Positions 1 through 64,000 of a DNA stretch of 64,000 nucleotides are shown here, piece after piece. Position 1 is the stretch's first letter; the number at the start of each line of letters is the position of its first letter. Source of the DNA: Verrucomicrobium sp. GAS474. Lineage in GTDB: Bacteria; Verrucomicrobiota; Verrucomicrobiia; Methylacidiphilales; GAS474. The notes under the pieces were generated by a model. It searched no databases and had not been told where the DNA came from. It saw only the letters and a list, made by a program, of their open reading frames with translations. The position numbers and the translations under genes were made by a program. Location of the stretch: the NCBI RefSeq assembly GCF_900105685.1, contig NZ_LT629781.1:1-64000 (forward strand), written 5' to 3'.

Positions 1-803
1 GTCCGCCGCCGGATCGGCCACCTTGGCGTAAAGCCTCTCGCTGTATGATCCCCGGCACGCGTCGAGTTCGACCACCCAGTCCGGGACCGGCTTGGCGGGC
101 TTCTCGACCGGTCGGGGCGCGACGGGCATCCCCTGGGCGTCCTTGATCTCGAAGAGACCCTGCCAGCCCTGCCGGATACTCTGCTCGATGCGGCGGATGG
201 CTTCGACCTCGCCGAGGGCCGTCATCTCCTCGAGCTGCTTCTGCTCCTGAAGCGGACGGAGCGGCTTGCGGATCTGGGTCCGGTGCTTCCGCCAGTCCCC
301 CCACGCCGCCGCGAAGCGAGCCGACGAAAAAGGAAGCTCCACCTTCTCCCCGCTTGCGGGGGTTGGGGGGTATTAGTACTCTTCTCTTTACTTCTCTTCT
401 CTGGTAACGCTTTTACCGTTACAGATGTAACGCTCTCACCGTTACGAGACCGGTCCACCCGATTCTTCCCAAGTGCCCGTGTCTTAGCGGTTTGCCCATT
501 ATGGCGGCCGAAGTTCGAGAGCCGGAGGATGCCTTTTTCCGAGATCATCCACCCAACCGATAGGAGTGCGTCGGCGAAGCCCGTTACGTGAACGATGCGG
601 TCGACCGTTACATGCTGTAACGCTCCGAGCGTTACAAGAGCGTCACCGTCGTCGCCGACCTCGGCGTTGTTGTCGCACCATTCCCAAAACTCCATGAGAT
701 GCCCGGCGACCTGGGCAGGCTCCATGTTCAAGGCGGCGGCGATGCGGAGCACCTCGCTCTTCCGGGTGAGCCCCTTGGTCCACTTGATCCAGTCACCGGC
801 CAT
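1..803 (-). pseudogene. Phage replication-type protein, frameshifted and cut by the window edge
   Basis: The gene starts at 803 (MAGDWIKWTKGL) and its N-terminal half (about 130 residues) looks like the DNA-binding part of phage replication proteins that begin with a short helical domain. In the start frame, coding sense is lost near 366 at a six-base C/G run. A frame shifted by one base then continues to position 1 with motifs such as VELPFSSARFAAAWGDWRKH and IRQGWQGLFEIKD, which are typical of the C-terminal part of these proteins. The most economical reading is one gene with a one-base deletion at the homopolymer, running off the left edge. The ATG overlaps the end of the upstream gene (stop 793-795). 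The function is inferred from family resemblance only; a consensus error is possible. Confidence 0.55.
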
Positions 804-1395
804 TGATGTGCTCCTGCTCGACGTTGCGGACCCGCGTCCAGGTATCCGTCGCGCCGTCCTTTGGGCGGCGATCCATCGGCGCATGTAGGATTTGAGGGCG
901 CGATGCCACCGCCAGGGATTCCCCGAACCCAGGCCTTCGCGCTCGGCGTCGCTCAGGTTGTCGCTCGGGCCGGTTCTCGTCGCCGACCGCCGGCGGGCGA
1001 CGTCAATGAACTCCTGAAGCTCCCCGGAGAGCCAACACCTCGGGATGTAGAGCCACGAGGGTTCGAGGATAATCACCATCTTGTCGCGTGCAGAGGGCCG
1101 AGACGGGCCGCCCGACGCGCTTGGCGTAGTAGCGGGAGTGGAGGAGGCAGAAGTCGCCCCACTCGTCGCCGAAGAGCCTCCGCATGATGGCGGCACCGAA
1201 CTCGGGATGGATCTCCCCCTCCGGACCGTCCATGTTCGGCTTCCCGAAATAGCCTAGGTCGTGAACGAAGAACGCCACCCAAAGCCGGAGGTCGAGCGGG
1301 AATCCGTACAGCCGCCACCACCCGATAGCGATCAAGATGGGGTGCAACCAGAAGGCGTGAACCCCGAACAGGATGCTTTTCGTGCCGATCTTCAC
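793..1395 (-). pseudogene. HD-motif phage protein of unknown function, two frameshifts
   Basis: The first part reads VKIGTKSILFGVHAF, then AFFVHDLGYFGKPNMDGPEGE, a conserved phage protein family with an HD-like His-Asp pair whose function I do not know. The frame is broken near 1080 (apparent one-base insertion), where DKMVIILEPSWLYIPRCW continues the family in another frame, and again near 866 (apparent deletion), after which KDGATDTWTRVRNVEQ leads to the stop at 793. The GTG at 1395 is preferred because a purine-rich run directly precedes it; an in-frame GTG at 1416 is the alternative. Its end overlaps the start of the replication-type gene, the normal packing for this element, so the gene was probably once intact. 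Confidence 0.5.
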
Positions 1396-1416
1396 AACGC
1401 CCCCTTCCCCTTCCAC

Positions 1417-1866
1417 TCAGCCAGGCCATAACGTCCACGATCGGCCCGTCGCAACAATGTCCTTATCGATTCCGTGGTGGCCGAGCTTGTAGAGCAACGA
1501 CGAAATCCGACTCTTGAACCCTCGCAGATCGAGTCCGCCGCGCTGATCGTGCGTTAGTACGACGTGCAGGTGCTCTGCAATATCGACGCTGCGCATGGGT
1601 GTTCCCGTTTCCAGAAGCACCTCAAGGATCTTGTCGCGGATAAGGGACGAATCGAGGGCAGCATTCTCCTGACGAGCGGTCTTCGCCTTCGCAGGAGCGG
1701 CGGCGGGTGTTTTTAGGCACGCCCCCCTCCTCATCGAGATCGGAGAGCGCGGCCTTCGCCCTGTTGAGTCGGCCGATGTAGTTGGTCTTTCGCTCGAGAT
1801 CAGCCTTCAGGCCGTGGATCTCGTTTGCCGTTTTAGTGATTTCCAAATCAATGGAATGGATGGGAT
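1417..1866 (-). pseudogene. Coiled-coil plus winged-helix-like small protein, frameshifted at a G6 run
   Basis: The upstream part (DLEITKTANEIHGLKADLER) predicts a short coiled coil. After DLDEEGG the frame is lost at a run of six G (1723-1728 on the plus strand as C). If one base is removed, the sequence continues as LKTPAAAPAKAKTARQ and then IRDKILEVLLETGTPMRSVD, which resembles a winged helix-turn-helix that senses or binds DNA. No good start codon is visible for the upstream part, so 1866 is an approximate limit. The apparent change is a single-base insertion in a homopolymer, which could be real decay, a slippage site or a consensus error. Exact function unknown. Confidence 0.45.
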
Positions 1867-1887
1867 CATAGATTTTTAGGTGAATGG

Positions 1888-3149
1888 CTAGACGATCTCC
1901 CCTCGGACGAACCGGTAGGCAGAGATGAACTCCGACGCTTGGATAAGGTTGATCGCGTTTCCGTGGGTGCGCAGGCGTCCCACTCGGGCGGGAGCCCCAT
2001 GAGCCAACGGGAATGTGCCGGGTCAACTGGCCGCCACCGCTCATCCCGGCATCGGAAGCCAATCAGAAGCTCCCCAGAAGCCATTAACCGGGCCGGGCCG
2101 CTCCACTTCGGCCCATGTCTCCGGCAAGCCGGACTGCCTCACATCCTCCGCGATGATCCCAGCCGCCAGTTCCGCTTCCTGCTCCAGCCCCGGAGGCGAG
2201 CTCTGTCCTCCCCCACTCCGACGCCCGTTGTTTGTGCTCGCGTCATCGCCCGTGAGGACTTGCGATTGTGCTCGCCACTGGCGTCGCCCATCCCGCCAGA
2301 GCCGCCGCGTCCGCAGGATTTAATCCGGGGTTCAATCCTCTGCGTTCCTTCGCCCCCGGATCTTCCCCCTTTCCCGTTGGTTCGTCGTGTTCGGTGTGGG
2401 CCACCCCGCGAGGTCCGCACTCCGAACCAGACAGGAACATCCGTGCTTCGTTCCGTGCTTCTCCTTCTGCGTCTTGGATCGCCCGTTGGTGTCGTGGGCT
2501 TGAGGTGTCGGCCAAGCCGAGGGCAAGGCCGCAATCGTCAGCGGCATCCCGAAGCCGTTCCCGTTCCCCACCCGCTCCTTGGTCGCCAAGCGTCGGGCTT
2601 CCCACGTCTCGAAGCTCTCCCCGTCCTGAGCTATCGAGGCGTCCGGCGTCGGCCACCCAGTAGAGGCGCTGTCGGATGTGCGGAGCGCCGACGCTCGCAG
2701 AGCAAAAATCAGTCGTCCCGACGGCGTAGTCCGTAGCTTCCAGGTCAGATTGTACAACGTCGAGCCAAGCGAGAGCGTCCTTACTCGCAACCTGCTCGCC
2801 AAAGCAAACGACAGGGCGGCGCTCGGCGATAAGGGCGAAGAAGGCGGGCCAAAGATGTCTTTCGTCGTCGAACCCTTTCCCTTGCCAGCGTCCGAGAACG
2901 GCTGGCAGGGGCAAGAGCCGGTCCAGACGGGGCGGTCGTCAGGCCATCCGGCGCGACGCAGGGCTCCACTCCAGACGCCTTCTCCGGCGAAGAAATGGCA
3001 TTGAGTGTAGTTTCGGAGATCGTCTGGCCGAACGTCGACGATGCTTCGTTCGTCGACATCTCCAGGGCAATAAGCCCTGCTCCGATGAGGTTGCGGAGGT
3101 ACTGCGCGACGTAGGGGTCGACCTCGTTGTAGTAGGCGCGTGCATTCAC
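1888..3149 (-). pseudogene. Phage DNA (cytosine-5) methyltransferase, broken into several frames
   Basis: The start (GTG at 3149, NARAYYNEVDPYVAQYLRNL) matches phage C5-methyltransferases. Near 3064 the frame changes to VDVRPDDLRNYTQCHFFAG and then TGSCPCQPFSDAGKGKG, which holds the catalytic Pro-Cys motif PCQPF. Near 2874 it changes again to DDERHLWPAFF, FGEQVAS and SVGAPHIRQRLYWVADAG, all classical motifs. Further changes near 2270 and 2045 connect [13 protein letters not shown] and finally [18 protein letters not shown], ending at 1888. At least five shifts separate these pieces, some apparent insertions and some deletions. The ancestral enzyme would protect phage DNA from restriction by methylating cytosines; as read here it cannot be active. 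A second frame (around 2332-2802) also contains phage-methyltransferase-like text such as RTSDSASTGWPTPDAS. Confidence 0.75.
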
Positions 3150-3184
3150 CGCACCCCCAGGATGATCAAGAGGAGGAAGATCAC
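3146..3184 (-). CDS. Possible 12-residue hydrophobic minipeptide
   Basis: Reading GTG at 3184 gives VIFLLLIILGVR followed by TGA at 3146. Its GTG overlaps the stop of the gene before it (GTGA), and its stop overlaps the GTG of the methyltransferase (GTGA again). The peptide is almost entirely hydrophobic. It may only serve to couple translation of the methyltransferase to the upstream gene, or it may be chance. There is no homology evidence; the double overlap is the only reason to list it. Confidence 0.3.
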   Translation of the reverse strand: MIFLLLIILGVR

Positions 3185-3402
3185 AACGCCACCTCTCTTT
3201 TCCCCTCGCACGTCACCACGAAGGCCAGGGCGTGCTTGTCCCAGCGGCGTTTTCCAGTGAATCCCGACTCTCGGAGCCGGTCGCAGATCTGGTTCGCCAT
3301 CGTCTCACTATCGGTCCAGAAACGCGGGATTCCGCCCGACGATAGATCCCGCGCCACATCCCGGGCCTTGTGCGGGCCGCGTTCCGCAATGAACTCGCTC
3401 AC
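3181..3402 (-). CDS. Small phage protein of unknown function (73 aa)
   Basis: It starts with a GTG at 3402 overlapping the stop of the nuclease gene before it. The product begins MSEFIAERGPHKARDVARDL and continues with MANQICDRLRESGFTGKRRW, a mixed basic and acidic helical protein. The pattern of a short helix set followed by a beta hairpin (KHALAFVVTCEGK) suggests a small winged-helix fold, but this is a guess from the sequence. It is intact and sits in the overlapping early-gene set, so translation is likely. Confidence 0.6.
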   Translation of the reverse strand: MSEFIAERGPHKARDVARDLSSGGIPRFWTDSETMANQICDRLRESGFTGKRRWDKHALAFVVTCEGKREVAL

Positions 3403-3722
3403 GCCCTCCCCCTTCCCTTGACGTACGCGACGATGTCCCGGACCGTATCGAGATTGAGTTGAGGCTCAACGAGGCGGATCACCTGCCAGCCAAGCAAGGC
3501 GGCGGCCAAATATTTGTGACAGTCCTCCACCATGCCGGAGCCCCGCACATGACGGCCCTTAACCCAGATCCCCCCCTCGATCTCAAAGGCGATCTTCATC
3601 TCCGGCAAGGCGAAGTCGAAGCGCCACAACCGCGCACCATGGAACTGATGCTCTGGCGTCAGCTTCGGCCCTCCGGCCAGCTTCCAGCGGAATAGGAACT
3701 GTTTTTCGAGTGCGCTGCTCAC
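3399..3722 (-). CDS. PD-(D/E)XK nuclease-like phage protein (107 aa)
   Basis: The core reads RLWRFDFALPEMKIAFEIEG, then GRHVRGSGMVEDCHKYLAAA and LLGWQVIRL. An Asp in the first strand, a Glu-containing second strand and a helix with Asp and Lys are the layout of small Vsr- or DUF559-like nucleases of the PD-(D/E)XK fold that are common in phage replication and recombination regions. Whether it cuts junctions, mismatches or nicks cannot be told. The GTG at 3722 overlaps the stop of the 57-residue gene before it, which fixes the start. It sits between the RecT/exonuclease pair and the broken methyltransferase, so a role in phage DNA processing is likely. Confidence 0.7.
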   Translation of the reverse strand: MSSALEKQFLFRWKLAGGPKLTPEHQFHGARLWRFDFALPEMKIAFEIEGGIWVKGRHVRGSGMVEDCHKYLAAALLGWQVIRLVEPQLNLDTVRDIVAYVKGRGRA

Positions 3723-3892
3723 AGGATGGCGTGGTTGAGGTGGGACTTGAGTTCGGCAATGCGCCCGGCGCGTTTCACCTGTTCGGAGAAGTAGACCGCC
3801 CCGCCTCCGCGGCGATCCACCTCGTTATAGATGGCCTGCAATTTTGCGATTTCAGCCTCGAGGGCCTTCTTGGTTTTGGGTTTGAAAAACAT
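3719..3892 (-). CDS. Small phage protein with predicted helical hairpin (57 aa)
   Basis: The product starts MFFKPKTKKALEAEIAKLQA and continues with a second helix SEQVKRAGRIAELKSHL. Two amphipathic helices separated by a Gly-rich turn (RRGGGAVYF) suggest a coiled-coil hairpin. It lies between a 118-residue gene and the nuclease gene, and its TGA overlaps the nuclease GTG, so it belongs to the same translated set. Function unknown. Confidence 0.6.
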   Translation of the reverse strand: MFFKPKTKKALEAEIAKLQAIYNEVDRRGGGAVYFSEQVKRAGRIAELKSHLNHAIL

Positions 3893-3910
3893 GTTTGGAT
3901 GGAGTGATGG

Positions 3911-4267
3911 TTAGTTGGAAATGAGGTCGAGCTGGTCCGACGGCGCGAGGCGGGCAATCGTCCGGGCCAGGCGGAAATCAACGGTTCGGTACTTGCGGAT
4001 GAGGTGGCCTCGACTCGGCCCGCTCTTCGATCGGCGAACGACGTGGGGCTCCGCCAGGGCGATAACGCCCAACGTGTCTTTCATGAGCTTGTACGCGTTG
4101 CCGATGCAGTTGCGGTCCGCCTTCGGGAGTGAGAGGTCAACCTCATCCGGCCAGAACTCCCCCGCCTTGGCGGCGACTGCAATCGCCACGCATGAGGCAC
4201 GGAGGGACTGCGTCTTGAAGATGGTCTGAAGCCCGGTCGCCTCCTCTTGGGTCATGGGGGAGTTCAT
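3911..4267 (-). CDS. Phage protein of unknown function (118 aa)
   Basis: The start at 4267 overlaps the stop of the RecE-like gene (ATGA). The sequence has an Ala-rich helix (RASCVAIAVAAKAGEFWPDE), a region NCIGNAYKLMKDTLGVI and a basic stretch VVRRSKSGPSRGHLIRKY. The second half resembles a winged-helix DNA-binding unit with a basic wing, but no family was recognised. It is probably co-translated with the recombination genes upstream. Confidence 0.6.
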   Translation of the reverse strand: MNSPMTQEEATGLQTIFKTQSLRASCVAIAVAAKAGEFWPDEVDLSLPKADRNCIGNAYKLMKDTLGVIALAEPHVVRRSKSGPSRGHLIRKYRTVDFRLARTIARLAPSDQLDLISN

Positions 4268-5169
4268 GCGACTCCTTCCTCGTCGGCGGTGGACTCCGCG
4301 GGATCGAACACAACCTCGGCGTCCTCGGGGCGCATGAGCGCGTACCGGGGGATTTCCAAGGTGCGGAGCGTCTGCTTGTAGGCGGGCCAGATCCCGGACG
4401 CCTCGCACTCCTTGTATTGGGCGAGGAGCGCAGCGCATTCCTCATCGCCCCGGCTGAGGGATTTCACGCCCAACGCGAAGCAGTTCACGGCATAGGGAGG
4501 AAGCGGCTCGATGGCGATGAGGACGAAGTATTCCGGGGCGAGCTGGGCCAACGCACCCACGCGGAGGTAGAGGGCCCCCTGGAGGTGATACCCCATGTCG
4601 GCGACGGTCTTCGAGAACTCCCAATCCGCGGCGTTGACGGTCTTCTTGATGTCCACGAAAACCCGGCCTTTAATCCGGTCCACGCGGCACCGGAGAGGCA
4701 GTCCGGTCACGGGATCGACGGCGAAGATGGATACCTCGTTCTGTCCCTCTCCGGTCAATAGCTCGCGGGCGATGGGATGGGCGAAGACGTTCCGGGCGAT
4801 GCGCTCGATCGTGAAGGCTTCCTCCTGGTCGATAACCGTCTTCCCGACCGTCTCGGCGTCGAACTTCGCCCACCACGCGATTTGCTCGACCGTCTTCGGC
4901 GCGGGCTTGGCGGCGGCGAGCTGTGCCTTGGTGGGGCGATCCGGCGCGTCGGGGGGAATGATAACGCATTCGGCCTTGTACCGTTCCGGCTCCAGGAGGC
5001 GGAGGTGGAGGAGCGTTCCGAAACGCATCGCCTCCGTTTCCTTCCGGTTCGCCATCTCGGCCCGCATGTGGGCGGGAGAGCGACGCATAGCCTTGAGCAT
5101 CGAGGCCGAGACGCCGGGAGCGGCGTGGTACTCGTCGGCGGGGAGCCCGTAGTAAATTCCGGGATTCAT
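4264..5169 (-). CDS. RecE-like PD-(D/E)XK exonuclease (DUF3799 type)
   Basis: This 301-residue protein starts MNPGIYYGLPADEYHAAPGV, followed by SASMLKAMRRSPAHM and FGTLLHLRLLEPERY, the hallmark N-terminus of the phage exonuclease VIII (RecE) type domain. Catalytic residues of the PD-(D/E)XK fold are visible: an Asp in CRVDRIKG, then VDIKKT (D-x-K), and a Gln/Tyr helix GYHLQGALY. The enzyme would resect double-stranded ends to give 3' overhangs for the annealing protein encoded just upstream. The start codon overlaps the RecT stop by one base (TAATG), which gives coupled expression of the two partners. No ATPase or helicase part is present, as usual for phage versions. Confidence 0.85.
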   Translation of the reverse strand: MNPGIYYGLPADEYHAAPGVSASMLKAMRRSPAHMRAEMANRKETEAMRFGTLLHLRLLEPERYKAECVIIPPDAPDRPTKAQLAAAKPAPKTVEQIAWWAKFDAETVGKTVIDQEEAFTIERIARNVFAHPIARELLTGEGQNEVSIFAVDPVTGLPLRCRVDRIKGRVFVDIKKTVNAADWEFSKTVADMGYHLQGALYLRVGALAQLAPEYFVLIAIEPLPPYAVNCFALGVKSLSRGDEECAALLAQYKECEASGIWPAYKQTLRTLEIPRYALMRPEDAEVVFDPAESTADEEGVA

Positions 5170-6200
5170 TACTTCCCCCCCTCGGTCATGAGGATCTCGA
5201 AGCCCCGCTTAAGGTCCGTCTGGAGGTCGACCGGGAGATCGGCGTACCGCTTATAGCCCTTGAATCCCGACCAGCGCGTCGAGGCGGCGGCGAGGACTTC
5301 GGCTTGTTCCACCATCTCGGCCTTTCCCCACTTCGCAGCCTCTTCCAGAAGCGATTGGAGATGAGTGGCGGAAGCAGGCGCGTCCCCCATCGGTACATCG
5401 TCAGCAGGATCAGCCGGGACGGGACGGGGCGCCGACCGTCCGCGCCGGGGTTCCTCTTCCGGGACAGGCTCGGTCATCATGACCTTGGCTGTCTTGCTCA
5501 CGCCGTCCTCGCAAACTCTGATCTCGCGAGGCTGAATCTCACTACCGACCGAGATCGCCTCAGCGAAGGAGCGCGAAGGAACGGCGCGTTCCTCCTGGAT
5601 GCGATCCACGTCGTCCTCGGAATAGACACCAAGGATGATCTCCGGCGCGTGGCGGCGAGCCCATTTCAAAGCCCCGGAGTAGACGAGCTTCTGCTCGGGA
5701 TCGTTCTTCCACATCTTGTTTTCCGTCTTCGCGTCGCCGACGGACAGGGTGATGGTTCGAGGCTCGGACTCGCCCAGCAGCGTGCCGGAGACGGTGATCG
5801 TCATGGCATCCCCCTTGCCGGTGAAGGCGTAGCAAAGGCGCTTCGCCAATCCCGCCCGGGCGTTGATGACTGCGGCGACGAGCTTCCCTTGGAAGGCAAG
5901 CTTGCCTCCAACCTCGTACGTTTCCGGCGCTACTGCGAAAGGGTCCATGCCCCACCGGAGGGCCTGGTTGACGACGAGGAAGCAGTTCGCCCGGGCCTGC
6001 TCCGCCGTGTTTCCTTTGAGGTGCTTGGGGATGAGCGACGCGGCCGCCATCGACGTGGCGATTCGCCAGATGTGCTCGTATCGGGCGGTGTCGAGAAGGA
6101 AGGCATTCGGGCCGTCGTCATGGACGACGCGGATTTCGCGGGAGACAGCGGGCTTGGTAATGAGCGCTTGATTGGATTCAGTGGGAGTGGTTTCGGACAT
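5169..6200 (-). CDS. recT: RecT-family single-strand annealing protein
   Basis: A 343-residue protein with the RecT core: SMAAASLIPKHLKG, CFLVVNQALRWGMDPFAVA, GGKLAFQGKLVAAVINARAG and YSGALKWARRHAPEIILGVY. These proteins bind single-stranded DNA and anneal complementary strands during phage recombination, working with a partner exonuclease, here the next gene. The last ~130 residues are a Pro/Glu-rich linker and a helical tail, longer than in the core family; this is often a protein-contact region. The start is clear because no other in-frame start lies closer to the core, and a short intergenic stretch precedes it. Confidence 0.9.
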   Translation of the reverse strand: MSETTPTESNQALITKPAVSREIRVVHDDGPNAFLLDTARYEHIWRIATSMAAASLIPKHLKGNTAEQARANCFLVVNQALRWGMDPFAVAPETYEVGGKLAFQGKLVAAVINARAGLAKRLCYAFTGKGDAMTITVSGTLLGESEPRTITLSVGDAKTENKMWKNDPEQKLVYSGALKWARRHAPEIILGVYSEDDVDRIQEERAVPSRSFAEAISVGSEIQPREIRVCEDGVSKTAKVMMTEPVPEEEPRRGRSAPRPVPADPADDVPMGDAPASATHLQSLLEEAAKWGKAEMVEQAEVLAAASTRWSGFKGYKRYADLPVDLQTDLKRGFEILMTEGGK

Positions 6201-6217
6201 AAAGGTATGGAGTGGGG

Positions 6218-6322
6218 TTAGTTCGATTTCATCGTCCGCCAGAATTTCCGGCGGGTGGTGAAGAGCTTTCTGCGACGGCGAAGGACGTAGAGGTGGGGTT
6301 TAGGAGGTTCAGCAGGCTTCAC
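6218..6322 (-). CDS. Possible 34-residue basic peptide
   Basis: A GTG overlapping the stop of the macro-domain gene (GTGA, 6319-6322) opens a frame that reads VKPAEPPKPHLYVLRRRRKL and ends at 6218, 17 bases before the RecT start. It is strongly basic. The overlap fits the packing of the neighbouring genes and fills the only gap between the macro-domain gene and recT, but nothing else supports it. Confidence 0.3.
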   Translation of the reverse strand: MKPAEPPKPHLYVLRRRRKLFTTRRKFWRTMKSN

Positions 6323-6768
6323 GCTTCGATCTCCTCCAGGTCGGGAAGGAACTCAACGAGCGTCGCGTCCGGGCAGTGGTTCTTCAGGATCAAAAACATC
6401 CGGTCCCAATCCCCGCCGCCCAAGCCGCAACCGATTTTGTGGGGGAAGAAGATCGGAAGGCCCGTAACGGCGGACATTGATTTAATGGCCGGGAGAGCCA
6501 CCTCGTAGGCGTCGTAATCGGTGGCTGCGCGACCGACGCCCAACTGGCCCGCCAAGTTGGCGATGATGAGTTCCGGGGCAGCCCGGAAGAACGTAACCAT
6601 ACCCGGGCGCAGCTTGTCCGCCGCGCAGAGGCCTCGGTACTCACGACCCAGCAAGGGCCACTTCTCACGGACCTGACCCGCGAGGCCGCCCATGGCTCCG
6701 ATGCAGTTCACTTGATGAACAAGAATGCCGCGCTCAATGGCGAGGAGATCCCCTTGGATGTGCTTCAT
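6319..6768 (-). CDS. Macro-domain protein, ADP-ribose-binding
   Basis: The product (149 aa) starts MKHIQGDLLAIERGILVHQV and has NCIGAMGGLAGQV, then PHKIGCGLGGGDWDRMF near the C-terminus, the two glycine-rich loops that bind ADP-ribose in macro domains of the Poa1p/phage type. Such enzymes remove ADP-ribose-1''-phosphate or protein-linked ADP-ribose. In phages this may reverse host ADP-ribosylation or recycle NAD products; which one applies here is unknown. The ATG overlaps the TAA of the repeat protein gene (TAATG), so the two are probably made together. The start at 6768 gives the usual family length. Confidence 0.85.
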   Translation of the reverse strand: MKHIQGDLLAIERGILVHQVNCIGAMGGLAGQVREKWPLLGREYRGLCAADKLRPGMVTFFRAAPELIIANLAGQLGVGRAATDYDAYEVALPAIKSMSAVTGLPIFFPHKIGCGLGGGDWDRMFLILKNHCPDATLVEFLPDLEEIEA

Positions 6769-7898
6769 TACTTGACCTCCGAGAGCTTGCCGTCCCGGAC
6801 GACGTACCACGTGTCAGCCTTCACGCCGTCCTCGCCGACATAACCGACCACCACCCGAGGGCGATCCGCGGTGTCGTCCTGGTAGCGGAGAACGACGAGG
6901 CCGTCCTTCCCGGCTTTAGCCCGCCCATTTTTTCCGAGCGCAACAGCAATCCCGTAGTTGCCGGTCGCCGCCGCGTGGCCGTAGTAGCCGGTCGCCGCCG
7001 CGTGGCCGTAGTCGCCGGTCGCCGCCGCGTGGCCGTAGTTGCCGGTCGCCGCCGCGTGGCCGTAGTAGCCGGTCGCCGCCGCGTGGCCGTAGTCGCCGGT
7101 CGCCGCCGCGTGGCCGGAGTTGCCGGTCGCCGCCGCGTGGCCGGAGTAGCCGGTCGCCGCCGCGTGGCCGGAGTTGCCGGTCGCCGCCGCGTGGCCGGAG
7201 TAGCCGGTCGCCGCCGCGTGGCCGGAGTAGCCGGTCGCCGCCGCGTGGCCGGAGTAGCCGGTCGCCGCCGCGTGGCCGGAGTTGCCGGTCGCCGCCGCGT
7301 GGCCGGAGTTGCCGGTCGCCGCCGCGTGGCCGGAGTTGCCGGTCGCCGCCGCGTGGCCGGAGTCGCCGGTCGCCGCCGCGTGGCCGGAGTAGCCGGTCGC
7401 CGCCGCGTGGCCGGAGTAGCCGGTCGCCGCCGCGTGGCCGGAGTTGCCGGTCGCCGCCGCGTGGCCGGAGTTGCCGGTCGCGATTTTCTCAAATTTTTCC
7501 GCCGCGGGGCGGCGGGAACGGATGATCTCGAAAGCCTGCCACCAGTTCCCGGAATAGATGACGTTGCCGCGAGGGAACTTCACCTTTCCGTCGAGGTCGA
7601 CGATGTCCTTTTCGGCGACTTCGACGACGAGCCAGACCGCCTTGGGGTCGTTGACCTTCATGCCGAGATTGCCCTGGCCCCAGAGCCAGCCGTGAAGGCC
7701 GTTGCCGCAGTGGGCGGCGGCATTCCAGTCGGGGCATTCAACGGGGCCCTCCTTGGGCCACGTGAAGGAGCTTCCGTGGGGTCCGCGCATCTCCGCCGTG
7801 CAGGAACGGAGGACGAGGACGGTTTTGTCGGAGACGGCGGGCGCGGAGGGCTTCTTGGCCTTCGCGGTGATTTTCTTTTTAACGATATTTTTGAGCAT
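6768..7898 (-). CDS. Phage protein with 20 nine-residue repeats (predicted beta-solenoid)
   Basis: This 376-residue protein has an N-terminal domain of about 125 residues with conserved-looking features (VLRSCTAEMRG, CPDWNAAAHCGNGLHGWLWG, GNVIYSGNWWQAFEII) similar to a DUF found in phage proteins with repeats. From about residue 140 to 315 it consists of the unit GHAAATGxx repeated 20 times, where xx is NS, YS, DS, NY, YY or DY. Then comes a short cap (GIAVALGKNGRAKAGKDG) and a C-terminal domain. The regular nine-residue period with Gly and small residues suggests a beta-solenoid rod. At the DNA level the units are 27 bp and almost identical. No signal peptide is seen. The role is unknown; such proteins are common in phage accessory regions. 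Confidence 0.75.
   Translation of the reverse strand: MLKNIVKKKITAKAKKPSAPAVSDKTVLVLRSCTAEMRGPHGSSFTWPKEGPVECPDWNAAAHCGNGLHGWLWGQGNLGMKVNDPKAVWLVVEVAEKDIVDLDGKVKFPRGNVIYSGNWWQAFEIIRSRRPAAEKFEKIATGNSGHAAATGNSGHAAATGYSGHAAATGYSGHAAATGDSGHAAATGNSGHAAATGNSGHAAATGNSGHAAATGYSGHAAATGYSGHAAATGYSGHAAATGNSGHAAATGYSGHAAATGNSGHAAATGDYGHAAATGYYGHAAATGNYGHAAATGDYGHAAATGYYGHAAATGNYGIAVALGKNGRAKAGKDGLVVLRYQDDTADRPRVVVGYVGEDGVKADTWYVVRDGKLSEVK
6954..7481. repeat. 27-bp coding tandem repeat, 19 full units plus a partial one
   Basis: Plus-strand unit: gtagttgccggtcgccgccg followed by cgtggcc. Units differ only at two bases, one in the second codon of the variable pair (TCC or TAC) and one in the first (AAC, TAC or GAC). 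In plus-strand order the first six units carry TAC at the second codon and form two identical 81-bp blocks of three; the remaining units carry TCC. This shows recent block duplication and expansion. It encodes the repeat region of the gene at 6768-7898 and is not a CRISPR array. Confidence 0.95.
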
Positions 7899-7932
7899 GG
7901 TTGGTGCGTGGTTGGTGTTTTTTGGGACTGAA

Positions 7933-8076
7933 TTACGGGGTGGAAAAAAGTCGGATAACGGAGTCGACCGCGAGGATGAGGGCGGTGATGAAGACGATTC
8001 CCGCGATGACTAGAACCGCGATCATCCCCCACAGGGGCGGCCACATGTCCGGGATGTCCTTCGTGAAGCGGCTCAT
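7933..8076 (-). CDS. Single-pass membrane minigene (47 aa)
   Basis: The start at 8076 overlaps the stop of the 58-residue gene (ATGA). The product begins MSRFTKDIPDMWPPLWG and then has one long hydrophobic segment (MIAVLVIAGIVFITALILAV) and a short tail VDSVIRLFSTP. A cytoplasmic N-terminus and one membrane helix fit a small phage membrane protein. A holin role is conceivable but unlikely in this early-gene set. Function unknown. Confidence 0.6.
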   Translation of the reverse strand: MSRFTKDIPDMWPPLWGMIAVLVIAGIVFITALILAVDSVIRLFSTP

Positions 8077-8249
8077 TCGATGATCCTCCGGGCGGCCTGT
8101 ACCGACTTGCCTTGACGCTGAAACGTCGGCACGTCGAGGTTCACGCTGGGCGCGGGACGAACCCGGCGCGGAGTGGCAATCCGAAGGCCGCGAACGTCGA
8201 TCATCGAGGGTGCGGACGCCTTCCTGCGGAAGAAGCGGAGGAGGCTCAT
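8073..8249 (-). CDS. Small basic phage protein (58 aa)
   Basis: It reads MSLLRFFRRKASAPSMIDVR, then IATPRRVRPAPSVNLDV and QGKSVQAARRIIE. The start overlaps the stop of the gene before it (ATGA at 8246-8249) and its stop overlaps the next start. It is very basic with no known motif. The overlaps on both sides are the main evidence that it is translated. Confidence 0.5.
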   Translation of the reverse strand: MSLLRFFRRKASAPSMIDVRGLRIATPRRVRPAPSVNLDVPTFQRQGKSVQAARRIIE

Positions 8250-8440
8250 CGCATCCCCCTCGCCACCTCAGCGCCCGCAATGCGGGCCGCCTCGGTTCCC
8301 TGTCGGAACCCGGCGTGGAAATCTTCCCGGTTCTCGGGAGACATCGCCTCGATGATGGCTGCGTTGGGAATAGCTCCCGAGTCGCCATACGCGAAGCCCG
8401 CCTCATACCCGGAATAGAAGAACTCAGTGCGGAGGCTCAT
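8246..8440 (-). CDS. Small phage protein of unknown function (64 aa)
   Basis: The sequence starts MSLRTEFFYSGYEAGFAYGD and ends FHAGFRQGTEAARIAGAEVA. Two similar Gly-Ala-rich helical motifs (SGYEAGFAYG and HAGFRQGTEA) hint at an internal duplication. It is joined by ATGA overlaps to both neighbours. Function unknown. Confidence 0.6.
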   Translation of the reverse strand: MSLRTEFFYSGYEAGFAYGDSGAIPNAAIIEAMSPENREDFHAGFRQGTEAARIAGAEVARGMR

Positions 8441-8679
8441 CGGCGATTCTCCGGCTCAGTTCCCTGGGGGTGGCGATCGACCTTGTCGAAGTCCGACCGG
8501 TCCTCTTCGACCTCCACGCCGCGCACTCGGGCGTCCAGGACGAGGGGGTGGGTGTCCCGGACATGGTCGAGACCGATCTCGACGAAGCGCAGGACGGCAG
8601 CCTCGGCGGCTTTCACGTCGGCGATGTCATCGGGCTTGCAGGTGACGCGGACGTGGACGGCGGCGTAGATATCAGCCAC
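8437..8679 (-). CDS. Small phage protein of unknown function (80 aa), GTG start
   Basis: The GTG at 8679 is chosen because AAAGGAG lies seven bases upstream and because it leaves an 8-base overlap with the previous gene. The protein begins VADIYAAVHVRVTCKPDDIA and continues with DVKAAEAAVLRFVEIGLDHV, an alternating strand/helix pattern. The C-terminus is charged. No family was recognised. Confidence 0.6.
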   Translation of the reverse strand: MADIYAAVHVRVTCKPDDIADVKAAEAAVLRFVEIGLDHVRDTHPLVLDARVRGVEVEEDRSDFDKVDRHPQGTEPENRR

Positions 8680-8881
8680 GGCGCACTCCTTTCCGCTTCG
8701 GGGCCTGGGCGTCGTAGCTGTCGACGAAACCCATGACCAACCGACGAATCGCGAGCGAGGCCGAAACGCCATGCGCCTTGCAGATGGCATCCATCCGCTT
8801 TTTCGTGGTGCGGGGCATGCGGAAATTCGCCTGCGTCATCTCGCCCCCATGGGCGTCCTTGAGAATGGAGGAGAGGTTCAC
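8672..8881 (-). CDS. Ribbon-helix-helix-type DNA-binding protein (69 aa)
   Basis: The central part NFRMPRTTKKRMDAICKAHG followed by VSASLAIRRLVMGFVDSY has a beta strand of about six residues followed by two amphipathic helices, the Arc/MetJ layout. Such dimers bind short palindromes and act as repressors or plasmid/phage regulators. Its start at 8881 overlaps the stop of the helix-turn-helix gene. It is the second of three candidate regulators at the head of the operon. Confidence 0.65.
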   Translation of the reverse strand: MNLSSILKDAHGGEMTQANFRMPRTTKKRMDAICKAHGVSASLAIRRLVMGFVDSYDAQAPKRKGVRRG

Positions 8882-9108
8882 GCGCCCCCCTTCGGCAGCG
8901 CAGCGCCGTTATAGGCGGCGGCCCACCACACCTTGATCTCCGAGGTCTTGAAGCGCCAATCGCGCATTCCCTCTCGACGATGGGCAGGGATAAGCGCCTT
9001 GGGCTTGTGGGAGGCCATGCGCCTAATCCGGCGCGGATGAAGTCCGGTATATTCGGACACCCATGCGATGCCCTCCCAAACAGGGTCAATAGAGGAGGGG
9101 GAGGTCAT
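8878..9108 (-). CDS. Excisionase- or MerR-like helix-turn-helix protein (76 aa)
   Basis: The sequence has WEGIAWVSEYTGLHPRRIRR, a helix-turn-helix like those of excisionases and small phage activators, followed by a wing region KPKALIPAHRREGMRDWRFK and TSEIKVWWAAA. It is encoded immediately after the first ribbon-helix-helix gene (ATGA overlap at 9105-9108). A recombination directionality factor or transcription factor is the likely role; the integrase lies 2 kb away on the same strand. Confidence 0.55.
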   Translation of the reverse strand: MTSPSSIDPVWEGIAWVSEYTGLHPRRIRRMASHKPKALIPAHRREGMRDWRFKTSEIKVWWAAAYNGAALPKGGA

Positions 9109-9263
9109 TTGGAGGCCTCCAGATCTCTTGCGAGAAGGTCGGACACATAACGGGAGAAGCTAATCCCGCGTTTAAACGCCAACCGGGATGACGATTTTTT
9201 CAGGACCGGGTCTAGCGCTAAGTTCGTCCGAACTTTGGGATGATTCGTCTTTCGATTTGCCAT
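9105..9263 (-). CDS. First gene of the leftward operon, small ribbon-helix-helix protein (52 aa)
   Basis: The product starts MANRKTNHPKVRTNLALDPV and continues KKSSSRLAFKRGISFSRYVS then DLLARDLEASK. A strand (KVRTNLAL) followed by two helices (LKKSSSRLAFKRG and FSRYVSDLLARDL) matches the ribbon-helix-helix fold. It heads the minus-strand operon and faces another ribbon-helix-helix gene on the plus strand, so it is a good candidate for the repressor of its own operon through the sites at 9285-9332. ATG at 9263 is the only in-frame start near the promoter region. Confidence 0.65.
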   Translation of the reverse strand: MANRKTNHPKVRTNLALDPVLKKSSSRLAFKRGISFSRYVSDLLARDLEASK

Positions 9264-9342
9264 TCACCCATCATTACACAACCTTTGCGCAATGAAAAAG
9301 TAAAACTTGAGTCTACAGCAATTATTGCGCAATCTTTATGCT
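9264..9342. promoter_or_regulatory. Divergent control region with two TTGCGCAA palindromes
   Basis: The octamer TTGCGCAA occurs at 9285-9292 and 9325-9332, exactly 40 bp apart (about four helical turns), between two divergent ribbon-helix-helix genes. The second copy extends to ATTGCGCAAT. The sequence around them is A/T-rich, unlike the genes on each side. They are likely operators for one or both regulators. Confidence 0.65.
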
Positions 9343-9594
9343 ATGGGACAAATACCTATTGACGGAGAAGGAGAAAAACGCGTACGACAAAACATAGCTA
9401 TCAGCCCATCACTTAAGAATGCGGGGCAGAAGAAGGCGCGAAGCCTGGGGCTATCGTTTTCTCAGTACATCGCTAATCTTTTGAAGCGCGAGGTAGACAG
9501 GGAAACGATTGAGCAGGAGGCGAGCAAAAAGGCGAAGATCGCATCCCAGAAGCCGCGCCCGCCACAGCCCCCACGCAAGGAAAAAGGCGAGTAG
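9343..9594 (+). CDS. Ribbon-helix-helix regulator facing the leftward operon (83 aa)
   Basis: The start ATG at 9343 is preferred (MGQIPIDGEGEKRVRQNIAI); a 95-residue form from an upstream alternative start would include operator DNA. The core RVRQNIAISPSLKNAGQKKA followed by RSLGLSFSQYIANLLKREVD has the strand-helix-helix layout of Arc-type repressors. The tail is basic and Pro-rich (KKAKIASQKPRPPQPPRK). It is divergent from the minus-strand operon and shares its operator region, similar in design to phage immunity switches. Confidence 0.65.
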   Translation: MGQIPIDGEGEKRVRQNIAISPSLKNAGQKKARSLGLSFSQYIANLLKREVDRETIEQEASKKAKIASQKPRPPQPPRKEKGE

Positions 9595-9663
9595 CTGGCC
9601 GAAGTAGATACTCCACCGGCACGCGTTCTGCATTAAGGAAACGATCTTCATTCCATCCATATT

Positions 9664-10146
9664 ATGAGCACCACAAACGGGAGTCGACCGAGTCGGCGTC
9701 TAACTTCGTTAGACGCGAAGAAGGCCGTAAATATTAGCTTCCGCTGTTCAACGGAATTTAAAGCCGTACTTATTCACAACGCCCAGAGGCAGGGTTTCGA
9801 CCTCTCCGGGTGGCTCCTGGACGTATCGCTCCGCGCTCTTCGCGAGGAGGGCATTCAGATATCCGAGGATCTTCCCGAGTACGATGAACCAGAGGCCCCC
9901 GGGGGCTCGCGCAATCACCGCATGGCCGAGATGCTGGCAGAACTAGCGAAGGAGGCCCGAGAGAGGGCTGAGCCCTGGGCTAGCGCCAGCGCCGAGGCCG
10001 AGCTAGGGGAGATCATACGACAGATCCGCAAGATCAATGACCCGAAGCTCTGGAACGAAGTTCACGAAGTTGTAGCGTGGAAGGGCCGAACGGCCCGGCA
10101 GAAGGCCCACGCTCTGAAGTTTCGGCTACAGAAGTACCAGGAATAA
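9664..10146 (+). CDS. Phage regulator-like protein with ribbon-helix-helix-type N-terminus (160 aa)
   Basis: Residues about 15-60 (DAKKAVNISFRCSTEFKAVL, then GFDLSGWLLDVSLRAL) again show a strand followed by two helices, as in ribbon-helix-helix or TraY-like proteins. The rest is helical and charged (AEMLAELAKEARERAEPW and LGEIIRQIRKINDPKLWNEV). It lies 69 bases after the 83-residue regulator in the same orientation and may share its transcript. No known family was assigned. Confidence 0.5.
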   Translation: MSTTNGSRPSRRLTSLDAKKAVNISFRCSTEFKAVLIHNAQRQGFDLSGWLLDVSLRALREEGIQISEDLPEYDEPEAPGGSRNHRMAEMLAELAKEARERAEPWASASAEAELGEIIRQIRKINDPKLWNEVHEVVAWKGRTARQKAHALKFRLQKYQE

Positions 10147-10250
10147 GCCGATGATATGACAGGCATGCGCGTTACACTGTGTAAGTAAAGCGTGTTGCAT
10201 TAAGCCGATTATGAGTTACTCTGAATCAAGGGGTTGAAGACAAATATTTG

Positions 10251-10278
10251 TTGACATCACGATAGGTTCGGATATATA
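10251..10278 (+). promoter_or_regulatory. Sigma70-like promoter
   Basis: TTGACA at 10251-10256 and TATATA at 10273-10278 are separated by 16 bp. They lie 20 bp before the ATG of the 66-residue gene at 10298, so the leader is short and has no clear Shine-Dalgarno sequence. The region 10147-10297 has no gene otherwise. Confidence 0.6.
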
Positions 10279-10297
10279 GGACCGCTCAATAAAACCA

Positions 10298-10498
10298 ATG
10301 AACGCTACCACGACCACCTCCGCCCCCGTTGGTCCCGCCACTCGTCAATTCCTAGAATGGTGCGAGAAGGAAAAGGCTAACGGATTGGTTGATATCAAGT
10401 TCTTCGCTACCGGCGTCGAGAACACGACGGTCGAAGGCTTCCTGGAGGAGGCAAACAAGGCACTCTCCCCCAAGGCGGCCCATGTCGGAGCCGTCTAG
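10298..10498 (+). CDS. Small acidic protein upstream of an ImmA-like gene (66 aa)
   Basis: It reads MNATTTTSAPVGPATRQFLE and then WCEKEKANGLVDIKFFATGV, ENTTVEGFLEEANKALSPKA. It is acidic overall with a disordered Thr-rich start. It overlaps the following ImmA/IrrE-like gene by 17 bases, so the two products are probably made together, as in regulator/protease or antitoxin/toxin pairs. No family was recognised. Confidence 0.55.
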   Translation: MNATTTTSAPVGPATRQFLEWCEKEKANGLVDIKFFATGVENTTVEGFLEEANKALSPKAAHVGAV

Positions 10499-11108
10499 TC
10501 CGCACCCCGCCATCACCTTCCTCGAAGTCTGCCAGTCAGTCCTTGAGGTGTTGGCCAGCATTCCGAACCTTCAGCCCCCCATTAACATCATGGGGGATGT
10601 CCGAGAGGCCATCGAAAAACGCCTATCGGTGGGTGTTGCTTTCAAGATCCATTTCGAGGAGAACACCTGGACTCCGGAGGCCCTCATCGGGATGCTCCTG
10701 CGATATAAAGACCGCGCCCGGGTTATCTATCCCGGAATCAATAATGGGTGCTGGCGTCGCTTCATCATGGCGAAGGAATTGGCCCATCTGATCATCGACA
10801 CCGATCCCAGTCGCTTCACAACTGATCCGATTCGCCTTGTTCAAGAGCTCATCAACAAAGCGCCACTGCAGGTCGACGGCAGTCAGCCGTTCGAGTCAGA
10901 AAGATACGCCATTTACGTGGCTTACGAACTGATGATCCCGTGGCAGTTCAATGCCGAATGCCTCGCTCGCCTGGCTGCTGGACAAACTACTCTTGATCTC
11001 GCGAAATGGCTTCGCGTCCCGCAGAAGGCCGTTGAATTCGTTCTGTCGTCCGATTATCAGGCCTCGCGGAAAAAGGCATACGGGCAACTCTCTCCAATGC
11101 CGCTTTAG
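10482..11108 (+). CDS. ImmA/IrrE-like metallopeptidase with a variant active site (208 aa)
   Basis: The signature region reads CWRRFIMAKELAHLIIDTDP. In ImmA/IrrE peptidases this position is usually HEXXH; here the first His is Lys (KELAH) while Glu and the second His remain. The following residues (ERYAIYVAYELMIP) match the conserved helix after the active site, where these proteins often read AxxFAxxLLMP. ImmA proteins cut phage or ICE repressors and trigger excision; this one may be catalytically altered. The ATG at 10482 overlaps the 66-residue gene, and the stop lies inside the tRNA-like sequence that follows. Confidence 0.7.
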   Translation: MSEPSSPHPAITFLEVCQSVLEVLASIPNLQPPINIMGDVREAIEKRLSVGVAFKIHFEENTWTPEALIGMLLRYKDRARVIYPGINNGCWRRFIMAKELAHLIIDTDPSRFTTDPIRLVQELINKAPLQVDGSQPFESERYAIYVAYELMIPWQFNAECLARLAAGQTTLDLAKWLRVPQKAVEFVLSSDYQASRKKAYGQLSPMPL

Positions 11109-11171
11109 CTCGGCGGTAGAGCACCAGTTTTGCAAACCGATGGTTGTCAGTTCAACCTCGACAAGCATCTC
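11099..11171 (+). other. Degenerate tRNA-Ala(TGC)-like sequence
   Basis: The sequence has an intact D-arm (GCTC..GAGC around 11108-11121), a seven-base loop TTTGCAA with anticodon TGC, and a T-loop TTCAACC. The acceptor stem pairs at five of seven positions (GCCGCTT with AAGCATC); the anticodon and T stems have one or two mismatches each. It overlaps the last codons of the ImmA-like gene and is followed 20 bp later by the end of the integrase gene. It may be a decaying phage tRNA or a relic of an earlier insertion site; as read it is unlikely to be functional. Confidence 0.5.
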
Positions 11172-11191
11172 TCTACTTCTTCACCTTCAGA

Positions 11192-12361
11192 TCAAGGCCG
11201 CAACGCGAACCACGCCCCCCCGGTCTGGCGTTTGATCGACTTCACGTAGCTCCCCAAGGCGACCGTCTCCGAGTTCCCCATGATCCGCGCCAGCTCCGCC
11301 GCTCCGCGTTCGGGATAGGCGGCCAGGAAGTAGGAAGCGAACGAGTGGCGGGGGCCGTTGTCGGGCCACTCCCGCAGCTTCTTTTCGAGCTTTTCATTCG
11401 CCTTGATGAGGAGGGCCCGGAAATCGTCGAAGATGTACTTTTGGGTCCGCGAGGCAACCGGCCCGGCCTTCTTTCGATCTGCCGCCGGTATCCAGGCCCG
11501 CAGCGCATCGTTGATCGGAACCCAGCGCTCATTGTCCTTCTTCCGGGTTCCCTTTGCCACCTCTCGGCGAATGTGGATGACTCCCTCTTTCCAATCGAAA
11601 TCCTCCCACTGGAGGCGGGGCCTCCCCCAGGATTCGGAAAATAGCTCGATGGACCGTATTCCCGCAAAACACTTCAAGGCGAGCAGTGCCCGGGTTTCGC
11701 CGGAGGAGGCATCCAGAAGCGCCTTCTCTTCCTCAAGGGTCAAGATGATCGGAGCCTTGTACGGAACCTCGATGGGCTCGATGTGGCGGCCCGGGACGCG
11801 CATGGGATTCACCGAAACGAAGCCCCGCCGGGTCAGCCATCCGAAAAAGACCGTTGCTCCAAGGTAGTGGCTCCGGCGGGTTTCCATGTCGGGAATCGCC
11901 TCCAGAACGGCGAGAAGGTCTTCCGGCCGAACCAGTGCCGCGGGGAGTCCGCCGGAGGCGCGGGCGAAGGGCCCCAGCTTCCATCGGAGGTTCTTGATGG
12001 TCCGGTCGGCCCGCTTCATGACATCGCGCTGATGGTCTATGAACTCGTCGATCCGCTGGCGGAGGGTGGAGGTGCTGGCGACAGGGGCGGGGGAATAGGA
12101 TCGGATCGCATCGGCCATTTGCTGTGGAGTGAGTCCGCGCTCCTTAGCAAGAAGGAGAACGGCCTCGTCCACGTCGGTGGTGGGATTAGCTCGCTTGCCG
12201 GAAAAGAAAGCGTCCCTGCGGGCTTTGGCCTCCTCCTTGGCCTTGGTTTGCGAAGAGAAGAAAAGGCGCTTTCGCTTGCCGGTTTCGGAAAATAGAGGAG
12301 GGATCACAACAATGAAGCGATCCCCGGCTTTCTGGATGGTGATGGCGGAAATTCGCGGCAT
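11192..12361 (-). CDS. int: Tyrosine-type site-specific integrase
   Basis: A 389-residue tyrosine recombinase. The N-terminal part has an arm-binding-like region (KAGDRFIVVIPPLFSETGKR) and a core-binding helical domain around residues 90-180. The catalytic domain shows Arg in KCFAGIRSIELF, the box PRHSFASYFLA and a C-terminal IMGNSETVALGSYVKS with the Tyr nucleophile; the usual His before the Tyr is Asn here, seen in other members from this phylum. It lies directly beside the tRNA-Arg gene and reads away from it, the standard arrangement for elements that use the tRNA 3' end as attachment site. It would integrate and excise the element to the left. Confidence 0.9.
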   Translation of the reverse strand: MPRISAITIQKAGDRFIVVIPPLFSETGKRKRLFFSSQTKAKEEAKARRDAFFSGKRANPTTDVDEAVLLLAKERGLTPQQMADAIRSYSPAPVASTSTLRQRIDEFIDHQRDVMKRADRTIKNLRWKLGPFARASGGLPAALVRPEDLLAVLEAIPDMETRRSHYLGATVFFGWLTRRGFVSVNPMRVPGRHIEPIEVPYKAPIILTLEEEKALLDASSGETRALLALKCFAGIRSIELFSESWGRPRLQWEDFDWKEGVIHIRREVAKGTRKKDNERWVPINDALRAWIPAADRKKAGPVASRTQKYIFDDFRALLIKANEKLEKKLREWPDNGPRHSFASYFLAAYPERGAAELARIMGNSETVALGSYVKSIKRQTGGAWFALRP

Positions 12362-12486
12362 AGTGGCTTTTATTGGCTCTTTAAATCGTCCAACTTGGTC
12401 TGTTATGGTATCTAACGTCCGTGGGTTATCTGGCTTATACTGCCATTCTATCAGCTTAAAATCAAGCCGAAGACCATATTATAAAC

Positions 12487-12563
12487 TGGTGGTCCCGAGC
12501 GGAGTCGAACCGCTGACCTACCCTTTAGGAAAGGGCCGCTCTATCCATCTGAGCTACGGGACC
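12487..12563 (-). tRNA. tRNA-Arg (anticodon CCT), attachment site of the element
   Basis: Reading the minus strand: acceptor GGTCCCG/CGGGACC, D-stem GCTC/GAGC, anticodon stem GCCCT/AGGGT with loop TTCCTAA, T-loop TTCGACT, discriminator A and an encoded CCA (12487-12489). All stems pair. The integrase gene starts 126 bp beyond the 3' end, so the element probably uses the 3' part of this tRNA as attB. The matching attachment copy is not in the window and should lie left of position 1. Confidence 0.95.
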
Positions 12564-12598
12564 AAAAGACCAAAGAGGACGAAAAGAGGAAGAAAGCC

Positions 12599-12632
12599 GG
12601 GGAAACGCCGCCCCGAAGGCGGGCCGTTCCCC
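12599..12632 (-). terminator. Terminator-like hairpin after the rhomboid gene
   Basis: The minus strand forms GGGGAACGGCCCGCC, loop TTCG, GGGCGGCGTTTCCCC, just after the rhomboid stop at 12643, followed by a T-rich but interrupted tract (TTTCTTCCTCTTTT). Strength uncertain because the T-run is broken. Confidence 0.5.
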
Positions 12633-12642
12633 GCGCCCGGGG

Positions 12643-13563
12643 TTACTTGGCTGCGTCGCGGCGGAGGAGTTCCTTGCGGGCTTCCTCGAGGACGGCCCGC
12701 TCGTCGCGGGTCAGGCTTTGCATGCCGGTCTTGGAGATCTTTTCGAGGATCTGGTCGATCGACTGGTGGCGGACTTCCTCGGCGGCTTTCTTCTCGGCCT
12801 GGAGGGCGGCGGCCTTGGCGCGCTGCCGGGCCAGCCTGGCCTCTTCCTGCCGCTCCTTCAATGCCTGGAGCCACTCGCCGAGGAAGGGGAAGCGGAGGAC
12901 GGCGAAGGCGACGCCGATCGAGACCCACATGACCATGAGGTAGGTCCATTCGTGGGCCGCGATGTAGATGAGGGTGAGGACGGCGGTCCACGCGATCGCC
13001 ATCCACTTCGCCGGGATGCCGAAGAAGAACATCGGGGCCTCGGGGAAGATCAGGGCGAAGGCCATGAAGAAGGCGAGGTTGATGTTCGTCGCCCCGGCGT
13101 AGAAGTTCGGCGTATGGGTCAGGAAGGCGACGCCGCAGAGGAGGAGGGCGGGGACGATGGTGAGACCGGCGTAGAGGACGAGGAAGGAGCGGCGGCCGAC
13201 GGCGCGCTCCAGCGTGCGGCCGAAGAAGAAGAGGATGAGGGCGACGAAGACGAACCAGGGGTCGAGGGCGTTGACGAAGGGATAGGTGACGAGCTGCCAG
13301 ACCCAGCCGTGCTGGAGAACCTGGGCGGTGGAGAGGGCGAAGAGGTGGACCCAGATGTCGCCGACCCCGGCGGCCTTCGCGAGGGCGAGGGCGACCCAGG
13401 CGCCGACGTAGATGGCGACGAGGGTTTCGGCAACGCGGAAGGGCTTCCCTCCCACGTGAAAGAGGGGGTCGTCGTCGGAAGTACGGATCCAGGCTGCCAT
13501 GGCCCCCCGAATCTGCGCCGAAACGTTATTTGCGGCAAATCCATTTTTTTCCGCCGTCGCCAA
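12643..13563 (-). CDS. Rhomboid-family membrane protein, probably not a protease
   Basis: A 306-residue protein with about six membrane segments and a basic cytoplasmic coiled-coil tail (LKERQEEARLARQRAKAAAL). The text WQLVTYPFVNALDPWFVFVA and FFFGRTLERAVG fits the rhomboid fold. The position of the usual GxSG nucleophile loop reads YAGATNINLAFF, so the Ser appears replaced; a His is present in AAHEWTYL. Thus it is probably a pseudoprotease with another role, such as membrane-protein handling. A start at 13500 (MAAWIRTSDDDPLF) is an alternative that avoids overlap with the divergent promoter. Confidence 0.7.
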   Translation of the reverse strand: MATAEKNGFAANNVSAQIRGAMAAWIRTSDDDPLFHVGGKPFRVAETLVAIYVGAWVALALAKAAGVGDIWVHLFALSTAQVLQHGWVWQLVTYPFVNALDPWFVFVALILFFFGRTLERAVGRRSFLVLYAGLTIVPALLLCGVAFLTHTPNFYAGATNINLAFFMAFALIFPEAPMFFFGIPAKWMAIAWTAVLTLIYIAAHEWTYLMVMWVSIGVAFAVLRFPFLGEWLQALKERQEEARLARQRAKAAALQAEKKAAEEVRHQSIDQILEKISKTGMQSLTRDERAVLEEARKELLRRDAAK

Positions 13564-13609
13564 AAGAGGGAGGCGTCCCCATGACAGGCCCCGGCGCGAA
13601 AAATAAATT

Positions 13610-13645
13610 TACAAATGTAATCGCATATGCGATTACGTTTGTAGT
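13610..13645. promoter_or_regulatory. BlaI-type operator, large palindrome
   Basis: Two BlaI-like sites TACAAATGTA (13610-13619) and TACGTTTGTA (13634-13643) flank a perfect 20-bp palindrome at 13617-13636 (GTAATCGCAT/ATGCGATTAC). The block lies 23 bp before the start of the BlaI-like gene. It fits the TACA-N-TGTA operator type bound by BlaI/MecI dimers and suggests autoregulation of the blaI-like/M56 pair. Confidence 0.7.
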
Positions 13646-13667
13646 CATCAAACCGGAGAAAAAACAA

Positions 13668-14057
13668 ATGAAAGCGACCCCGAAGATTTCCGAGGCCGAA
13701 TGGGAAGTGATGAAGATCGTCTGGCGGACGGGCGGGGCGACGGCCCAGCAGGTCCACGAGGCGCTCTTCCCCGGCAAGGGATGGCAGGAGGCGACGGTAA
13801 AGACCCTCCTGAACCGCCTCTTTCGCAAGCGCCTCCTGAAGGCGGAGCGGAACGCCGCCCTCGGCCGCGCCTACCTTTACCGCCCCCTGCTGACCGAGGC
13901 CGAATGCCGCGCCGCCGAGGCCGATTCGTTCCTCGCCCGGATCTTCGACGGCTCCCTCAGCCCGCTCCTCGCCCACTTCGTCGCCTCGAAGAAATTGAGC
14001 GAGCGGGAAATCGCCGAATTGGAGACGATCCTCGGCACCCACCGGAAAACGAAGTGA
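13668..14057 (+). CDS. BlaI/MecI/CopY-family repressor
   Basis: The product (129 aa) starts MKATPKISEAEWEVMKIVWR, followed by GGATAQQVHEALFPGKGWQE and ATVKTLLNRLFRKRLLKAER, the winged helix of BlaI-type repressors. The C-terminal part (LSPLLAHFVASKKLSEREIA) is the dimerisation helix set. Such repressors are released when the partner M56 membrane peptidase cuts them; the partner gene follows after 11 bp. The start at 13668 gives the family length; the in-frame region upstream contains the operator. Confidence 0.9.
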   Translation: MKATPKISEAEWEVMKIVWRTGGATAQQVHEALFPGKGWQEATVKTLLNRLFRKRLLKAERNAALGRAYLYRPLLTEAECRAAEADSFLARIFDGSLSPLLAHFVASKKLSEREIAELETILGTHRKTK

Positions 14058-14068
14058 TCTCCCTTCCG

Positions 14069-15751
14069 ATGAATCCCTCCCTCCTCCTTCCCGTCGAGGT
14101 CGCGCTCCGCGGCGGGGCGGCCACCCTCCTGATCCTCCTCGCCGAGGCCGTTCCGTTCTTCCGCGCCCGGCCCGGCTGGCGGCGGCTTTGGTGGATCGCC
14201 TCCGCCGGGGCCTTCCTCCTGCCGCTCTTCCCGATTTTCGCGACCGCCGCTCTTCCCTTCCCCGTCCTTGCGCTCTGCGTCGCGTGGGCGGCCGGGACAG
14301 CCTTCCTCCTCCTCCGCCTCGCGGGACAGACGTGGCTCACCGCCCGCCGCTGGAACCGCCGCCGCCTCGTCGCCGAGGGGCCGCTCCCCGCGCTCCTCGA
14401 GGATTGCAAGGCGAAGGCGGGGGTCACCGCCCCCATCGGCCTCGTCGTCGCCCCGGAAGGGGAGCTTTCCGGTCCCGCCCTCCTCGGCTGGCTCCGTCCC
14501 CGCATCCTCCTCCCCGCCGACCTCGCCGCGACGTGGAGCCGGGAGGAGCTGGAGGCCGTCCTCCTCCACGAACTCGCCCACTTCCGCGCCCTCGACATCC
14601 CCGGCGACTGGATTTTCTCCCTCGCCCGCGCCGTCCAGTGGTTCAACCCCTTCGCCCACCTCGCCTACCGGCGCTGGCGGATCGCCCGGGAAGAGGCCGC
14701 CGACGCGGCGACGCTCTCCCTCCTCGCCGAGACGGAGAACGACGCCCCCCGCTTCTACGGCGACCTCCTCCTCCGCCTCGTCAAGCGCCAGAACGAAACC
14801 CCCTTCCACCCCCACGGCGCCCTCGCCATCGCCGAATCGCACGCAACCCTCAAGCAGAGACTCCGGATGATCGTCACCCCGCCTTCCCCCAAGAACACGT
14901 TCCCCTGCGTCCTCCTGACCGTCCTCCTGGCCGGACTCGTCACCTTGACCGTCACCCTCCATCCCGCCTACGCCGCCCCCGCGCCCGCGCCGATCACGGT
15001 CCCCGCAGCCGAGATCGAGGCGGCGAAGAAAGCGGCGGTCGCGGCCATGGAACCGTGGCTGAAGCAGGAAGACGCGGGCGACCACGTCGGCTCGTGGAAA
15101 GCCGCCTCCGCCTACTTCCGGGAGAACGTCACGCAGGATCAGTGGATCGCCGCCAGCAAGTTCGTCCACGACTCCGTCGGCCATACCCTGCGCCGCACGC
15201 TCGCCTCGACGATGCTGGAGCAGGGAGTCGTCGAGACGAACTCCCCTCCCCTCGCCAATCCCCTGGTCATCGCCCAGTTCCACACCGCCTTCGACGGCGC
15301 CGCCGATGCCGTCGAGACGGTCACCTTCCAAAAGGACGCCGACGGGGTCTGGCGGGCGGCGGGGTACTACGTCAAGCCGGCCAATACCGCCGACGGCGCG
15401 ACCCCCGACGATCCCGACAAGAAAAAGGCCCTCGCCGCGATGGCCCCATGGCTGAAGAAAGGCGACACCGGGGACTACGCCGCCCAATGGAAAGAGGCCT
15501 CCGCCTCCTTCAGGAAAAGCTGCACGCTCGACAAATGGCTCGAGGCGACCCGCAACGTCAACCTCGGACCCTGCCTTTCCCGGACACTGATGTCGGCGGC
15601 GATCGGGACGGATGCCGACGGCCCCCAGGTCACCGCCAAATACCGGTCCTCGTTCAAGAACGCCGCGTCGACGATCGAGACCGTCGTCTTCGTGAGGGAG
15701 TCCGACGGGGTCTGGCGGGCCGCGGCCTATTACTTCAAGCCGACCGATTAG
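14069..15751 (+). CDS. BlaR1-like M56 membrane peptidase with two C-terminal DUF4019-like repeats
   Basis: A 560-residue protein. Residues about 1-85 hold membrane segments (LPVEVALRGGAATLLILLAE), followed by the cytoplasmic M56 zinc peptidase with VLLHELAHFRALDIPGDWIF (HEXXH) and REEAADAATLSLLA. A later membrane helix is at about residues 280-300 (VLLTVLLAGLVTLTVTL). The outer part is not a penicillin-binding sensor but two copies of an ~110-residue domain: AMEPWLKQEDAGDHVGSWKA...VWRAAGYYVKP and AMAPWLKKGDTGDYAAQWKE...VWRAAAYYFKP, which resemble DUF4019. The signal sensed is unknown; the partner is the BlaI-like repressor upstream. Confidence 0.8.
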   Translation: MNPSLLLPVEVALRGGAATLLILLAEAVPFFRARPGWRRLWWIASAGAFLLPLFPIFATAALPFPVLALCVAWAAGTAFLLLRLAGQTWLTARRWNRRRLVAEGPLPALLEDCKAKAGVTAPIGLVVAPEGELSGPALLGWLRPRILLPADLAATWSREELEAVLLHELAHFRALDIPGDWIFSLARAVQWFNPFAHLAYRRWRIAREEAADAATLSLLAETENDAPRFYGDLLLRLVKRQNETPFHPHGALAIAESHATLKQRLRMIVTPPSPKNTFPCVLLTVLLAGLVTLTVTLHPAYAAPAPAPITVPAAEIEAAKKAAVAAMEPWLKQEDAGDHVGSWKAASAYFRENVTQDQWIAASKFVHDSVGHTLRRTLASTMLEQGVVETNSPPLANPLVIAQFHTAFDGAADAVETVTFQKDADGVWRAAGYYVKPANTADGATPDDPDKKKALAAMAPWLKKGDTGDYAAQWKEASASFRKSCTLDKWLEATRNVNLGPCLSRTLMSAAIGTDADGPQVTAKYRSSFKNAASTIETVVFVRESDGVWRAAAYYFKPTD

Positions 15752-15799
15752 CCCCTCTTTTGGGCTTTACCCCGCCTGGAAAGCCGCGAAATTGTCCCG

Positions 15800-16297
15800 A
15801 TGCCCGTTTATCCGATTTGGGGAGCCCTGGCTCCCGAGCAAGCGCACGAGATTTTCCTGACCGCGCAGGAGTCGCAGAAGAAGCTCTACAAGACCGCCGT
15901 CGAGACGCTTTCCAAGTACATGGGGAAGCGCCCGAACCACGTCCTGGAGATGCCGAAGACGGAGCGCCACGCCGCCTGGGCCGAGCTGCTGGCCCACCCG
16001 CAGCTGGAACCCCTCGGCTTCAACTTCCTCTGCCACTGGCTGATCGAAAAGCAGAGCCCCCTCCTCATCAGCTGGCTCGACGCCCTCGGCATCGCCCACG
16101 ACGGCAAGGGCGTCGTCGAGACCTTCCCCCCCGCCCCGTCGAAGGAAAAGCTGAACGCCGCCCTCGACGTCGTCCTGGCGAAATACGACGCGAAGACGGT
16201 TTCGATCTACCTCCGCACTTTCAACGAGATCGAAGGAGTCGATTGGGCCGATCTCGACGCGATCCTGAACAGCGACCCGCGGCTGAAGCTGGGGTAG
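15800..16297 (+). CDS. Conserved hypothetical protein (165 aa)
   Basis: It starts MPVYPIWGALAPEQAHEIFL and has a helical content (EKLNAALDVVLAKYDAKTVS and YLRTFNEIEGVDWADLDAIL). The pattern and absence of signal peptide suggest a soluble cytoplasmic protein, probably lineage-specific. It lies 48 bp after the M56 gene and may be cotranscribed. Function unknown. Confidence 0.6.
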   Translation: MPVYPIWGALAPEQAHEIFLTAQESQKKLYKTAVETLSKYMGKRPNHVLEMPKTERHAAWAELLAHPQLEPLGFNFLCHWLIEKQSPLLISWLDALGIAHDGKGVVETFPPAPSKEKLNAALDVVLAKYDAKTVSIYLRTFNEIEGVDWADLDAILNSDPRLKLG

Positions 16298-16555
16298 GAG
16301 GGGGAAAGGGTTCGCGAAGGGGGCGGTGAATGCCCTTCGGGACTGGATACAAACCCTGTACAGCTGGAGGCGATCCGCACGTGTTGTAAGACGCAAGAGG
16401 GGCTTCGTCCCTCCTGGACCTCCCCGTCTGATAGGCCTGAACTGTTCTGGCCCTACCGCATTAGGCCGTCCACTTCGGCTAGAGAATGTCCGCTAGTTCC
16501 CTTGTCCGCTTGGGAGGAACCACGCGTCCTTAGGCTGGGGGGGGGATCGAAGCCG
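16298..16555. repeat. Intergenic dispersed repeat, copy A, between convergent genes
   Basis: No gene is seen in this gap between two convergent genes. Block 1 (16356-16378, CTGTACAGCTGGAGGCGATC then CGC) and block 2 (16394-16423, CAAGAGGGGCTTCG-tCCCTCC and GGACCTCC) recur in inverse orientation at 57235-57297. Block 2 can form the hairpin GAGGGgcttcgtCCCTC. The spacer is 15 bp here and 9 bp in the other copy. More distant similarity seems to extend further. Confidence 0.75.
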
Positions 16556-18076
16556 CTAAACCCCGTACACCTCGTCCGGCGGCGGGATCACCCGGTCGAG
16601 GACCTTTGCCGACGACAGCACCCCCGGGACGCCCGCCCCGGGGTGGGTTCCCGCTCCCACGAGGTAGAGGCCGTCGACGTCCTCGGAGACATTGTGCGGG
16701 CGGAACCAGGCGCTCTGCGTCAGCGTCGGCTCGAACTGGAATGCCGCGCCGAGGTGGACCTGCTGCTCCCGCTCGAGGTCGGCGGGCGTCGAGATCCGGC
16801 GCGTGACGACATGGGCGCGGAGGCCGGGGCAGCAACGCTCCTCGACCACCTTCAGGATCGCCTCGGCATAGGCCTCCTTCTTGTTTTCCCAATCGATCTG
16901 CCCGAGCCGGTTCGGCACCGGGGAGAGGACATAGAACGCCTCATGCCCCGGGGGCGCGAGCGAGGGATCGGTCCGCGTCGGCGCGTGGAGGTAGAGGGAA
17001 AAATCGTCGGCGAGGATCTTCCGCTCGAAGATGTCGGCGAGGAGTTCCCGATACCGCTCCGTGAGGAGGATCGTGTGGTGGGCCAGGTCGGGGTAGGTCC
17101 GGTTCGTCCCGAAGTAGAGGACGAAGAGGCCCATCGAGTAGCGCATCCCGTCGAGCCGCGCGCCGGTCCACCGCTTCCGCGCCCAGGCGGGGAGGAGCTT
17201 CCGGTAGGTCGTCGCCGTGTCGGCGTTGGAGACGACGACGCGCGCGCCGAGCCGCTCCCCGTGGAGGTTCCCGCCCCCCCGCAACCGGACTCCCTCGACG
17301 ACGGGCCGCTTCCTTCCGATCCCCTGGCGAACGAGGATCTCCTCGACCGGCGCGTTGAGACGGACCTCGCCGCCCATTCCCTCGAAGAGGTCGATCAGCG
17401 CGGTGACCAGGGCTCCCGTCCCGCCGATCGCGAAGTGGACGCCCCACCGTTTCTCGAGCGCGTGGATCATCGAATAGATCGACGAGACGGCGTAGGGATT
17501 CCCCCCGACGAGGAGGGGATGGAAGCTGAAGACCTGCCGCAGCTGCGGATCGCCGATATGCCGCGCCACCAGCGCATGGACCGACTCGAAGGAGCGGAGC
17601 CGGATCAGGTCGGGGGCGACGCGGACCATGTCGGCGAAGGTCGAGAACGGCTGGTCGGCGAGGTCGAGGAAAGCCCGCTTCAGGATCGCCTCGCTCCGTT
17701 CGGCGAAGCGGCGGTAGCCCGCCACGTCGGCGGGGCTGAAGCGGCCGACCTCGGCGGCGATCTCCTCGCCGTCCCCGGTGTAATCGAACCGTTTCCCGTC
17801 GGGGAAGAGGATGCGGTAGAAGGGATGGCAGGGGACGATGCGGAGGTGATCGGCGGTCTTCTTCCCGGCGAGGGCGAAGAGCTCGTCGATCAGGAAGGGG
17901 GCGGTGAGGATCGTCGGCCCGGCGTCGAAGGTGAAGCCGTCCTGCCGCCAGACGTAGGCCCGGCCTCCGGGCTGGTCCCGCGCCTCGAGGAGCGTCGTCC
18001 GATAGCCCCGGGCCTGGAGCCGGATGGCGGCGGCGATCCCCCCGAAGCCGGAGCCGACGACGAGGGCGGGCTTCAT
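16556..18076 (-). CDS. crtI: Phytoene desaturase-like FAD amine-oxidase-fold enzyme (CrtI family)
   Basis: A 506-residue flavoprotein. The N-terminus has the dinucleotide-binding motif LVVGSGFGGIAAAIRLQARG, then FTFDAGPTILTAPFLIDELF, typical of CrtI-type desaturases. The C-terminal motif DGLYLVGAGTHPGAGVPGVL closes the FAD site. These enzymes introduce double bonds into phytoene or a related C30/C40 carotenoid precursor at the membrane surface. Other carotenoid genes are not adjacent, so the exact substrate and number of steps cannot be told. It is transcribed convergently to the gene at 15800. Confidence 0.9.
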   Translation of the reverse strand: MKPALVVGSGFGGIAAAIRLQARGYRTTLLEARDQPGGRAYVWRQDGFTFDAGPTILTAPFLIDELFALAGKKTADHLRIVPCHPFYRILFPDGKRFDYTGDGEEIAAEVGRFSPADVAGYRRFAERSEAILKRAFLDLADQPFSTFADMVRVAPDLIRLRSFESVHALVARHIGDPQLRQVFSFHPLLVGGNPYAVSSIYSMIHALEKRWGVHFAIGGTGALVTALIDLFEGMGGEVRLNAPVEEILVRQGIGRKRPVVEGVRLRGGGNLHGERLGARVVVSNADTATTYRKLLPAWARKRWTGARLDGMRYSMGLFVLYFGTNRTYPDLAHHTILLTERYRELLADIFERKILADDFSLYLHAPTRTDPSLAPPGHEAFYVLSPVPNRLGQIDWENKKEAYAEAILKVVEERCCPGLRAHVVTRRISTPADLEREQQVHLGAAFQFEPTLTQSAWFRPHNVSEDVDGLYLVGAGTHPGAGVPGVLSSAKVLDRVIPPPDEVYGV

Positions 18077-18115
18077 GGGAGACGCGGGAATCGCAAGGGG
18101 CCGGCTGGAGCCTGT

Positions 18116-19243
18116 CTAGGCGCCGCCGGAGGGCGCGGCCTTCCGCGCCTGCCGGACGGCGGCATTCATCAGCGCCTGGGGGAAGTCCCCGAGGGGGAGC
18201 ATCTGCTCGGCGGCGCCGAGCTCCATCGCCGCGCGGGGCATCCCGAAGACGACGCACGTCTCCTCGTTCTGCGCGTAGGTGATCGAACCTTTCTGCCTCA
18301 ACTTCAGGAGGCCTTCGGCCCCGTCCTTGCCCATGCCGGTGAAGAGGCCGCCGACGGCGTAGGGGGCCGCGCCCGCCTCGACGGCGGAGGAGAAGAGGAC
18401 GTCGACCGCCGGGCGCTGGTGCCAGACCGGCTCGGTCTTCGTGAGGGAGACCCGGTAGCGCTGCCCGATCCAGTGGAGGACCATGTGGTAATCGCCGGGG
18501 GCGACGAGGGCGAGGCCGGGCTCGACGACGTCGCCGTCGATCGCCTCGCGGACGTCGAGGTCGCAGAGGGAATTCAGGCGGTCGGCGAAGGCCTTGCTGA
18601 AATAGGGGGGGATGTGCTGGACGATGCAGATCCCGGGAACCTCCCGGGGCATGCGGACGAGGACCTCCCGCAGCGCCTCGGTCCCGCCCGTCGAGGCGCC
18701 GAGGAGGAGGAGCTGCCGGGGATGCCACTGGGGCGTCCCGGCGGGCCGCCCGGGGATGAGGGAGGGGGCGGGCGCCGTCGTCCGGGCCGCGGCGGCGCGG
18801 GTGGCGATGGGGGCGGGGGCCTGGGGGAGGTTCCGGACCTTCGCGCGGGCGGCCGCCTTCACCTTCTCGATGAGCTGCGTCCCCATGTGGCCGACGGAGG
18901 AGGAGCCGTCAGGCTTCCCCAGGACGTCGACGGCCCCCGACTGGAGCGCCTGCATCGCCGCGGCGGAGCCCTTCTGCGAGAGGGAGCTGAAGATGATGAT
19001 CGGCATCGGATGATGCTTCATCAGGATCTTGAGGAAGGTGAGGCCGTCCATCCGCGGCATTTCGATGTCAAGGGTCAGGACATCGGGATTGAGCTCCAGG
19101 ATCTTGTCCCGGGCGACGTAGGGATCGACGGCGGTGCCGACGACCTCGATGCCGGAGTCCTTCCCCAGCTGGTCGGTGAGGAGGCGGCGGACGATGACCG
19201 AATCGTCGACGACGAGGACTTTGATTTTGCGGTCGGCGAACAT
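18116..19243 (-). CDS. cheB: Chemotaxis response regulator protein-glutamate methylesterase
   Basis: A 375-residue CheB. The receiver domain (KIKVLVVDDSVIVRRLLTDQ, VLTLDIEMPRMDGLTFL with the phospho-Asp) is followed by a Pro/Ala-rich linker and the catalytic domain with LLLLGASTGGTEALREVLVR (catalytic Ser in the GASTGG loop), IVQHIPPYFSKAFADRL (His) and GLFTGMGKDGAEGLLKL (Asp). The enzyme removes methyl groups or deamidates receptors in chemoreceptor adaptation. It lies upstream of nothing on the same strand but next to cheR, which is also minus, so they form a likely adaptation pair. No receptor or CheA is in the window. Confidence 0.93.
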   Translation of the reverse strand: MFADRKIKVLVVDDSVIVRRLLTDQLGKDSGIEVVGTAVDPYVARDKILELNPDVLTLDIEMPRMDGLTFLKILMKHHPMPIIIFSSLSQKGSAAAMQALQSGAVDVLGKPDGSSSVGHMGTQLIEKVKAAARAKVRNLPQAPAPIATRAAAARTTAPAPSLIPGRPAGTPQWHPRQLLLLGASTGGTEALREVLVRMPREVPGICIVQHIPPYFSKAFADRLNSLCDLDVREAIDGDVVEPGLALVAPGDYHMVLHWIGQRYRVSLTKTEPVWHQRPAVDVLFSSAVEAGAAPYAVGGLFTGMGKDGAEGLLKLRQKGSITYAQNEETCVVFGMPRAAMELGAAEQMLPLGDFPQALMNAAVRQARKAAPSGGA

Positions 19244-19347
19244 GCGAGGAGGGGGAAGTAAAAACCGTATCGGACTTTCAGCCCCGTTTCCAGAACCTTT
19301 CGTCCACTTAAAAACCCGTTTCGGCCGACCCGTTGCGGGAGGCGGCC

Positions 19348-20178
19348 CTAAAGCGGCTTCTGGTAGATGGCGGGACGGATCGCCTTCAGGCCGTGCTTGA
19401 TCCCGGTGAGGCTCTCGGAATGGCCGATGAAGAGGTAGCCGCCGGGGACGAGGACCTCGGAGAGCTTCGCCACGAGCTGCTCCTGCGTCGGGCGGTCGAA
19501 GTAGATCATGACGTTGCGGCACCAGATGAGCTGGAAGGGCTCGGTGAAGGGGTACTTCGGCTGGAGGAGGTTGATGTGGGTGAAGTTGACCTGCTTCCGG
19601 GCCTCCTCGCGGACGCGGTAGTAGCCGGTCCACTCGTCGATCCCGCGCTGGAAGTAGGTCTTCATCCAGTCGGGCCGGACGTCGCGGAGCCGCTCCTCGG
19701 CGTAGACCGCCTCGCGGGCCTGCGCCAGGATCTTCGTCGAGATGTCGGTCGCCTCGACCTTCCACGTCCATCCGGGATTGCGGCGGAAGTAATCGGTGAG
19801 ATGGATCGCGACCGAGTAGGGCTCCTCCCCCGACGACGAGGCGGCGCTCCAGACGCGGAAGCTCTTCTTCCCGTGCTTCGCCCCTTCGGCCAAGGCCCAC
19901 GGCAGGACGGTCTGCTCCATGAACTCGAAGTGCTTGATCTCCCGGAAGAAGAAGGTGTGGTTCGTCGAGATCGCGTCGATGAGGTGGGTCAGCTCCTCTT
20001 GCCCGTTGCGGCTGTCGAGGAAGGCGATGTAGGCGGAAAAGCTCTCGATCTTCGTCGCCCGGAGCCGCTTGCCGAGGCGGGCCGTGACCAGTTCGCGCTT
20101 GTTCGGCCCGAGGTCGATCCGGCTGTATTCGTAGACGAGCTTGCGGATCCGCTCGTATTCCTGATCGCTGAGTTGCAT
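19348..20178 (-). CDS. cheR: Protein-glutamate O-methyltransferase
   Basis: A 276-residue CheR. The N-terminal helical domain (YERIRKLVYEYSRIDLGPNK and SYIAFLD-like region) is followed by the SAM-binding fold: FRVWSAASSSGEEPYSVAIH, LAQAREAVYAEERL and a C-terminal PFQLIWCRNVMIYFDRPTQE. It transfers methyl groups from SAM to chemoreceptor glutamates. The gene lies 104 bp upstream of cheB on the same strand, and the gap has no gene or clear terminator. It does not have tetratricopeptide repeats as in some forms. Confidence 0.92.
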   Translation of the reverse strand: MQLSDQEYERIRKLVYEYSRIDLGPNKRELVTARLGKRLRATKIESFSAYIAFLDSRNGQEELTHLIDAISTNHTFFFREIKHFEFMEQTVLPWALAEGAKHGKKSFRVWSAASSSGEEPYSVAIHLTDYFRRNPGWTWKVEATDISTKILAQAREAVYAEERLRDVRPDWMKTYFQRGIDEWTGYYRVREEARKQVNFTHINLLQPKYPFTEPFQLIWCRNVMIYFDRPTQEQLVAKLSEVLVPGGYLFIGHSESLTGIKHGLKAIRPAIYQKPL

Positions 20179-20310
20179 GTGATTAAAGGGGGAATCCCAC
20201 GGTAAGAGACCCCGCGGGGACGGTCAAAGCCTTTGGTGCTTTCACGCAAATCGGATATTACTCATTTCCGCCTGGGGGGGGATGCGGTCGGTCCCGAGAT
20301 CGGCCCCGGT

Positions 20311-21657
20311 TTATTCGTCCCCCAGCCACTTCGTCAGGATCACGCTGAATGTCGAGCCGACGCCGAGCTCGCTCCGGCAGGCGACGTCGCCCCCCATTTC
20401 CCGCGCGATCCGGCGGACGATCGATAGGCCGAGGCCGTTCGAGCTTTCCCCGCCGGTCGGCTGCGGGGTGAGGCGCTCGAACTTTCCGAAGAGCCTCATC
20501 TGGTCCGCCGGGCTCAAGCCGGGACCCCGGTCGATCACGTCGAGGGCCCAGCCCTCGCGGATGCTGGGGGTCGATGCCTTCACGTTCGCCGCGACGACCT
20601 CCGCCGAGCGGATGCGGAGGGTGACGGGGCGGCCGGGGGGGGAATACTTGATCGCGTTGGAGAGGAGATTGTCGACGAGCTGGACGAGGAACCGCTCGTC
20701 GGCCAGCACCCGGACGAGGGGGAGCCCCGCGGCGTACGGCTCCCACACCAGGTCGATCCGCTTCGCCGCGGCGGAGGAGCGGTAGGTGTCGACGACGCCG
20801 GAGACGATGTGGGCCAGACCGCACGGGCCGAGCTCGTAGCGGATCTTCCCCTCCTCGATCGCGTTCACGTCGAGGAGATCGCCGACGAGGCGGCGCATCC
20901 GTTCCGAGGCCTCGACGATCTTCTGCGCCAGCGCGGCGGTGCGGGGACTCTCCTTCACCAGCTCCCCCTCGATCAGCTCCGCGTAGCCGATGACGATGCT
21001 CAGGGGGTTCTTCAGGTCGTGGGCCGCGATGCCGAGGAACTCGGTCTTCTCGCGGTTCAGGCGGAGGAGCTCCTCGTTCGATTCCCGCATCGCCCGCATC
21101 GCCCGCTCCCGGCCCCGCTCGAAGATCAGGCCGAGGCCCGCCATGAAGAGGATCAGCGCGAGGTACCCCGCCCCGGTGACGATCCCCTCCCACTTCGGGT
21201 CGTAAAAGCGGGGAACCGCGACGCCCGCGATATCGATCGCCGCGAAGATCCCCGCCGCCACGAGGCAGAGGAACGACCAGACGAGGGCCGCCCGTTCGGT
21301 CCCGAGGAGGAGGGCGCAGAGCGGGATGCTGACGAGCCAGGCGACGGCATGGCCCTGGATCCCCCCCTCGATCGCCGAGAGGGCCGAAAAACCGAGGATC
21401 AGGATGGCGCAGAACGCGTTCGCCGAATAGGAAAGCCGCAGCGTCCGCCGCAGCCCGAAGGGAACCAGCGCGAAGGCGAGGCTGCAGAGCGCGACGATCA
21501 GCGCCCCCCAGAGATGGCCGATCCCGAGGTAGAACGCCACATAGGTCACCCCGAACCCGGCTCCCCAGAAGCCGAAACGGACGATCATCCGCGCCTTGCG
21601 GGCCGATTCCGGATCGGCCAGGAGGCAGGGGGGGATGAGTCGCTCGATGAAAATCAC
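20311..21657 (-). CDS. Membrane sensor histidine kinase
   Basis: A 448-residue kinase with six predicted membrane segments in the first ~190 residues (e.g. LWGALIVALCSLAFALVPFG, AVAWLVSIPLCALLLG, TGAGYLALILFMAGLGLIF). Then a HisKA domain with EFLGIAAHDLKNPLSIVIGY (phospho-His) and an ATPase domain with LVQLVDNLLSNAIKYSPPG (N-box), DVIDRGPGLSP and GLGLSIVRRIAREMGG (G boxes). It would phosphorylate a response regulator that is not next to it. The gene is divergent from the region upstream that contains a channel relic. Confidence 0.9.
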   Translation of the reverse strand: MIFIERLIPPCLLADPESARKARMIVRFGFWGAGFGVTYVAFYLGIGHLWGALIVALCSLAFALVPFGLRRTLRLSYSANAFCAILILGFSALSAIEGGIQGHAVAWLVSIPLCALLLGTERAALVWSFLCLVAAGIFAAIDIAGVAVPRFYDPKWEGIVTGAGYLALILFMAGLGLIFERGRERAMRAMRESNEELLRLNREKTEFLGIAAHDLKNPLSIVIGYAELIEGELVKESPRTAALAQKIVEASERMRRLVGDLLDVNAIEEGKIRYELGPCGLAHIVSGVVDTYRSSAAAKRIDLVWEPYAAGLPLVRVLADERFLVQLVDNLLSNAIKYSPPGRPVTLRIRSAEVVAANVKASTPSIREGWALDVIDRGPGLSPADQMRLFGKFERLTPQPTGGESSNGLGLSIVRRIAREMGGDVACRSELGVGSTFSVILTKWLGDE

Positions 21658-21821
21658 GTATTACAGGAATAGCCCGATCCCCTTTGCCGGTAAAGTTTTG
21701 CGGCGCAAAATATCGACTACCCCGCGGGGGGTGTTTCTACCTGTTTGCCTCCCCTTCCCCCGATCCCGGAGGATCACGGCGGAGACGGTGAGGCCGCGCT
21801 TTTTAGACTCGCTCCCCCCTC

Positions 21822-21999
21822 CTCCTGCGGCAGGACATCTATGCCACCGCCGCCCTCGCCGGGATCGCGGTCTACCTCCTCCTCCAGCGGCTCGGCATGA
21901 GGCGGTCGGCCGCCTTCGGCATCGGCTTCCTCGTCGTCGCCGCGCTCCGGCTCGGGGCCGTCGCCTGGAACTGGCAGCTTCCCGTTTTCAGGCTCTCCC
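21822..21999 (+). pseudogene. C-terminal relic of a TRIC/UPF0126-type cation channel
   Basis: This stretch reads LLRQDIYATAALAGIAVYLL, LQRLGMRRSAAFGIG and FLVVAALRLGAVAWNWQLPV, which matches the last third of TRIC family (YicG-like) membrane channels. Upstream there is no reading frame continuing the family, and the sequence directly downstream has no stop at the family end. It is thus a decayed fragment in the 500-bp gap between the kinase and the PEP-CTERM gene. The rest of the gap holds an A/T-rich leader. Confidence 0.6.
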
Positions 22000-22196
22000 G
22001 ACCTCTGCTCCGGATTTCACCCGATCCCCAGCCCGGCCTCCTTCCGGCAACGGCAGGTTCGCCGGGTTTTTGCTTGAGAATTGATTATCAACTTTGTTTA
22101 TAAAAAGATTTACAAGAAAGGGCGAACGTTGAATACTAGAATCGGTTTTATAGCAACCGCATCGAACCCCCGGAGAATCCAACCCCAAAGGAACCC

Positions 22197-23063
22197 ATGA
22201 TCCCCCTCTCCCGCCATCGCCTGCTCGCCTCGGCCCTCCTCCTGCTGGGAGGCACCCTCCTCGTCGGCGCATCCTCGGCCGAAGCCCAGGTCACCAATGG
22301 CACCCTCGAAACCTGGGCGACCACCCCGACCGGCTGGACCACCGCCACTGTCCCCAACGGGACGGTCGGCGTCGGCACAACGGCCACGCCGATCCAGATC
22401 GCGGGCCTGACCTCGGGTTCGACCTCGGCTGCCTACCTCCCGGTCGGGAGCGCGATGTCGCAGGACTCGTCCTCCAGCCTCACCAATTTCTCGCTCAGCT
22501 TCGTCGTCGCCGCCACCGATCCGGGTAACGGCAACCGCAGCTTCAACCTCGCGCTCGGCCCCCAGGATACCAACATCAGCCAAAGCGGCAGCCTCAGTGC
22601 CACGTTCATCAACCTGAAGGTGATCGGGACCAGCACGCCGGGAACGCTCCAGTTGCAGACCTACAACGGTTCATGGCAAACCATCGGGACACTCCAGTCC
22701 TCGACCTTCAATACCGGCACCAACACCTTCACGACCCTCAACGCCTACGACTTCACGATCACCGGGTCGTTCTCGAACACCTACGGGGCCTCCCGCTACA
22801 CCATTTCCTACCTCCTCGAGGGATCGAGCACGCCGACGGTCATCAGCAACATCAGCTATTTCCAGGGCGATCCCAACGGCTCCGCCCTCGGCCTGGTCGA
22901 GTTCAACGGCAGCTCCTCCCAGAGCGGCTACGCCATCGACAACATCGTCCTCGCCGCCGTCCCGGAGCCGGGGACGAACCTCCTCCTCGGCCTCGGCGGC
23001 CTCCTCTTCCTCACCGTCCTGGGACGGCGCTCCCTCGAGCGAGCCCGCTCGATCGCGGCCTGA
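22197..23063 (+). CDS. PEP-CTERM sorting-domain protein
   Basis: A 288-residue secreted protein with a signal peptide (LLASALLLLGGTLLVGASSA), a Ser/Thr/Gly-rich beta domain (residues about 40-240) and a C-terminal sorting signal VPEPGTNLLLGLGGLLFLTV followed by LGRRSLERARS. This VPEP-helix-Arg tail is recognised by exosortase systems that remove it and attach or release the protein at the outer surface. A ribosome-binding site (AAAGGAA) precedes the start. The domain likely folds into a jelly-roll and may bind glycan, but that is inference. Confidence 0.85.
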   Translation: MIPLSRHRLLASALLLLGGTLLVGASSAEAQVTNGTLETWATTPTGWTTATVPNGTVGVGTTATPIQIAGLTSGSTSAAYLPVGSAMSQDSSSSLTNFSLSFVVAATDPGNGNRSFNLALGPQDTNISQSGSLSATFINLKVIGTSTPGTLQLQTYNGSWQTIGTLQSSTFNTGTNTFTTLNAYDFTITGSFSNTYGASRYTISYLLEGSSTPTVISNISYFQGDPNGSALGLVEFNGSSSQSGYAIDNIVLAAVPEPGTNLLLGLGGLLFLTVLGRRSLERARSIAA

Positions 23064-23084
23064 GACGGAGACGACGAATCTCGA

Positions 23085-23290
23085 TTAGCCGTGCGGCCAA
23101 GCCCGGGCCAGATCGGCGCCGAAGGCGCGGCAGGCATCGGGAGGGACCTCCGCCCCGTCGGCGTTGGCGTAGGGAATCTCGATGCTGTTGGAGAGCCGGA
23201 CTTCGGGAAGCTTCGCACCCACCGGGCGAAGGATTCCCCCTGGCGGAACGACGCCGCGACATTCCAATCGTGGCCCCAAGGAAAGAGGGC
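23085..23290 (-). pseudogene. Possible C-terminal gene remnant
   Basis: The minus frame LPEVRLSNSIEIPYANADGA, EVPPDACRAFGADLARAWPH reads like the end of a hydrolase or peptidase, but upstream of about 23290 the sense is lost, and there is no start. It fills the 313-bp gap between the PEP-CTERM gene and the convergent amidohydrolase. Family not identified; chance is possible. Confidence 0.3.
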
Positions 23291-23376
23291 GTCCGCGCCG
23301 AAAGAAAGGGACCCCCTCCGGCTCCGATGGAGGGCCGCATCGATTCCCGCCGCGCCCCAGTCGCGGCTTACTGATC

Positions 23377-24444
23377 TCAGAGTAGAACTGCGGTTCCAGG
23401 TTTTTTGGACGCGGCGCGCACTTTGGAAGCGAGAAGGGCCTCGCCATTACCGACGAGGATTTGACGCCGTTCGTGGGAGCTAAGGTCGGCCTCCTCGACG
23501 GCGCGCAGGTTCGGCGCGATATCGACGAGCGGGTAGTCGCTGCCGAAGAGGAGCCGATCGGCACCGAAGGTCTCGGCGGCCAGGGCGAGCGCCCGGGGGC
23601 CGCGCCCGACGACGCCCGTATCGAGGTAGACGCGCCGAAGCGCCGAGCGGGGGTCGGCAGGACCTTGGCCGCTGCGATGGGCGTAGTCCTCGATTCCCTC
23701 GACCAGGAAGGAAATAGATCCGCCGAGCATGGCGATCTGGATGGTCACGTCGGGGTAGGGCTTCAGAAACCCAGTGAGCGTCAGGGTAAAGATCGCTCCC
23801 GCGAATTGCGTGTAAGAGTCGAGAAGCCAGCGCTGCCGCCCCGGCTCCTCGAGCCCCGCATCGGGGAATCGAAGCTGTCCCGGGATCGCAGGGCTCGCAG
23901 GGCCGGTGTGGAGGTAGAGATGGCTGCGGCACCGCTGCGCCACTTCAAAGATGGGGGCGAGCTTTCGCGCGCCTTCCAGCGTAAAGAAGGCGCCGACGGG
24001 AAGCGTGGCTCCGAGGAGGCCGAGCTCCCGATGGGCCCGCTCCAGTTCGACGGCGGCCCATTCGATATCGGAAGTCGGAAGGATGGCGAGGCCGAGGAGG
24101 CGGTCGGGATGCGCCTCGACGAGGGCGGAAAGATCCTCGTTGTAGGCTTTCCACAGGGGTTTCGCTTCCTCGGCGGAAAGGAGGGCGTCGGTCCCCAGCG
24201 TCGTCGGCCACGAGATCACCTGCCGCTCGACGCCCGAGGCGTCGAGGCGCCGCAGCCTTTCTTCGACGGAGAGGAAGCCGAGGGCGATGGGAAGCTGCGC
24301 CAGCCCGATGCCGCCCTCGCGCGAGAGGAAGAACTTCTCCCCCTTCTCGTTCTCCACGATACGCGGCACGCGCGTACGGCGGGAGAAGAGCTCCACGACG
24401 CGCGGGGAGAACCAGTGATTGTGCCAATCGACGATGCCGGCCAT
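23377..24444 (-). CDS. Metal-dependent amidohydrolase (ACMSD-like family)
   Basis: A 355-residue TIM-barrel amidohydrolase: WHNHWFSPRVVELFSRR at the N-terminus gives the His-x-His metal motif, LYLHTGPASPAIPG a further metal-binding His, and LLFGSDYPLVDIAPNL the conserved Asp. The family contains decarboxylases and hydrolases of ring-cleavage products. It is the last gene of a three-gene operon with a flavin monooxygenase and an LLM monooxygenase, so it probably handles the desulfurised carbon product or an intermediate. The precise substrate is unknown. It lies 18 bp after the LLM gene. Confidence 0.8.
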   Translation of the reverse strand: MAGIVDWHNHWFSPRVVELFSRRTRVPRIVENEKGEKFFLSREGGIGLAQLPIALGFLSVEERLRRLDASGVERQVISWPTTLGTDALLSAEEAKPLWKAYNEDLSALVEAHPDRLLGLAILPTSDIEWAAVELERAHRELGLLGATLPVGAFFTLEGARKLAPIFEVAQRCRSHLYLHTGPASPAIPGQLRFPDAGLEEPGRQRWLLDSYTQFAGAIFTLTLTGFLKPYPDVTIQIAMLGGSISFLVEGIEDYAHRSGQGPADPRSALRRVYLDTGVVGRGPRALALAAETFGADRLLFGSDYPLVDIAPNLRAVEEADLSSHERRQILVGNGEALLASKVRAASKKPGTAVLL

Positions 24445-24462
24445 GCGACGCTCCTTCCCCGA

Positions 24463-25575
24463 TCAGGCCGAAGCGGCCTCGAGTTCCCGATAGGAGATGT
24501 CGCTTCGCTTCTTGAGGATCGAATGGACGCGGGGGACGACTTCGTGGATGAACCGCTCCTGCTCCTCGAAGAGAGGGGAGAAGGAATGGAGGAACGTGGT
24601 GAGGCCGACGTCGTAGAAATCGACGATGCGCTGCGCCACGTAGTCGTAGCTGCCGATGAAACCGGCGGCGGTGCCGCCCCCGGCTCCGAGGCGTCGGGCG
24701 TCGCCCTCCTTGGGACGCTTGGCAACGTGCTGGGCTTTCGGGTCGATGAGTTCCCGGCGACGGGTCTCCTCGACGAGATCGACGGTCCCGAGGCGCGCCT
24801 CGAGCGAGGCGACGAATTCCTTCGCCTCCTTGTCCGTGGGCCGCGCGCCGACGAAACCGGCGATGCCGAAGTCGAGCGGCCTTCCGCTGCTGCGGGGACG
24901 CCGGGCGATATCCCGCACCAGCTCGGCGGCCTCCTCGAGCGGACGGCCGCGGGTGAGATGGGTGTCGACGAGCTCGGCGGCGAGATCGCGCGAGGGCTCC
25001 GATTCGCCGCCCATGTAGATGTAGGGCCGCTTCCGGTGAATCCCGGCGGGACGCAGCGTGTAGTCGGTGACGTTGAAGCTCTCGCTCTGGTAATTGACGG
25101 TCTTTCCCTCCATGAGGTCTCGGACGATGCGGAGCCACTCGCCGCCGTAGGAGTGCCGGACACCGTGCTCGAGGAAGCCGATGCCGGAGTTGACGAGCTC
25201 GGGCTTCGACCAGCCGTTGATGAAATTGAGGGCGAAGCGTCCGTTGCTGATGTCCTCGATGCCGAGGGCCATCTTCGCCAGGACGCAGGGATGGTAGAGG
25301 AGGGGTTTGATGGCCGCGATGATCTCGATCTTCGAGGTGACCGCCGCCGCGGCCGCGCAGGCCGTCCAGGCTTCGAGGACCTCGCTCTCGTGGTTGCCCG
25401 AGGCGCCGATGGTGTGCTGCGCGAAGAGAACCGACTCGAAGCCCAGTTTCTCGGCATGGAGGACGACCTGTTTGGAAAGCTCGAAACGGGCCTCGCGGCG
25501 CTCGCCGGGACCGTAGACCCAATCGCCGGAGTGGGGTGCCCAGATGCCGAAACGGGGAAGTCTTCTGCTGCTCAT
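24463..25575 (-). CDS. LLM-class FMN-dependent monooxygenase (SfnG/SsuD/DszA-like)
   Basis: A 370-residue TIM-barrel enzyme starting MSSRRLPRFGIWAPHSGDWV. Motifs such as AEKLGFESVLFAQHTIG, KPLLYHPCVLAKMALGIEDI, SNGRFALNFINGW and GFLEHGVRHSYGGEWLRIVR match FMNH2-dependent monooxygenases for sulfonates and sulfones. They cleave C-S bonds or oxidise sulfones using FMNH2 and O2. It has the length of SsuD/SfnG (about 360-380) rather than DszA (about 450). It lies 40 bp after a flavin monooxygenase gene and 18 bp before the amidohydrolase. The start at 25575 is the first with a matching N-terminus. An FMN reductase is not found nearby. Confidence 0.88.
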   Translation of the reverse strand: MSSRRLPRFGIWAPHSGDWVYGPGERREARFELSKQVVLHAEKLGFESVLFAQHTIGASGNHESEVLEAWTACAAAAAVTSKIEIIAAIKPLLYHPCVLAKMALGIEDISNGRFALNFINGWSKPELVNSGIGFLEHGVRHSYGGEWLRIVRDLMEGKTVNYQSESFNVTDYTLRPAGIHRKRPYIYMGGESEPSRDLAAELVDTHLTRGRPLEEAAELVRDIARRPRSSGRPLDFGIAGFVGARPTDKEAKEFVASLEARLGTVDLVEETRRRELIDPKAQHVAKRPKEGDARRLGAGGGTAAGFIGSYDYVAQRIVDFYDVGLTTFLHSFSPLFEEQERFIHEVVPRVHSILKKRSDISYRELEAASA

Positions 25576-25615
25576 AATGGATGGATGAAGGGGTGGAGTG
25601 GGGGATGAATGGAAG

Positions 25616-27124
25616 TCAAACAGGCAGGGGCGCGGCGGCCTCGGCCTCGACTGCCGGATGACGCCAGATCGCGTGCTCGTACTTCGAGCGGTCGAATTCG
25701 GTCGGGCCCTTCGACGAGGGTTTCGCGTCGAGGACCTGGAACTGGTTCCGGTAATCGCTGAAGAAGAGATCGCGGACGAGGGCCGAGACGAGGCGCGGAA
25801 TCTCGTGGCGAAGGCCGGGGACATCGCCCACGGGCCGGCCGAAGCTGAGCCGCGCCGCGCCGCTCGGGGTATGGATGTTCCGGAGGTAGGGAGCCTTGCC
25901 CGGCTCCTTTTCCGTCAGCTCATAGGCGGGGCCGAGGTAGGGGAACGAGCCCATGTTCTCGGAAGCCTCGTGAACCGGGGGCCGATAGACATCGCGCCAG
26001 AGGGCGATGTCCTTGGCGATGGGCTCGAACTCCGGCCGGGTGGCCGGATCGTATTGGTAGCCGGTGCCCGCGATGGCGAAATCGAAGAGGAAGGAGCCGT
26101 CCCCGGCTTCGATGGCGACTTTTCCGCCCTCCTCGCGGACCGAGTTCCAAGGGGCGTTGAAGTGGAGGCGGAAGTTCGGAAATTTCGCCGCCCGGAGGAC
26201 CGAATCGAACGGCGTGACGGCACCGCCGCTCGTCTGCTCGAAATGGAGATGCCACCGGTCCCGGTCAGGGAGATATTGGTAGTTGTCGACCACGCCCGGG
26301 GCCGTCCGCAGGCCGCGCGCCGCGCCGCCCTTCAGCGTGCCGGCCAGGTCGGCCCGTCGATAGAAGAGATGGACCTCGGCGGCACCGGCCTCCAGGGCCG
26401 TGGCGGCGACATCGAGGGCCGAGGTGGCCGCGCCGAGAACGGCGACGTACTTCCCCCGCAACGCCTCGAAATCGATCTCATCGGCCGTGTGGGCGTAGAG
26501 GCTGCGCGGCAGGTTTCGGGAAATGATCGGCGGGACATAAGGTCCGCCGGTCCCGCTCATTCCCGTGGCGAAGACGATCTTCCGGGCGGTCTCGACCTTC
26601 TCGACGCCGTTGTCGAGGAGACGGACGCGTAGGAAGGGCTCGCCCGATTCGATCTTCAGGAGCCGGACGCGGTGCCGGACGGGAACGGCGACGATCTTCT
26701 GGTACCATTTGAGGTACTCCGCCCAATCGGTCCGGGCGATCCGGCCGATGGCGGCGAAGGCCGCCTCGCCGTGAAGCGCCTCGTACCAATATTGAAAACT
26801 CAGCTCGGGAATGCCGAGTTCGGGTCCCGGCGCGGTCTTCGGCGTGCGGAGCGTCACCATCCGCGCCCGGGTCAGCCAGACCCCGGCACCGCCTTCCTCG
26901 GCCTCGTCGATCACGCTGACGTTCGGCACGCCCGAGCGACGGAGGGCGAAGGCCGTGGCGATGCCGACCTGCCCTCCCCCGATGATGAGGACATCATGAT
27001 CGAGCCCGGCGGCGGGAAGGACCCAGTTCTGAGGATCGGCCCCCAGGACTTTCAGGGCCCGACGAGCTCCGATATCAGGGTTGCGGGGATGAAATTCAAT
27101 ATCGATGCCAGGCAGGGCGGTCAT
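25616..27124 (-). CDS. FAD/NAD(P)H flavin-containing monooxygenase-like enzyme
   Basis: A 502-residue flavoprotein with two dinucleotide-binding regions: DVLIIGGGQVGIATAFALRR near residue 45, and YVAVLGAATSALDVAATALE near residue 230, where the second Gly motif is degenerate. The end of the FAD domain reads FAIAGTGYQYDPATRPEFEP, like the ATGY motif of N- and S-oxygenating monooxygenases. It probably oxygenates a sulfur or carbon centre of the imported compound. First gene of its operon, it is divergent from the TetR gene, with possible operators in between. Start at 27124 lies just after A/T-rich promoter DNA. Confidence 0.8.
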   Translation of the reverse strand: MTALPGIDIEFHPRNPDIGARRALKVLGADPQNWVLPAAGLDHDVLIIGGGQVGIATAFALRRSGVPNVSVIDEAEEGGAGVWLTRARMVTLRTPKTAPGPELGIPELSFQYWYEALHGEAAFAAIGRIARTDWAEYLKWYQKIVAVPVRHRVRLLKIESGEPFLRVRLLDNGVEKVETARKIVFATGMSGTGGPYVPPIISRNLPRSLYAHTADEIDFEALRGKYVAVLGAATSALDVAATALEAGAAEVHLFYRRADLAGTLKGGAARGLRTAPGVVDNYQYLPDRDRWHLHFEQTSGGAVTPFDSVLRAAKFPNFRLHFNAPWNSVREEGGKVAIEAGDGSFLFDFAIAGTGYQYDPATRPEFEPIAKDIALWRDVYRPPVHEASENMGSFPYLGPAYELTEKEPGKAPYLRNIHTPSGAARLSFGRPVGDVPGLRHEIPRLVSALVRDLFFSDYRNQFQVLDAKPSSKGPTEFDRSKYEHAIWRHPAVEAEAAAPLPV

Positions 27125-27315
27125 AAAGTTAGTATTTAAACTATCTTTTAAGTAGATTACTTAATTTTGTAAACATATATTTATTAAAATACGAATGTAA
27201 AGAGAGCGAGAGATGCCAAAAGCAAGCTCTGTCGTTAGAAATGACAATCAAAAGAATGTCGTCTACTCGCTTTTTGAGTGGATTTCCTGGCAGATGGAGG
27301 TCATTGTTCACCCAA
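27125..27315. promoter_or_regulatory. A/T-rich divergent control region with two inverted repeats
   Basis: TAGT-N6-ACTA at 27130-27143 lies just before the monooxygenase start, and a perfect 17-bp inverted repeat TTAAGTA-GAT-TACTTAA lies at 27148-27164. The region is strongly A/T-rich against the ~66% GC genes. These are plausible TetR operators and promoter elements for both directions. Confidence 0.6.
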
Positions 27316-28011
27316 ATGTCGGAAAATAGCGAACTGCCTGAAGTCAAGCCCAAGAAAACTGACCCGCGCATCGTCCGGACCAAGCAACTTCTCTCGCAGG
27401 CCCTCACCGGCCTCTTGGGAGAAGGGTGCTTCGAGGACATCACGATCCAGGACATTCTCGAACGCTCGACCGTGAACCGGGCGACGTTCTACGCCCACTT
27501 CGAGGACAAGGACACCCTCCTTCACTTCACCCTCAGCACCCTCTTCGAGCGGATCCTCCACGAGCGCCTGGCGCCCAACGCGGTGGCGGGCGAGCGGAAC
27601 CTCGAACTCCTTCTCCTCGCTCTCTGCGACTTCTTCGGCCATCTCGCCCGCTGCACGAAGCTCCGCACCGTCCAGGCGAACCCGCGCGTCGAAGCGGCGA
27701 TCAAGCCGATCGTCCACAACGTCATCGCCGGCTGGTTCCGCCATCATCCCCAAGGCGGCTTCGACGCCGCGATCGAGGCCTCGACGTTAAGCTGGATGAT
27801 CTGCGGCTCCGCGATCCAGTGGCACCGCTGGAACCGGGAGCACGAACCCATCCCGGCCAATACGTTCGTCAGGAAGATGCTTCCCGCCCTCCTGCTCCGC
27901 ATGGAGCCCCTCCTCGGACGCGTCTCGCCGCGGCCCCCCGCGCAGAGTGACCGCATCCTTCCCGCCCTGGGCCTTCAGTACGCCTACACCGACGAATCGG
28001 GCATGATCTAA
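27316..28011 (+). CDS. TetR-family transcriptional regulator
   Basis: A 231-residue regulator if it starts at 27316 (MSENSELPEVKPKKTDPRIV); an upstream ATG at 27241 would add 25 residues. The DNA-binding domain is KQLLSQALTGLLGEGCFEDI, TIQDILERSTVNRATFYAHF then EDKDTLLHF, the classical TetR helix-turn-helix with YAHFEDK. The C-terminal part is a helical ligand-binding domain (TFVRKMLPALLLRMEPLLG). It is divergent from the monooxygenase operon and near the receptor gene, so it likely controls the sulfur island in response to a substrate or sulfur status. The usual sulfur regulators CysB or SfnR are not in the window. Confidence 0.88.
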   Translation: MSENSELPEVKPKKTDPRIVRTKQLLSQALTGLLGEGCFEDITIQDILERSTVNRATFYAHFEDKDTLLHFTLSTLFERILHERLAPNAVAGERNLELLLLALCDFFGHLARCTKLRTVQANPRVEAAIKPIVHNVIAGWFRHHPQGGFDAAIEASTLSWMICGSAIQWHRWNREHEPIPANTFVRKMLPALLLRMEPLLGRVSPRPPAQSDRILPALGLQYAYTDESGMI

Positions 28012-28244
28012 ACGGGCTCTCCGCCCGTCGCTCCGTCGTCCCCCCTCCTTGGATGCATCGCATCCATCCATATATTCTATAATTTCTATATATTTTAAAG
28101 ATTATGCGTTGACATCCTGAGCGAAACCGATAAGCCATTCAAACTGAATTTTTGTTTATAAAGATCTATTTGTATTGAACCACCACCTTATTGAACAAAC
28201 CTCGGCCTCACCACGTCCCGGCCTCCAGCAATCCTAGAAGAAAC
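28012..28244 (+). promoter_or_regulatory. A/T-rich leader of the TonB-dependent receptor
   Basis: No gene. A TTGACA hexamer occurs at 28109-28114 with no clear -10 at ideal spacing, and a TTTGTTTATAAA word at 28151-28162 that recurs before the PEP-CTERM gene at 22094-22105. The ATG at 28245 has an upstream GAAGAAA purine tract as ribosome-binding site. Confidence 0.45.
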
Positions 28245-30500
28245 ATGAAGCCCAGATTGAAGACCCTCGCAGCGGTCGGCCTGTCGGCCCTCCTCTGCAT
28301 GCACGGCCAGGCATACGGCCAAACCGCGCCTGCCGCCCCCGCCCAGCCCCCCTCGACGAGCGCCGATAGCGCCGGCGAAAAGAAGAAAGACTCCACGAAG
28401 CTCGATACCGTCGTCATCGTCGACAGCGACCTCACCCCCGTCGATGTCGCCGCCCACGATCTCCTGGCCACGCCCGGGGCCACCAGCCTCATCCGGCAGG
28501 AGGATACACTCAAGGGCCGCACCTCGAACCTTGCCGACACGCTCCGGCTCCAACCCGGCGTCCTCGCCCAGTCGAACAACGGCGGCGAGCAGACGCGCCT
28601 CTCGATCCGCGGCTCCGGCATTTCCCGCGGCCCCTCGATGGTCCCCCAGGGCATCCAGTACCTCATCAGCGGCCAGACCGTGAAGAGCGCCACCGGCTAC
28701 CCGATCACGGCCCCCCTCGAGGCTTGGGCGATGAACTACGTCGAGGTCTACCGGGGCCAGAGCGCCTTCGCCGAGTACGGCCCCCTGACGGTCGGCGGCG
28801 CGATCAACTTCGTGACGAAGACCGGCTATGATGCCTCGCCCTTCGCCGTCCGCTCCGAAGTCGGCAGCGACGGCTACTTCAAGGAACAGGCCAGCTCCGG
28901 CCTGGTGAGCGGCCCGTTCGACTACTACGTCAGCACCTCTCACCTCGACTACGACGGCTATCGCGACCACTCGCGCAACTCGACGACGCGGGCCATCGCC
29001 AACGTCGGCTGGCAGGTCACGCCCGACTTCTCCACCCGCCTCAACGTCGAGTGGAGCCAGGAGGTCCAGCAGAATCCGGGCAACCTGACGCTGAACCAGC
29101 TGACGCGGAATCCCCAGCAGAGCGCGACGCCCACCTACGTCCCCCTGCGGAAGGACCCCGAGGGAGTCCAGGTCATCAGCAATTCGACGCTGCGGATCGA
29201 CAACGATTCGACGCTCTCCTGGGGCGGCCTCCTGCAGAAGACGCCGAACAACAATCCCGGCACGCCGACGAATTCGAGCGAGTTCGACCAGTATGCCGCC
29301 AACGGCAACGCCCACTACAAGCGGACCGACCTCCTCTTCGGCGACCTGGAGAGCCACTCGACGCTCACCGTCATCAACAACAACGTCCTCCCCTCCGACG
29401 TCCGCTACATGAACTCGGCCGGGGTGACGACCTCGAAGACCTACTACTCCGGCAACGATGCCGCCGTGGTCCTCAACGAGGACTTGCAGGTGCTGCCGAG
29501 CTTCTGGATCACCCCCGGGATCGCCGGCCTCTACTCCCATCGCGGCGCCCACGCCGACGTGATGTCGACCAGCGGCCGCATCAACGTGAACCGGGATTAC
29601 TTCGACTTCGCCCCGAACCTCGGCCTCCGCTACGAGTTCACCCCCCAGAGCCAGGTCTACCTCAACGCGGGGCGGACCGTCGAGGCCCCCTACCAGGGCG
29701 CCTTCATCCAGACGACGGGCGTCACCTCGACACCGAACAACGCTCTCTACCCGAAGGAACAGGTCTCCGACACGCTCGAACTCGGGACGAAGGGGAGCGA
29801 GGGGATCTTCCAATGGGACGTCGCCCTCTACCGGTCGTGGATCGAGCACGAACTGCTCACCTTCCTCGTCGCCCCCGGCACGACGAACACGGCCACGGCG
29901 ACGCTCAACGGGAACCAGACGATCCACGAGGGCGTCGAATTCGGCCTCGGCACGATCCTCTGGCACGAGGACGCGCCCGCCAAGGGCAAGGGTGCCCGGG
30001 ACCGCGATCCGAAGAGCGGCCCGCAGCCGCAGGAAGACAAGCCCTCCTCCCTCTGGGCGGAGCAGCCTGACGACCACCGCGCCCCGCACCGGCTGATCCT
30101 CCAGCAGGCCTATACCTACAACCACTTCTACTTCGACAACGATCCGGTCTACCAGAGCAAGTCGATCGCGGGCATTCCGGTCCACGTCTATCAGGCCGAA
30201 TTGCGGTATGAGCATTGGAGCGGGTTCCATGTCGGCCCGACCGTCGAGTCGACCTTCGTCCACTACGCGGGGGACTTCGCCAACACGGTCTTCGCTCCGG
30301 CCTATACCATCTACGGCCTTCGGGCGGGTTACACTCCCCCCGGCCAGAAATGGGAGATCTTCTTCCAGGCCGACAACCTGACCGACAAGACCTACGTTTC
30401 CGTCACCTCGCCGATCCCGAACGCCAAGGGCATTGACAGCGCCCTCTACGCCCCCGGCGCGGGCCGCAACGTCACCGGCGGTTTCTCGTTCTCCTTCTAA
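28245..30500 (+). CDS. TonB-dependent outer-membrane receptor
   Basis: A 751-residue receptor. The signal peptide starts MKPRLKTLAAVGLSALLCMH and ends around HGQAYGQ. The plug domain has DTLRLQPGVLAQSNNGGEQT and RLSIRGSGISRGPS, and the mature protein ends in GGFSFSF with terminal Phe, as required for BAM. The barrel is in the middle. Receptors of this FecA/sulfate-ester or sulfonate type take large or scarce compounds across the outer membrane using TonB energy. It lies within the sulfur island, between the TetR gene and the DszB-like gene, and three ExbB/ExbD/TonB units lie 13 kb away. A terminator follows. Confidence 0.93.
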   Translation: MKPRLKTLAAVGLSALLCMHGQAYGQTAPAAPAQPPSTSADSAGEKKKDSTKLDTVVIVDSDLTPVDVAAHDLLATPGATSLIRQEDTLKGRTSNLADTLRLQPGVLAQSNNGGEQTRLSIRGSGISRGPSMVPQGIQYLISGQTVKSATGYPITAPLEAWAMNYVEVYRGQSAFAEYGPLTVGGAINFVTKTGYDASPFAVRSEVGSDGYFKEQASSGLVSGPFDYYVSTSHLDYDGYRDHSRNSTTRAIANVGWQVTPDFSTRLNVEWSQEVQQNPGNLTLNQLTRNPQQSATPTYVPLRKDPEGVQVISNSTLRIDNDSTLSWGGLLQKTPNNNPGTPTNSSEFDQYAANGNAHYKRTDLLFGDLESHSTLTVINNNVLPSDVRYMNSAGVTTSKTYYSGNDAAVVLNEDLQVLPSFWITPGIAGLYSHRGAHADVMSTSGRINVNRDYFDFAPNLGLRYEFTPQSQVYLNAGRTVEAPYQGAFIQTTGVTSTPNNALYPKEQVSDTLELGTKGSEGIFQWDVALYRSWIEHELLTFLVAPGTTNTATATLNGNQTIHEGVEFGLGTILWHEDAPAKGKGARDRDPKSGPQPQEDKPSSLWAEQPDDHRAPHRLILQQAYTYNHFYFDNDPVYQSKSIAGIPVHVYQAELRYEHWSGFHVGPTVESTFVHYAGDFANTVFAPAYTIYGLRAGYTPPGQKWEIFFQADNLTDKTYVSVTSPIPNAKGIDSALYAPGAGRNVTGGFSFSF

Positions 30501-30521
30501 AGACGGACGGACTACCCTCGC

Positions 30522-30553
30522 ACCCCGCACCGGGAAACCGGTGCGGGGTTTTT
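30522..30553 (+). terminator. Rho-independent terminator after the receptor gene
   Basis: ACCCCGCACCGG, loop GAAA, CCGGTGCGGGGT followed by TTTTT, about 20 bp after the stop of the receptor gene. A strong GC-rich stem with a T-tract. Confidence 0.9.
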
Positions 30554-30644
30554 CGTTCAGGGAGAGAGGGGGCCATCGCCTTGTTACGCGGCTGAACTCC
30601 TTCTCTCCCAGCCTCCACCCGAAGAGCGCCCCCCACCCTTCCGA

Positions 30645-30681
30645 CAAAAAAGCCCGGACCCCCTCTCGGGAGTCCGGGCTT
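30645..30681 (-). terminator. Terminator for the DszB-like gene
   Basis: On the minus strand the stem AGCCCGGAC / GTCCGGGCT is followed by TTTTTT, 19 bp after the stop at 30700. It separates this gene from the convergent receptor gene. Confidence 0.85.
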
Positions 30682-30699
30682 TCGCTGCGCTACTTCAGC

Positions 30700-31797
30700 T
30701 TAGAAGGAACGGTGCGCCTTCTCGAGGTAGCTCGAGTCGGCCCACTTGGCGATGTCGACATTGCCCTTCTGGTAGCCGTGCTCGCGGAGGAAGTCCTGCT
30801 GGAGGCCGATCGCGGCCAGGTTCAGCGGCGAGAGCGACGGGACGAAGTCGATATCGGCGATGAGCTGCTCGATCAGCGCCGGGTTCTCGCTCGCGGTGAC
30901 GCGGGTGAAGATCTCGGCCGCGGCGGAGCGATGGGAGTTGGCCCAGCGTCCGGCGCGGATCGAGGCGCGGAGGAACGCGACGACGACCTCGGGATGTTCC
31001 TTGGCGAAGGGCGTGCTGACGGTGATCGGATACGGCCCGTTGGCCACCTGGAGTGTCCAGTCGGGACGGCGGGAGAGGTCCTCGATCACGGTGTATTCAC
31101 CCGTGTTGACGAGGACTTCGGCGCGCGCCGCGTTGACGTAGAGGGCGTCGATCTTGCCGTCGCGCAGGGCGAGGACTTCCTTGTCTTCCAGAACGGGGTT
31201 CTGGCGGCGGCGAACCGGCCAGACCTCGGACGGCTTGTTCGCGACCGGCAGATTGAAGGCGTCCGCCTCGTCGAGGTCGACGAGTTCGGCGTCCTTCGCC
31301 GAGAGGTCCGCCAGCTCGAGGGCCAGGAGAATGCCCCGGTGGGAAGTGGCGCGATGGAAGTCGACCTTGCCGCTGTTCAGGCTGCGGAAGAGGCCGATGC
31401 GGCGGCCCTTGAGATCGGCGATGCGGCGGATGCGGGAAGCGCTCTTCACGACGATGACGCCGCCGCGCTGACCCCAGGTGAGGCCGACGAGGGTGGTGTC
31501 GGAGAGGTCGGCCTTCGCCTGGAGCGGCGGGATCGCGCCGCCATCGCGAAAGAGGTTCGGGAGGCTGTGGGTGAAGTGGGGCAGGAAGCCGTGGTTGTTC
31601 TTGAGGGAACGGAGGTAGATCGCCTGGGCTCCGGCACGGGCGAATTCTTCATCGAACCAGCCGAGCTCGACGGCGATATTCGACGCCGTGAAGACAGGGC
31701 AGATCGTGTAATAGGCCTCGGTCAGGGACTGGGGCTGGGAATTGGACTTCGCGGGCACGGAAGTCGATTTGGGGGCTTCGGCAAGAGCAATGCTCAT
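30700..31797 (-). CDS. DszB-like sulfinate desulfinase (ABC solute-binding fold)
   Basis: A 365-residue protein, the same length as DszB, without a signal peptide (MSIALAEAPKSTSVPAKSNS), so it should be cytoplasmic. From memory of the DszB sequence, its active-site residues Cys27, His60 and Arg70 align here with Cys33 (TICPVFTAS), His74 (LPHFTHSLPN) and Arg84 (LFRDGGAIPPL), and the His-to-Arg spacing of 10 is kept. Other matches include LVGLTWGQRGGVIVV, IADLKGRRIGLFRS, GRWANSHRSAA and VDIAKWADSSYLEKA. DszB converts 2'-hydroxybiphenyl-2-sulfinate to 2-hydroxybiphenyl and sulfite; the substrate here may be another aryl or alkyl sulfinate. It has its own A/T-rich promoter region and terminator. 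Confidence 0.82.
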   Translation of the reverse strand: MSIALAEAPKSTSVPAKSNSQPQSLTEAYYTICPVFTASNIAVELGWFDEEFARAGAQAIYLRSLKNNHGFLPHFTHSLPNLFRDGGAIPPLQAKADLSDTTLVGLTWGQRGGVIVVKSASRIRRIADLKGRRIGLFRSLNSGKVDFHRATSHRGILLALELADLSAKDAELVDLDEADAFNLPVANKPSEVWPVRRRQNPVLEDKEVLALRDGKIDALYVNAARAEVLVNTGEYTVIEDLSRRPDWTLQVANGPYPITVSTPFAKEHPEVVVAFLRASIRAGRWANSHRSAAAEIFTRVTASENPALIEQLIADIDFVPSLSPLNLAAIGLQQDFLREHGYQKGNVDIAKWADSSYLEKAHRSF

Positions 31798-31924
31798 GGG
31801 ATGATCCTTTTGTTACTTGTTGGTTTTCTGTTGATTACATCTTATTCATTGTAATCTATAGATTTCATATATTAAAATTCGTCCAGAGACTTGTCAATAC
31901 TTTGTATTAAAAGTGTACAAATAT
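31798..31924 (-). promoter_or_regulatory. A/T-rich gap upstream of the DszB-like gene
   Basis: The gap between the solute-binding gene and the DszB-like gene is strongly A/T-rich. It contains a perfect 12-bp palindrome AATCTATAGATT at 31853-31864 and a purine tract just before the start codon. A separate promoter for the DszB-like gene is likely; exact boxes not resolved. Confidence 0.5.
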
Positions 31925-33016
31925 TTAGTTTTTACCGAGAGAGGCCGATTGACCCTCTCCGACCAGCGTCCAATAGCCGTCGAGACCGAGGTCCTTGATC
32001 GCCTGCCTTTGATAGTCGGGCTTGATGAACCAAGTCCGCAAGACCGCCTCGTCAACCTTGGCTTTGACCAATTTGTGCTCGGCGGCGAAGGCAATGCCGT
32101 CGCGGAACGTCTGGAGGGAGAGGTCATCGAGGAGCGGGTTGAAGCGTTCCTTGAGCGGCCCCTCGAACTCCCGGGGCACGAACGCCGCACCGGCGCTGCG
32201 GGCCTGGAGGAAAGCGAGGAGGGGGGCGCGGTTCTCCTCGCGGGAAGCCCACGCGGCGGTCTTGACGAGGACCTTGATGACACGCCCGGTCGTCTCGGGA
32301 TGGGCCTTCTCGAAGCGGTCAGTGACGAGGGTGCCCCAGGTGCTCGCCTCCTGCTTGTGATCGTCGGGACTCTCGAGGAGGCGGGCCTTGCCCTGGGCCT
32401 CGAGGGCGAGGATGTTCACCCCGCCGAAGACGGCATCGACGGCCCCGGCGTTGAAGGCGGCGAGAGCTTCGGGGGTCGAAAGATTCGCGATGGTGACGTC
32501 CTTCTCCTCGATGCCGTGCCGCTTCAGGACAAGGATGAGGATCTGGTAGTAATTCGTCCCCTTGTGGATGGCGATCCGCTTGCCGCGCAGGTCGTCGACG
32601 GTCTTGATCGGGGAATCGGGACGGACGGCGATGTCGGTGACGTTCCCCGCGCCGACGGAGCGCTTCACGAGGACGATCTTGGCCGGAACCTTGCCGGTGA
32701 GGCCGATGACGATCGGGATACCGCCGCAGTTGGCGAAATCGAGGTCGCCCTGGGCCAGGGCCTCGTTTTCGGCGATGCCCGTTCCGGCATAGAAGGTCTG
32801 GACGATCTTCGGTCCCTGCGGGCCGAACTCCTCGTCCCAGTAGCCGAGCTGCCCCGCCAAGGCGACGAGGCTGGTCCCGCTCAGCTTCCCCTCGGGCTCC
32901 TTGACGAAGGGAATCGCCATTTCGCCGAAGCGGATGGTTTGGGGAAGATCCTCGGCAAAGACCGGAAGAGCCGCGGCGGCAAGAAGGAGAAGGGTTGAGG
33001 AAAAAAGGGCTTTCAT
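31925..33016 (-). CDS. ABC transporter substrate-binding protein, NitT/TauT (sulfonate) type
   Basis: A 363-residue periplasmic binding protein with a signal peptide (MKALFSSTLLLLAAAALPVF). The mature part reads LPQTIRFGEMAIPFVKEPEG, LAQGDLDFANCGGIPIVIGL and VDDLRGKRIAIHKGTNYYQI, as in SsuA/TauA proteins. It delivers sulfonate-, sulfone- or sulfinate-like substrates to the permeases encoded directly upstream. In contrast to the DszB-like neighbour it has a clear export signal and lacks the Cys-His-Arg set. It is the last gene of the operon that starts with the DszC-like gene. Confidence 0.85.
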   Translation of the reverse strand: MKALFSSTLLLLAAAALPVFAEDLPQTIRFGEMAIPFVKEPEGKLSGTSLVALAGQLGYWDEEFGPQGPKIVQTFYAGTGIAENEALAQGDLDFANCGGIPIVIGLTGKVPAKIVLVKRSVGAGNVTDIAVRPDSPIKTVDDLRGKRIAIHKGTNYYQILILVLKRHGIEEKDVTIANLSTPEALAAFNAGAVDAVFGGVNILALEAQGKARLLESPDDHKQEASTWGTLVTDRFEKAHPETTGRVIKVLVKTAAWASREENRAPLLAFLQARSAGAAFVPREFEGPLKERFNPLLDDLSLQTFRDGIAFAAEHKLVKAKVDEAVLRTWFIKPDYQRQAIKDLGLDGYWTLVGEGQSASLGKN

Positions 33017-33054
33017 AGGGTGGGTTGGGGTTGGTGAAAAGAGGTGGATGAAGA

Positions 33055-33831
33055 TCAGGCCGAGACCCGTCCGGCGAAAAGTCTTCGGGAAAGAAGCCGA
33101 AGGAGGCCGTTCACCCCGAGGCCCGTGAGGGCAATGGCGATGATGCCGAGGAGGACCACGTCGGTCCGCATCTCCTCCCGCCCCTTCATGACAAGGGTGC
33201 CGATGCCCGTGGTGAGGCCGCCGATGAGGTACTCGGCGCCCACGGTGGCGAACCACGAAAAAATGAGGGCGAGCTGGAGGCCGGTGAAGATCGCCGGAGC
33301 GGCGGCGGGCAGAACGATCCGCCATAGGAGGCGTCCCCGGGAGAAGCAGAGAACCCGGCCAACCTCGACATAGGACGAGGGGACGTTCTTCACCCCCTCG
33401 AAGGCCCCCATCGCCACGGGGCCGAAGGCGGCCAAGGCGACGAAAACGATCTTCGAGAGATCGCCGTTGCCGAACCAAGCGGTGAGGAGAGGGATCCACG
33501 CAAAGATGGCGACCTGCCGGAAGGCGTGAAAGCCGGGGCCGAAGACTCGGTCGGTGAGACGGGAGACACCGAGGCCGACGCCGAAGAAAAGCCCTCCGGC
33601 GATCCCGATGGAGGCCCCTTCGGCGAGGCGCAGTCCGCTGGCGGCAAGGCCGTCGAGAAGTGCCCCGCCGATGGCGGGGTCGGCGGCCGCCCGGAAGAGA
33701 GCGGGGAAGGAAACGAGGACGAGCGGGCCGACCCATCCGAGAGCAACGGAGACCTGCCAGAGGCCGAGCAGGAGCGCCACGGGAACAAGACCGCGAACGA
33801 ACGGATGGCGCAGGGCGGCGGCGGGGCTCAT
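33055..33831 (-). CDS. ABC transporter permease, TauC/SsuC type
   Basis: A 258-residue membrane protein with about six helices and the cytoplasmic coupling loop MGAFEGVKNVPSSYVEVGRV followed by WRIVLPAAAPAIFTGLQLAL, the EAA-type motif of sulfonate/nitrate permeases. The start overlaps the stop of the other permease (ATGA at 33828-33831). Two different permease genes suggest a heterodimeric channel, whereas TauC/SsuC are usually homodimers. Confidence 0.88.
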   Translation of the reverse strand: MSPAAALRHPFVRGLVPVALLLGLWQVSVALGWVGPLVLVSFPALFRAAADPAIGGALLDGLAASGLRLAEGASIGIAGGLFFGVGLGVSRLTDRVFGPGFHAFRQVAIFAWIPLLTAWFGNGDLSKIVFVALAAFGPVAMGAFEGVKNVPSSYVEVGRVLCFSRGRLLWRIVLPAAAPAIFTGLQLALIFSWFATVGAEYLIGGLTTGIGTLVMKGREEMRTDVVLLGIIAIALTGLGVNGLLRLLSRRLFAGRVSA

Positions 33832-34709
33832 GCTGCCTCCCCCTTCCAGCGAAGGAGCCGGGCCTCGGCCCGACGGAGGCCGAAATCGAACAGGAATCCG
33901 ACGAGGCCGATGACGACGATGCAGACGAATACCTGGTCAAGCTGGAAGATCTGCCTCCCCCACGACATGAGGTAACCGATTCCCTCCGTCGAGGCGAGGA
34001 TCTCGACGGCGACCAGGGAGACCCAGACATGGGAAAGCCCCTGCCGGATGCCGGTAAAGAGGGAGGGAAGAGCCCCGGGGAGGATCACCCGGCGCAGGAT
34101 CGTCCGGCGGCGGAGGCGGAGGACCTTCCCCACCTCGATGTATTGGACGGGGATGTTCCGGATGCCGTCCGACGAGGTGAAGGTGATCGGGATGGCGCAG
34201 GACTTCGCCATGATGAAGAGCTTGAGGGCCTCGTCGATGCCGAGGAACTGGATGAGGAGCGGGATGAGCGCGATCGAGGGGATCTGCGCGATGGCCCGGA
34301 AAAGGGGGCCGATCCAGCTTTCGACCACCGGAGAAAATCCCATGGCGCAGCCGAGGACGAGGCCGATGCTCCCGCCGAGCAGGAAGCCCTTGAGGACGCG
34401 GAGGAGGCTCGTGCCGAGATTCGAGAGGAGATCGCCGCCGGAGATGAGGTCGGCGAAGCTGTGGGCGACGGCGACGGGGGACGGGAGGATGTTCGGGGGA
34501 AGCCATTCCCGGGCCGACGCCAAGGACCAGATCCCGAGGACGAGGAGCGGGACGAGAAAACCGAGGCCCGGCGCGGAGGCGATGCGCTCCCACCGATCCG
34601 CCTTCCGCCTCCTCCGGGGACGGGAAGCCGTCGTCGGGGCGGGACCGAGACGAACGGGCTCGGGCTGCCGCGGCTTTGTCAGGGTCTGTTCCAAGGCGGG
34701 AGCGTGCAT
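33828..34709 (-). CDS. ABC transporter permease, TauC/SsuC type
   Basis: A 293-residue membrane protein. A basic N-terminal tail of about 45 residues precedes membrane segments such as GLGFLVPLLVLGIWSLASAR; the coupling motif is RNIPVQYIEVGKVLRLRRRT then LRRVILPGALPSLFTGIRQG. With the next gene it probably forms the membrane channel of the importer. It starts 14 bp after the ATPase stop, so it is part of the same operon. Confidence 0.88.
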   Translation of the reverse strand: MHAPALEQTLTKPRQPEPVRLGPAPTTASRPRRRRKADRWERIASAPGLGFLVPLLVLGIWSLASAREWLPPNILPSPVAVAHSFADLISGGDLLSNLGTSLLRVLKGFLLGGSIGLVLGCAMGFSPVVESWIGPLFRAIAQIPSIALIPLLIQFLGIDEALKLFIMAKSCAIPITFTSSDGIRNIPVQYIEVGKVLRLRRRTILRRVILPGALPSLFTGIRQGLSHVWVSLVAVEILASTEGIGYLMSWGRQIFQLDQVFVCIVVIGLVGFLFDFGLRRAEARLLRWKGEAA

Positions 34710-34723
34710 GGCCCTCGGTCTCC

Positions 34724-35572
34724 TCAAATTTGGTAAATGCCCTTCGCGGGCGGGGGTTGCGGCGTCCGCGTGAGGTGGAGCAACTCCGCGAGGACGCGAT
34801 GGCGGATCTCGGCAAAGGCCGAATCGATCCGGTTCCGGGGATGGGGGAGATCGACGGGGATCACCCGCTCGATGCGTCCGGGCCGGGGGGCGAGGATGAC
34901 GATCTTGTCGCTCAGGAAAACGGCCTCCTCGACGTCGTGGGTCACCATGACCATCGTCACCCGCTCCTGCCGCCAGATGCGGAGAAGCTCGTTCTGGAGG
35001 TAGGTTCGGGTGAGGGAATCGAGCGCGCCGAGGGGCTCGTCGAGGAGGAGGAGTTCGGGCTGCGCGACGAGCCCCCGGGCGATGGCGGCCCGCTGGGACA
35101 TGCCGCCGGAGAGCTGGCGCGGGTAGGCCCGCTCGAACCCGGCGAGGCCGACGAGGGCGATGTGCTCCTGGACGGTCCGCGCCTTCTCCTTCTCCGGAAT
35201 GGGGAAGGCATCGAGGGCCAGCGCGACGTTCTCCTCGACGGTGAGCCACGGCAGGAGCCGGTGTTCCTGGAAGACGAGACTCCGTTCGAGGCCGGGCCCC
35301 GCGATGGGACGGTCGTCGAGGAGGATCTCCCCGTCGTAGTCGTCGTCGAGGCCGACGATGAGCCGGAGGATGGTCGACTTGCCGCAGCCCGACGCCCCGA
35401 CGAAAGTGACGAACTCGCCGCGGCCCACGGTGAGATCGATGCCGCGGAGGACTTCGAGGTCGGCCCCATCGACCCGGTAGCTCTTGCCGACGCCGCGCAA
35501 CTCGAGGGATCCTCCCTTCTCGCGCGCGGGCGCGGAGGAAGGGTCGGTCAGGACTTGCGAAATATTCCCCAT
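34724..35572 (-). CDS. ABC transporter ATPase, TauB/SsuB type
   Basis: A 282-residue ATPase with Walker [20 protein letters not shown]-loop [20 protein letters not shown], signature [16 protein letters not shown], Walker [13 protein letters not shown] and the switch His [17 protein letters not shown]. The family is nitrate/sulfonate/taurine importer. It powers uptake by the two permeases downstream. Only 11 bp separates it from the DszC-like gene, so oxygenation and import are co-expressed. Confidence 0.93.
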
Positions 35573-35583
35573 CGCGGCTCTCC

Positions 35584-36828
35584 TTAGAGAAACGACCCCG
35601 TCCCACCGACGACGCCGTTGAGGGCATAGTCGCCGACCCCCTTCACGAGGTAGATCACGGGGTTGTGGAGGCTCAGGGTCCGGATGTCCCGCCAGTAGCG
35701 GTCGAAACCGTGGCGGTTGGCCGTGGCTCGCGCCCCAGTGACGTCGTAGATCCGGGAGGTGACGTCGAGGCCGGCCTGGGTCGCGAAGGCCCGCAGCGCC
35801 GAGGCGCGGACGCCGACCTCGCCGACTTCCCGCACGCTGACGGAGCCGCGACGATCGAAGGCGTCCTGGATTCCGGCGGCGGTTTTCTCGAGGAGGGCCT
35901 GGGCCGCTTCGAGCTGAATCCAAAAATCGCCGTAGTCGGCGAGGATGTAGGGGTCCTTTGCCGCGCTGTCGGAACCCGAACCCCGCCGGGCGCGCGTGGT
36001 GGAGAGCGTGTACTCGCGCGCCTGCTCGAGCGCCCCGAGGGCCGCCCCGATATGGTTCGCCCCCCAGAAGAGGGAGGTCAGCGCGACGTAGAGAGGCGGG
36101 AAGCCGAGGACGGGTTCGCCGAGCGTCGACGGGATGACCTCGTGGGGCTTCACCTCGACGTGATCGAAGTCGATCGTCTGCGTCTCGGCGAGGCGGAGGC
36201 CGAGATGGTCCCAATCGTCGTGAAAGAGGAGCCCCTCGCGGGTCGGCGGGACGAGGGCCCAGAGGAGCTCGTTCCGGTCGGTCCGCCGGGCGAGGACGGT
36301 GCTCACGTCGGCGAGGGAGAAGCCGGTCGACCATTCCTTGCGCCCGTTGAGGACGAAGCTTCCGTTCGGCAGCGGGGCGGCGGTGAAGTCCTTGACCCGG
36401 GAGGGCTGGTGCGCGTTGCCCCAGAGCCAGCGGTTCTCGGCCGAGGCCCGCTCGATCCGCTCCGCGCCGCCCTCGGGATCGTAGAGCCGGGGGACGGAGG
36501 AGGCATAGAGGTGGAAGGCGAGCAGCGCCCCGAGGCCGGGATCGCCCTTGCTGAGTTCGACCACGACGCGGGCCGCCTCGCCGAAGGTCGCGCCGAGGCC
36601 GCCGAATCGCTTGGGAATGAGCAGATTGACCAGCCCCGTCTCGCGAAGCTGCCGCAGCTCGGCAACGGGCAGCCGTCCCTTCCGCTCACGCTGGACGGCA
36701 GTTTGCCTCCACTCGGCGGAAAGCTCCCGGGCGAGATCGATCCAATCCTTGGTCGGGCGAGAAGGGAGAACCGGAAGAGGGACGCCGGGGTTCTTGGCCG
36801 GAGTCGGGATAGAGGCGGAAAGCGACAT
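35584..36828 (-). CDS. DszC/SfnC-like flavin monooxygenase of the acyl-CoA-dehydrogenase fold
   Basis: A 414-residue protein (DszC has about 417). Compared with the DszC sequence I remember, the match is good along its length: LARELSAEWRQTAVQRERKG, LLIPKRFGGLGATFGEAARV, LNGRKEWSTGFSLADV, AREYTLSTTRAR, KDPYILADYGDFWIQLEAA and GFDRYWRDIRTLSLHNPVIY. DszC oxidises dibenzothiophene with FMNH2 and O2 to the sulfone. In the C-terminal motif, DszC RTHSLHDP appears here as RTLSLHNP, keeping one His and losing the other, so the substrate may differ. It has no CoA-dehydrogenase base in the usual place. First gene of the ABC-transporter operon, next to an A/T-rich control region. Confidence 0.82.
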   Translation of the reverse strand: MSLSASIPTPAKNPGVPLPVLPSRPTKDWIDLARELSAEWRQTAVQRERKGRLPVAELRQLRETGLVNLLIPKRFGGLGATFGEAARVVVELSKGDPGLGALLAFHLYASSVPRLYDPEGGAERIERASAENRWLWGNAHQPSRVKDFTAAPLPNGSFVLNGRKEWSTGFSLADVSTVLARRTDRNELLWALVPPTREGLLFHDDWDHLGLRLAETQTIDFDHVEVKPHEVIPSTLGEPVLGFPPLYVALTSLFWGANHIGAALGALEQAREYTLSTTRARRGSGSDSAAKDPYILADYGDFWIQLEAAQALLEKTAAGIQDAFDRRGSVSVREVGEVGVRASALRAFATQAGLDVTSRIYDVTGARATANRHGFDRYWRDIRTLSLHNPVIYLVKGVGDYALNGVVGGTGSFL

Positions 36829-36910
36829 AAAATACTAAAACTGTAGACTTACTTGACTATCAAAATATGATTTAGTCAACTTTTGTTTGTAATTATTTCC
36901 TCTTAGACCG
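36829..36910 (-). promoter_or_regulatory. A/T-rich promoter region of the DszC-like operon
   Basis: It lies between the ABC exporter and the DszC-like gene. It contains an inverted repeat TTGACTA-N13-TAGTCAA at 36853-36879 and the word AAATACTAA close to the start codon. The same kind of TAGT/ACTA half-sites occurs in other gaps of the island. Confidence 0.6.
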
Positions 36911-38749
<1,839 letters not shown>

Positions 38750-38768
38750 GAGAAGGAAGGAAAGAGCG

Positions 38769-40109
38769 TCAGAGGTGGGGGATCGCCTTCACCTCGTGCA
38801 GGGGGCCGAGGCGGCGGAGCCCCGGGGAGAGCCGCATCACGGCGGCGACGGCAAGGAAGGTTCCCACGCCCCCCAGGACGATCGAGGGAACCGTTCCGAA
38901 GAGGCGTGCCGCGAGGCCCGACTCGAATGCGCCGAGTTCATTCGAGGTGCCGACGCAGAAGAAGTTGATCGCCATGATCCGCCCCCGCATCACCTCGGGA
39001 GTGATGTATTGGATCAACGTCTGCCGGATGACGACATTGATGTTGTCGAAGACGCCGGTGAGGACGAGCATGGCAAAGGAAAGCCAGAACGAGGTCGAGA
39101 AGCCAAAGACGATCACGGCGAGCCCGAACCCGACGACGGCAAAGAAGAGGACCCGGCCCGAGCGCCGCCACGGAGGGAGGTGGGTCGTCACGACCGCCAT
39201 CGCCACGGCACCGAAGGAGGGCGCCGCCCGGAGCCAGCCGAAGCCCTCGGGACCCGCATGGAGGAGGTCCTTCGCCACGACGGGAAGAAGGGCCATGACG
39301 CCACCGAAAAGAGTCGCGAAAAGATCGAGGCAGGCCGCCGCGAGAAGGAGGCGGTTCTTGAGGATAAAGCGGAAGCCGCTGAGAAGATCGTCCCACTCCC
39401 AGGAGACTCCGGCCACCCCTCCCGCGGTCAACCCGGGCTGCTCCCGCAACGGGAGCGAGGCGAAGAGCGGGATGCAAAGGAGGGCGCATCCGGTGGTGAG
39501 GAAGAAAACCGGCGTCGCCGAGCCGCTGAAGGCGATGATCGCGCCGCCGAGCGCCGGTCCGATGAGGCCGCTCAGCTCGATCAGGGTGCTCGTCCACGTC
39601 GTCGCGTTGGCCAGGCTCTCGCGCGGGATGAGGAGCGGGACGAGCGAGGAAACCGCCGGGAGGGCGAAGACCCTTCCCAGGGCCATGACGAAGAGAATCG
39701 GGTACATCCAGACGGGAGGCCCGCCGAGGAGCGAGAGGAGCCCGAGCGCGAGGGAACAGCAGAAGAAGATCGACTGCGAAACGAGGAGGATTTTCCTCCG
39801 GTCGAGCCGGTCGGCGAGGTGGCCCGCCGGGAGGACCCCGAAGAAGACGGGAATCACCTGGACGAGGCCGACGTAGGCCAAGGCCATCGTCGTTCCGAAC
39901 CGCTCGTAGACGAGCCAGCCGATGGCGGCCACCTGCATCTGATTCCCCACCTGAAAAAGGAGCCGGCCACCGAAGAAAAGGCGATAGGAGCGGTGCCGGA
40001 ACGCGAGATAGGGGTCGCGGTCCGGAGGGGAGGAAGGCAGAGCCGGCATGGCAACCGGGACGGCGTCGGGAGCTTCAATGTTCACCGCACCCACTCCGCA
40101 CCGCACCAT
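38769..40109 (-). CDS. MFS exporter (EntS-like)
   Basis: A 446-residue transporter with 12 predicted helices. Characteristic parts are FRHRSYRLFFGGRLLFQVGN, GHLADRLDRRKILLVSQSIF (the MFS A-motif loop) and PALGGAIIAFSGSATPVFFL. It resembles enterobactin exporter-like members. The start could be further inside (GTG near 40080) because the first residues are not conserved. The gene overlaps nothing and lies 19 bp before the ABC exporter, so the two exporters are probably in one unit, divergent from DUF5069-ribBA. Confidence 0.85.
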   Translation of the reverse strand: MVRCGVGAVNIEAPDAVPVAMPALPSSPPDRDPYLAFRHRSYRLFFGGRLLFQVGNQMQVAAIGWLVYERFGTTMALAYVGLVQVIPVFFGVLPAGHLADRLDRRKILLVSQSIFFCCSLALGLLSLLGGPPVWMYPILFVMALGRVFALPAVSSLVPLLIPRESLANATTWTSTLIELSGLIGPALGGAIIAFSGSATPVFFLTTGCALLCIPLFASLPLREQPGLTAGGVAGVSWEWDDLLSGFRFILKNRLLLAAACLDLFATLFGGVMALLPVVAKDLLHAGPEGFGWLRAAPSFGAVAMAVVTTHLPPWRRSGRVLFFAVVGFGLAVIVFGFSTSFWLSFAMLVLTGVFDNINVVIRQTLIQYITPEVMRGRIMAINFFCVGTSNELGAFESGLAARLFGTVPSIVLGGVGTFLAVAAVMRLSPGLRRLGPLHEVKAIPHL

Positions 40110-40232
40110 CCCCGATCGTTCGACGCCTTCATTTTTTCTTGTTTGTCGTGTTGAGACGAATAAACTATATATTTAGTATACTTTGAACAAGTGTTTTTTA
40201 AATAACAAACGTATAGAATCGAAATTATCCCC
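40110..40232. promoter_or_regulatory. A/T-rich divergent control region with ACTA-N6-TAGT
   Basis: The gap between the MFS gene and the DUF5069 gene holds ACTA-N6-TAGT at 40164-40177, the mirror image of the TAGT-N6-ACTA site at 27130. The sequence TATATATTTAGTATAC here resembles those of the other island promoters. Probably a shared regulator acts on both. Confidence 0.55.
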
Positions 40233-40691
40233 ATGAGCAAGACCTCCATTCCCGCCCCCGACCTCAGCCAACGCCCTCCCCGCAGCCCCCGTGTCCGCCT
40301 CGGAGGCTTCCCGATCCTCCCCCGCGCTCTCGACAAGGGCCGCGCCAAGGCGGCGGGCAAGGCGGGCGAGTACCATTACAATTGCCCGCTCGACCAGTCC
40401 TTCTTCGACTTCGTCCAGGTCGACGGCGGGGCCGTCCTCAAGGAGATCAAGAAGGGCAAGGGGGATTGGGAGATCCTCGAATGGATCCTCGCCAACGCGA
40501 AGCGGAAGCCGACGCCGTGGGAGATCGACCAATGGGCCTCCTTCGTCGAGACCCGGACCTTCGATACCGTCCAGTCGAAGGAACGGATCCTCAACGAGAC
40601 GAAGCGGCTCAACGCGAACCGGTCCGATCTCCTCACCCGTTTCGACCTCCTCGATCTCGACGACCACGTCACCTTCGGCGGCAAGGCCTAA
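40233..40691 (+). CDS. DUF5069 domain protein
   Basis: A 152-residue soluble protein with the conserved N-terminus [40 protein letters not shown] and [18 protein letters not shown]. This family is frequent in the Verrucomicrobiota and in Planctomycetes, usually of unknown function. It precedes ribBA by 15 bp and may be part of a transcript with it. A structural or regulatory role in sulfur metabolism is speculation. Confidence 0.85.
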
Positions 40692-40705
40692 CATCCCCTC
40701 AGGCC

Positions 40706-41977
40706 ATGCACCTCCCCCTCGCCTCCCGCCGGAGAAAGGCACCGGCCAAGGCTAAAAAGCCGGGCTCCGGTCCCGCCCCGGATTCGATTCCCGACATCCT
40801 AGACGCGCTGCGCCGGGGGAAGATCGTGGTCGTCAGCGACGACGAGAACCGCGAAAACGAAGGCGATCTCGTCGCCGCCGCCCAGGGCGTCACGGCCGAG
40901 ACGATCAACTTCATGGCCCGCCACGGCCGAGGCCTGATCTGCGCGCCGATCACCCGGGAGCGGGCCGCCCTCCTCGGCATCCCCCGGATGGTCGCCGAGA
41001 ACCGGGAGAGCATGAAGACCGACTTCACCGTCTCCATCGACGCCGCCCGGGGAATCACCACCGGCATCAGCGCGGCCGATCGCGCCCGGACCATCGGCCT
41101 CCTCGCCGATCCCCGCGCGACGAAGGCCGACCTCGTCCAGCCCGGCCACATCTTCCCCCTCCAGGCGAAGCCGGGGGGCGTCCTCCAGCGGGCCGGACAC
41201 ACCGAGGCGGCCGTCGATCTCATGCGCCTCGCCGGGCTCGACCCCTCCGCCGTCATCTGCGAGATCCTCGGCGAGGACGGCGCGATGGCCCGCCTCCCCG
41301 CCCTGCGCCGCTTCGCCGCCCGCCACGGGCTGAAGCGCTGCACCATCGGCGCCCTCATCGAGTACCGGCGGCGAACGGAGCGCCTCGTCCGACGGATCGA
41401 GAGCATCTCCCTGCCGACCGACCACGGCCCCTTCACCCTCCACCTCTACGCCTCGGACCTCGACGGGGCCGAGCACATCGCCCTCGTCCGGGGCGATCTC
41501 CCGGACCCCGCCCATCAAGGGGAACCGGTCCTCGTCCGCGTCCACAGCGAATGCCTCACCGGGGATGTCTTCGGCTCGAACCGGTGCGATTGCGGCTCGC
41601 AGCTCGACACCGCGCTGGCCGCGATCGCGCGGGCCGGGCGCGGCGTCCTCCTCTACATGCGCCAGGAGGGGCGGGGCATCGGGCTGCGGGGCAAGATCCG
41701 CGCCTACAAACTCCAGGAAGAGGGCCTCGATACCGTCGAGGCCAACCTCCGGCTCGGCTATGGGAGCGACCTCCGCGAGTACGGCCTCGGAGCCCAGATC
41801 CTGGCCGACCTCGGGCTCTCCCGCATCCGGCTGCTGACGAACAACCCGAAGAAGATTGTCGGCCTGGCCGGGTACGGCCTCGAAATCGCCGGGCGGGTCC
41901 CGATCCGCATCTCCGCCAACAAACACAACCGCACCTACCTCGAAACCAAACGCCGCAAACTGGGCCACCTCCTATGA
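40706..41977 (+). CDS. ribBA: Bifunctional DHBP synthase / GTP cyclohydrolase II
   Basis: A 423-residue RibBA. The first half has [20 protein letters not shown] and [20 protein letters not shown] and [20 protein letters not shown], the 3,4-dihydroxy-2-butanone-4-phosphate synthase. The second half has [20 protein letters not shown] (the three zinc Cys) and [20 protein letters not shown], the GTP cyclohydrolase II. Together they catalyse the first steps of riboflavin, FMN and FAD supply. Its place in an island rich in flavin-dependent oxygenases suggests a cofactor-supply copy. No FMN riboswitch was recognised upstream; the start at 40706 follows an AGG ribosome-binding site. Confidence 0.93.
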
Positions 41978-42792
41978 GCCGCACCGCCAACGCCAGCGAA
42001 AAGGAAGCCGTCAGGCACGGTCGCCAACTCCACTGGTCCCATATTTCGACCGACTACCTCGAGTACCGTCCCACCTACCCGCGCCCCTTTTTCGACCTTC
42101 TCCGCCTCCTCGGCGTCGGCGTGCCGAAGCAGGCCCTCCTCGACCTCGGCTGCGGAACCGGAGCCCTCGCCGTTCCCCTGGCCCTGCGCGGGGCCCACGT
42201 CACGGGCATCGATCTTTCCGAGGAGCAGATCGCGGCCGCGCAGGAGGCCGCCCGCCGCGCCGACATCCGGATCAACTTCCAAGTCGCCTCGGCGGAAAGG
42301 ACCGGCCTTCCCGACCACGGCTTCGATGCCATCACCGCCAGCATGTGCTGGGGCTATTTCGACAAAAAGAAGGTCATCCCCGAAATCCTGCGCCTTCTCC
42401 GCCCGGGAGGCCTCCTCGTCATCGCTTCCCTCATCTGGACGGACGAGGGCGACCTCATCGCCGCCCGGACGAACGAACTCATCCGACGCCACAATCCCGC
42501 CTTCCGGACCCAGCCCCGGGCGGGCGGCGATGTCGATCTGGTTCCCGAGTGGTCGAAAAAGCATTTCCGCCTCCGCACCTTCCAATCCCACCGGACCACC
42601 CTTCCCTTTACCTCGGCCTCGTGGCGGGGCCGGATCCGGGCGTCGCGGTGGATCGGGGCGGCACTCTCCCTCGAGGAGACGGCGAAGTTCGATCGCGAGC
42701 ATCGCATCCTCCTTGAGGAAACCGCCGCCCCCTGCTTCGACATCGCCCACGACATCCGCCTTCAGATCTTTGAGGTACTGCCTCCCGCCTAA
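41974..42792 (+). CDS. Class I SAM-dependent methyltransferase
   Basis: A 272-residue methyltransferase with [20 protein letters not shown] (motif I), [40 protein letters not shown] (motif II) and [20 protein letters not shown] (motif III). It is of the Methyltransf_11/25 type; the substrate is unknown. It overlaps the end of ribBA (TATGA), so translation is coupled, which suggests a functional link. A role in methylating a thiol or the hydroxylated desulfurisation product is possible, but speculative. Confidence 0.85.
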
Positions 42793-42832
42793 GCCGGGTG
42801 AACGCAGACGCGCTCGATGCGGATCGGGGTCG

Positions 42833-43591
42833 TCAACCGTCCGAAAGCTGGAACGTGACGGCCTGGGAGAGCGTCCTCGAGATGCCGGGAGCGAACCGCC
42901 AACGCTGCCGGATCCAGGCGGCGGCCGAGCTGTCGAGAATCGCGTGGCCGGAGGAGCGGGCGACCTCGACCTCGACGATGCGCCCGTCAGCGACGCTCAG
43001 GTTGAGCGTGACCGTCCCCTCGTATCGGTTCCGCTTCGCTGCATACGGATAGGGAGGCTTCGGAAAGTCCTTGTTCCCGATCACGACCTCCTGCTGCGCG
43101 AAGATCGGGGCGGGAATGGCAACCGGAGAAGACACCATCTCGGATGCCGCCGCCGTCGCCATTGCCGATGAGGGTTCCGGCGCGGGAGGCTCTTGCTTGG
43201 CGACGACGGCCACCGCCTCCTCCCTCAACTCCTCGCTGGACTCCTCCTCCACCGCCGCCTCGGGCTTCGGGAGCGGCGGCTCGACCGCTTCCCTCGGCAC
43301 GACGAAGGCGGGGGTGTCGAGAGGCGCAGGAGGCTCCTCGGCGAAGGCCAGAAGCTCGACAGTCGTCACCGGCACTTCGGCTTGGGAGCCCCCGATCACG
43401 GCCTCCCTTTGCCCCCGGTCAATCAGGTCGAGGAGGGTGTCCTGGCGGCTGGCGAATCCGAGCCCGATCAGAAGCAGGTGGAGGACCACCGCCGCGCCGA
43501 CGGCGCGGGGCAAGACGGAAGGATCCTCCGCCTCGCGACCCGGCAACCGAAGACCGGTTTGAATGGCCTCCACGGCCCCGCCGCCCGACAT
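42833..43591 (-). CDS. tonB: TonB-family energy-transducing protein (second)
   Basis: A 252-residue protein with an N-terminal membrane anchor (AVGAAVVLHLLLIGLGFASR), a Pro/Glu/Ala-rich periplasmic spacer (about residues 70-160) and a C-terminal TonB domain: DFPKPPYPYAAKRNRYEGTV, DGRIVEVEVARSSGHAILDS and WIRQRWRFAPG. It contacts the TonB box of the receptor and passes energy from ExbBD. It is the last gene of the exbB-exbD-tonB-tonB set and shares about 40% of its C-terminal text with the neighbour, so it likely came by duplication and may serve a different receptor. Confidence 0.88.
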   Translation of the reverse strand: MSGGGAVEAIQTGLRLPGREAEDPSVLPRAVGAAVVLHLLLIGLGFASRQDTLLDLIDRGQREAVIGGSQAEVPVTTVELLAFAEEPPAPLDTPAFVVPREAVEPPLPKPEAAVEEESSEELREEAVAVVAKQEPPAPEPSSAMATAAASEMVSSPVAIPAPIFAQQEVVIGNKDFPKPPYPYAAKRNRYEGTVTLNLSVADGRIVEVEVARSSGHAILDSSAAAWIRQRWRFAPGISRTLSQAVTFQLSDG

Positions 43592-43604
43592 CGCCCCCCC
43601 CTTC

Positions 43605-44279
43605 CTATCCGTTGGCCAGCTGGAAGGAAATCGGCTGAGTGAAGTTCCGGGTCATCGTCGCGGGGAAACGCCACTTCTGGCGGATCCACGCCACAGCCGA
43701 GGAATCGAGGACGACATAGCCCGACGACTCGCTCACCTGGACATCGACGACCTGCCCTTCCGCAACGCTCAGGGCAAGCGTCACCGTCCCCTGCTGGTGC
43801 TTCGCCTTCGCGGCGTAGGGATAGGGAGGCTTGGGAAAATTCGGATCGCCGACGACGGGCTTCTGGAAAGCGTAGGCCGGAGCCGCCGCGACGGGAGTCG
43901 GCTTCGGCTGGGGCTTCTCCTCGGGCTTCGGCAGCTCGATCCGAACCTCCTTCGGGACGACGAACTCGGGATTGTCGACGGACGGGGGCGGGGGAACGAG
44001 ATCGACGATCTCGATGGGCGGCTGCGAAACGGGATCGCTCGCCGCCACGGACTCGACCTCCCCCTTGTTGATGAGGTCGAGAAGCGTGTCGTGGCGGCTC
44101 AGGAAGCCGAGGCCGATGAGGACGACATGAAGGCTGACCGCGATGAGGAGCGGCTTCTTCAGCCCGCTCTGGGGCAGCACGCCCACAAGGAGGGCGGGCC
44201 GGGGGACGGGAGGAACAGGGGCCGCAGGCGCGCGGAACGCGGACCCGGCGGCGGGCGCATCAAGGATCAAGGTACTCAT
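43605..44279 (-). CDS. tonB: TonB-family energy-transducing protein (first)
   Basis: A 224-residue protein with an anchor helix (LKKPLLIAVSLHVVLIGLGF), spacer rich in Pro, Glu and Lys (ELPKPEEKPQPKPTPVAA) and TonB domain NFPKPPYPYAAKAKHQQGTV, GQVVDVQVSESSGYVVLDSS and WIRQKWRFPAT. It lies between exbD and the second tonB. The C-terminal fold belongs to the TonB_C family; both copies share FPKPPYPYAAK and SSGxxxLDSSAxxWIRxxWRF. Together with the receptor at 28245 it should form the uptake route of the island. Confidence 0.9.
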   Translation of the reverse strand: MSTLILDAPAAGSAFRAPAAPVPPVPRPALLVGVLPQSGLKKPLLIAVSLHVVLIGLGFLSRHDTLLDLINKGEVESVAASDPVSQPPIEIVDLVPPPPSVDNPEFVVPKEVRIELPKPEEKPQPKPTPVAAAPAYAFQKPVVGDPNFPKPPYPYAAKAKHQQGTVTLALSVAEGQVVDVQVSESSGYVVLDSSAVAWIRQKWRFPATMTRNFTQPISFQLANG

Positions 44280-44306
44280 GAGGATCTCGGAGTTTGGAAT
44301 TAGTTT

Positions 44307-44738
44307 CTAGTTTGAGGCCGGAGCGGAGGCTCCGTCGGCCTTCGTCTGGAAGGCGACCTTCTCGATTCCGGCCGCGCGGACGCGATCGAGGACGGCGATG
44401 ACGTCGCCGTGCGCCGAGGCGGCATCGCCCGAGATGAGGACACGGACCTCGGGCTTGCTCTCCTTGAGCTTCTTCAGCGCGGAGACGAGGTCGCCCTTGG
44501 CGATCTCCTGCCGGTCGAGCCAGATCGTGCCGTCCTGCTTCACGGCGAGGGTGGAGAAGTCGCTCTTGTTCTCCTGCGTCGCCTTCTGGGCCGTGGGCAG
44601 GTTGAGGCGGAGCGTCTTGAGCTGCACCATGTTCAGGCTGACGAGCATCATCGTCGCCAGCAGGAAGAACATGATGTCGATCAGCGGGATGATCTCCAGC
44701 CGGGCCTTCTTATGAGGAATGGGAGAGAGCAGCTTCAT
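44307..44738 (-). CDS. exbD: ExbD biopolymer transport protein
   Basis: A 143-residue ExbD: one membrane helix near the N-terminus (IIPLIDIMFFLLATMMLVSL), with the essential Asp in PLIDIMFFL, and a periplasmic domain (VLISGDAASAHGDVIAVLDR). With ExbB it forms the proton-driven motor energising TonB. The start overlaps the end of exbB by 29 bp, an arrangement that couples their translation. Confidence 0.93.
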   Translation of the reverse strand: MKLLSPIPHKKARLEIIPLIDIMFFLLATMMLVSLNMVQLKTLRLNLPTAQKATQENKSDFSTLAVKQDGTIWLDRQEIAKGDLVSALKKLKESKPEVRVLISGDAASAHGDVIAVLDRVRAAGIEKVAFQTKADGASAPASN

Positions 44739-45387
44739 GAGCGGGGATGGAGTTCGTGTTGCGGTTCGCCTCGCGATTCTTTTTCCCGGCCTCGAGCAGG
44801 ACCTCGACGTTCGTCGCCGCAGTCTGGATCTCGAAGGTGAGCTTCGCCACGCGGGAGGAGAAGTAATTATAGGGAATGAGCGTGAAGATCGCGATGGCCA
44901 GACCGGCCGACGTCGCGATGAGGGCCTCGGCGACGCCGCCGCTCACCTTGATCGCCTGAAGGTCCTCGCTCCCCACGAAGCGGAACGCCTCCATGATTCC
45001 CGTCACCGTCCCGAGGAGGCCGAGGAGCGGGGCGAGGGTGATGATCGTGTCGAGGACGCCGAGGAAGCGGCCCGCGCTCTCGATCTGGACGCCGGCCGAG
45101 ACCTGCAACGCGTTCTGGAGCGACGTGTGGTGGTGATTCAGCCCGTGCCAGACAACCTGAAGGACCGGATCCTTCGTATCCCGGGCCTGCCGCGAGGCTT
45201 TCTCCAGGTCCCCTTGCTCGAGCGCCGCATAGACCTGCTCGAGGCGCTTCGATTCCCGTTTTGCGCCGGTCCCGATCCACCAGATCGCCCGCTCCGCGAC
45301 GACCGAAGCCGCTGTGAGCGAAGTCACCAGGATCGGCCACATGACAGGGCCCCCCTTCACGAATGTATCGACCACAATGTTTGCCAT
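44710..45387 (-). CDS. exbB: ExbB/TolQ-type proton channel
   Basis: A 225-residue protein with the MotA/TolQ/ExbB layout: first helix (VMWPILVTSLTAASVVAERA), a large cytoplasmic loop, and two further helices (LDTIITLAPLLGLLGTVTGI and EALIATSAGLAIAIFTLIPY) with the conserved LAPLLGLLGTV. It starts an operon of four genes (exbB-exbD-tonB-tonB) and is divergent from the AprA-like gene, separated by an A/T-rich gap. Confidence 0.93.
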   Translation of the reverse strand: MANIVVDTFVKGGPVMWPILVTSLTAASVVAERAIWWIGTGAKRESKRLEQVYAALEQGDLEKASRQARDTKDPVLQVVWHGLNHHHTSLQNALQVSAGVQIESAGRFLGVLDTIITLAPLLGLLGTVTGIMEAFRFVGSEDLQAIKVSGGVAEALIATSAGLAIAIFTLIPYNYFSSRVAKLTFEIQTAATNVEVLLEAGKKNREANRNTNSIPAHEAALSHSS

Positions 45388-45607
45388 AAAAGATGAGTTG
45401 CTTGCTTGGAGTGTTGCTTAAAAATTAATTAGTATATTAGACCAATAGATTATATACTATAGTTTGGCAAGTTTTTTTTATCATTCATGGTTCGTAACTT
45501 ACAAATTAATGAATTTATGTTGATAAAGACATTTTCATATAGTAGATCAAATTAATAGATTTATTAACGCTTCTCCGAAAGCGCTCTCAACCCTCCAACG
45601 TCCTCCC
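45388..45607. promoter_or_regulatory. A/T-rich divergent control region with TAGTATAT inverted repeat
   Basis: The 220-bp gap between exbB and the flavoprotein is very A/T-rich. It contains TAGTATAT-N14-ATATACTA at 45430-45459. The repeat shares the TAGTAT half-site with the other island gaps. It likely contains two divergent promoters and an operator. Confidence 0.6.
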
Positions 45608-47251
45608 ATGAGCAAATTGAACGAACCCGGACTCCAACTTCACTCCGACGTCCTCGTCATCGGCGGCGGTCCCGCGGCTGCCTGGGCCGCCATTGCCGCC
45701 GCCGAGCGGGGCGCGCGCGTCATCATCGCGGACAAGGGTTACCTCGGCACCAGCGGGGCCTTCGCCGCCAGCACCTCGGGTGCCAAGGTCATCCCGCCGT
45801 TGAAAGAACTCCGTGACCGCGTCAAGTTCGAGCGCTACGCCCTCGGCGGCCATCTTTCCGTCCATGCCTGGTGGGACCGCATCCTCGACGTCACCTTCGA
45901 GAAAGCCCCGAAGATCTATGAATGGGGCGGTTATGAGGCACCGGTCCTGGACGGCACCCCCTTCCGAGGACTTCAAGGCCCCGAGACCATGCGGATCATG
46001 CGGCGCCAGTTGAAGAAGGTCGGCGTCCAGATCCTCGACCAGAGCCCCGCGCTCGAACTCCTCGTCGACGAGGAGGGGGCCGTCGCCGGAGCGCGCGGCT
46101 TCCAGCGCCACGCACGGCGCTCCTGGACGGTCACGGCGGGGGCCGTCGTCATCGCCTCGGGCGGGTGCGCCTGGCTGAGCAAGGCGCTCGGCTGCAACAC
46201 GAACACGGGCGAAGGCCTCCTGATGGCCGTCGAAGCCGGGGCCGAGCTCTCCGGCATGGAGTTCTCCGCCCACTACGCCCCCGCGCCGAAGCACGCCTCG
46301 GTGACGAAAAACGCCTACTACCGCTACGCCTCCTTCGCCGACAAGGACGGCAACATCCTCGAGGGCCTCACGAAGAACGGCCACCGCTCGACCTCCGCCA
46401 TCGCGAAGGAATTGATGAAGGGTCCCGTCTTCGTCCGTTTCGACCGGGGCACCTCCGATCCCGAGTACCAGAAGATGCTCCGCATGGTGCAGCCGAACTT
46501 CATGGCCGCCTTCGACCGCGCCAACATCAACCCCTTCACCGACTGGTTCGAGATCACCCTCGTCCTCGAAGGAACCGTCCGCGGCGTCGGCGGCATCCGG
46601 ATCGCCGACGACGATTGCGGCACCACCGTTCGCGGCCTCTATGCGGCGGGCGACGCGGCCACGCGGGAGCTCAACTGCGGCGGATTCACCGGCGGCGCGG
46701 GACCGAACATGACCTGGGCCATCGGGAGCGGCAACATCGCCGGGGCCGGAGCCGCCGTCCATGCGCTTGCCCTCGGAAGCAAAGCCCTGAATCGGGTCTA
46801 CCACGCCACCGGCAAGGCGGGCCTCGTCCCCGCCGAAGGGAACACGACCCCTATCGACGCGGCGGCCATCGTGAAGGGGACCCAGGACGAATTCCTCCCC
46901 TTCGAGCGAAATATCTTCCGGACCGAGGAAACCCTCCTCGAATCCCTCGCCAAGCTCAATCAGCTTTGGAAGGAAGCCCAGGGCATCCCCGCGCAGGAAA
47001 ACCCGCACCAGCTCATCCGGTCCCGCGAGGCCGTCGCCATCCTCGCCGCGGCACGCTGGGCCTACTTCGCCGGACTGGAACGCAAGGAAACCCGAGGCAT
47101 GCACAAGCGGCTCGATTACCCCAAACTCGATCCGGCCCAACGCCATTACCTCGCCGTCGGCGGGCTCGACACGCTCTGGACCCGCCCCGTCCCCGTCGCC
47201 GAGGAAGTCGTCCCCGAACCGGCCAGGCCCGAAGCCGGGGTCCACGTATGA
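45608..47251 (+). CDS. AprA/fumarate-reductase-like FAD protein
   Basis: A 547-residue flavoprotein. The N-terminus DVLVIGGGPAAAWAAIAAAE has the FAD-binding Gly motif; other parts are KGYLGTSGAFAASTSGAKVI, VIASGGCAWLSKALGCNTNT and GLYAAGDAATRELNCGGFTG. It is related to the alpha subunit of adenylylsulfate reductase and fumarate reductases. The start overlaps nothing; the next gene is a two-cluster ferredoxin overlapping by four bases (ATGA), as in AprAB. In sulfur-assimilation islands this pair may reduce a sulfur compound or donate electrons to the oxygenases. True AprA activity is doubtful; the exact reaction is unknown. Confidence 0.8.
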   Translation: MSKLNEPGLQLHSDVLVIGGGPAAAWAAIAAAERGARVIIADKGYLGTSGAFAASTSGAKVIPPLKELRDRVKFERYALGGHLSVHAWWDRILDVTFEKAPKIYEWGGYEAPVLDGTPFRGLQGPETMRIMRRQLKKVGVQILDQSPALELLVDEEGAVAGARGFQRHARRSWTVTAGAVVIASGGCAWLSKALGCNTNTGEGLLMAVEAGAELSGMEFSAHYAPAPKHASVTKNAYYRYASFADKDGNILEGLTKNGHRSTSAIAKELMKGPVFVRFDRGTSDPEYQKMLRMVQPNFMAAFDRANINPFTDWFEITLVLEGTVRGVGGIRIADDDCGTTVRGLYAAGDAATRELNCGGFTGGAGPNMTWAIGSGNIAGAGAAVHALALGSKALNRVYHATGKAGLVPAEGNTTPIDAAAIVKGTQDEFLPFERNIFRTEETLLESLAKLNQLWKEAQGIPAQENPHQLIRSREAVAILAAARWAYFAGLERKETRGMHKRLDYPKLDPAQRHYLAVGGLDTLWTRPVPVAEEVVPEPARPEAGVHV

Positions 47252-47589
47252 TCGAGCTCGTCAGCCAGGACCGCTGCATCTCCTGCGACATCTGCGTCTC
47301 CGTCTGTCCCACCGATGTCTTTGAAGCCGTCCCCGACGGCCCGCCCGTCGTCGCGCGGAAGGAGGACTGCCAAACCTGCTTCCTCTGCGAGGCCCACTGC
47401 CCCGCCGACGCCCTCTACGTCGCTCCCGAAGCCCATATCGACGTCGCCGTGAACGAGGCCGAGCTGATCGCCACGAACCGCCTCGGCAGCTACCGCCGCA
47501 GCCTCGGTTGGGGAAAGGGAAACAAGAACACCGCCACGCTGATGGCCGAGCTCAACGACCTGCGAACCAAGCTCGAGTCGCCCTTTTGA
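47248..47589 (+). CDS. AprB-like ferredoxin with two 4Fe-4S clusters
   Basis: A 113-residue ferredoxin with two Cys motifs: Cys10-x2-Cys13-x2-Cys16-x3-Cys20-Pro (RCISCDICVSVCP) and Cys41-x2-Cys44-x2-Cys47-x3-Cys51-Pro (DCQTCFLCEAHCP). A tail of ~45 residues (SYRRSLGWGKGNKNTATLMA) follows, similar in position to the AprB tail that wraps the alpha subunit. The start overlaps the flavoprotein stop (ATGA), so the two are co-translated and probably form a complex. Confidence 0.88.
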   Translation: MIELVSQDRCISCDICVSVCPTDVFEAVPDGPPVVARKEDCQTCFLCEAHCPADALYVAPEAHIDVAVNEAELIATNRLGSYRRSLGWGKGNKNTATLMAELNDLRTKLESPF

Positions 47590-47870
47590 TCGGCCCCCCT
47601 CCCCCCAGCTCCTTCATTTGGAGATCGGTCCGGCCGGACTTCGTCGTTAGACTCACGGCGATCGGCGCCTTGGCCGAATCGACGTTTTTAGGTGCAGCCC
47701 GCTGTTTTTCTACAGCGTCAACCTCATCCTCCAGTCGGAGCTTCGCCGCGGTGAAAACGGCGGCACCCAGAGAGACCCATTTTTGCTTGCCGGAAACAGG
47801 GAATCTCGCGTAGTACTTCCCGCTCGCGCGGTTCCGCAGAAGGCATTGAACGGCAGTCTTTTCCCAGACT
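47590..47870 (-). pseudogene. N-terminal relic of a tyrosine integrase
   Basis: The minus frame reads VWEKTAVQCLLRNRASGKYY, ARFPVSGKQKWVSLGAAVF and TAAKLRLEDEVDAVEKQR, the arm-binding N-terminus of integrases common in the Verrucomicrobiota. No core-binding or catalytic domain follows; the frame degenerates before 47590. It lies 90 bp from tRNA-Met on the opposite strand, so it marks a former element that used this tRNA. The rest of the gap (to 47962) has no gene. Confidence 0.65.
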
Positions 47871-47957
47871 CCGGAAGGTGCTTTGGCAGTAGACGTCACA
47901 ACTCCGCTGCAGAAGATGACTGTAGAAAGCGCAAGAGAGGAATCTGATTCGTCAGAG

Positions 47958-48034
<77 letters not shown>

Positions 48035-48117
48035 CCCCTTTTTTTCGGACGGCGAGAGCGGAAAGACCCCCCCGCTTTCCTCTTCCCTTTCCCCCGTTCC
48101 TCGTTAGCGTTTGGGGC

Positions 48118-50043
48118 GTGTCCCATTCCGCCCCCGCCGCCCCCGCGCTCGGCACCGACCTGACGCAGAGCCCCCACGGTTCCAATGGGAACGGGAAAGC
48201 CAAGGCCCATTGGCCGATCGTCCTCGCCGCCGTCGGGGTCGTCTACGGCGACATCGGCACCAGCCCCCTCTACGCGCTCAACGAGTGCCTGATCAACACC
48301 CCCGGCAGCCGCGCCGTCGCCGCCCTCGGCTGCGCCTCCCTCATCTTCTGGTCCCTCATCTTCGTCGTCACGATCAAGTACGTCCTCTTCGTCAGCCGGG
48401 CCGACAACCAAGGGGAAGGCGGCATCTTCGCCCTCCTCGCCCTCCGTCCGAAGTCGGAGACCCTCCTCTGCGCCCCCATCCTCTTCATCCTCGCCGGGGC
48501 CTCCCTCCTCTACGGGGACGGCCTGATCACCCCTGCCATCTCGGTCCTCTCCGCCGCCGAGGGGCTGAAGAGCGTCAATCCGATCTTCACGCCGTGGGTC
48601 CTCCCCCTTGCCTGCACCATCCTCTTCGCCCTCTTCTGGTTCCAGAAAAAGGGAACGGCGAAGATCGGCGGCATCTTCGGTCCCGTCATGGTCCTCTGGT
48701 TCGCCACCCTCGCCGTCCTCGGCGCCATCCAGATCGTCCAGACCCCGGCCATCCTCCACGCCCTGAACCCCCTCTCCGGCCTCGCCCTGCTGAAGTCCCA
48801 TCCCGTCGCCTTCGTCGGCATCCTCGGCTCCGTCGTCCTCGCCGTCACGGGGGCCGAGGCCCTCTATGCCGACATGGGCCACTTCGGCCGTCCCGCCATC
48901 GCCCGGGGCTGGTATGGGATCGCCCTCCCCGGCCTCGCGCTGAACTACCTCGGCCAGGCCGCCTACGTCGTCCGCCATCCCGACGACCTCACGAACCCCT
49001 TCACCGCAATCGGGCCGCAGGGACACTACGGCATCCTCCTCGTCCTCCTCTCCCTCGCCGCCACCATCATCGCCTGCCAGGCCCTCATCACCGGAACCTT
49101 CTCCCTCACGCGGCAGGCCATCTCCCTCGGCTACTTCCCCCGCCTCGGCGTCATCCACACCAGCGCAGAACACGAGGGCCACATCTACCTCCCCTTCCTG
49201 AACTGGATGCTCGGCCTCGGCTCCATCTGCCTCGTCCTCGGCTTCAAGTCGAGCGGCGCCCTCGCCGCCGCCTACGGCATCGCCGTCACCGGGACCATGG
49301 CCGCCACCTCCCTCGCCTTCTACCGCACCACCCGCTACCGCTGGGAATGGCCCCGCGTCGCCGCCGTCCCCCTCTGCGTCACCTTCCTCCTCGTCGACCT
49401 CACCTTCTTCGGCGCCAACCTGCCGAAGTTCCAGGAAGGCGGCTGGCTCCCCCTCCTCATCGGCGGCTTCATCCTCACCATCATGGTCACCTGGAAGCGG
49501 GGCCGGGCCGAGATCCTCCGCCACATCCTGAAGCAGGACATCGACGTCTCCCTCATCGTCAGCGAAATCGAGCAGGAAAACATCCACCGCGTCGCCGGCT
49601 GCGCCGTCTTCATGTCGGCCGTCCCGAAGGGGACCCCCATCGCCCTCCTCCACCACCTGAAGGCCAACCGCTGCCTCCACAAGACCGTCCTCCTCCTCAC
49701 CCTCTCCGTCGAAGGCGTCCCCCGCATCCCGAAGGAGGAATCGGTCCACGTCGAAGACCTCGGCGGGGGCCTCTGGCGCGTCATCGCCCGCTACGGCTAC
49801 ATGGACACGCCGAACGGCCCCACCCTCCTCGCCCAGCTCGCCGCGCACGGCATCGAGATCAACCCCCGGGCCACCACCTACTTCTTCAACCGGGAGACCA
49901 TCATCCCCGGCGGCAAGGCCCGCATGTGGCCGTGGCAGAAGGAACTCTACCGCGTCCTCAGCCAGAACGCCCGCCCCGCCCGGGACTACTTCGGCATCCC
50001 GCCGAACCAGATCATCGAGATGGGGCTCCCCGTCCAGCTCTAG
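48118..50043 (+). CDS. kup: Kup-family potassium uptake protein
   Basis: A 641-residue transporter starting at GTG 48118 (MSHSAPAAPALG) with the typical VGVVYGDIGTSPLYALNECL, DNQGEGGIFALLALRPKS and LTGAEALYADMGHFGR-like region (VTGAEALYADMGHFGRPAIA). About 12 membrane helices are followed by a cytoplasmic C-terminal domain (residues ~460-641). It imports K+ with protons. The start is preferred over in-frame upstream codons because those overlap the tRNA. It lies 84 bp after tRNA-Met and stands alone. Confidence 0.93.
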   Translation: MSHSAPAAPALGTDLTQSPHGSNGNGKAKAHWPIVLAAVGVVYGDIGTSPLYALNECLINTPGSRAVAALGCASLIFWSLIFVVTIKYVLFVSRADNQGEGGIFALLALRPKSETLLCAPILFILAGASLLYGDGLITPAISVLSAAEGLKSVNPIFTPWVLPLACTILFALFWFQKKGTAKIGGIFGPVMVLWFATLAVLGAIQIVQTPAILHALNPLSGLALLKSHPVAFVGILGSVVLAVTGAEALYADMGHFGRPAIARGWYGIALPGLALNYLGQAAYVVRHPDDLTNPFTAIGPQGHYGILLVLLSLAATIIACQALITGTFSLTRQAISLGYFPRLGVIHTSAEHEGHIYLPFLNWMLGLGSICLVLGFKSSGALAAAYGIAVTGTMAATSLAFYRTTRYRWEWPRVAAVPLCVTFLLVDLTFFGANLPKFQEGGWLPLLIGGFILTIMVTWKRGRAEILRHILKQDIDVSLIVSEIEQENIHRVAGCAVFMSAVPKGTPIALLHHLKANRCLHKTVLLLTLSVEGVPRIPKEESVHVEDLGGGLWRVIARYGYMDTPNGPTLLAQLAAHGIEINPRATTYFFNRETIIPGGKARMWPWQKELYRVLSQNARPARDYFGIPPNQIIEMGLPVQL

Positions 50044-50110
50044 CTCTATTTCGCAAAAGAGAACTTGCGCCCCTCCGGGAGATCAGGCACGCTCGTCCCT
50101 CCTTAGTTTA

Positions 50111-50184
50111 CGGGTTGTAGCGCAGTCTGGTAGCGCGCTTGTTTCGGGTACAAGAGGTCCAGGGTTCGAATCCCTGCAGCCCGA
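50111..50184 (+). tRNA. tRNA-Pro (anticodon CGG)
   Basis: Acceptor CGGGTTG/CAGCCCG, D-stem GCGC/GCGC, anticodon stem CTTGT/ACAAG with loop TTCGGGT (anticodon CGG), T-arm CAGGG/CCCTG with loop TTCGAAT, discriminator A; CCA is not encoded. All stems pair. It is followed by an A/T-rich segment. Confidence 0.95.
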
Positions 50185-50236
50185 TTTTCTTCATCATCAA
50201 CATGATAAAGAAGATCGCCATCTAAGGGATCCCACT

Positions 50237-50392
50237 TTGGTAGCACACTGCTATCGTTATTCCATCGCGGTCGTCGAAGACTACGTTGACCCTCGCCAGG
50301 AAGAACCCCATTGGAGGATAGTCGAAGGAATGGTTGAATTCCGTCAAGAACAGCCAGCCCCCCTCTTTAACGGTGTTTTAGGAAATAATTAA
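50237..50392 (+). CDS. Possible small protein in the A/T-rich islet (51 aa)
   Basis: From TTG at 50237 the frame reads LVAHCYRYSIAVVEDYVDPR, QEEPHWRIVEGMVEFRQEQP, APLFNGVLGNN and ends two bases before the start of the membrane protein. The text is protein-like (acidic with aromatic residues) but has no ATG start and may be the end of a truncated gene. Its position directly before the membrane protein suggests that both come from the same inserted segment. Confidence 0.35.
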   Translation: MVAHCYRYSIAVVEDYVDPRQEEPHWRIVEGMVEFRQEQPAPLFNGVLGNN

Positions 50393-50393
50393 T

Positions 50394-50732
50394 ATGATCG
50401 CAAAAAGATTAGGGATCATTTTGTCCATCATCCATGGATTCTTATTTTTAATCATACTTTCATACGTAATTAGATCTTCGGATGGCGAAGCTCAAATGGC
50501 GTGGACTCCTCTTATCATATTGGACTTCCCGTTACTTATTTTTTCACTTCTATTTGGATCATGGTACACGGATTTTTTGAGCTCATTTAATAATTACACG
50601 TTATTTCAACTACTTTTCCCAACGTACTGGATCTACGGTCCAATCGCTTCCGTGTATTGGTATTTTCTTCCTCGCCTTTTTCTCCCTAAAAAATGGGGTG
50701 GGATATGGGGAAGAGTGAATATGCGAGCTTAA
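50394..50732 (+). CDS. Membrane protein of unknown function in A/T-rich DNA (112 aa)
   Basis: A 112-residue protein with three predicted membrane helices: IILSIIHGFLFLIILSYVI, TPLIILDFPLLIFSLLFGSW and LLFPTYWIYGPIASVYWYFL. No known family was seen. The segment is much richer in A/T than all flanking genes and uses codons such as ATT, TTA and AGA rare nearby, which points to recent horizontal gain next to tRNA-Pro. The 86 bp after it has nothing notable. Confidence 0.65.
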   Translation: MIAKRLGIILSIIHGFLFLIILSYVIRSSDGEAQMAWTPLIILDFPLLIFSLLFGSWYTDFLSSFNNYTLFQLLFPTYWIYGPIASVYWYFLPRLFLPKKWGGIWGRVNMRA

Positions 50733-50818
50733 GTCCGCACGCATTCCGGACCTTCACTAAGAGCTAAAAGTCCATCCATTCTTCCCTTGGGCACTCTGTG
50801 GGAAGATCCCGCCCGGCC

Positions 50819-52072
50819 CTACTTCGGCAGGGAGAAGTAGAAGACGCTTCCCTCGCCGACTTTTCCCTCGGCCCAGGTCCGACCGCCGTGTTTCTCGACG
50901 ATACTGCGGACGGTGGAGAGGCCGACGCCGGTTCCCTCGAACTCGGCGCTGGAATGGAGGCGCTGGAAGACGCCGAAGAGTTTCCCGGCGTTCTTCATGT
51001 CGAATCCGGCGCCGTTGTCCCGGACGAAGAAGATCCGTTCCTTCTCGCTCCCGCTCCAGCCGATCTCGATCTTGGCGCGGCTCCGCTGGGAGCTGTATTT
51101 CACGGCGTTCGAGAGGAAATTGCTGAAGACCTGGCGGAGGAGGGAGCGGTCTCCCCGCACCTCGGGGAGCTTCGCGACCTGCCATTCGATGTCGCGGCCC
51201 TCGGTGTGGAGGTCCTGCTCCCGGATCTCGGCGATGAGGGAGTCGAGGTCGACGGGCTGGAGGTTCAGCTCGGCATGCCCCGCGCGGGCGAATTCGAGCA
51301 TGTCGCTGATCAGCTCGGCCATGCGGGTCGCCGATTTGGAGACCTTCTCGAGGCACTCGGCCATCTCGCCGCTGAGGTTGGGCTGGAGGACCTCGACGAG
51401 GCCGAGGTAACCGAAGATGTGCGAGAGGGGGGCGCGGAGGTCGTGGGCGACGGAGTAGCTGAAGGCCTCGAGGCTGGCGTTCGCCGTCTTCAGCTCCCGG
51501 TTCTTCTTTTCGAGCTCGAAGTTGAGCTTGCTGACCTTCGCGGCGATGCGGATCTTGCCCTCGATCTCGGCCTCCAGCTGCTTGCGGATGCGGGCGAGCT
51601 CGATGAAGGCCTCGACCTTGGCGCGGAGGATGCCGGGGACGACCGGCTTGATGATGTAATCGACGGCGCCGTGGGCGTAGCCCTTGAACATCATCTCGTC
51701 GGAGATGAAGGAGCCGGTGACGAAGATGATGGGGATGTGGCGGGAGCGGGGCCGCTCGCGGATCATCTCCGCCGTCTCGAAGCCGTCGAGACCGGGCATG
51801 TGTCCGTCGAGGAGGATGACGGCGAATTCGTCCCGCAGCAGGTAGCCGAGGGCTTCCTCGCCCGACTGCGCGGTGACGATCTCCTGGCCGAGGCAATCGA
51901 GGACCGCCGTGAGGGCGAAGAGGTTGGCCGCGTCGTCGTCGACGACGAGGATCTTCACCCGGTTCGCGTCGTCGCCGGCGGGCGCGGGAGCGATCTTGGG
52001 CAGCGGCGCTCCCTGCGGCCCTGCTTCCGGCGTCGGCCGATTGCGAAGGTTTCGTACCAGTAAATTATCCAT
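50819..52072 (-). CDS. Hybrid response regulator/histidine kinase
   Basis: A 417-residue protein. The receiver domain lies first (VKILVVDDDAANLFALTAVL, AVILLDGHMPGLDGFETAEM with phospho-Asp and YIIKPVVPGILRAKVEAFIE), then a coiled coil (ELARIRKQLEAEIEGKIRIA), a HisKA domain (SLEAFSYSVAHDLRAPLSHI) and an ATPase domain (LRQVFSNFLSNAVKYSSQ, VRDNGAGFD, GTGVGLSTVRSIVEKHGGR). Thus a receiver regulates a soluble kinase of the phytochrome-like HisKA family. It has no membrane part. The partner is not in the window. Confidence 0.9.
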   Translation of the reverse strand: MDNLLVRNLRNRPTPEAGPQGAPLPKIAPAPAGDDANRVKILVVDDDAANLFALTAVLDCLGQEIVTAQSGEEALGYLLRDEFAVILLDGHMPGLDGFETAEMIRERPRSRHIPIIFVTGSFISDEMMFKGYAHGAVDYIIKPVVPGILRAKVEAFIELARIRKQLEAEIEGKIRIAAKVSKLNFELEKKNRELKTANASLEAFSYSVAHDLRAPLSHIFGYLGLVEVLQPNLSGEMAECLEKVSKSATRMAELISDMLEFARAGHAELNLQPVDLDSLIAEIREQDLHTEGRDIEWQVAKLPEVRGDRSLLRQVFSNFLSNAVKYSSQRSRAKIEIGWSGSEKERIFFVRDNGAGFDMKNAGKLFGVFQRLHSSAEFEGTGVGLSTVRSIVEKHGGRTWAEGKVGEGSVFYFSLPK

Positions 52073-52192
52073 AACAACGGCTCCTTTTGCTGTTTGCTAA
52101 ACGTGAGGATGGGGGAAAGGCGGTTAACCCGGTATCAGCCGATCCCCGATTTTCATGTAGGAGTACGCCGACACGGTAAAACGGTAAAAAAA

Positions 52193-52231
52193 GGCCCCCG
52201 CACCCCGATCTCTCGATCGGGGCCGGGGGCC
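52193..52231 (-). terminator. Terminator after doxX
   Basis: On the minus strand GGCCCCCGGCCCCGATC pairs with GATCGGGGTGCGGGGGCC with one bulged mismatch, followed by TTTTTTT. It lies 25 bp after the DoxX stop and ends the pirin-doxX unit. Confidence 0.9.
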
Positions 52232-52255
52232 GGGGAAACGTCGGGGCTCGGCGGC

Positions 52256-52720
52256 TTAGCCCTGGGTCTCGATTTTCCGGGCAAGCGCGCCGTCGACGGA
52301 AGCCTTGCCCGCGCCCTTCAGGATCACGATCAACGCGAGACCGAGGGCGAGGAGATGGTATTCAAAGCCCTCGCCCTTCTGGTCGCCATTCCAGTTCATG
52401 AAGAAGCCGTTGGCACCGTGGACGGTCAGGATGGCGACGACCATGTTCGAGGCGATGCCGAAGGCCGCGACGCGGCTGACCGCGCCGAAGATCAGGCCGA
52501 GGGATCCGGCGAATTCGGCCGCGATGGCGAGGAAGGCGAAGAGCGCGGGGACGTGCATCGTTCCGGTGAAGAAGCCCATCGTGGCGTCGAAGCCGTAGCC
52601 GCCGAACCAGCCGAGGGCCTTCTGCGCCCCGTGGGGGAACATGACGAGGCCGAGGGTGAGGCGGGCGATGAGGAGGGAGGAGGAGGAGCTGGTGTTGAGG
52701 AGGGCGCGGAGTGCTTTCAT
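52256..52720 (-). CDS. DoxX-family membrane protein
   Basis: A 154-residue protein with four helices and the family features SLLIARLTLGLVMFPHGAQK, GWFGGYGFDATMGFF, IAAEFAGSLGLIFGAVSR and LLALGLALIVILKGAGKAS. DoxX-like proteins take part in thiol/oxidative-stress complexes or act as quinone-linked modules. It lies 50 bp after the pirin gene in the same orientation; both are under divergent LysR control, which suggests a redox-stress response. Confidence 0.88.
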   Translation of the reverse strand: MKALRALLNTSSSSSLLIARLTLGLVMFPHGAQKALGWFGGYGFDATMGFFTGTMHVPALFAFLAIAAEFAGSLGLIFGAVSRVAAFGIASNMVVAILTVHGANGFFMNWNGDQKGEGFEYHLLALGLALIVILKGAGKASVDGALARKIETQG

Positions 52721-52771
52721 GGGGATGGTTTTCTGGGGGGTCTGGGGTTGAGGGGTGCGGTTGGGTGGTTA

Positions 52772-53515
52772 TCAGTTGAGGTCGAATAAAAGAACCTGGG
52801 TCGCGGCGGAGGCGGTGAGGGAGAGTGCGGTCTCCCCGGTGATCGCGAGGGCGTCGCCGGTGGCCAGGGCGAGGCCGTTCACGGTCACCTCGCCCTCGGC
52901 GACCTGGAGCCAGCCGTGGCGGCCCGCCGGGATCGTCCGGGAAACGGCCTGCCCGGCGTCGAGCTTCGCCAGCCAGAGGTCGGCGTCCTGCCGGATCGCG
53001 AGGGAATCGTCGCGGCCCGCCTTGCTGGCCAGCAGATGGAAGCGGCCGGTCTTCGCGGAGCGGAGCGATTTCTCGGCGTAGCGGGGCTTCGCGCCCTTCT
53101 CGTCGGGGACGATCCAGATCTGGAGGAAACGGCCCGCCTCGGTCGAGGAGGGATTGAACTCGCTGTGCTGGACGCCGGAACCGGCCGACATGTATTGCAT
53201 CTCGCCCGCCGTGAGGGTGCGGCCGTTGCCCATCGAGTCCTTGTGGGCGACGGAGCCGTGGAGGACGTAGGTCAGGATCTCCATGTCCCGGTGGGGATGG
53301 GTGCCGAAGCCCGCGCCGGGAAGGACGAGGTCGTCGTTGATCACACGGAGGGAGCGGAAGCCCATCCAGGCGGGATCGTAGTAGTCGGCGAAGCTGAAGG
53401 AGTGATAGCTGTCGAGCCAGCCGTGGTTGGCATGGCCCCGTTCGCTCGCCTTGCGAAGGACGAGGCCGGAGGCGGCGGGGCTCTGGCTCGGACTCTTGGT
53501 CGTGGTCGTTGTCAT
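52772..53515 (-). CDS. Pirin-family protein
   Basis: A 247-residue bicupin. The N-terminal cupin has GAGFGTHPHRDMEILTYVLH and SGVQHSEFNPSSTEAGR with the metal-binding His residues and Glu; the start at 53515 (MTTTTTKSPSQ) is a Thr-rich tail. Pirins act as quercetinase-like dioxygenases or redox sensors. The gene is divergent from a LysR regulator, the usual YhaK/YhhW arrangement. The gap of 84 bp probably contains the shared operator. Confidence 0.9.
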   Translation of the reverse strand: MTTTTTKSPSQSPAASGLVLRKASERGHANHGWLDSYHSFSFADYYDPAWMGFRSLRVINDDLVLPGAGFGTHPHRDMEILTYVLHGSVAHKDSMGNGRTLTAGEMQYMSAGSGVQHSEFNPSSTEAGRFLQIWIVPDEKGAKPRYAEKSLRSAKTGRFHLLASKAGRDDSLAIRQDADLWLAKLDAGQAVSRTIPAGRHGWLQVAEGEVTVNGLALATGDALAITGETALSLTASAATQVLLFDLN

Positions 53516-53599
53516 GGGAATAGTGATACGACGTTTTCGCCGGAATCCCAAAGACCGTGTTTCTTGCGTTAGCATAATCAAAATGCATAGTGAACGGAC

Positions 53600-54511
53600 A
53601 TGGAACTCCGTCACCTCCGCTACTTCGTCGCCGTCGCCGAAGAGGAAAACGTCAGCCGGGCCGCGCTGAAGCTCCACGTTTCCCAGCCCGCCCTCAGCCG
53701 CCAGATCCGCGACCTGGAGGACGAGATCGGCTTCGCCCTCTTCGAGCGGGACGCCAAGTCCCTCCGCCTCACCGAGGCCGGGCGGGTCTTCCTCCCCGAA
53801 TCGTGGGAAGTGATCCGCCGCGCCGGGGAGGCCGTCACGAAGGCGCGCGCCGTCGCCCTCGGCTCGGGCAGCGAGATCGCCGTCGGCTACGCCCCTTCCC
53901 TCACCTTCCAGATCCTCCCGAAGGCGCTCCGGGCCTTCCAGGAAAAGATGCCGAACGTCCGCGTCGCCCTCCACGACCTCTCGACCGAGGAGATGCTCTT
54001 CGGCCTCCTCGAGGGGAAGCTCCAGGCCGCCCTCCTGCCGAAGCCGACCGGCGGGGCGCTGCGCCGCCTGAATTACACCGAGATCGCCCGCTACGCCCTC
54101 TGCGCCGCCGTCGCCCCCGGCCACCCCCTCGTCGCCGAGATGGGCAAAAAGAAATCGCTCCCCATCGCCCGCGCCGCGCAGGAGCCCCTCGTCGCCTATA
54201 CGCGGAAGGACTACCCCGACTACCACGACCTGATCGACCGGACCTTCGCCCCCCTCGCGCGGAAGCCCCGCATCGCCGAGGAGCACGACGGCGTCACCAG
54301 CCTCCTCGCCTCGGTCGAGTCGGGCCGGGGCCTCGCCCTGCTGCCGGAGAGCATCGTCGACATGGTCGGCCCGCGCCTCGTCCTCTTCCCCCTCGTCCCC
54401 GCCCCCGCGCCCGCCTCGGTCGGCCTGGCATGGCGGAAGGAAGAGGCGGGGAAGGCCCTCGGCGAGTTCATCGCGGCCTGCTCGACCTGTTCGGGCAAGA
54501 TCGGGCGCTGA
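53600..54511 (+). CDS. LysR-family transcriptional regulator
   Basis: A 303-residue regulator. The winged helix-turn-helix is MELRHLRYFVAVAEEENVSR, AALKLHVSQPALSRQIRDLE, then a linker helix and a periplasmic-binding-like effector domain (EIAVGYAPSLTFQILPKALR to the end). It is divergent from pirin-doxX, which it likely controls. The effector is unknown. Confidence 0.92.
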   Translation: MELRHLRYFVAVAEEENVSRAALKLHVSQPALSRQIRDLEDEIGFALFERDAKSLRLTEAGRVFLPESWEVIRRAGEAVTKARAVALGSGSEIAVGYAPSLTFQILPKALRAFQEKMPNVRVALHDLSTEEMLFGLLEGKLQAALLPKPTGGALRRLNYTEIARYALCAAVAPGHPLVAEMGKKKSLPIARAAQEPLVAYTRKDYPDYHDLIDRTFAPLARKPRIAEEHDGVTSLLASVESGRGLALLPESIVDMVGPRLVLFPLVPAPAPASVGLAWRKEEAGKALGEFIAACSTCSGKIGR

Positions 54512-54608
54512 ATCGAAGGCCGGGCCGATGCGGTCCGACCCGCATTCCGTCGTGTACATCGGCCCTCTCTTCTGCTAGCTTTTCAGGAGAACTCCCCCTT
54601 TTCCCCGC

Positions 54609-55352
54609 ATGAAAGCCCTCCTCCTCGCCGCCGGACGCGGCACCCGCATGGGTGCCCTGACCGAAGCCCTTCCGAAGCCGATGGTCGCCGCCCGTCCGCC
54701 CGGGGCCGCTCCCGACGCCCCCCTCCGACCGATCCTCGAGACGATCCTCTCCGGCCTGCGCGACGAGGCGGGAATCACCGAGGTCTGCATCATCGTCGGC
54801 TGGCAGGCCCACATCATCCGGGACCACTTCGGCGACGGCTCCGCCCACGGCCTGAAGATCACCTACCTCGTGCAGGAGGTCCAGGACGGCACCGGCAAGG
54901 CCCCCGAGCTGGCGCGGGAGTGGATCGGCGACGCCCCCTTCTTCCTCTCCTACGGGGACATCCTCGTCCCCGCGCGCGATTACCGCACCCTCGTCGACGG
55001 CTTCAATGAAGAACCCGTCGGCGGCGTCATCGGCCTCATCGACGGCCAGGACCTCACGAAGGGCGGGGCCATCGTCCTCGACGCCGGACGGCGCGTCATC
55101 GAGATCGTCGAGAAGGCGGCCCCCGACGCGATTCCCGCGAACGCCTACTACAACAGCGGCCTCTACATCCTCACCCCCGGGATCTTCACCCACACCGCCA
55201 CGCTCCGGAAATCGCCCCGGGGCGAGTACGAGCTGACCGACGCCCTCCGCGGCCTCGCCGCCGGAGGGAAACTGAAGGGAGTCTTCCTCAGCGAGAAATG
55301 GGTCGATGTCCGCGACCCCGGCGTCCTCGCCCAGCTCAACGGGACTTCTTAG
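54609..55352 (+). CDS. Sugar-1-phosphate nucleotidyltransferase family protein
   Basis: A 247-residue enzyme with the GT-A-like nucleotide-binding fold: KALLLAAGRGTRMGALTEAL then PKPMV (the GxGTRM..PKPM motif), FFLSYGDILVPARDYRTLV (Asp for Mg) and KGVFLSEKWVDVRDPGVLAQ. It probably makes an NDP-sugar from NTP and a sugar-1-phosphate; the sugar is unknown. It begins a run of three plus-strand genes with xerD and rnc, spaced by 15 and 1 bp, so they are likely co-transcribed. Confidence 0.85.
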   Translation: MKALLLAAGRGTRMGALTEALPKPMVAARPPGAAPDAPLRPILETILSGLRDEAGITEVCIIVGWQAHIIRDHFGDGSAHGLKITYLVQEVQDGTGKAPELAREWIGDAPFFLSYGDILVPARDYRTLVDGFNEEPVGGVIGLIDGQDLTKGGAIVLDAGRRVIEIVEKAAPDAIPANAYYNSGLYILTPGIFTHTATLRKSPRGEYELTDALRGLAAGGKLKGVFLSEKWVDVRDPGVLAQLNGTS

Positions 55353-55367
55353 GATCGCTCCACCCCC

Positions 55368-56339
55368 ATGGGAACCCCCGTCGCCCCCGCCCTTCCTCCC
55401 CTCTGGGAACTCGAGATCGAGGATTGCCTCGCCTTCCTCGCGACCGAGAGGAACCACGCGACGAACTCCCAGCTCATCAATCACACGGCCCTCCTCGCCT
55501 TCGGCGCGTGGATGCGGCGGAACCTCGGCGAGGTCGGCCCCGAGGCGGTCGATGTCGAGACCGTCGTCCGCTTCCTCCGCGAGGAGCGCCTCGCCCGGGA
55601 GCTCTCCCCCGCCTCGATCAAGGTCCACGTCGTCGCCCTCCGCCACTTCTTCCGCCGCCTCCACGCCTCGGGCCGCATCCCGCGCGACCCGACCGAGACC
55701 CTCGACATCCCGAAGATCGGCCGCTTCCTCCCCGAATGCCTCAGCGAGGACGACGTGGGGAAGCTCCTCTCCGTCCCCTTCCCGGAGGGCCACCTCGGCC
55801 TGCGGGACCGCGCCATCCTCGAGATCTTCTACGGCTCCGGCCTCCGCCTCGCCGAGCTGACCACCCTCCGCATCGAATCGGTGATCCGCGAGCCGGAGGA
55901 CAACGGCGGAGGCAAGGGAATGGCCCTCCTCCGCATCATCGGCAAGGGAAACAAGGAGCGGGTCGTCCCCCTCGGCAGCAAGGCCCTCGCCGCCCTCGAC
56001 GCCTACCTCGACAACGCCCGCCTCTACCTCGCCACCGGGAAGAGCGGCGGAGAGATCTTCCTCGGCCGAAACGGCACGGCCCTGACGCGCGCCCGGGTCT
56101 GGCAGATCGTGAAGGCGTGCGCCCTCCGGGCCGGTTTCGCGAAGAACGTCTTCCCCCACCTCCTGCGTCACTCCTTCGCCACCCACCTCCTCGAGAACGG
56201 GGCCGACCTCCGGGTCATCCAGGAACTCCTCGGCCATGCCAGCATCGCCACCACGCAGATCTACACCCACGTCGACGCCGCCCGCCTCCGCGACGTCCAC
56301 CGCAGCCACCACCCGCGCTCGCGCCTCCCCTCCGCCTGA
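55368..56339 (+). CDS. xerD: Tyrosine recombinase XerD-like
   Basis: A 323-residue recombinase. The N-terminal SAM-like domain (CLAFLATERNHATNSQLINH, VRFLREERLARELSPASIKV) is followed by the catalytic domain with Arg in FYGSGLRLAELTTLRIES, Lys region IIGKGNKERVVPLGS, HxxR in FPHLLRHSFATHLLENGADL, and LLGHASIATTQIYTHVDAAR with the Tyr. The length and absence of arm-binding domain indicate housekeeping XerC/D for chromosome-dimer resolution at dif rather than a mobile-element integrase. Confidence 0.88.
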   Translation: MGTPVAPALPPLWELEIEDCLAFLATERNHATNSQLINHTALLAFGAWMRRNLGEVGPEAVDVETVVRFLREERLARELSPASIKVHVVALRHFFRRLHASGRIPRDPTETLDIPKIGRFLPECLSEDDVGKLLSVPFPEGHLGLRDRAILEIFYGSGLRLAELTTLRIESVIREPEDNGGGKGMALLRIIGKGNKERVVPLGSKALAALDAYLDNARLYLATGKSGGEIFLGRNGTALTRARVWQIVKACALRAGFAKNVFPHLLRHSFATHLLENGADLRVIQELLGHASIATTQIYTHVDAARLRDVHRSHHPRSRLPSA

Positions 56340-56340
56340 C

Positions 56341-57066
56341 ATGGAACCGTCCTCCCCCCTTCCCCCCCCGCTCCGCACCCTCGAAGAGCGCCTCGCCCAC
56401 CGCTTCGCCGATCCGCAGATCCTCCTCGAAGCCCTCACCCACCCCTCCACCGCGCAGGGGAAGGAGAGGAAAGCCGCCGCGCCCGACAACGAGCGGCTCG
56501 AATTCCTCGGCGACGCCGTCCTCCAGCTCGCCGTCACGGAGCGCCTCTACGCCCTCTTCCCCGAGGCTCCGGAGGGACAGCTCACCCCGTGGCGGGCCAG
56601 CCTCGTCAGCCGCGCCCGGATGGCCGACCTCGCCACCCGCCTCGGCCTCGGCGATCTCCTTTCCATGAGCCGGGGCGAGGAACGGAACGGGGGCCGCACC
56701 CGGCAATCGATCCTCGCGAACGCGATGGAGGCCGTCTTCGGGGCCGTCTTCCGCGACGCCGGTTGGGAAGCCGCCCGCAAGGTCATCCTCCACCTCCTCG
56801 ACACCGAGATCGCCCACCTCCACGCCGCCCCCCAGGAAGCCGCCGCCATCAACGCCAAGGGCGAGCTGCAGGAACTCCTCCAACGCGAGGGCAAGGAAGC
56901 CCCCCGCTACCTCTGCCTCAAGGAGGAAGGCGCCTCGCACGACCGCTTCTACGAAGTCCTCGTCACATGGAAAGGCCTCGAACTCGCGCGGGGAACAGGA
57001 AAGAGCAAACACGAGGCCGAGTTCGCCGCCGCCGCCGAGGCATTGAAAAGTTTGGCAAAGAAATAA
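56341..57066 (+). CDS. rnc: Ribonuclease III
   Basis: A 241-residue RNase III. The catalytic domain starts LEERLAHRFADPQILLEALT, with the signature NERLEFLGDAVLQLAVTERL (catalytic Glu and Asp) and ILANAMEAVFGAVFRDAGWE (Glu). The dsRNA-binding domain is at the C-terminus (NAKGELQELLQREGKEAPRY and GTGKSKHEAEFAAAAEALKS). It processes rRNA precursors and structured RNAs. It starts one base after the xerD stop. Confidence 0.95.
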   Translation: MEPSSPLPPPLRTLEERLAHRFADPQILLEALTHPSTAQGKERKAAAPDNERLEFLGDAVLQLAVTERLYALFPEAPEGQLTPWRASLVSRARMADLATRLGLGDLLSMSRGEERNGGRTRQSILANAMEAVFGAVFRDAGWEAARKVILHLLDTEIAHLHAAPQEAAAINAKGELQELLQREGKEAPRYLCLKEEGASHDRFYEVLVTWKGLELARGTGKSKHEAEFAAAAEALKSLAKK

Positions 57067-57333
57067 GCTGAAGCGAGGAAACGAGTTTCCGCTCCCAATA
57101 GGAATCAGGGCGTATTGGTCCCGTCTCCCGCTATCGCTCGCACCCTCGGACGCTCCAGGAACCATCCGATTTTAATCCAGTTCGGAGACGAGGCGCCGCC
57201 CAAGCGCGTCCGCCTAGCTAAGGCCCTCAGAACAGGAGGTTCCAGGAGGGGCGAATCCCCTCTTGGGCTATAAAGCGGATCGCCTCCAGCTGTACAGCGT
57301 CGACCCCGCCAGCCCCAAAGGGCCGCCCCGCCC
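57067..57333. repeat. Intergenic dispersed repeat, copy B, between convergent genes
   Basis: The gap between rnc and the convergent TauE gene has no gene. Block 1 (57275-57297 in inverse orientation) is an exact 23-bp match to 16356-16378; block 2 (57235-57265) corresponds to 16394-16423 with three differences and one inserted base. Again block 2 forms a hairpin (GAGGGGattcgCCCCTC on the minus strand). As with copy A it lies where two genes end. Confidence 0.75.
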
Positions 57334-58077
57334 CTACCCCCGCCACGCCGCCCAAAGCAGCGTCACGCCCGAAAGCACCAGCATCGCATCGACCGTCCCC
57401 CGGAACGTCTCCGCCTTCATCCGGTGAACAAACCGTTTCGCAAGGAACTGACCCAGCATGAGGAAAAGGCCGACGAAGCAACCCTTCAACACCGCCTCGA
57501 CCGGCAGGGCGTTGAAGCTGCGAAAGGCAATCGCCTTGCTGAGGTAGACGCCGAGGGAACAGGCCGCCTCGGTCGAGAGGAAGGCCCCCTTCACCAAGCC
57601 GCACGCCAGGAAGAGGGGGACGTTAATCGGCCCCGTGGTGACGACGATCCCGGTGAGGAACCCGATGAAGGCCCCGCTGGCGACGAGGTGCCAGGTCTTC
57701 AACCGCAGCTTCCGCGCCGTGAGCCACCGCGTCGCCGGGATCATGAGGAGGAAGAAGATCCCGAGCCCGCCCTCGACGAGCCGGGGCGGCAGCGCGAGGA
57801 GCGTCCGGGCCCCCAGCGCGGCGGCGGGGATCGCCGTGATCGAGTAGGCCGTCCACGCCCGCCAATCGACCTCTCGCCACCATGCCGCGATGCGGGCCGC
57901 GTTCCCGAGGATCGCCGCGACCGCCATGACCGGCACCGCCCGTTGCGGGCCGAAGAGGAGGACGAGCACCGGCATCAGGACCAGGGACGAGCCGGTGCCG
58001 ACGATCCCGCTGAACGTCCCCGCCAGGAGGCCGAGGACCGAGAGAAGCAGAAAGGCCGGAACGTGCCCGTATTCCAT
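57334..58077 (-). CDS. TauE/SafE-family membrane protein (sulfite or sulfonate-related exporter)
   Basis: A 247-residue protein with about eight helices and the family features LSVLGLLAGTFSGIVGTGSS, LVLMPVLVLLFGPQRAVPVM and GFLTGIVVTTGPINVPLFLA. TauE/SafE proteins export sulfite, sulfoacetate or other anions. A link to sulfite made by the desulfurisation island 10-34 kb away is possible but not shown, as this large family is diverse. It lies 21 bp from hemB on the same strand. Confidence 0.82.
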   Translation of the reverse strand: MEYGHVPAFLLLSVLGLLAGTFSGIVGTGSSLVLMPVLVLLFGPQRAVPVMAVAAILGNAARIAAWWREVDWRAWTAYSITAIPAAALGARTLLALPPRLVEGGLGIFFLLMIPATRWLTARKLRLKTWHLVASGAFIGFLTGIVVTTGPINVPLFLACGLVKGAFLSTEAACSLGVYLSKAIAFRSFNALPVEAVLKGCFVGLFLMLGQFLAKRFVHRMKAETFRGTVDAMLVLSGVTLLWAAWRG

Positions 58078-58098
58078 GGCGGTACGCCCCAGCCGACT

Positions 58099-59118
58099 CT
58101 AGCTCCGCCGAGCGAAGTCCTCCGCCCACTCCCGGGCGAAGTAGGTGAGGATCAGGTCGGCCCCGGCGCGGCGGATCCCGAGGAGCGATTCGTCCCGCGT
58201 CTTCCTGAGGTCGATCCACCCGGCCTGTCCCGCCGCCACGATCTGCGCGTACTCGCCCGAGACCTGATAGGCGGCAACGGGGACGTGGACCGCCTCGCGC
58301 ACCTCGCGGACGATGTCGAGGTAAGGTCCGGCGGGCTTCACCATCACCACGTCGGCCCCCTCCTCCTCGTCGAGGAGGGCCTCCAGCACCGCCTCGCGGC
58401 GGTTCGCCGGGTTCAACTGGTAGGTCCGCTTGTCGAGGTAGGTCCCCCCGGTCGAGGCCCCGCTCCCCACCGCCTCGCGGAAGGGACCGTAGTAGGCCGA
58501 GGCGAATTTCGCCGAGTAGGCGACGATGCCGGAATGGATCAGCCCCGCCTCGTCGAGGGCGGAGCGGATCGCCCCGACCCGCCCGTCCATCATGTCGGAA
58601 GGGGCGACGAAATCGGCCCCCGCCTGGGCGTGGATCACCCCCATCTGCGCCAGCACCGCCACGGTGGCGTCGTTGTCGAGGTCGCCGCGCTTCGGGTCCC
58701 AGATGCCGTCGTGGCCATGGGTCGTGAAAGGATCGAGGGCGAGGTCGGTCATGATCGCCATGTCGGGGAACTCCTTCTTCAGCCGCGCGACAGTCCAGGG
58801 GATCAGCCCCGTCGGATCGAGGGCCGCCGAACCGGCGTCGTCCTTCTCCACCCCCCCGAGGGAGGGGAAGAGCGCCACCATCCCGATGCCGAGCTTGTGG
58901 AGCGCCTCGACCTCGAACAGGAGCGAATCCTCCAGGTGCCGCTTCACGCCGGGCATCGAGGAGATCGTCTCCGGGATCGCCCCCACGTCGCGGATGAAGA
59001 GCGGCGCGACGAGCCGTCCCGGCGTCAGTTCCGTCTCCGCCGCGAAGGCGCGGATCGCCGCATTCTGGCGGAGACGCCGGGGTCGACGGGCAAGGGGGAG
59101 AGGGAAAGGATCGGGCAT
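58099..59118 (-). CDS. hemB: Porphobilinogen synthase
   Basis: A 339-residue HemB condensing two 5-aminolevulinate molecules for tetrapyrrole synthesis. Conserved parts are APLFIRDVGAIPETISSMPG, FVAPSDMMDGRVGAIRSALD, YSAKFASAYYGPFREAVGSG and DVVMVKPAGPYLDIVREVRE with the two active-site Lys. The metal region reads TDLALDPFTTHGHDGI with Asp in place of the Cys of zinc enzymes, so this is the Mg-dependent type. A start at 59118 (MPDPFPLPLARRPRR) is chosen because this Pro/Arg-rich opening is common and upstream residues are not conserved. Confidence 0.94.
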   Translation of the reverse strand: MPDPFPLPLARRPRRLRQNAAIRAFAAETELTPGRLVAPLFIRDVGAIPETISSMPGVKRHLEDSLLFEVEALHKLGIGMVALFPSLGGVEKDDAGSAALDPTGLIPWTVARLKKEFPDMAIMTDLALDPFTTHGHDGIWDPKRGDLDNDATVAVLAQMGVIHAQAGADFVAPSDMMDGRVGAIRSALDEAGLIHSGIVAYSAKFASAYYGPFREAVGSGASTGGTYLDKRTYQLNPANRREAVLEALLDEEEGADVVMVKPAGPYLDIVREVREAVHVPVAAYQVSGEYAQIVAAGQAGWIDLRKTRDESLLGIRRAGADLILTYFAREWAEDFARRS

Positions 59119-59271
59119 AGGCCGATCAGGGTAAGCGCCCCATTCCTTCACGACAAGCCAGGACAAGATCGCGCTTCGCTCCCTGCAATCATCCCGCCTC
59201 GGTCAACCTGGGTCGCGCCGAGGAATTGGCTGTCTTTTCCCCCTTTCCTTTCCGATACTGGGAGACGCCGC

Positions 59272-60132
59272 ATGAAAAAATTCTCCCTTCTTTTCGTGAT
59301 CGCGTTGGGATTGGCCGGGGCCTTTTTCCTCTACCAATTCGGCCCCCTCCATTTCGGCCCGGTCACCGTGAAGGGGAACCTCGGCCTCTACGCCCCCTTC
59401 GATCCGGCCCAATCGAGCGTCTTCCTCGGTACCGCGACCGAGCGCGATCTCTTCCAGGCCCGCCTCTCCCCCGACGGAACGTTCATCTTCCGGCACGTCC
59501 CGCCCGGCACCTACCGGCTCGACGCCGCCATGCGGGACAAGGACGGCGATCCCGCCGCCCACGGCGCGATCCGTTCCTTCACGATCCCCTCCCACGGACG
59601 GAGCCCCTTCGTCACCGGCCCCCTTTCCTGGCACGTCTTCACGCCGATCAAGGTCGGCACGATCGCGCCCGAATACAACTTCCGCACCCCCGACGGGGTC
59701 GACCATCGCCTCTCCGAATACCGGGGCAAGTGGGTCCTCGTCCATTTCTACAACTTCATGCTCGATGAGAAGGGGCCGCCGCAGGTGCCCGCGCTCCGCG
59801 CCGCCGACGCGGCCTTCGGCAAGCGGCCCGACTTCGTCCTCCTCAGCCTCCACGTCGCCAGCGAGAGCCGCGACCAGCCCTCCCTCCCGGAGATCCGGGG
59901 CGACGGGATGAAAAACCGGATTCCCTGGACCCTCGGCGACGGGGAACCGCCCAAGCTCTCCGGCTACTACCCCCCCTTCGGCCGCCCCAATCTCCTCCTG
60001 ATCGCGCCCGACGGCACCCTCGCCGCGCGCGACCTCGCCGCCGAGGCCGTCTCCACCACCCTCACGGCCAAGCTTCCCCCGCTCCCGCCTCCGTCCACGC
60101 CGACCAAGGTGAAATCCAAAGCCAAGAAATAA
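59272..60132 (+). CDS. Membrane-anchored thioredoxin-like protein with N-terminal beta domain
   Basis: A 286-residue protein. A signal anchor (FSLLFVIALGLAGAFFLYQF) leads to an Ig-like/carboxypeptidase-regulatory-like domain (VTVKGNLGLYAPFDPAQSSV, FIFRHVPPGTYRLDAAMRDK) and a redoxin domain (VGTIAPEYNFRTPDGVDHRL, YRGKWVLVHFYNFMLDEKGP, FGRPNLLLIAPDGTLAARDL). The thioredoxin CxxC is missing (the region after FYNF reads MLDEKG), so it probably lacks disulfide activity. It probably sits in the envelope. It is 11 bp upstream of upp. Confidence 0.75.
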   Translation: MKKFSLLFVIALGLAGAFFLYQFGPLHFGPVTVKGNLGLYAPFDPAQSSVFLGTATERDLFQARLSPDGTFIFRHVPPGTYRLDAAMRDKDGDPAAHGAIRSFTIPSHGRSPFVTGPLSWHVFTPIKVGTIAPEYNFRTPDGVDHRLSEYRGKWVLVHFYNFMLDEKGPPQVPALRAADAAFGKRPDFVLLSLHVASESRDQPSLPEIRGDGMKNRIPWTLGDGEPPKLSGYYPPFGRPNLLLIAPDGTLAARDLAAEAVSTTLTAKLPPLPPPSTPTKVKSKAKK

Positions 60133-60142
60133 GGACCCCGTC

Positions 60143-60772
60143 ATGGCCTCCCTCCACACCCTTGCCGACCATCCCCTCGTCGCCGACCGCCTCCGCATCC
60201 TCCGCGACAGGGAGACGCCGCAGGCCGATTTCGTCCGGGCCTTGGAGCATCTTTCCTACCTCCTCGCCGCGAAGGCGACCGACCACCTCCGCCTCGCGAC
60301 GGTCACCGTCACCACGCCGCTGGAAAAAACCGCCGCCGCCCAGTTGAGCGATCCGATCCTCCTCGTCCCGATCCTGCGGGCCGGGATGGGACTCCTGCGC
60401 GGTTTCGAGCATCTCCTCCCCGAGGCGCGGATCGCCTTCTTCGGCGCGGCGCGGGACGAGAAGACCCTTCATCCGGTGATCTACCTCGACAAGATTCCCG
60501 CCGACATCCCCCCGTCGACCGCCGTCTTCCTCCTCGACCCGATGCTCGCGACCGGCCACAGCGCCCTGGCGGCGATCGACCGCCTGATGTCGAAGGGGGC
60601 GCGATGGATCACCCTCGTCTCGGTCCTCGCCGCTCCGGAGGGGATCGCCGCCGTCCACGCCGTCCGGCCCGACGTGACGATCGTCACGGCCGCCATCGAC
60701 CGTCACCTGAACGGCCACGGGTATATCCTCCCCGGCCTCGGCGACGCGGGGGACCGGCAGTTCGGATGCTAG
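60143..60772 (+). CDS. upp: Uracil phosphoribosyltransferase
   Basis: A 209-residue UPRTase. The PRPP loop is VFLLDPMLATGHSALAAIDR, and the uracil-binding C-terminus GYILPGLGDAGDRQFGC is present. It makes UMP from uracil and PRPP in pyrimidine salvage. Family length and motifs are standard. It is followed by a convergent gene 15 bp away. Confidence 0.95.
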   Translation: MASLHTLADHPLVADRLRILRDRETPQADFVRALEHLSYLLAAKATDHLRLATVTVTTPLEKTAAAQLSDPILLVPILRAGMGLLRGFEHLLPEARIAFFGAARDEKTLHPVIYLDKIPADIPPSTAVFLLDPMLATGHSALAAIDRLMSKGARWITLVSVLAAPEGIAAVHAVRPDVTIVTAAIDRHLNGHGYILPGLGDAGDRQFGC

Positions 60773-60787
60773 GGCCAATCGCTCCCG

Positions 60788-61768
60788 CTAATCGAGGAGG
60801 AACGGGGTCAGCGTGTGGAGCCCGATCAGGATCTGGTTGAAATAGGTGTACTGGAGAATCTTCGGGCAATCGAGCCGGACCCGGCCGTCGTCGAGGATCG
60901 AGACGAAGCCCATGTTCGCCAGCACCATCGCGCTCTCGATGCCGGGGACCTCGGTCCAGAGCTTTTCCAGGAAGGGGGCGAGGCGGTCGATCGGGATGAC
61001 GTCGCCGTAGCCGGGGAGGTCCATCAGCTGGACGAGGAGCCGCAGGGCGGGCAGCGCCTCGGTCTCCTGCGCGTTCGGCGTCAGGATCTCGAGCCGCTCG
61101 GTCTTCTCGCTGAACTCGAGGAAGGCCTGGAGCTTCGAGATCGACGGATTGACGAGGCAGAGGCCGTAGGCCTCGGTCTCCGCCGCCGTCAGCACGCCGG
61201 AGCGGGTGAGGAGGCCGAAGAGATTGTCGGCGTAATCGCTGCGGAACCGGAGGACGTCCTGGAGCAGCGTCCCGAGGTTGGAGGTCTGGAAGTAGGTCTT
61301 CCCCTCGAACTCGAACGTCAGGCTCCGGAGCAGCACGATCAGGAGGTTGATTAGCTGGCGGATGTGGCGGAGGGTGATGTGCCAGGGGGGCGTGTCGTTC
61401 GCCTGCTGGAGGCGCGCCTCGGTCAGCTGCTGGTTCACGAACTTCAGCCGCCCGATCACGTCCTTCATCAGGAGGGCGACGGCGGGATTGGAGAAGCCGA
61501 AGTTCTGGTGGATGAACTCCGAGTCGAAGAACTGGACCGAGAGATCGCTCAGCGCCCGCGCGCCCGCCGTCCGGGGTTCCCGGGTGAAGATCGTCGCGGT
61601 GCCGAGGAACTCGTTCGGCCCCTGGAGGCCGAGCTGGATCGTCTTCCCCCCGCGTTCGCGGAAGATTTCGACGTTCCCCGACTTGATCAGATAAAGCCCG
61701 TCCCACGGATCGCCTTCACGAAAAAGCACATCCCCGCCCTTGAACTCCCAGATTGCCGCTTCAGCCAT
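60788..61768 (-). CDS. Cyclic-nucleotide-binding-domain protein
   Basis: A 326-residue soluble protein with an N-terminal cNMP-binding domain (GGDVLFREGDPWDGLYLIKS, GNVEIFRERGGKTIQLGLQG then FLGTATIFTREPRTAGARAL), followed by a ~190-residue helical region with no known motif (IRQLINLLIVLLRSLTFEFE). The canonical PRxA phosphate cassette reads EPRTAGA. It has no DNA-binding domain, so it is likely a ligand-regulated scaffold. It is divergent from the bactofilin gene and shares the 256-bp gap; a TTGACT box at 61915 lies there. Confidence 0.7.
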   Translation of the reverse strand: MAEAAIWEFKGGDVLFREGDPWDGLYLIKSGNVEIFRERGGKTIQLGLQGPNEFLGTATIFTREPRTAGARALSDLSVQFFDSEFIHQNFGFSNPAVALLMKDVIGRLKFVNQQLTEARLQQANDTPPWHITLRHIRQLINLLIVLLRSLTFEFEGKTYFQTSNLGTLLQDVLRFRSDYADNLFGLLTRSGVLTAAETEAYGLCLVNPSISKLQAFLEFSEKTERLEILTPNAQETEALPALRLLVQLMDLPGYGDVIPIDRLAPFLEKLWTEVPGIESAMVLANMGFVSILDDGRVRLDCPKILQYTYFNQILIGLHTLTPFLLD

Positions 61769-62024
61769 AACGCGGGAAACGTTACCGGGTGGCCGCCGAT
61801 CGCGCTAGGCTTAAGTTCGCCTACCCGTTCACGGCTTGCCCGCCGGCGCAAACCGCTCCGAGCCGCCCCCCTCGCGGAAAAACGACGAAAAGGCCTCTTC
61901 CCGCTTTTCCGACGTTGACTTGTGCAAAAGCCTTGTACACCATCGCCCCGGAAAGCGTGCGCGGTGCGACCGTTTTCCCTATCTTTAGAACCCAACCGGC
62001 AAACCCGCAGACGAGAGAAATCCT

Positions 62025-62438
62025 ATGGCAGAAACCACGCAGACCGTTATCGGCAAAACGATCACCATCAAAGGCGACATCCAGGGCGATGAGCCGCTGA
62101 CGATCGAAGGCAAAGTCGAAGGCAAGATCCAGCTCGACAGCACGATCCACGTCAAGGAGAGCGGCGTCGTCAATGCCGACATTAGCTCCCGCAGCATCAC
62201 CATCGAAGGCGCCGTCTCCGGCAACATCACCGCGACGGAGAAGGTCGAGATCCTTCCCGCCGGCATCATGGTGGGCGACATCAAGGCCCCCCGCGTGGTC
62301 ATCAACGACGGCGCGCTCCTCAAGGGCCAGGTCGAGATGGAAGTCACCGACGAGAAGATCCGCGCCAAGCGCGAAACCCTCCCGAAGGCTCCCGTTCCCC
62401 CCGCGGCTCCCCGGACCTTCTCGAGCATCGAGGAGTAG
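62025..62438 (+). CDS. Bactofilin
   Basis: A 137-residue protein with the bactofilin beta-helix: KTITIKGDIQGDEPLTIEGK, VEGKIQLDSTIHVKESGVV, NADISSRSITIEGAVSGNIT and KVEILPAGIMVGDIKAPRVV. Bactofilins form polymers that shape the envelope, place proteins at poles or scaffold. The short termini are disordered. It is followed by a row of hairpins and a strong terminator. Confidence 0.93.
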   Translation: MAETTQTVIGKTITIKGDIQGDEPLTIEGKVEGKIQLDSTIHVKESGVVNADISSRSITIEGAVSGNITATEKVEILPAGIMVGDIKAPRVVINDGALLKGQVEMEVTDEKIRAKRETLPKAPVPPAAPRTFSSIEE

Positions 62439-62452
62439 TCCCAGCAGCAATC

Positions 62453-62556
62453 GCATATTGCACTGAAACGCCATTGGCGTCGTGCAATATGCCGGGGAGT
62501 TTTCCCTCCCCGGCCCTCACCGGGTTTGTCTCCGCCCGCCCTATCCGGCGGGCGGA
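62453..62556 (+). other. Row of three strong hairpins after the bactofilin gene
   Basis: Hairpin 1 spans 62453-62492 with an 11-bp outer stem (GCATATTGCAC/GTGCAATATGC) and an inner 5-bp stem (ACGCC/GGCGT). Hairpin 2, 62492-62513, has CCGGGGAG/CTCCCCGG. Hairpin 3, 62531-62556, has TCCGCCCGCC/GGCGGGCGGA. None has a T-tract. They precede the terminator at 62561, so they would be the 3' untranslated region of the bactofilin mRNA or a small RNA. Confidence 0.6.
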
Positions 62557-62560
62557 ACCG

Positions 62561-62603
62561 AAGGCCGTCCTCTCTCTCGGAGGACGGCCTTTCTCGTTTT
62601 TTC
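62561..62603 (+). terminator. Rho-independent terminator after the bactofilin gene
   Basis: AAGGCCGTCCTC pairs with GAGGACGGCCTT over a short loop, followed by TTCTCGTTTTTTCTC. It ends the bactofilin transcript; the next gene starts at 62739 with its own leader. Confidence 0.9.
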
Positions 62604-62738
62604 TCTTTTGCCCGCTCGTGTTCGGCAAAATTTCGATGGAAGAGATCAGGTAAAAAGAGGAGCGGCTTTCATCCTGTTTTATTCTTTTTTTCCGTTGCAA
62701 AAATCTGGCATCACAATAGCTTGTCTCCCATCAACGTT

Positions 62739-63425
62739 ATGAAGCTCTCTCCTCTCACCCACATTGCCTTGGCCCTTACCGCCGTCGCCCTCACCTCGTT
62801 CGCTTCGTCCGCCCACGCCGGCACCGAAAGCCCGAAGGAAATCGCCATCGTCAAGACGGAGAAGCCGACCGACCGCGACTGGTCGATCGAAGTCGGCAGC
62901 GGCGCCCAGTTCTCGAACATCCGCTCCTCGACCCTCGACAACTACACCATGGTCCCCGCCTTCGTGACCGCCTCCCTGAAGATCGACGACGTCTCCCTCG
63001 ACGAGCCCCTGGGCGGCATCCTCCGCGGCAACACCGAATTCGTCTTCCAGGGTTCCGGCTACGCGATCACCTCGGGCCGCGAGTCCCGCCTGATCGGCGC
63101 GAACTTCGGCCCCCGCTACAACTTCGTCCAGCCCGGCTGGAAGCTCGTTCCCTTCGTCGAAGGCCTCGTCGGCTTCTACTTCGCCGACTCGAACCAGCAG
63201 CACATCCCGACCGCCACCTCGCAGATCGAGCACGGCCTCGGCCAGGACTTCAACTTCACCTTCGGCGTCGCCAGCGGTGTCCGCTACGACATCAACGACG
63301 ACTGGTTCACCCGGCTGACGCTCGCCTACACCCACGTCTCCAACGCGGGCCTCTCCGAGCCCCAGAACAGCAACCGCGCCATCGACGCCTTCGGGCCCGA
63401 AGTCTCGGTCGGCCGCCGCTTCTGA
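62739..63425 (+). CDS. PagL-like lipid A deacylase / acyloxyacyl hydrolase
   Basis: A 228-residue outer-membrane protein. The signal peptide is MKLSPLTHIALALTAVALTS (to ASSAHA). The mature part is an eight-stranded barrel; the catalytic motif is LAYTHVSNAGLSEPQNSNRA, in which the His-x-Ser-Asn-Ala of PagL is seen (THVSNA). It ends in GRRF with terminal Phe. It probably removes 3-O-acyl chains from lipid A. It stands alone with a terminator. The start at 62739 fits the signal peptide. Confidence 0.87.
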   Translation: MKLSPLTHIALALTAVALTSFASSAHAGTESPKEIAIVKTEKPTDRDWSIEVGSGAQFSNIRSSTLDNYTMVPAFVTASLKIDDVSLDEPLGGILRGNTEFVFQGSGYAITSGRESRLIGANFGPRYNFVQPGWKLVPFVEGLVGFYFADSNQQHIPTATSQIEHGLGQDFNFTFGVASGVRYDINDDWFTRLTLAYTHVSNAGLSEPQNSNRAIDAFGPEVSVGRRF

Positions 63426-63454
63426 CGCCACCGATTCTCTCAAGGGGGGAATCT

Positions 63455-63486
63455 CAAAAACGCGACCTGAAAAGGTCGCGTTTTTT
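63455..63486 (+). terminator. Rho-independent terminator after the PagL-like gene
   Basis: AAAACGCGACCT, loop GAAA, AGGTCGCGTTTT then TT, 30 bp after the stop. Symmetrical A and T tracts make it bidirectional. Confidence 0.93.
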
Positions 63487-63579
63487 GTTGCCGCGGAAGA
63501 GCTTCCATCGCTCCCCGATCGCCTCACCGGGCTATTTACAAACCGGGACCGATCTTCCATGATTCTCTCCCCTTTCTCT

Positions 63580-64000
63580 ATGGCCATCCCCCTTTCCCCT
63601 GCCGTCCGCGTTTTCCCCGATGCCGATGCGTGCGCCGCCGCCGCGGCCCAGACCTTCCTCGAGCTCGCCCTCGCCGCCGTCGAGGCCCAGAAGCCGTTCC
63701 GCGTCGCCCTCTCGGGCGGCTCGACCCCGAAGCGCCTCTACACGATCCTCGCCTCCCGCCCCGAGTTCCGGGACGCCATGCCGTGGGGAAAGATCCACTT
63801 CTTCTTCAGCGACGAGCGCCACGTCCCGCCCGACCACGCCGACAGCAATTACAACACGGCGAAACAGGGCCTTTTCTCCCAGCTCCCGATCCCGGCGGCG
63901 AACATCCACCGGGTCCACGGGGAGTTGACCGACACCGCCGACGCGGCCAGCCGCTACCAGAACACGATCGCCGCCTCCTTCGGCGGGAGCGACGAGGCCG
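63580..64000 (+). CDS. pgl: 6-phosphogluconolactonase, N-terminal part (cut by the window end)
   Basis: About 140 residues are seen: VRVFPDADACAAAAAQTFLE, then KPFRVALSGGSTPKRLYTIL, WGKIHFFFSDERHVPPDHAD and SNYNTAKQGLF, the hallmark of the Pgl/DevB family that hydrolyses 6-phosphogluconolactone in the pentose phosphate pathway. A start at 63559 (MILSPFS) is also in frame; 63580 (MAIPLSPAV) is preferred. The end lies beyond the window. Confidence 0.9.
   Translation, partial: MAIPLSPAVRVFPDADACAAAAAQTFLELALAAVEAQKPFRVALSGGSTPKRLYTILASRPEFRDAMPWGKIHFFFSDERHVPPDHADSNYNTAKQGLFSQLPIPAANIHRVHGELTDTADAASRYQNTIAASFGGSDEA

Follow-up and report, generated by a model that had tools for sequence, protein, structure and literature searches.

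A DszB-family protein, probably a sulfinate desulfinase, in a sulfur-sparing gene cluster of Verrucomicrobium sp. GAS474

In biological fuel desulfurisation, the slow step is that of DszB, which, to our knowledge, has been treated as a near-unique cofactor-free desulfinase. In the DNA of Verrucomicrobium sp. GAS474 (NZ_LT629781.1, positions 1 to 64,000; this whole stretch of 64,000 nucleotides is called the window), a protein with similarity to DszB is encoded within the operon of a sulfonate-type ABC importer, which raises the question of whether it is a solute-binding protein of that importer or an enzyme. From its sequence and structural model, the protein is best read as a DszB-family sulfinate desulfinase that works in the cytoplasm without a cofactor, within a gene cluster for sulfur scavenging that sulfur starvation probably induces; we put the probability of this reading at about 75%. 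The region contains the following genes and sites.

23377 to 24444, minus strand: amidohydrolase (PF04909)
24463 to 25572, minus strand: luciferase-like (LLM) FMNH2 monooxygenase, nearest to SfnG/SsuD, of the C-S bond-cleaving class
25616 to 27124, minus strand: FAD-dependent monooxygenase-like protein, sulfur-depleted
27241 to 28011, plus strand: TetR-type regulator
28191 to 30500, plus strand: TonB-dependent outer-membrane receptor, sulfur-depleted
30647 to 30683, minus strand: strong terminator-type hairpin and T run, just 3' of the DszB-like gene
30700 to 31797, minus strand: DszB-family protein, 365 aa, ATG start (by sequence search, alignment and fold)
31848 to 31897, minus strand: a pair of overlapping sigma70-like promoter matches, 31897-31869 and 31875-31848, in the gap between the SsuA-like gene and the DszB-like gene
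31925 to 33016, minus strand: exported SsuA-like solute-binding protein with signal peptide, MKALFSSTLLLLAAAALPVFA (SsuA_fam match below cut-off)
33055 to 33831, minus strand: ABC permease, SsuC/TauC type
33828 to 34709, minus strand: second ABC permease, SsuC type
34724 to 35572, minus strand: ABC ATPase, nitrate/sulfonate/taurine class
35584 to 36828, minus strand: DszC/MsuC/SfnB-class flavin-dependent monooxygenase, 414 aa
42833 to 45387, minus strand: ExbB, ExbD and two TonB-like proteins (TonB_C and MotA_ExbB by Pfam; ExbD and the second TonB from sequence)

The genes on the minus strand between 36828 and 30700 appear to form a single operon. The genes up to the SsuA-like gene overlap or lie at most 38 bases apart, and the 127-base gap between the SsuA-like and DszB-like genes holds a TTGACA-17-TAATAT match; four promoter-like sites were found in the region against 0.5 expected. 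The hairpin at the 3' end has a folding energy of -37.3 kcal/mol (60-nt stretch) with a z of -5.3. The first gene product of the operon, the 414-residue monooxygenase, matches DszC (4doy, E=9e-71) and MsuC (6u76, E=1e-67) in the PDB. The cluster is larger than the operon, with further members to the left at 23377-30500, and the ExbB/ExbD/TonB set likely energises the TonB receptor. No flavin reductase is present in the cluster and those found are elsewhere in the genome, where sulfite/nitrite reductase domains are located at ~86 kb and 1262 kb. In two genomes of the same order, relatives of the amidohydrolase gene immediately precede DszB-family genes. Two candidates were rejected: 47977-50043, considered as a second TonB receptor, is a K+ transporter, and 23461-25608 on the plus strand is a shadow ORF, lying opposite the LLM and amidohydrolase genes. 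Ahead of the operon, in the same orientation, are genes for an MsbA-type ABC exporter and an MFS exporter (window 36911-40109), whose normal Cys and Met content (3-4%) suggests that they may stand outside the starvation response.

The best PDB matches of the 365-residue protein are the DszB structures 2de2 and 2de3 (phmmer, residues 28-360, E=1e-12 and 1.7e-11), followed by partial matches to NrtA/SsuA with E values of 0.007-0.03. A preceding sequence-only reading had proposed a DszB homologue in which Cys33, His74 and Arg84 take the places of DszB Cys27, His60 and Arg70, and the phmmer alignment with 2de2 agrees: Cys33-Pro34 lies opposite Cys27-Pro28, HFTH opposite HFTY, and RDGGAIPPL opposite RFGGEIPPL, which also sets Gly87 at Gly73. 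Thr31 corresponds to Ser25, and Cys33 stands in an [ST]-x-C-P context after the first strand. His74 stands 10 residues ahead of the arginine of the RXGG motif (Arg84, Gly86-Gly87), exactly the spacing in DszB, as had been claimed. According to the account in PMC6100217, citing Lee et al. 2006, Cys27 of DszB is essential, H60Q causes a ~17-fold loss and Arg70 variants are insoluble; the same account includes Ser25 and Gly73 in the site model and describes RXGG as conserved in DszB homologues. The equal length that had also been pointed out is real, both proteins having 365 residues, but it is a coincidence, because DszB makes up for its shorter Cys-His loop with an insertion further on.

The AlphaFold2 model (pLDDT 93.1, pTM 0.89, 45-row alignment) shows the type-2 periplasmic-binding fold nearest to DszB, and above all to its substrate-bound form, so that the comparison of folds came out in favour of the sequence-only reading. 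Foldseek ranked 2de3 and 2de2 first, with DszB at ranks 1-3, and the VIA-align Z scores were 32.0 for the DszB-substrate complex, 30.5 for apo DszB, and 25.8 and 24.4 for SsuA. The model and substrate-bound DszB superimpose with an rmsd of 2.7 over 318 residues (VIA-align). In DszB, the loop 55-62 turns helical and swings His60 inwards only upon substrate binding (PMC6100217). The corresponding segment of our model is a helix at 71-76 that bears His74, as in the substrate-bound form.

The same fold class, however, also includes ordinary binding proteins, and a solute-binding protein of the adjacent sulfonate ABC transporter, its export signal lost or cryptic, would suit a gene inside a transporter operon whose product matches Pfam NMT1 and, weakly, the SsuA family (NCBIfam SsuA_fam, 64.5 bits with a cut-off of 163.5). 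The exported SsuA-like neighbour is likewise under this cut-off (126.6 bits, E=1e-36). Public plasmid relatives of the window protein do carry the name 'ABC transporter substrate-binding protein', the annotation that had been foreseen for it. We nevertheless regard a binding-protein role as very improbable, and a binding protein with a missed signal was rejected. The highest 12-residue hydropathy before Cys33 is 0.55, in line with the claim that a signal peptide is lacking; 21 exported binding proteins, which include E. coli SsuA and TauA, those of GAS474 itself and those of related operons, mostly reach 1.5-2.7 on this scale, and the two that are lower probably have wrong start calls. By hydropathy, no export signal was seen in the relatives examined either. 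A separate, truly exported binding protein of the SsuA family adjoins at 31925-33016, also as predicted, and most related loci have one. The sequence-only reading would have failed if the protein clustered among periplasmic SsuA-like proteins that all had the site residues; the Cys, His or Arg of the site occurs in none of the 21. SsuA and TauA, which bind aliphatic sulfonates, share the overall fold (VIA Z 20-26) and a distant sequence kinship with the window protein, but they are exported, have no Cys/His/Arg site and stand apart in the tree, where the window protein groups with DszB. In VIA-align it scores 6 Z units better against DszB than against SsuA.

For the conservation analysis, 83 sequences were aligned; they came from plasmid relatives, from genomes of the order to which GAS474 belongs and from a collection of 84,980 species genomes. 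In the scan of the genome collection, a single-protein query returned no relatives and a tight four-row alignment returned 58 loci. Cys33 is kept in 80 of the 80 sequences in which the position is present, His74 in 80/83, and every one of the 83 has Arg84 and Gly87. Of the two patterns applied in the 84,980-genome scan, one includes the Cys, but the plasmid set is without such bias, and Cys33, Arg84 and Gly87 are also low-entropy in 14 relatives found without any Cys-containing pattern. A chance match of the His-Arg pair was rejected, since Cys33, Arg84 and Gly87 are among the lowest-entropy columns of the 83 relatives. Three proteins lack the His: two from a single genome of the order and one paralogue on a Sphingobium plasmid. 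A DszB-family branch with Cys and Arg and without His was seen at two loci (L010:1474-2586 and L015:1429-2520), and the L010 gene is directly preceded by an amidohydrolase gene related to window 23377-24444.

In a quick maximum-likelihood tree with several long branches, all 64 DszB-family rows stand apart from the 21 binding proteins (SH-aLRT 99), and the window protein groups with DszB, outside SsuA/TauA-type proteins. The homology claim is thus borne out by sequence, fold, site conservation and tree, and the protein counts as a new DszB-family member rather than as an orthologue of DszB itself. It falls within an 11-row set (SH-aLRT 99) of Verrucomicrobiota and Pseudomonadota, and this patchy distribution suggests transfer. 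Matches occur in 5 of the 62 genomes of the order, with none in the two other genomes of its genus. We found in the literature no assay for any member of the clade.

The window protein and DszB have in common the fold, the Cys/His/Arg/Gly site, the His-Arg spacing, the RXGG motif, the single Cys and a DszC-class partner. With its DszC-like neighbour and full catalytic set, the protein could be taken for a DszB orthologue that acts on 2'-hydroxybiphenyl-2-sulfinate in the dibenzothiophene (4S) pathway, but several differences make this hardly credible. A long branch separates DszB from the clade of the window protein. The dszABC gene set of DszB proper (EC 3.13.1.3) is incomplete: a DszC-class enzyme is present, but the gene lies in a sulfonate-importer operon without a DszA-class gene, no DszA-class (NtaA/DmoA) enzyme is found in the window, and the LLM enzyme, of SfnG/SsuD class, matches DszA only with E=1.4e-7 over 96 residues. 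The Cys-to-His distance is 41 residues in the window protein and 33 in DszB, and 33 recurs only in a Mycobacterium plasmid relative. The eight-residue insertion of the sequence-only reading therefore exists relative to DszB, but it was rejected as a special trait of the window protein, because 40-41 residues are the rule in nearly all relatives and DszB is the short exception. In the pocket, Tyr63 and Gln65 of DszB are replaced by His77 and Leu79, in addition to Thr31 for Ser25; His77 is found in 78/83 relatives, and mutation at the Tyr63 position alters DszB activity (PMC6100217). With an identity to DszB of 24-26% over the fold, the His77 and Leu79 changes argue for another substrate, and 2'-hydroxybiphenyl-2-sulfinate is unlikely to be the natural one.

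A desulfinase in such a setting is not new in kind, because two precedents exist. In the case of Gordonia terrae C-6, the BdsA desulfinase belongs to a bdsABC operon beside a sulfonate ABC transporter (PMC3868597). BdsA resembles the window protein in its context: it is a diverged desulfinase whose genomic neighbours are a DszC-class enzyme, a monooxygenase and an ABC transporter of the sulfonate type; unlike it, the proven context of BdsA is benzothiophene in an actinobacterium. In IGTS8, a chromosomal protein with the authors' double name 'SsuA/DszB' (IGTS8_peg4802) appears, in a table of PMC8557817, among the proteins raised on dibenzothiophene, and SsuA, SsuB and SsuD are listed there with close numbers.

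The cluster proteins are strikingly poor in sulfur. Leaving the start Met aside, the DszB-like protein has Cys33 as its single sulfur-containing residue and the DszC-like protein has none; the TonB receptor has 7 Cys and Met in 768 residues. Together, six soluble cluster proteins contain 0.55% Cys and Met, and the genome reference is 2.47% (139 genes in 12 evenly spaced GAS474 regions). Seven cluster proteins, chosen after the trend had been noticed, average 0.61%, and none of 20,000 random draws from 103 genes of at least 250 aa was as low. DszB itself is reported to have one Cys and no Met (PMC8557817), and exactly one Cys is present in 26 of the 32 proteins of the window protein's clade. 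A Cys that is kept where nearly all other sulfur atoms have been purged is probably needed for catalysis, an argument for Cys33 that is drawn from sequence and independent of structure.

Low Cys and Met content could also serve to find sulfur-starvation genes in the GAS474 genome. Two other SsuA-like proteins and the second DszC-like enzyme of the genome have 0.0% Cys and Met. At ~1402-1409 kb (L124:4426-11363) lies a second sulfur-depleted cluster. Its two SsuA-like proteins lack Cys and Met apart from the start residue, and it also encodes a closer DszC-like enzyme (322 bits) and one that is SsuD-like. The two random genes lowest in Cys and Met encode SBP_bac_11 solute-binding proteins, and they may be linked to sulfate, as this family includes sulfate-binding proteins. 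Two SBP_bac_11 proteins and a neighbour nearly without Cys and Met are encoded at ~1802-1805 kb (L117:2272-5478), perhaps a locus for sulfate or thiosulfate uptake.

Another possibility is that the window protein is an enzyme with other chemistry, for example a decarboxylase, or a C-S lyase on a sulfonate, in which Cys33 is used differently. The fold is also found in Thi5, MqnA/MqnD and 4,5-dihydroxyphthalate decarboxylase, which catalyse other reactions; the second histidine, His77, is almost invariant in the family and is Tyr in DszB; and in a sister clade the site is retained without sulfur depletion and with different gene neighbours. We consider such chemistry unlikely, since Thr31, Cys33, His74, Arg84 and Gly87 equal the DszB set residue by residue, including RXGG, the neighbours and the sulfur-sparing composition indicate organosulfur use, and DszC/SfnG-class flavin enzymes are able to make sulfinates.

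From the homology, fold, site, lack of an export signal, gene order and composition in hand, we infer the activity of the window protein as a desulfinase, the order of steps and the substrate class. An organosulfur compound would cross the outer membrane via the TonB receptor and the inner membrane via the SsuA-type importer, and the DszC/MsuC-class and SfnG/SsuD-class flavin monooxygenases would turn it into a sulfinate by oxidation and cleavage of one C-S bond. The DszB-like protein would then close on the sulfinate, with Thr31, Arg84, Gly87 and His74 holding the substrate and Cys33 giving the proton (or thiol) that replaces the sulfinate, and the freed sulfite would enter cysteine synthesis through a sulfite reductase encoded elsewhere in the genome. 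Because DszB is thought to protonate an aromatic carbon (PMC6100217), the analogy favours an aryl or vinyl sulfinate over a simple alkyl sulfinate. SfnG of Pseudomonas and Acinetobacter yields methanesulfinate, which MsuC oxidises onward to the sulfonate (PMC13352529); a desulfinase could shorten this route.

The enzyme type is known, but the DszB relationship points to a far broader family that is often misnamed, and this breadth and the sulfur-sparing signature are what add interest. Tentatively, and with somewhat less than even confidence, the window protein may represent a large, mostly unrecognised desulfinase family acting on natural sulfinates from SfnG/DszC-class monooxygenases, which would give many bacteria a sulfone-to-sulfinate-to-sulfite route bypassing sulfonates, and the sister clade in many phyla may have kept the site for a use unrelated to sulfur starvation. 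As such genes are named as transporter parts, models of sulfur cycling built from genomes would overlook sulfinate cleavage. The diverse relatives that share the site could also help to obtain faster enzymes and to decide the disputed mechanism (proton donation versus thiol attack), and some belong to named isolates, such as Herbaspirillum autotrophicum, Ancylobacter, Pseudomonas helleri and Uliginosibacterium aquaticum.

Of 20 loci from the window protein's clade, 19 have an ABC ATPase gene and 15 a permease gene related to those of the window, and four have an LLM enzyme of the DszA class, as counted by tblastn because gene calls in some high-GC loci are frame-wrong. Some loci carry two to five tandem DszB-family copies: an Opitutaceae MAG (VE3) has five between permease and ATPase genes (L033:4649-10191), and another locus (L032) has four. 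The sister clade (clade B: L047-L066, L069-L088, L018 and L019) occurs in many phyla and keeps Cys-His-Arg-Gly. It is Met-rich, with a median of 3 Cys and 15 Met, and has ABC importer neighbours in 0/40 loci; its genes are often near those for CoA-disulfide reductase-rhodanese, SulP, rhodanese, MarC and a sigma54 activator. In Rhizobium leguminosarum ATCC 14479 (L018:7451-12879), the clade B gene is flanked by two genes of 2-hydroxyacyl-CoA dehydratase type on one side and two activase genes on the other, and this set is followed by rhodanese and sulfate permease genes.
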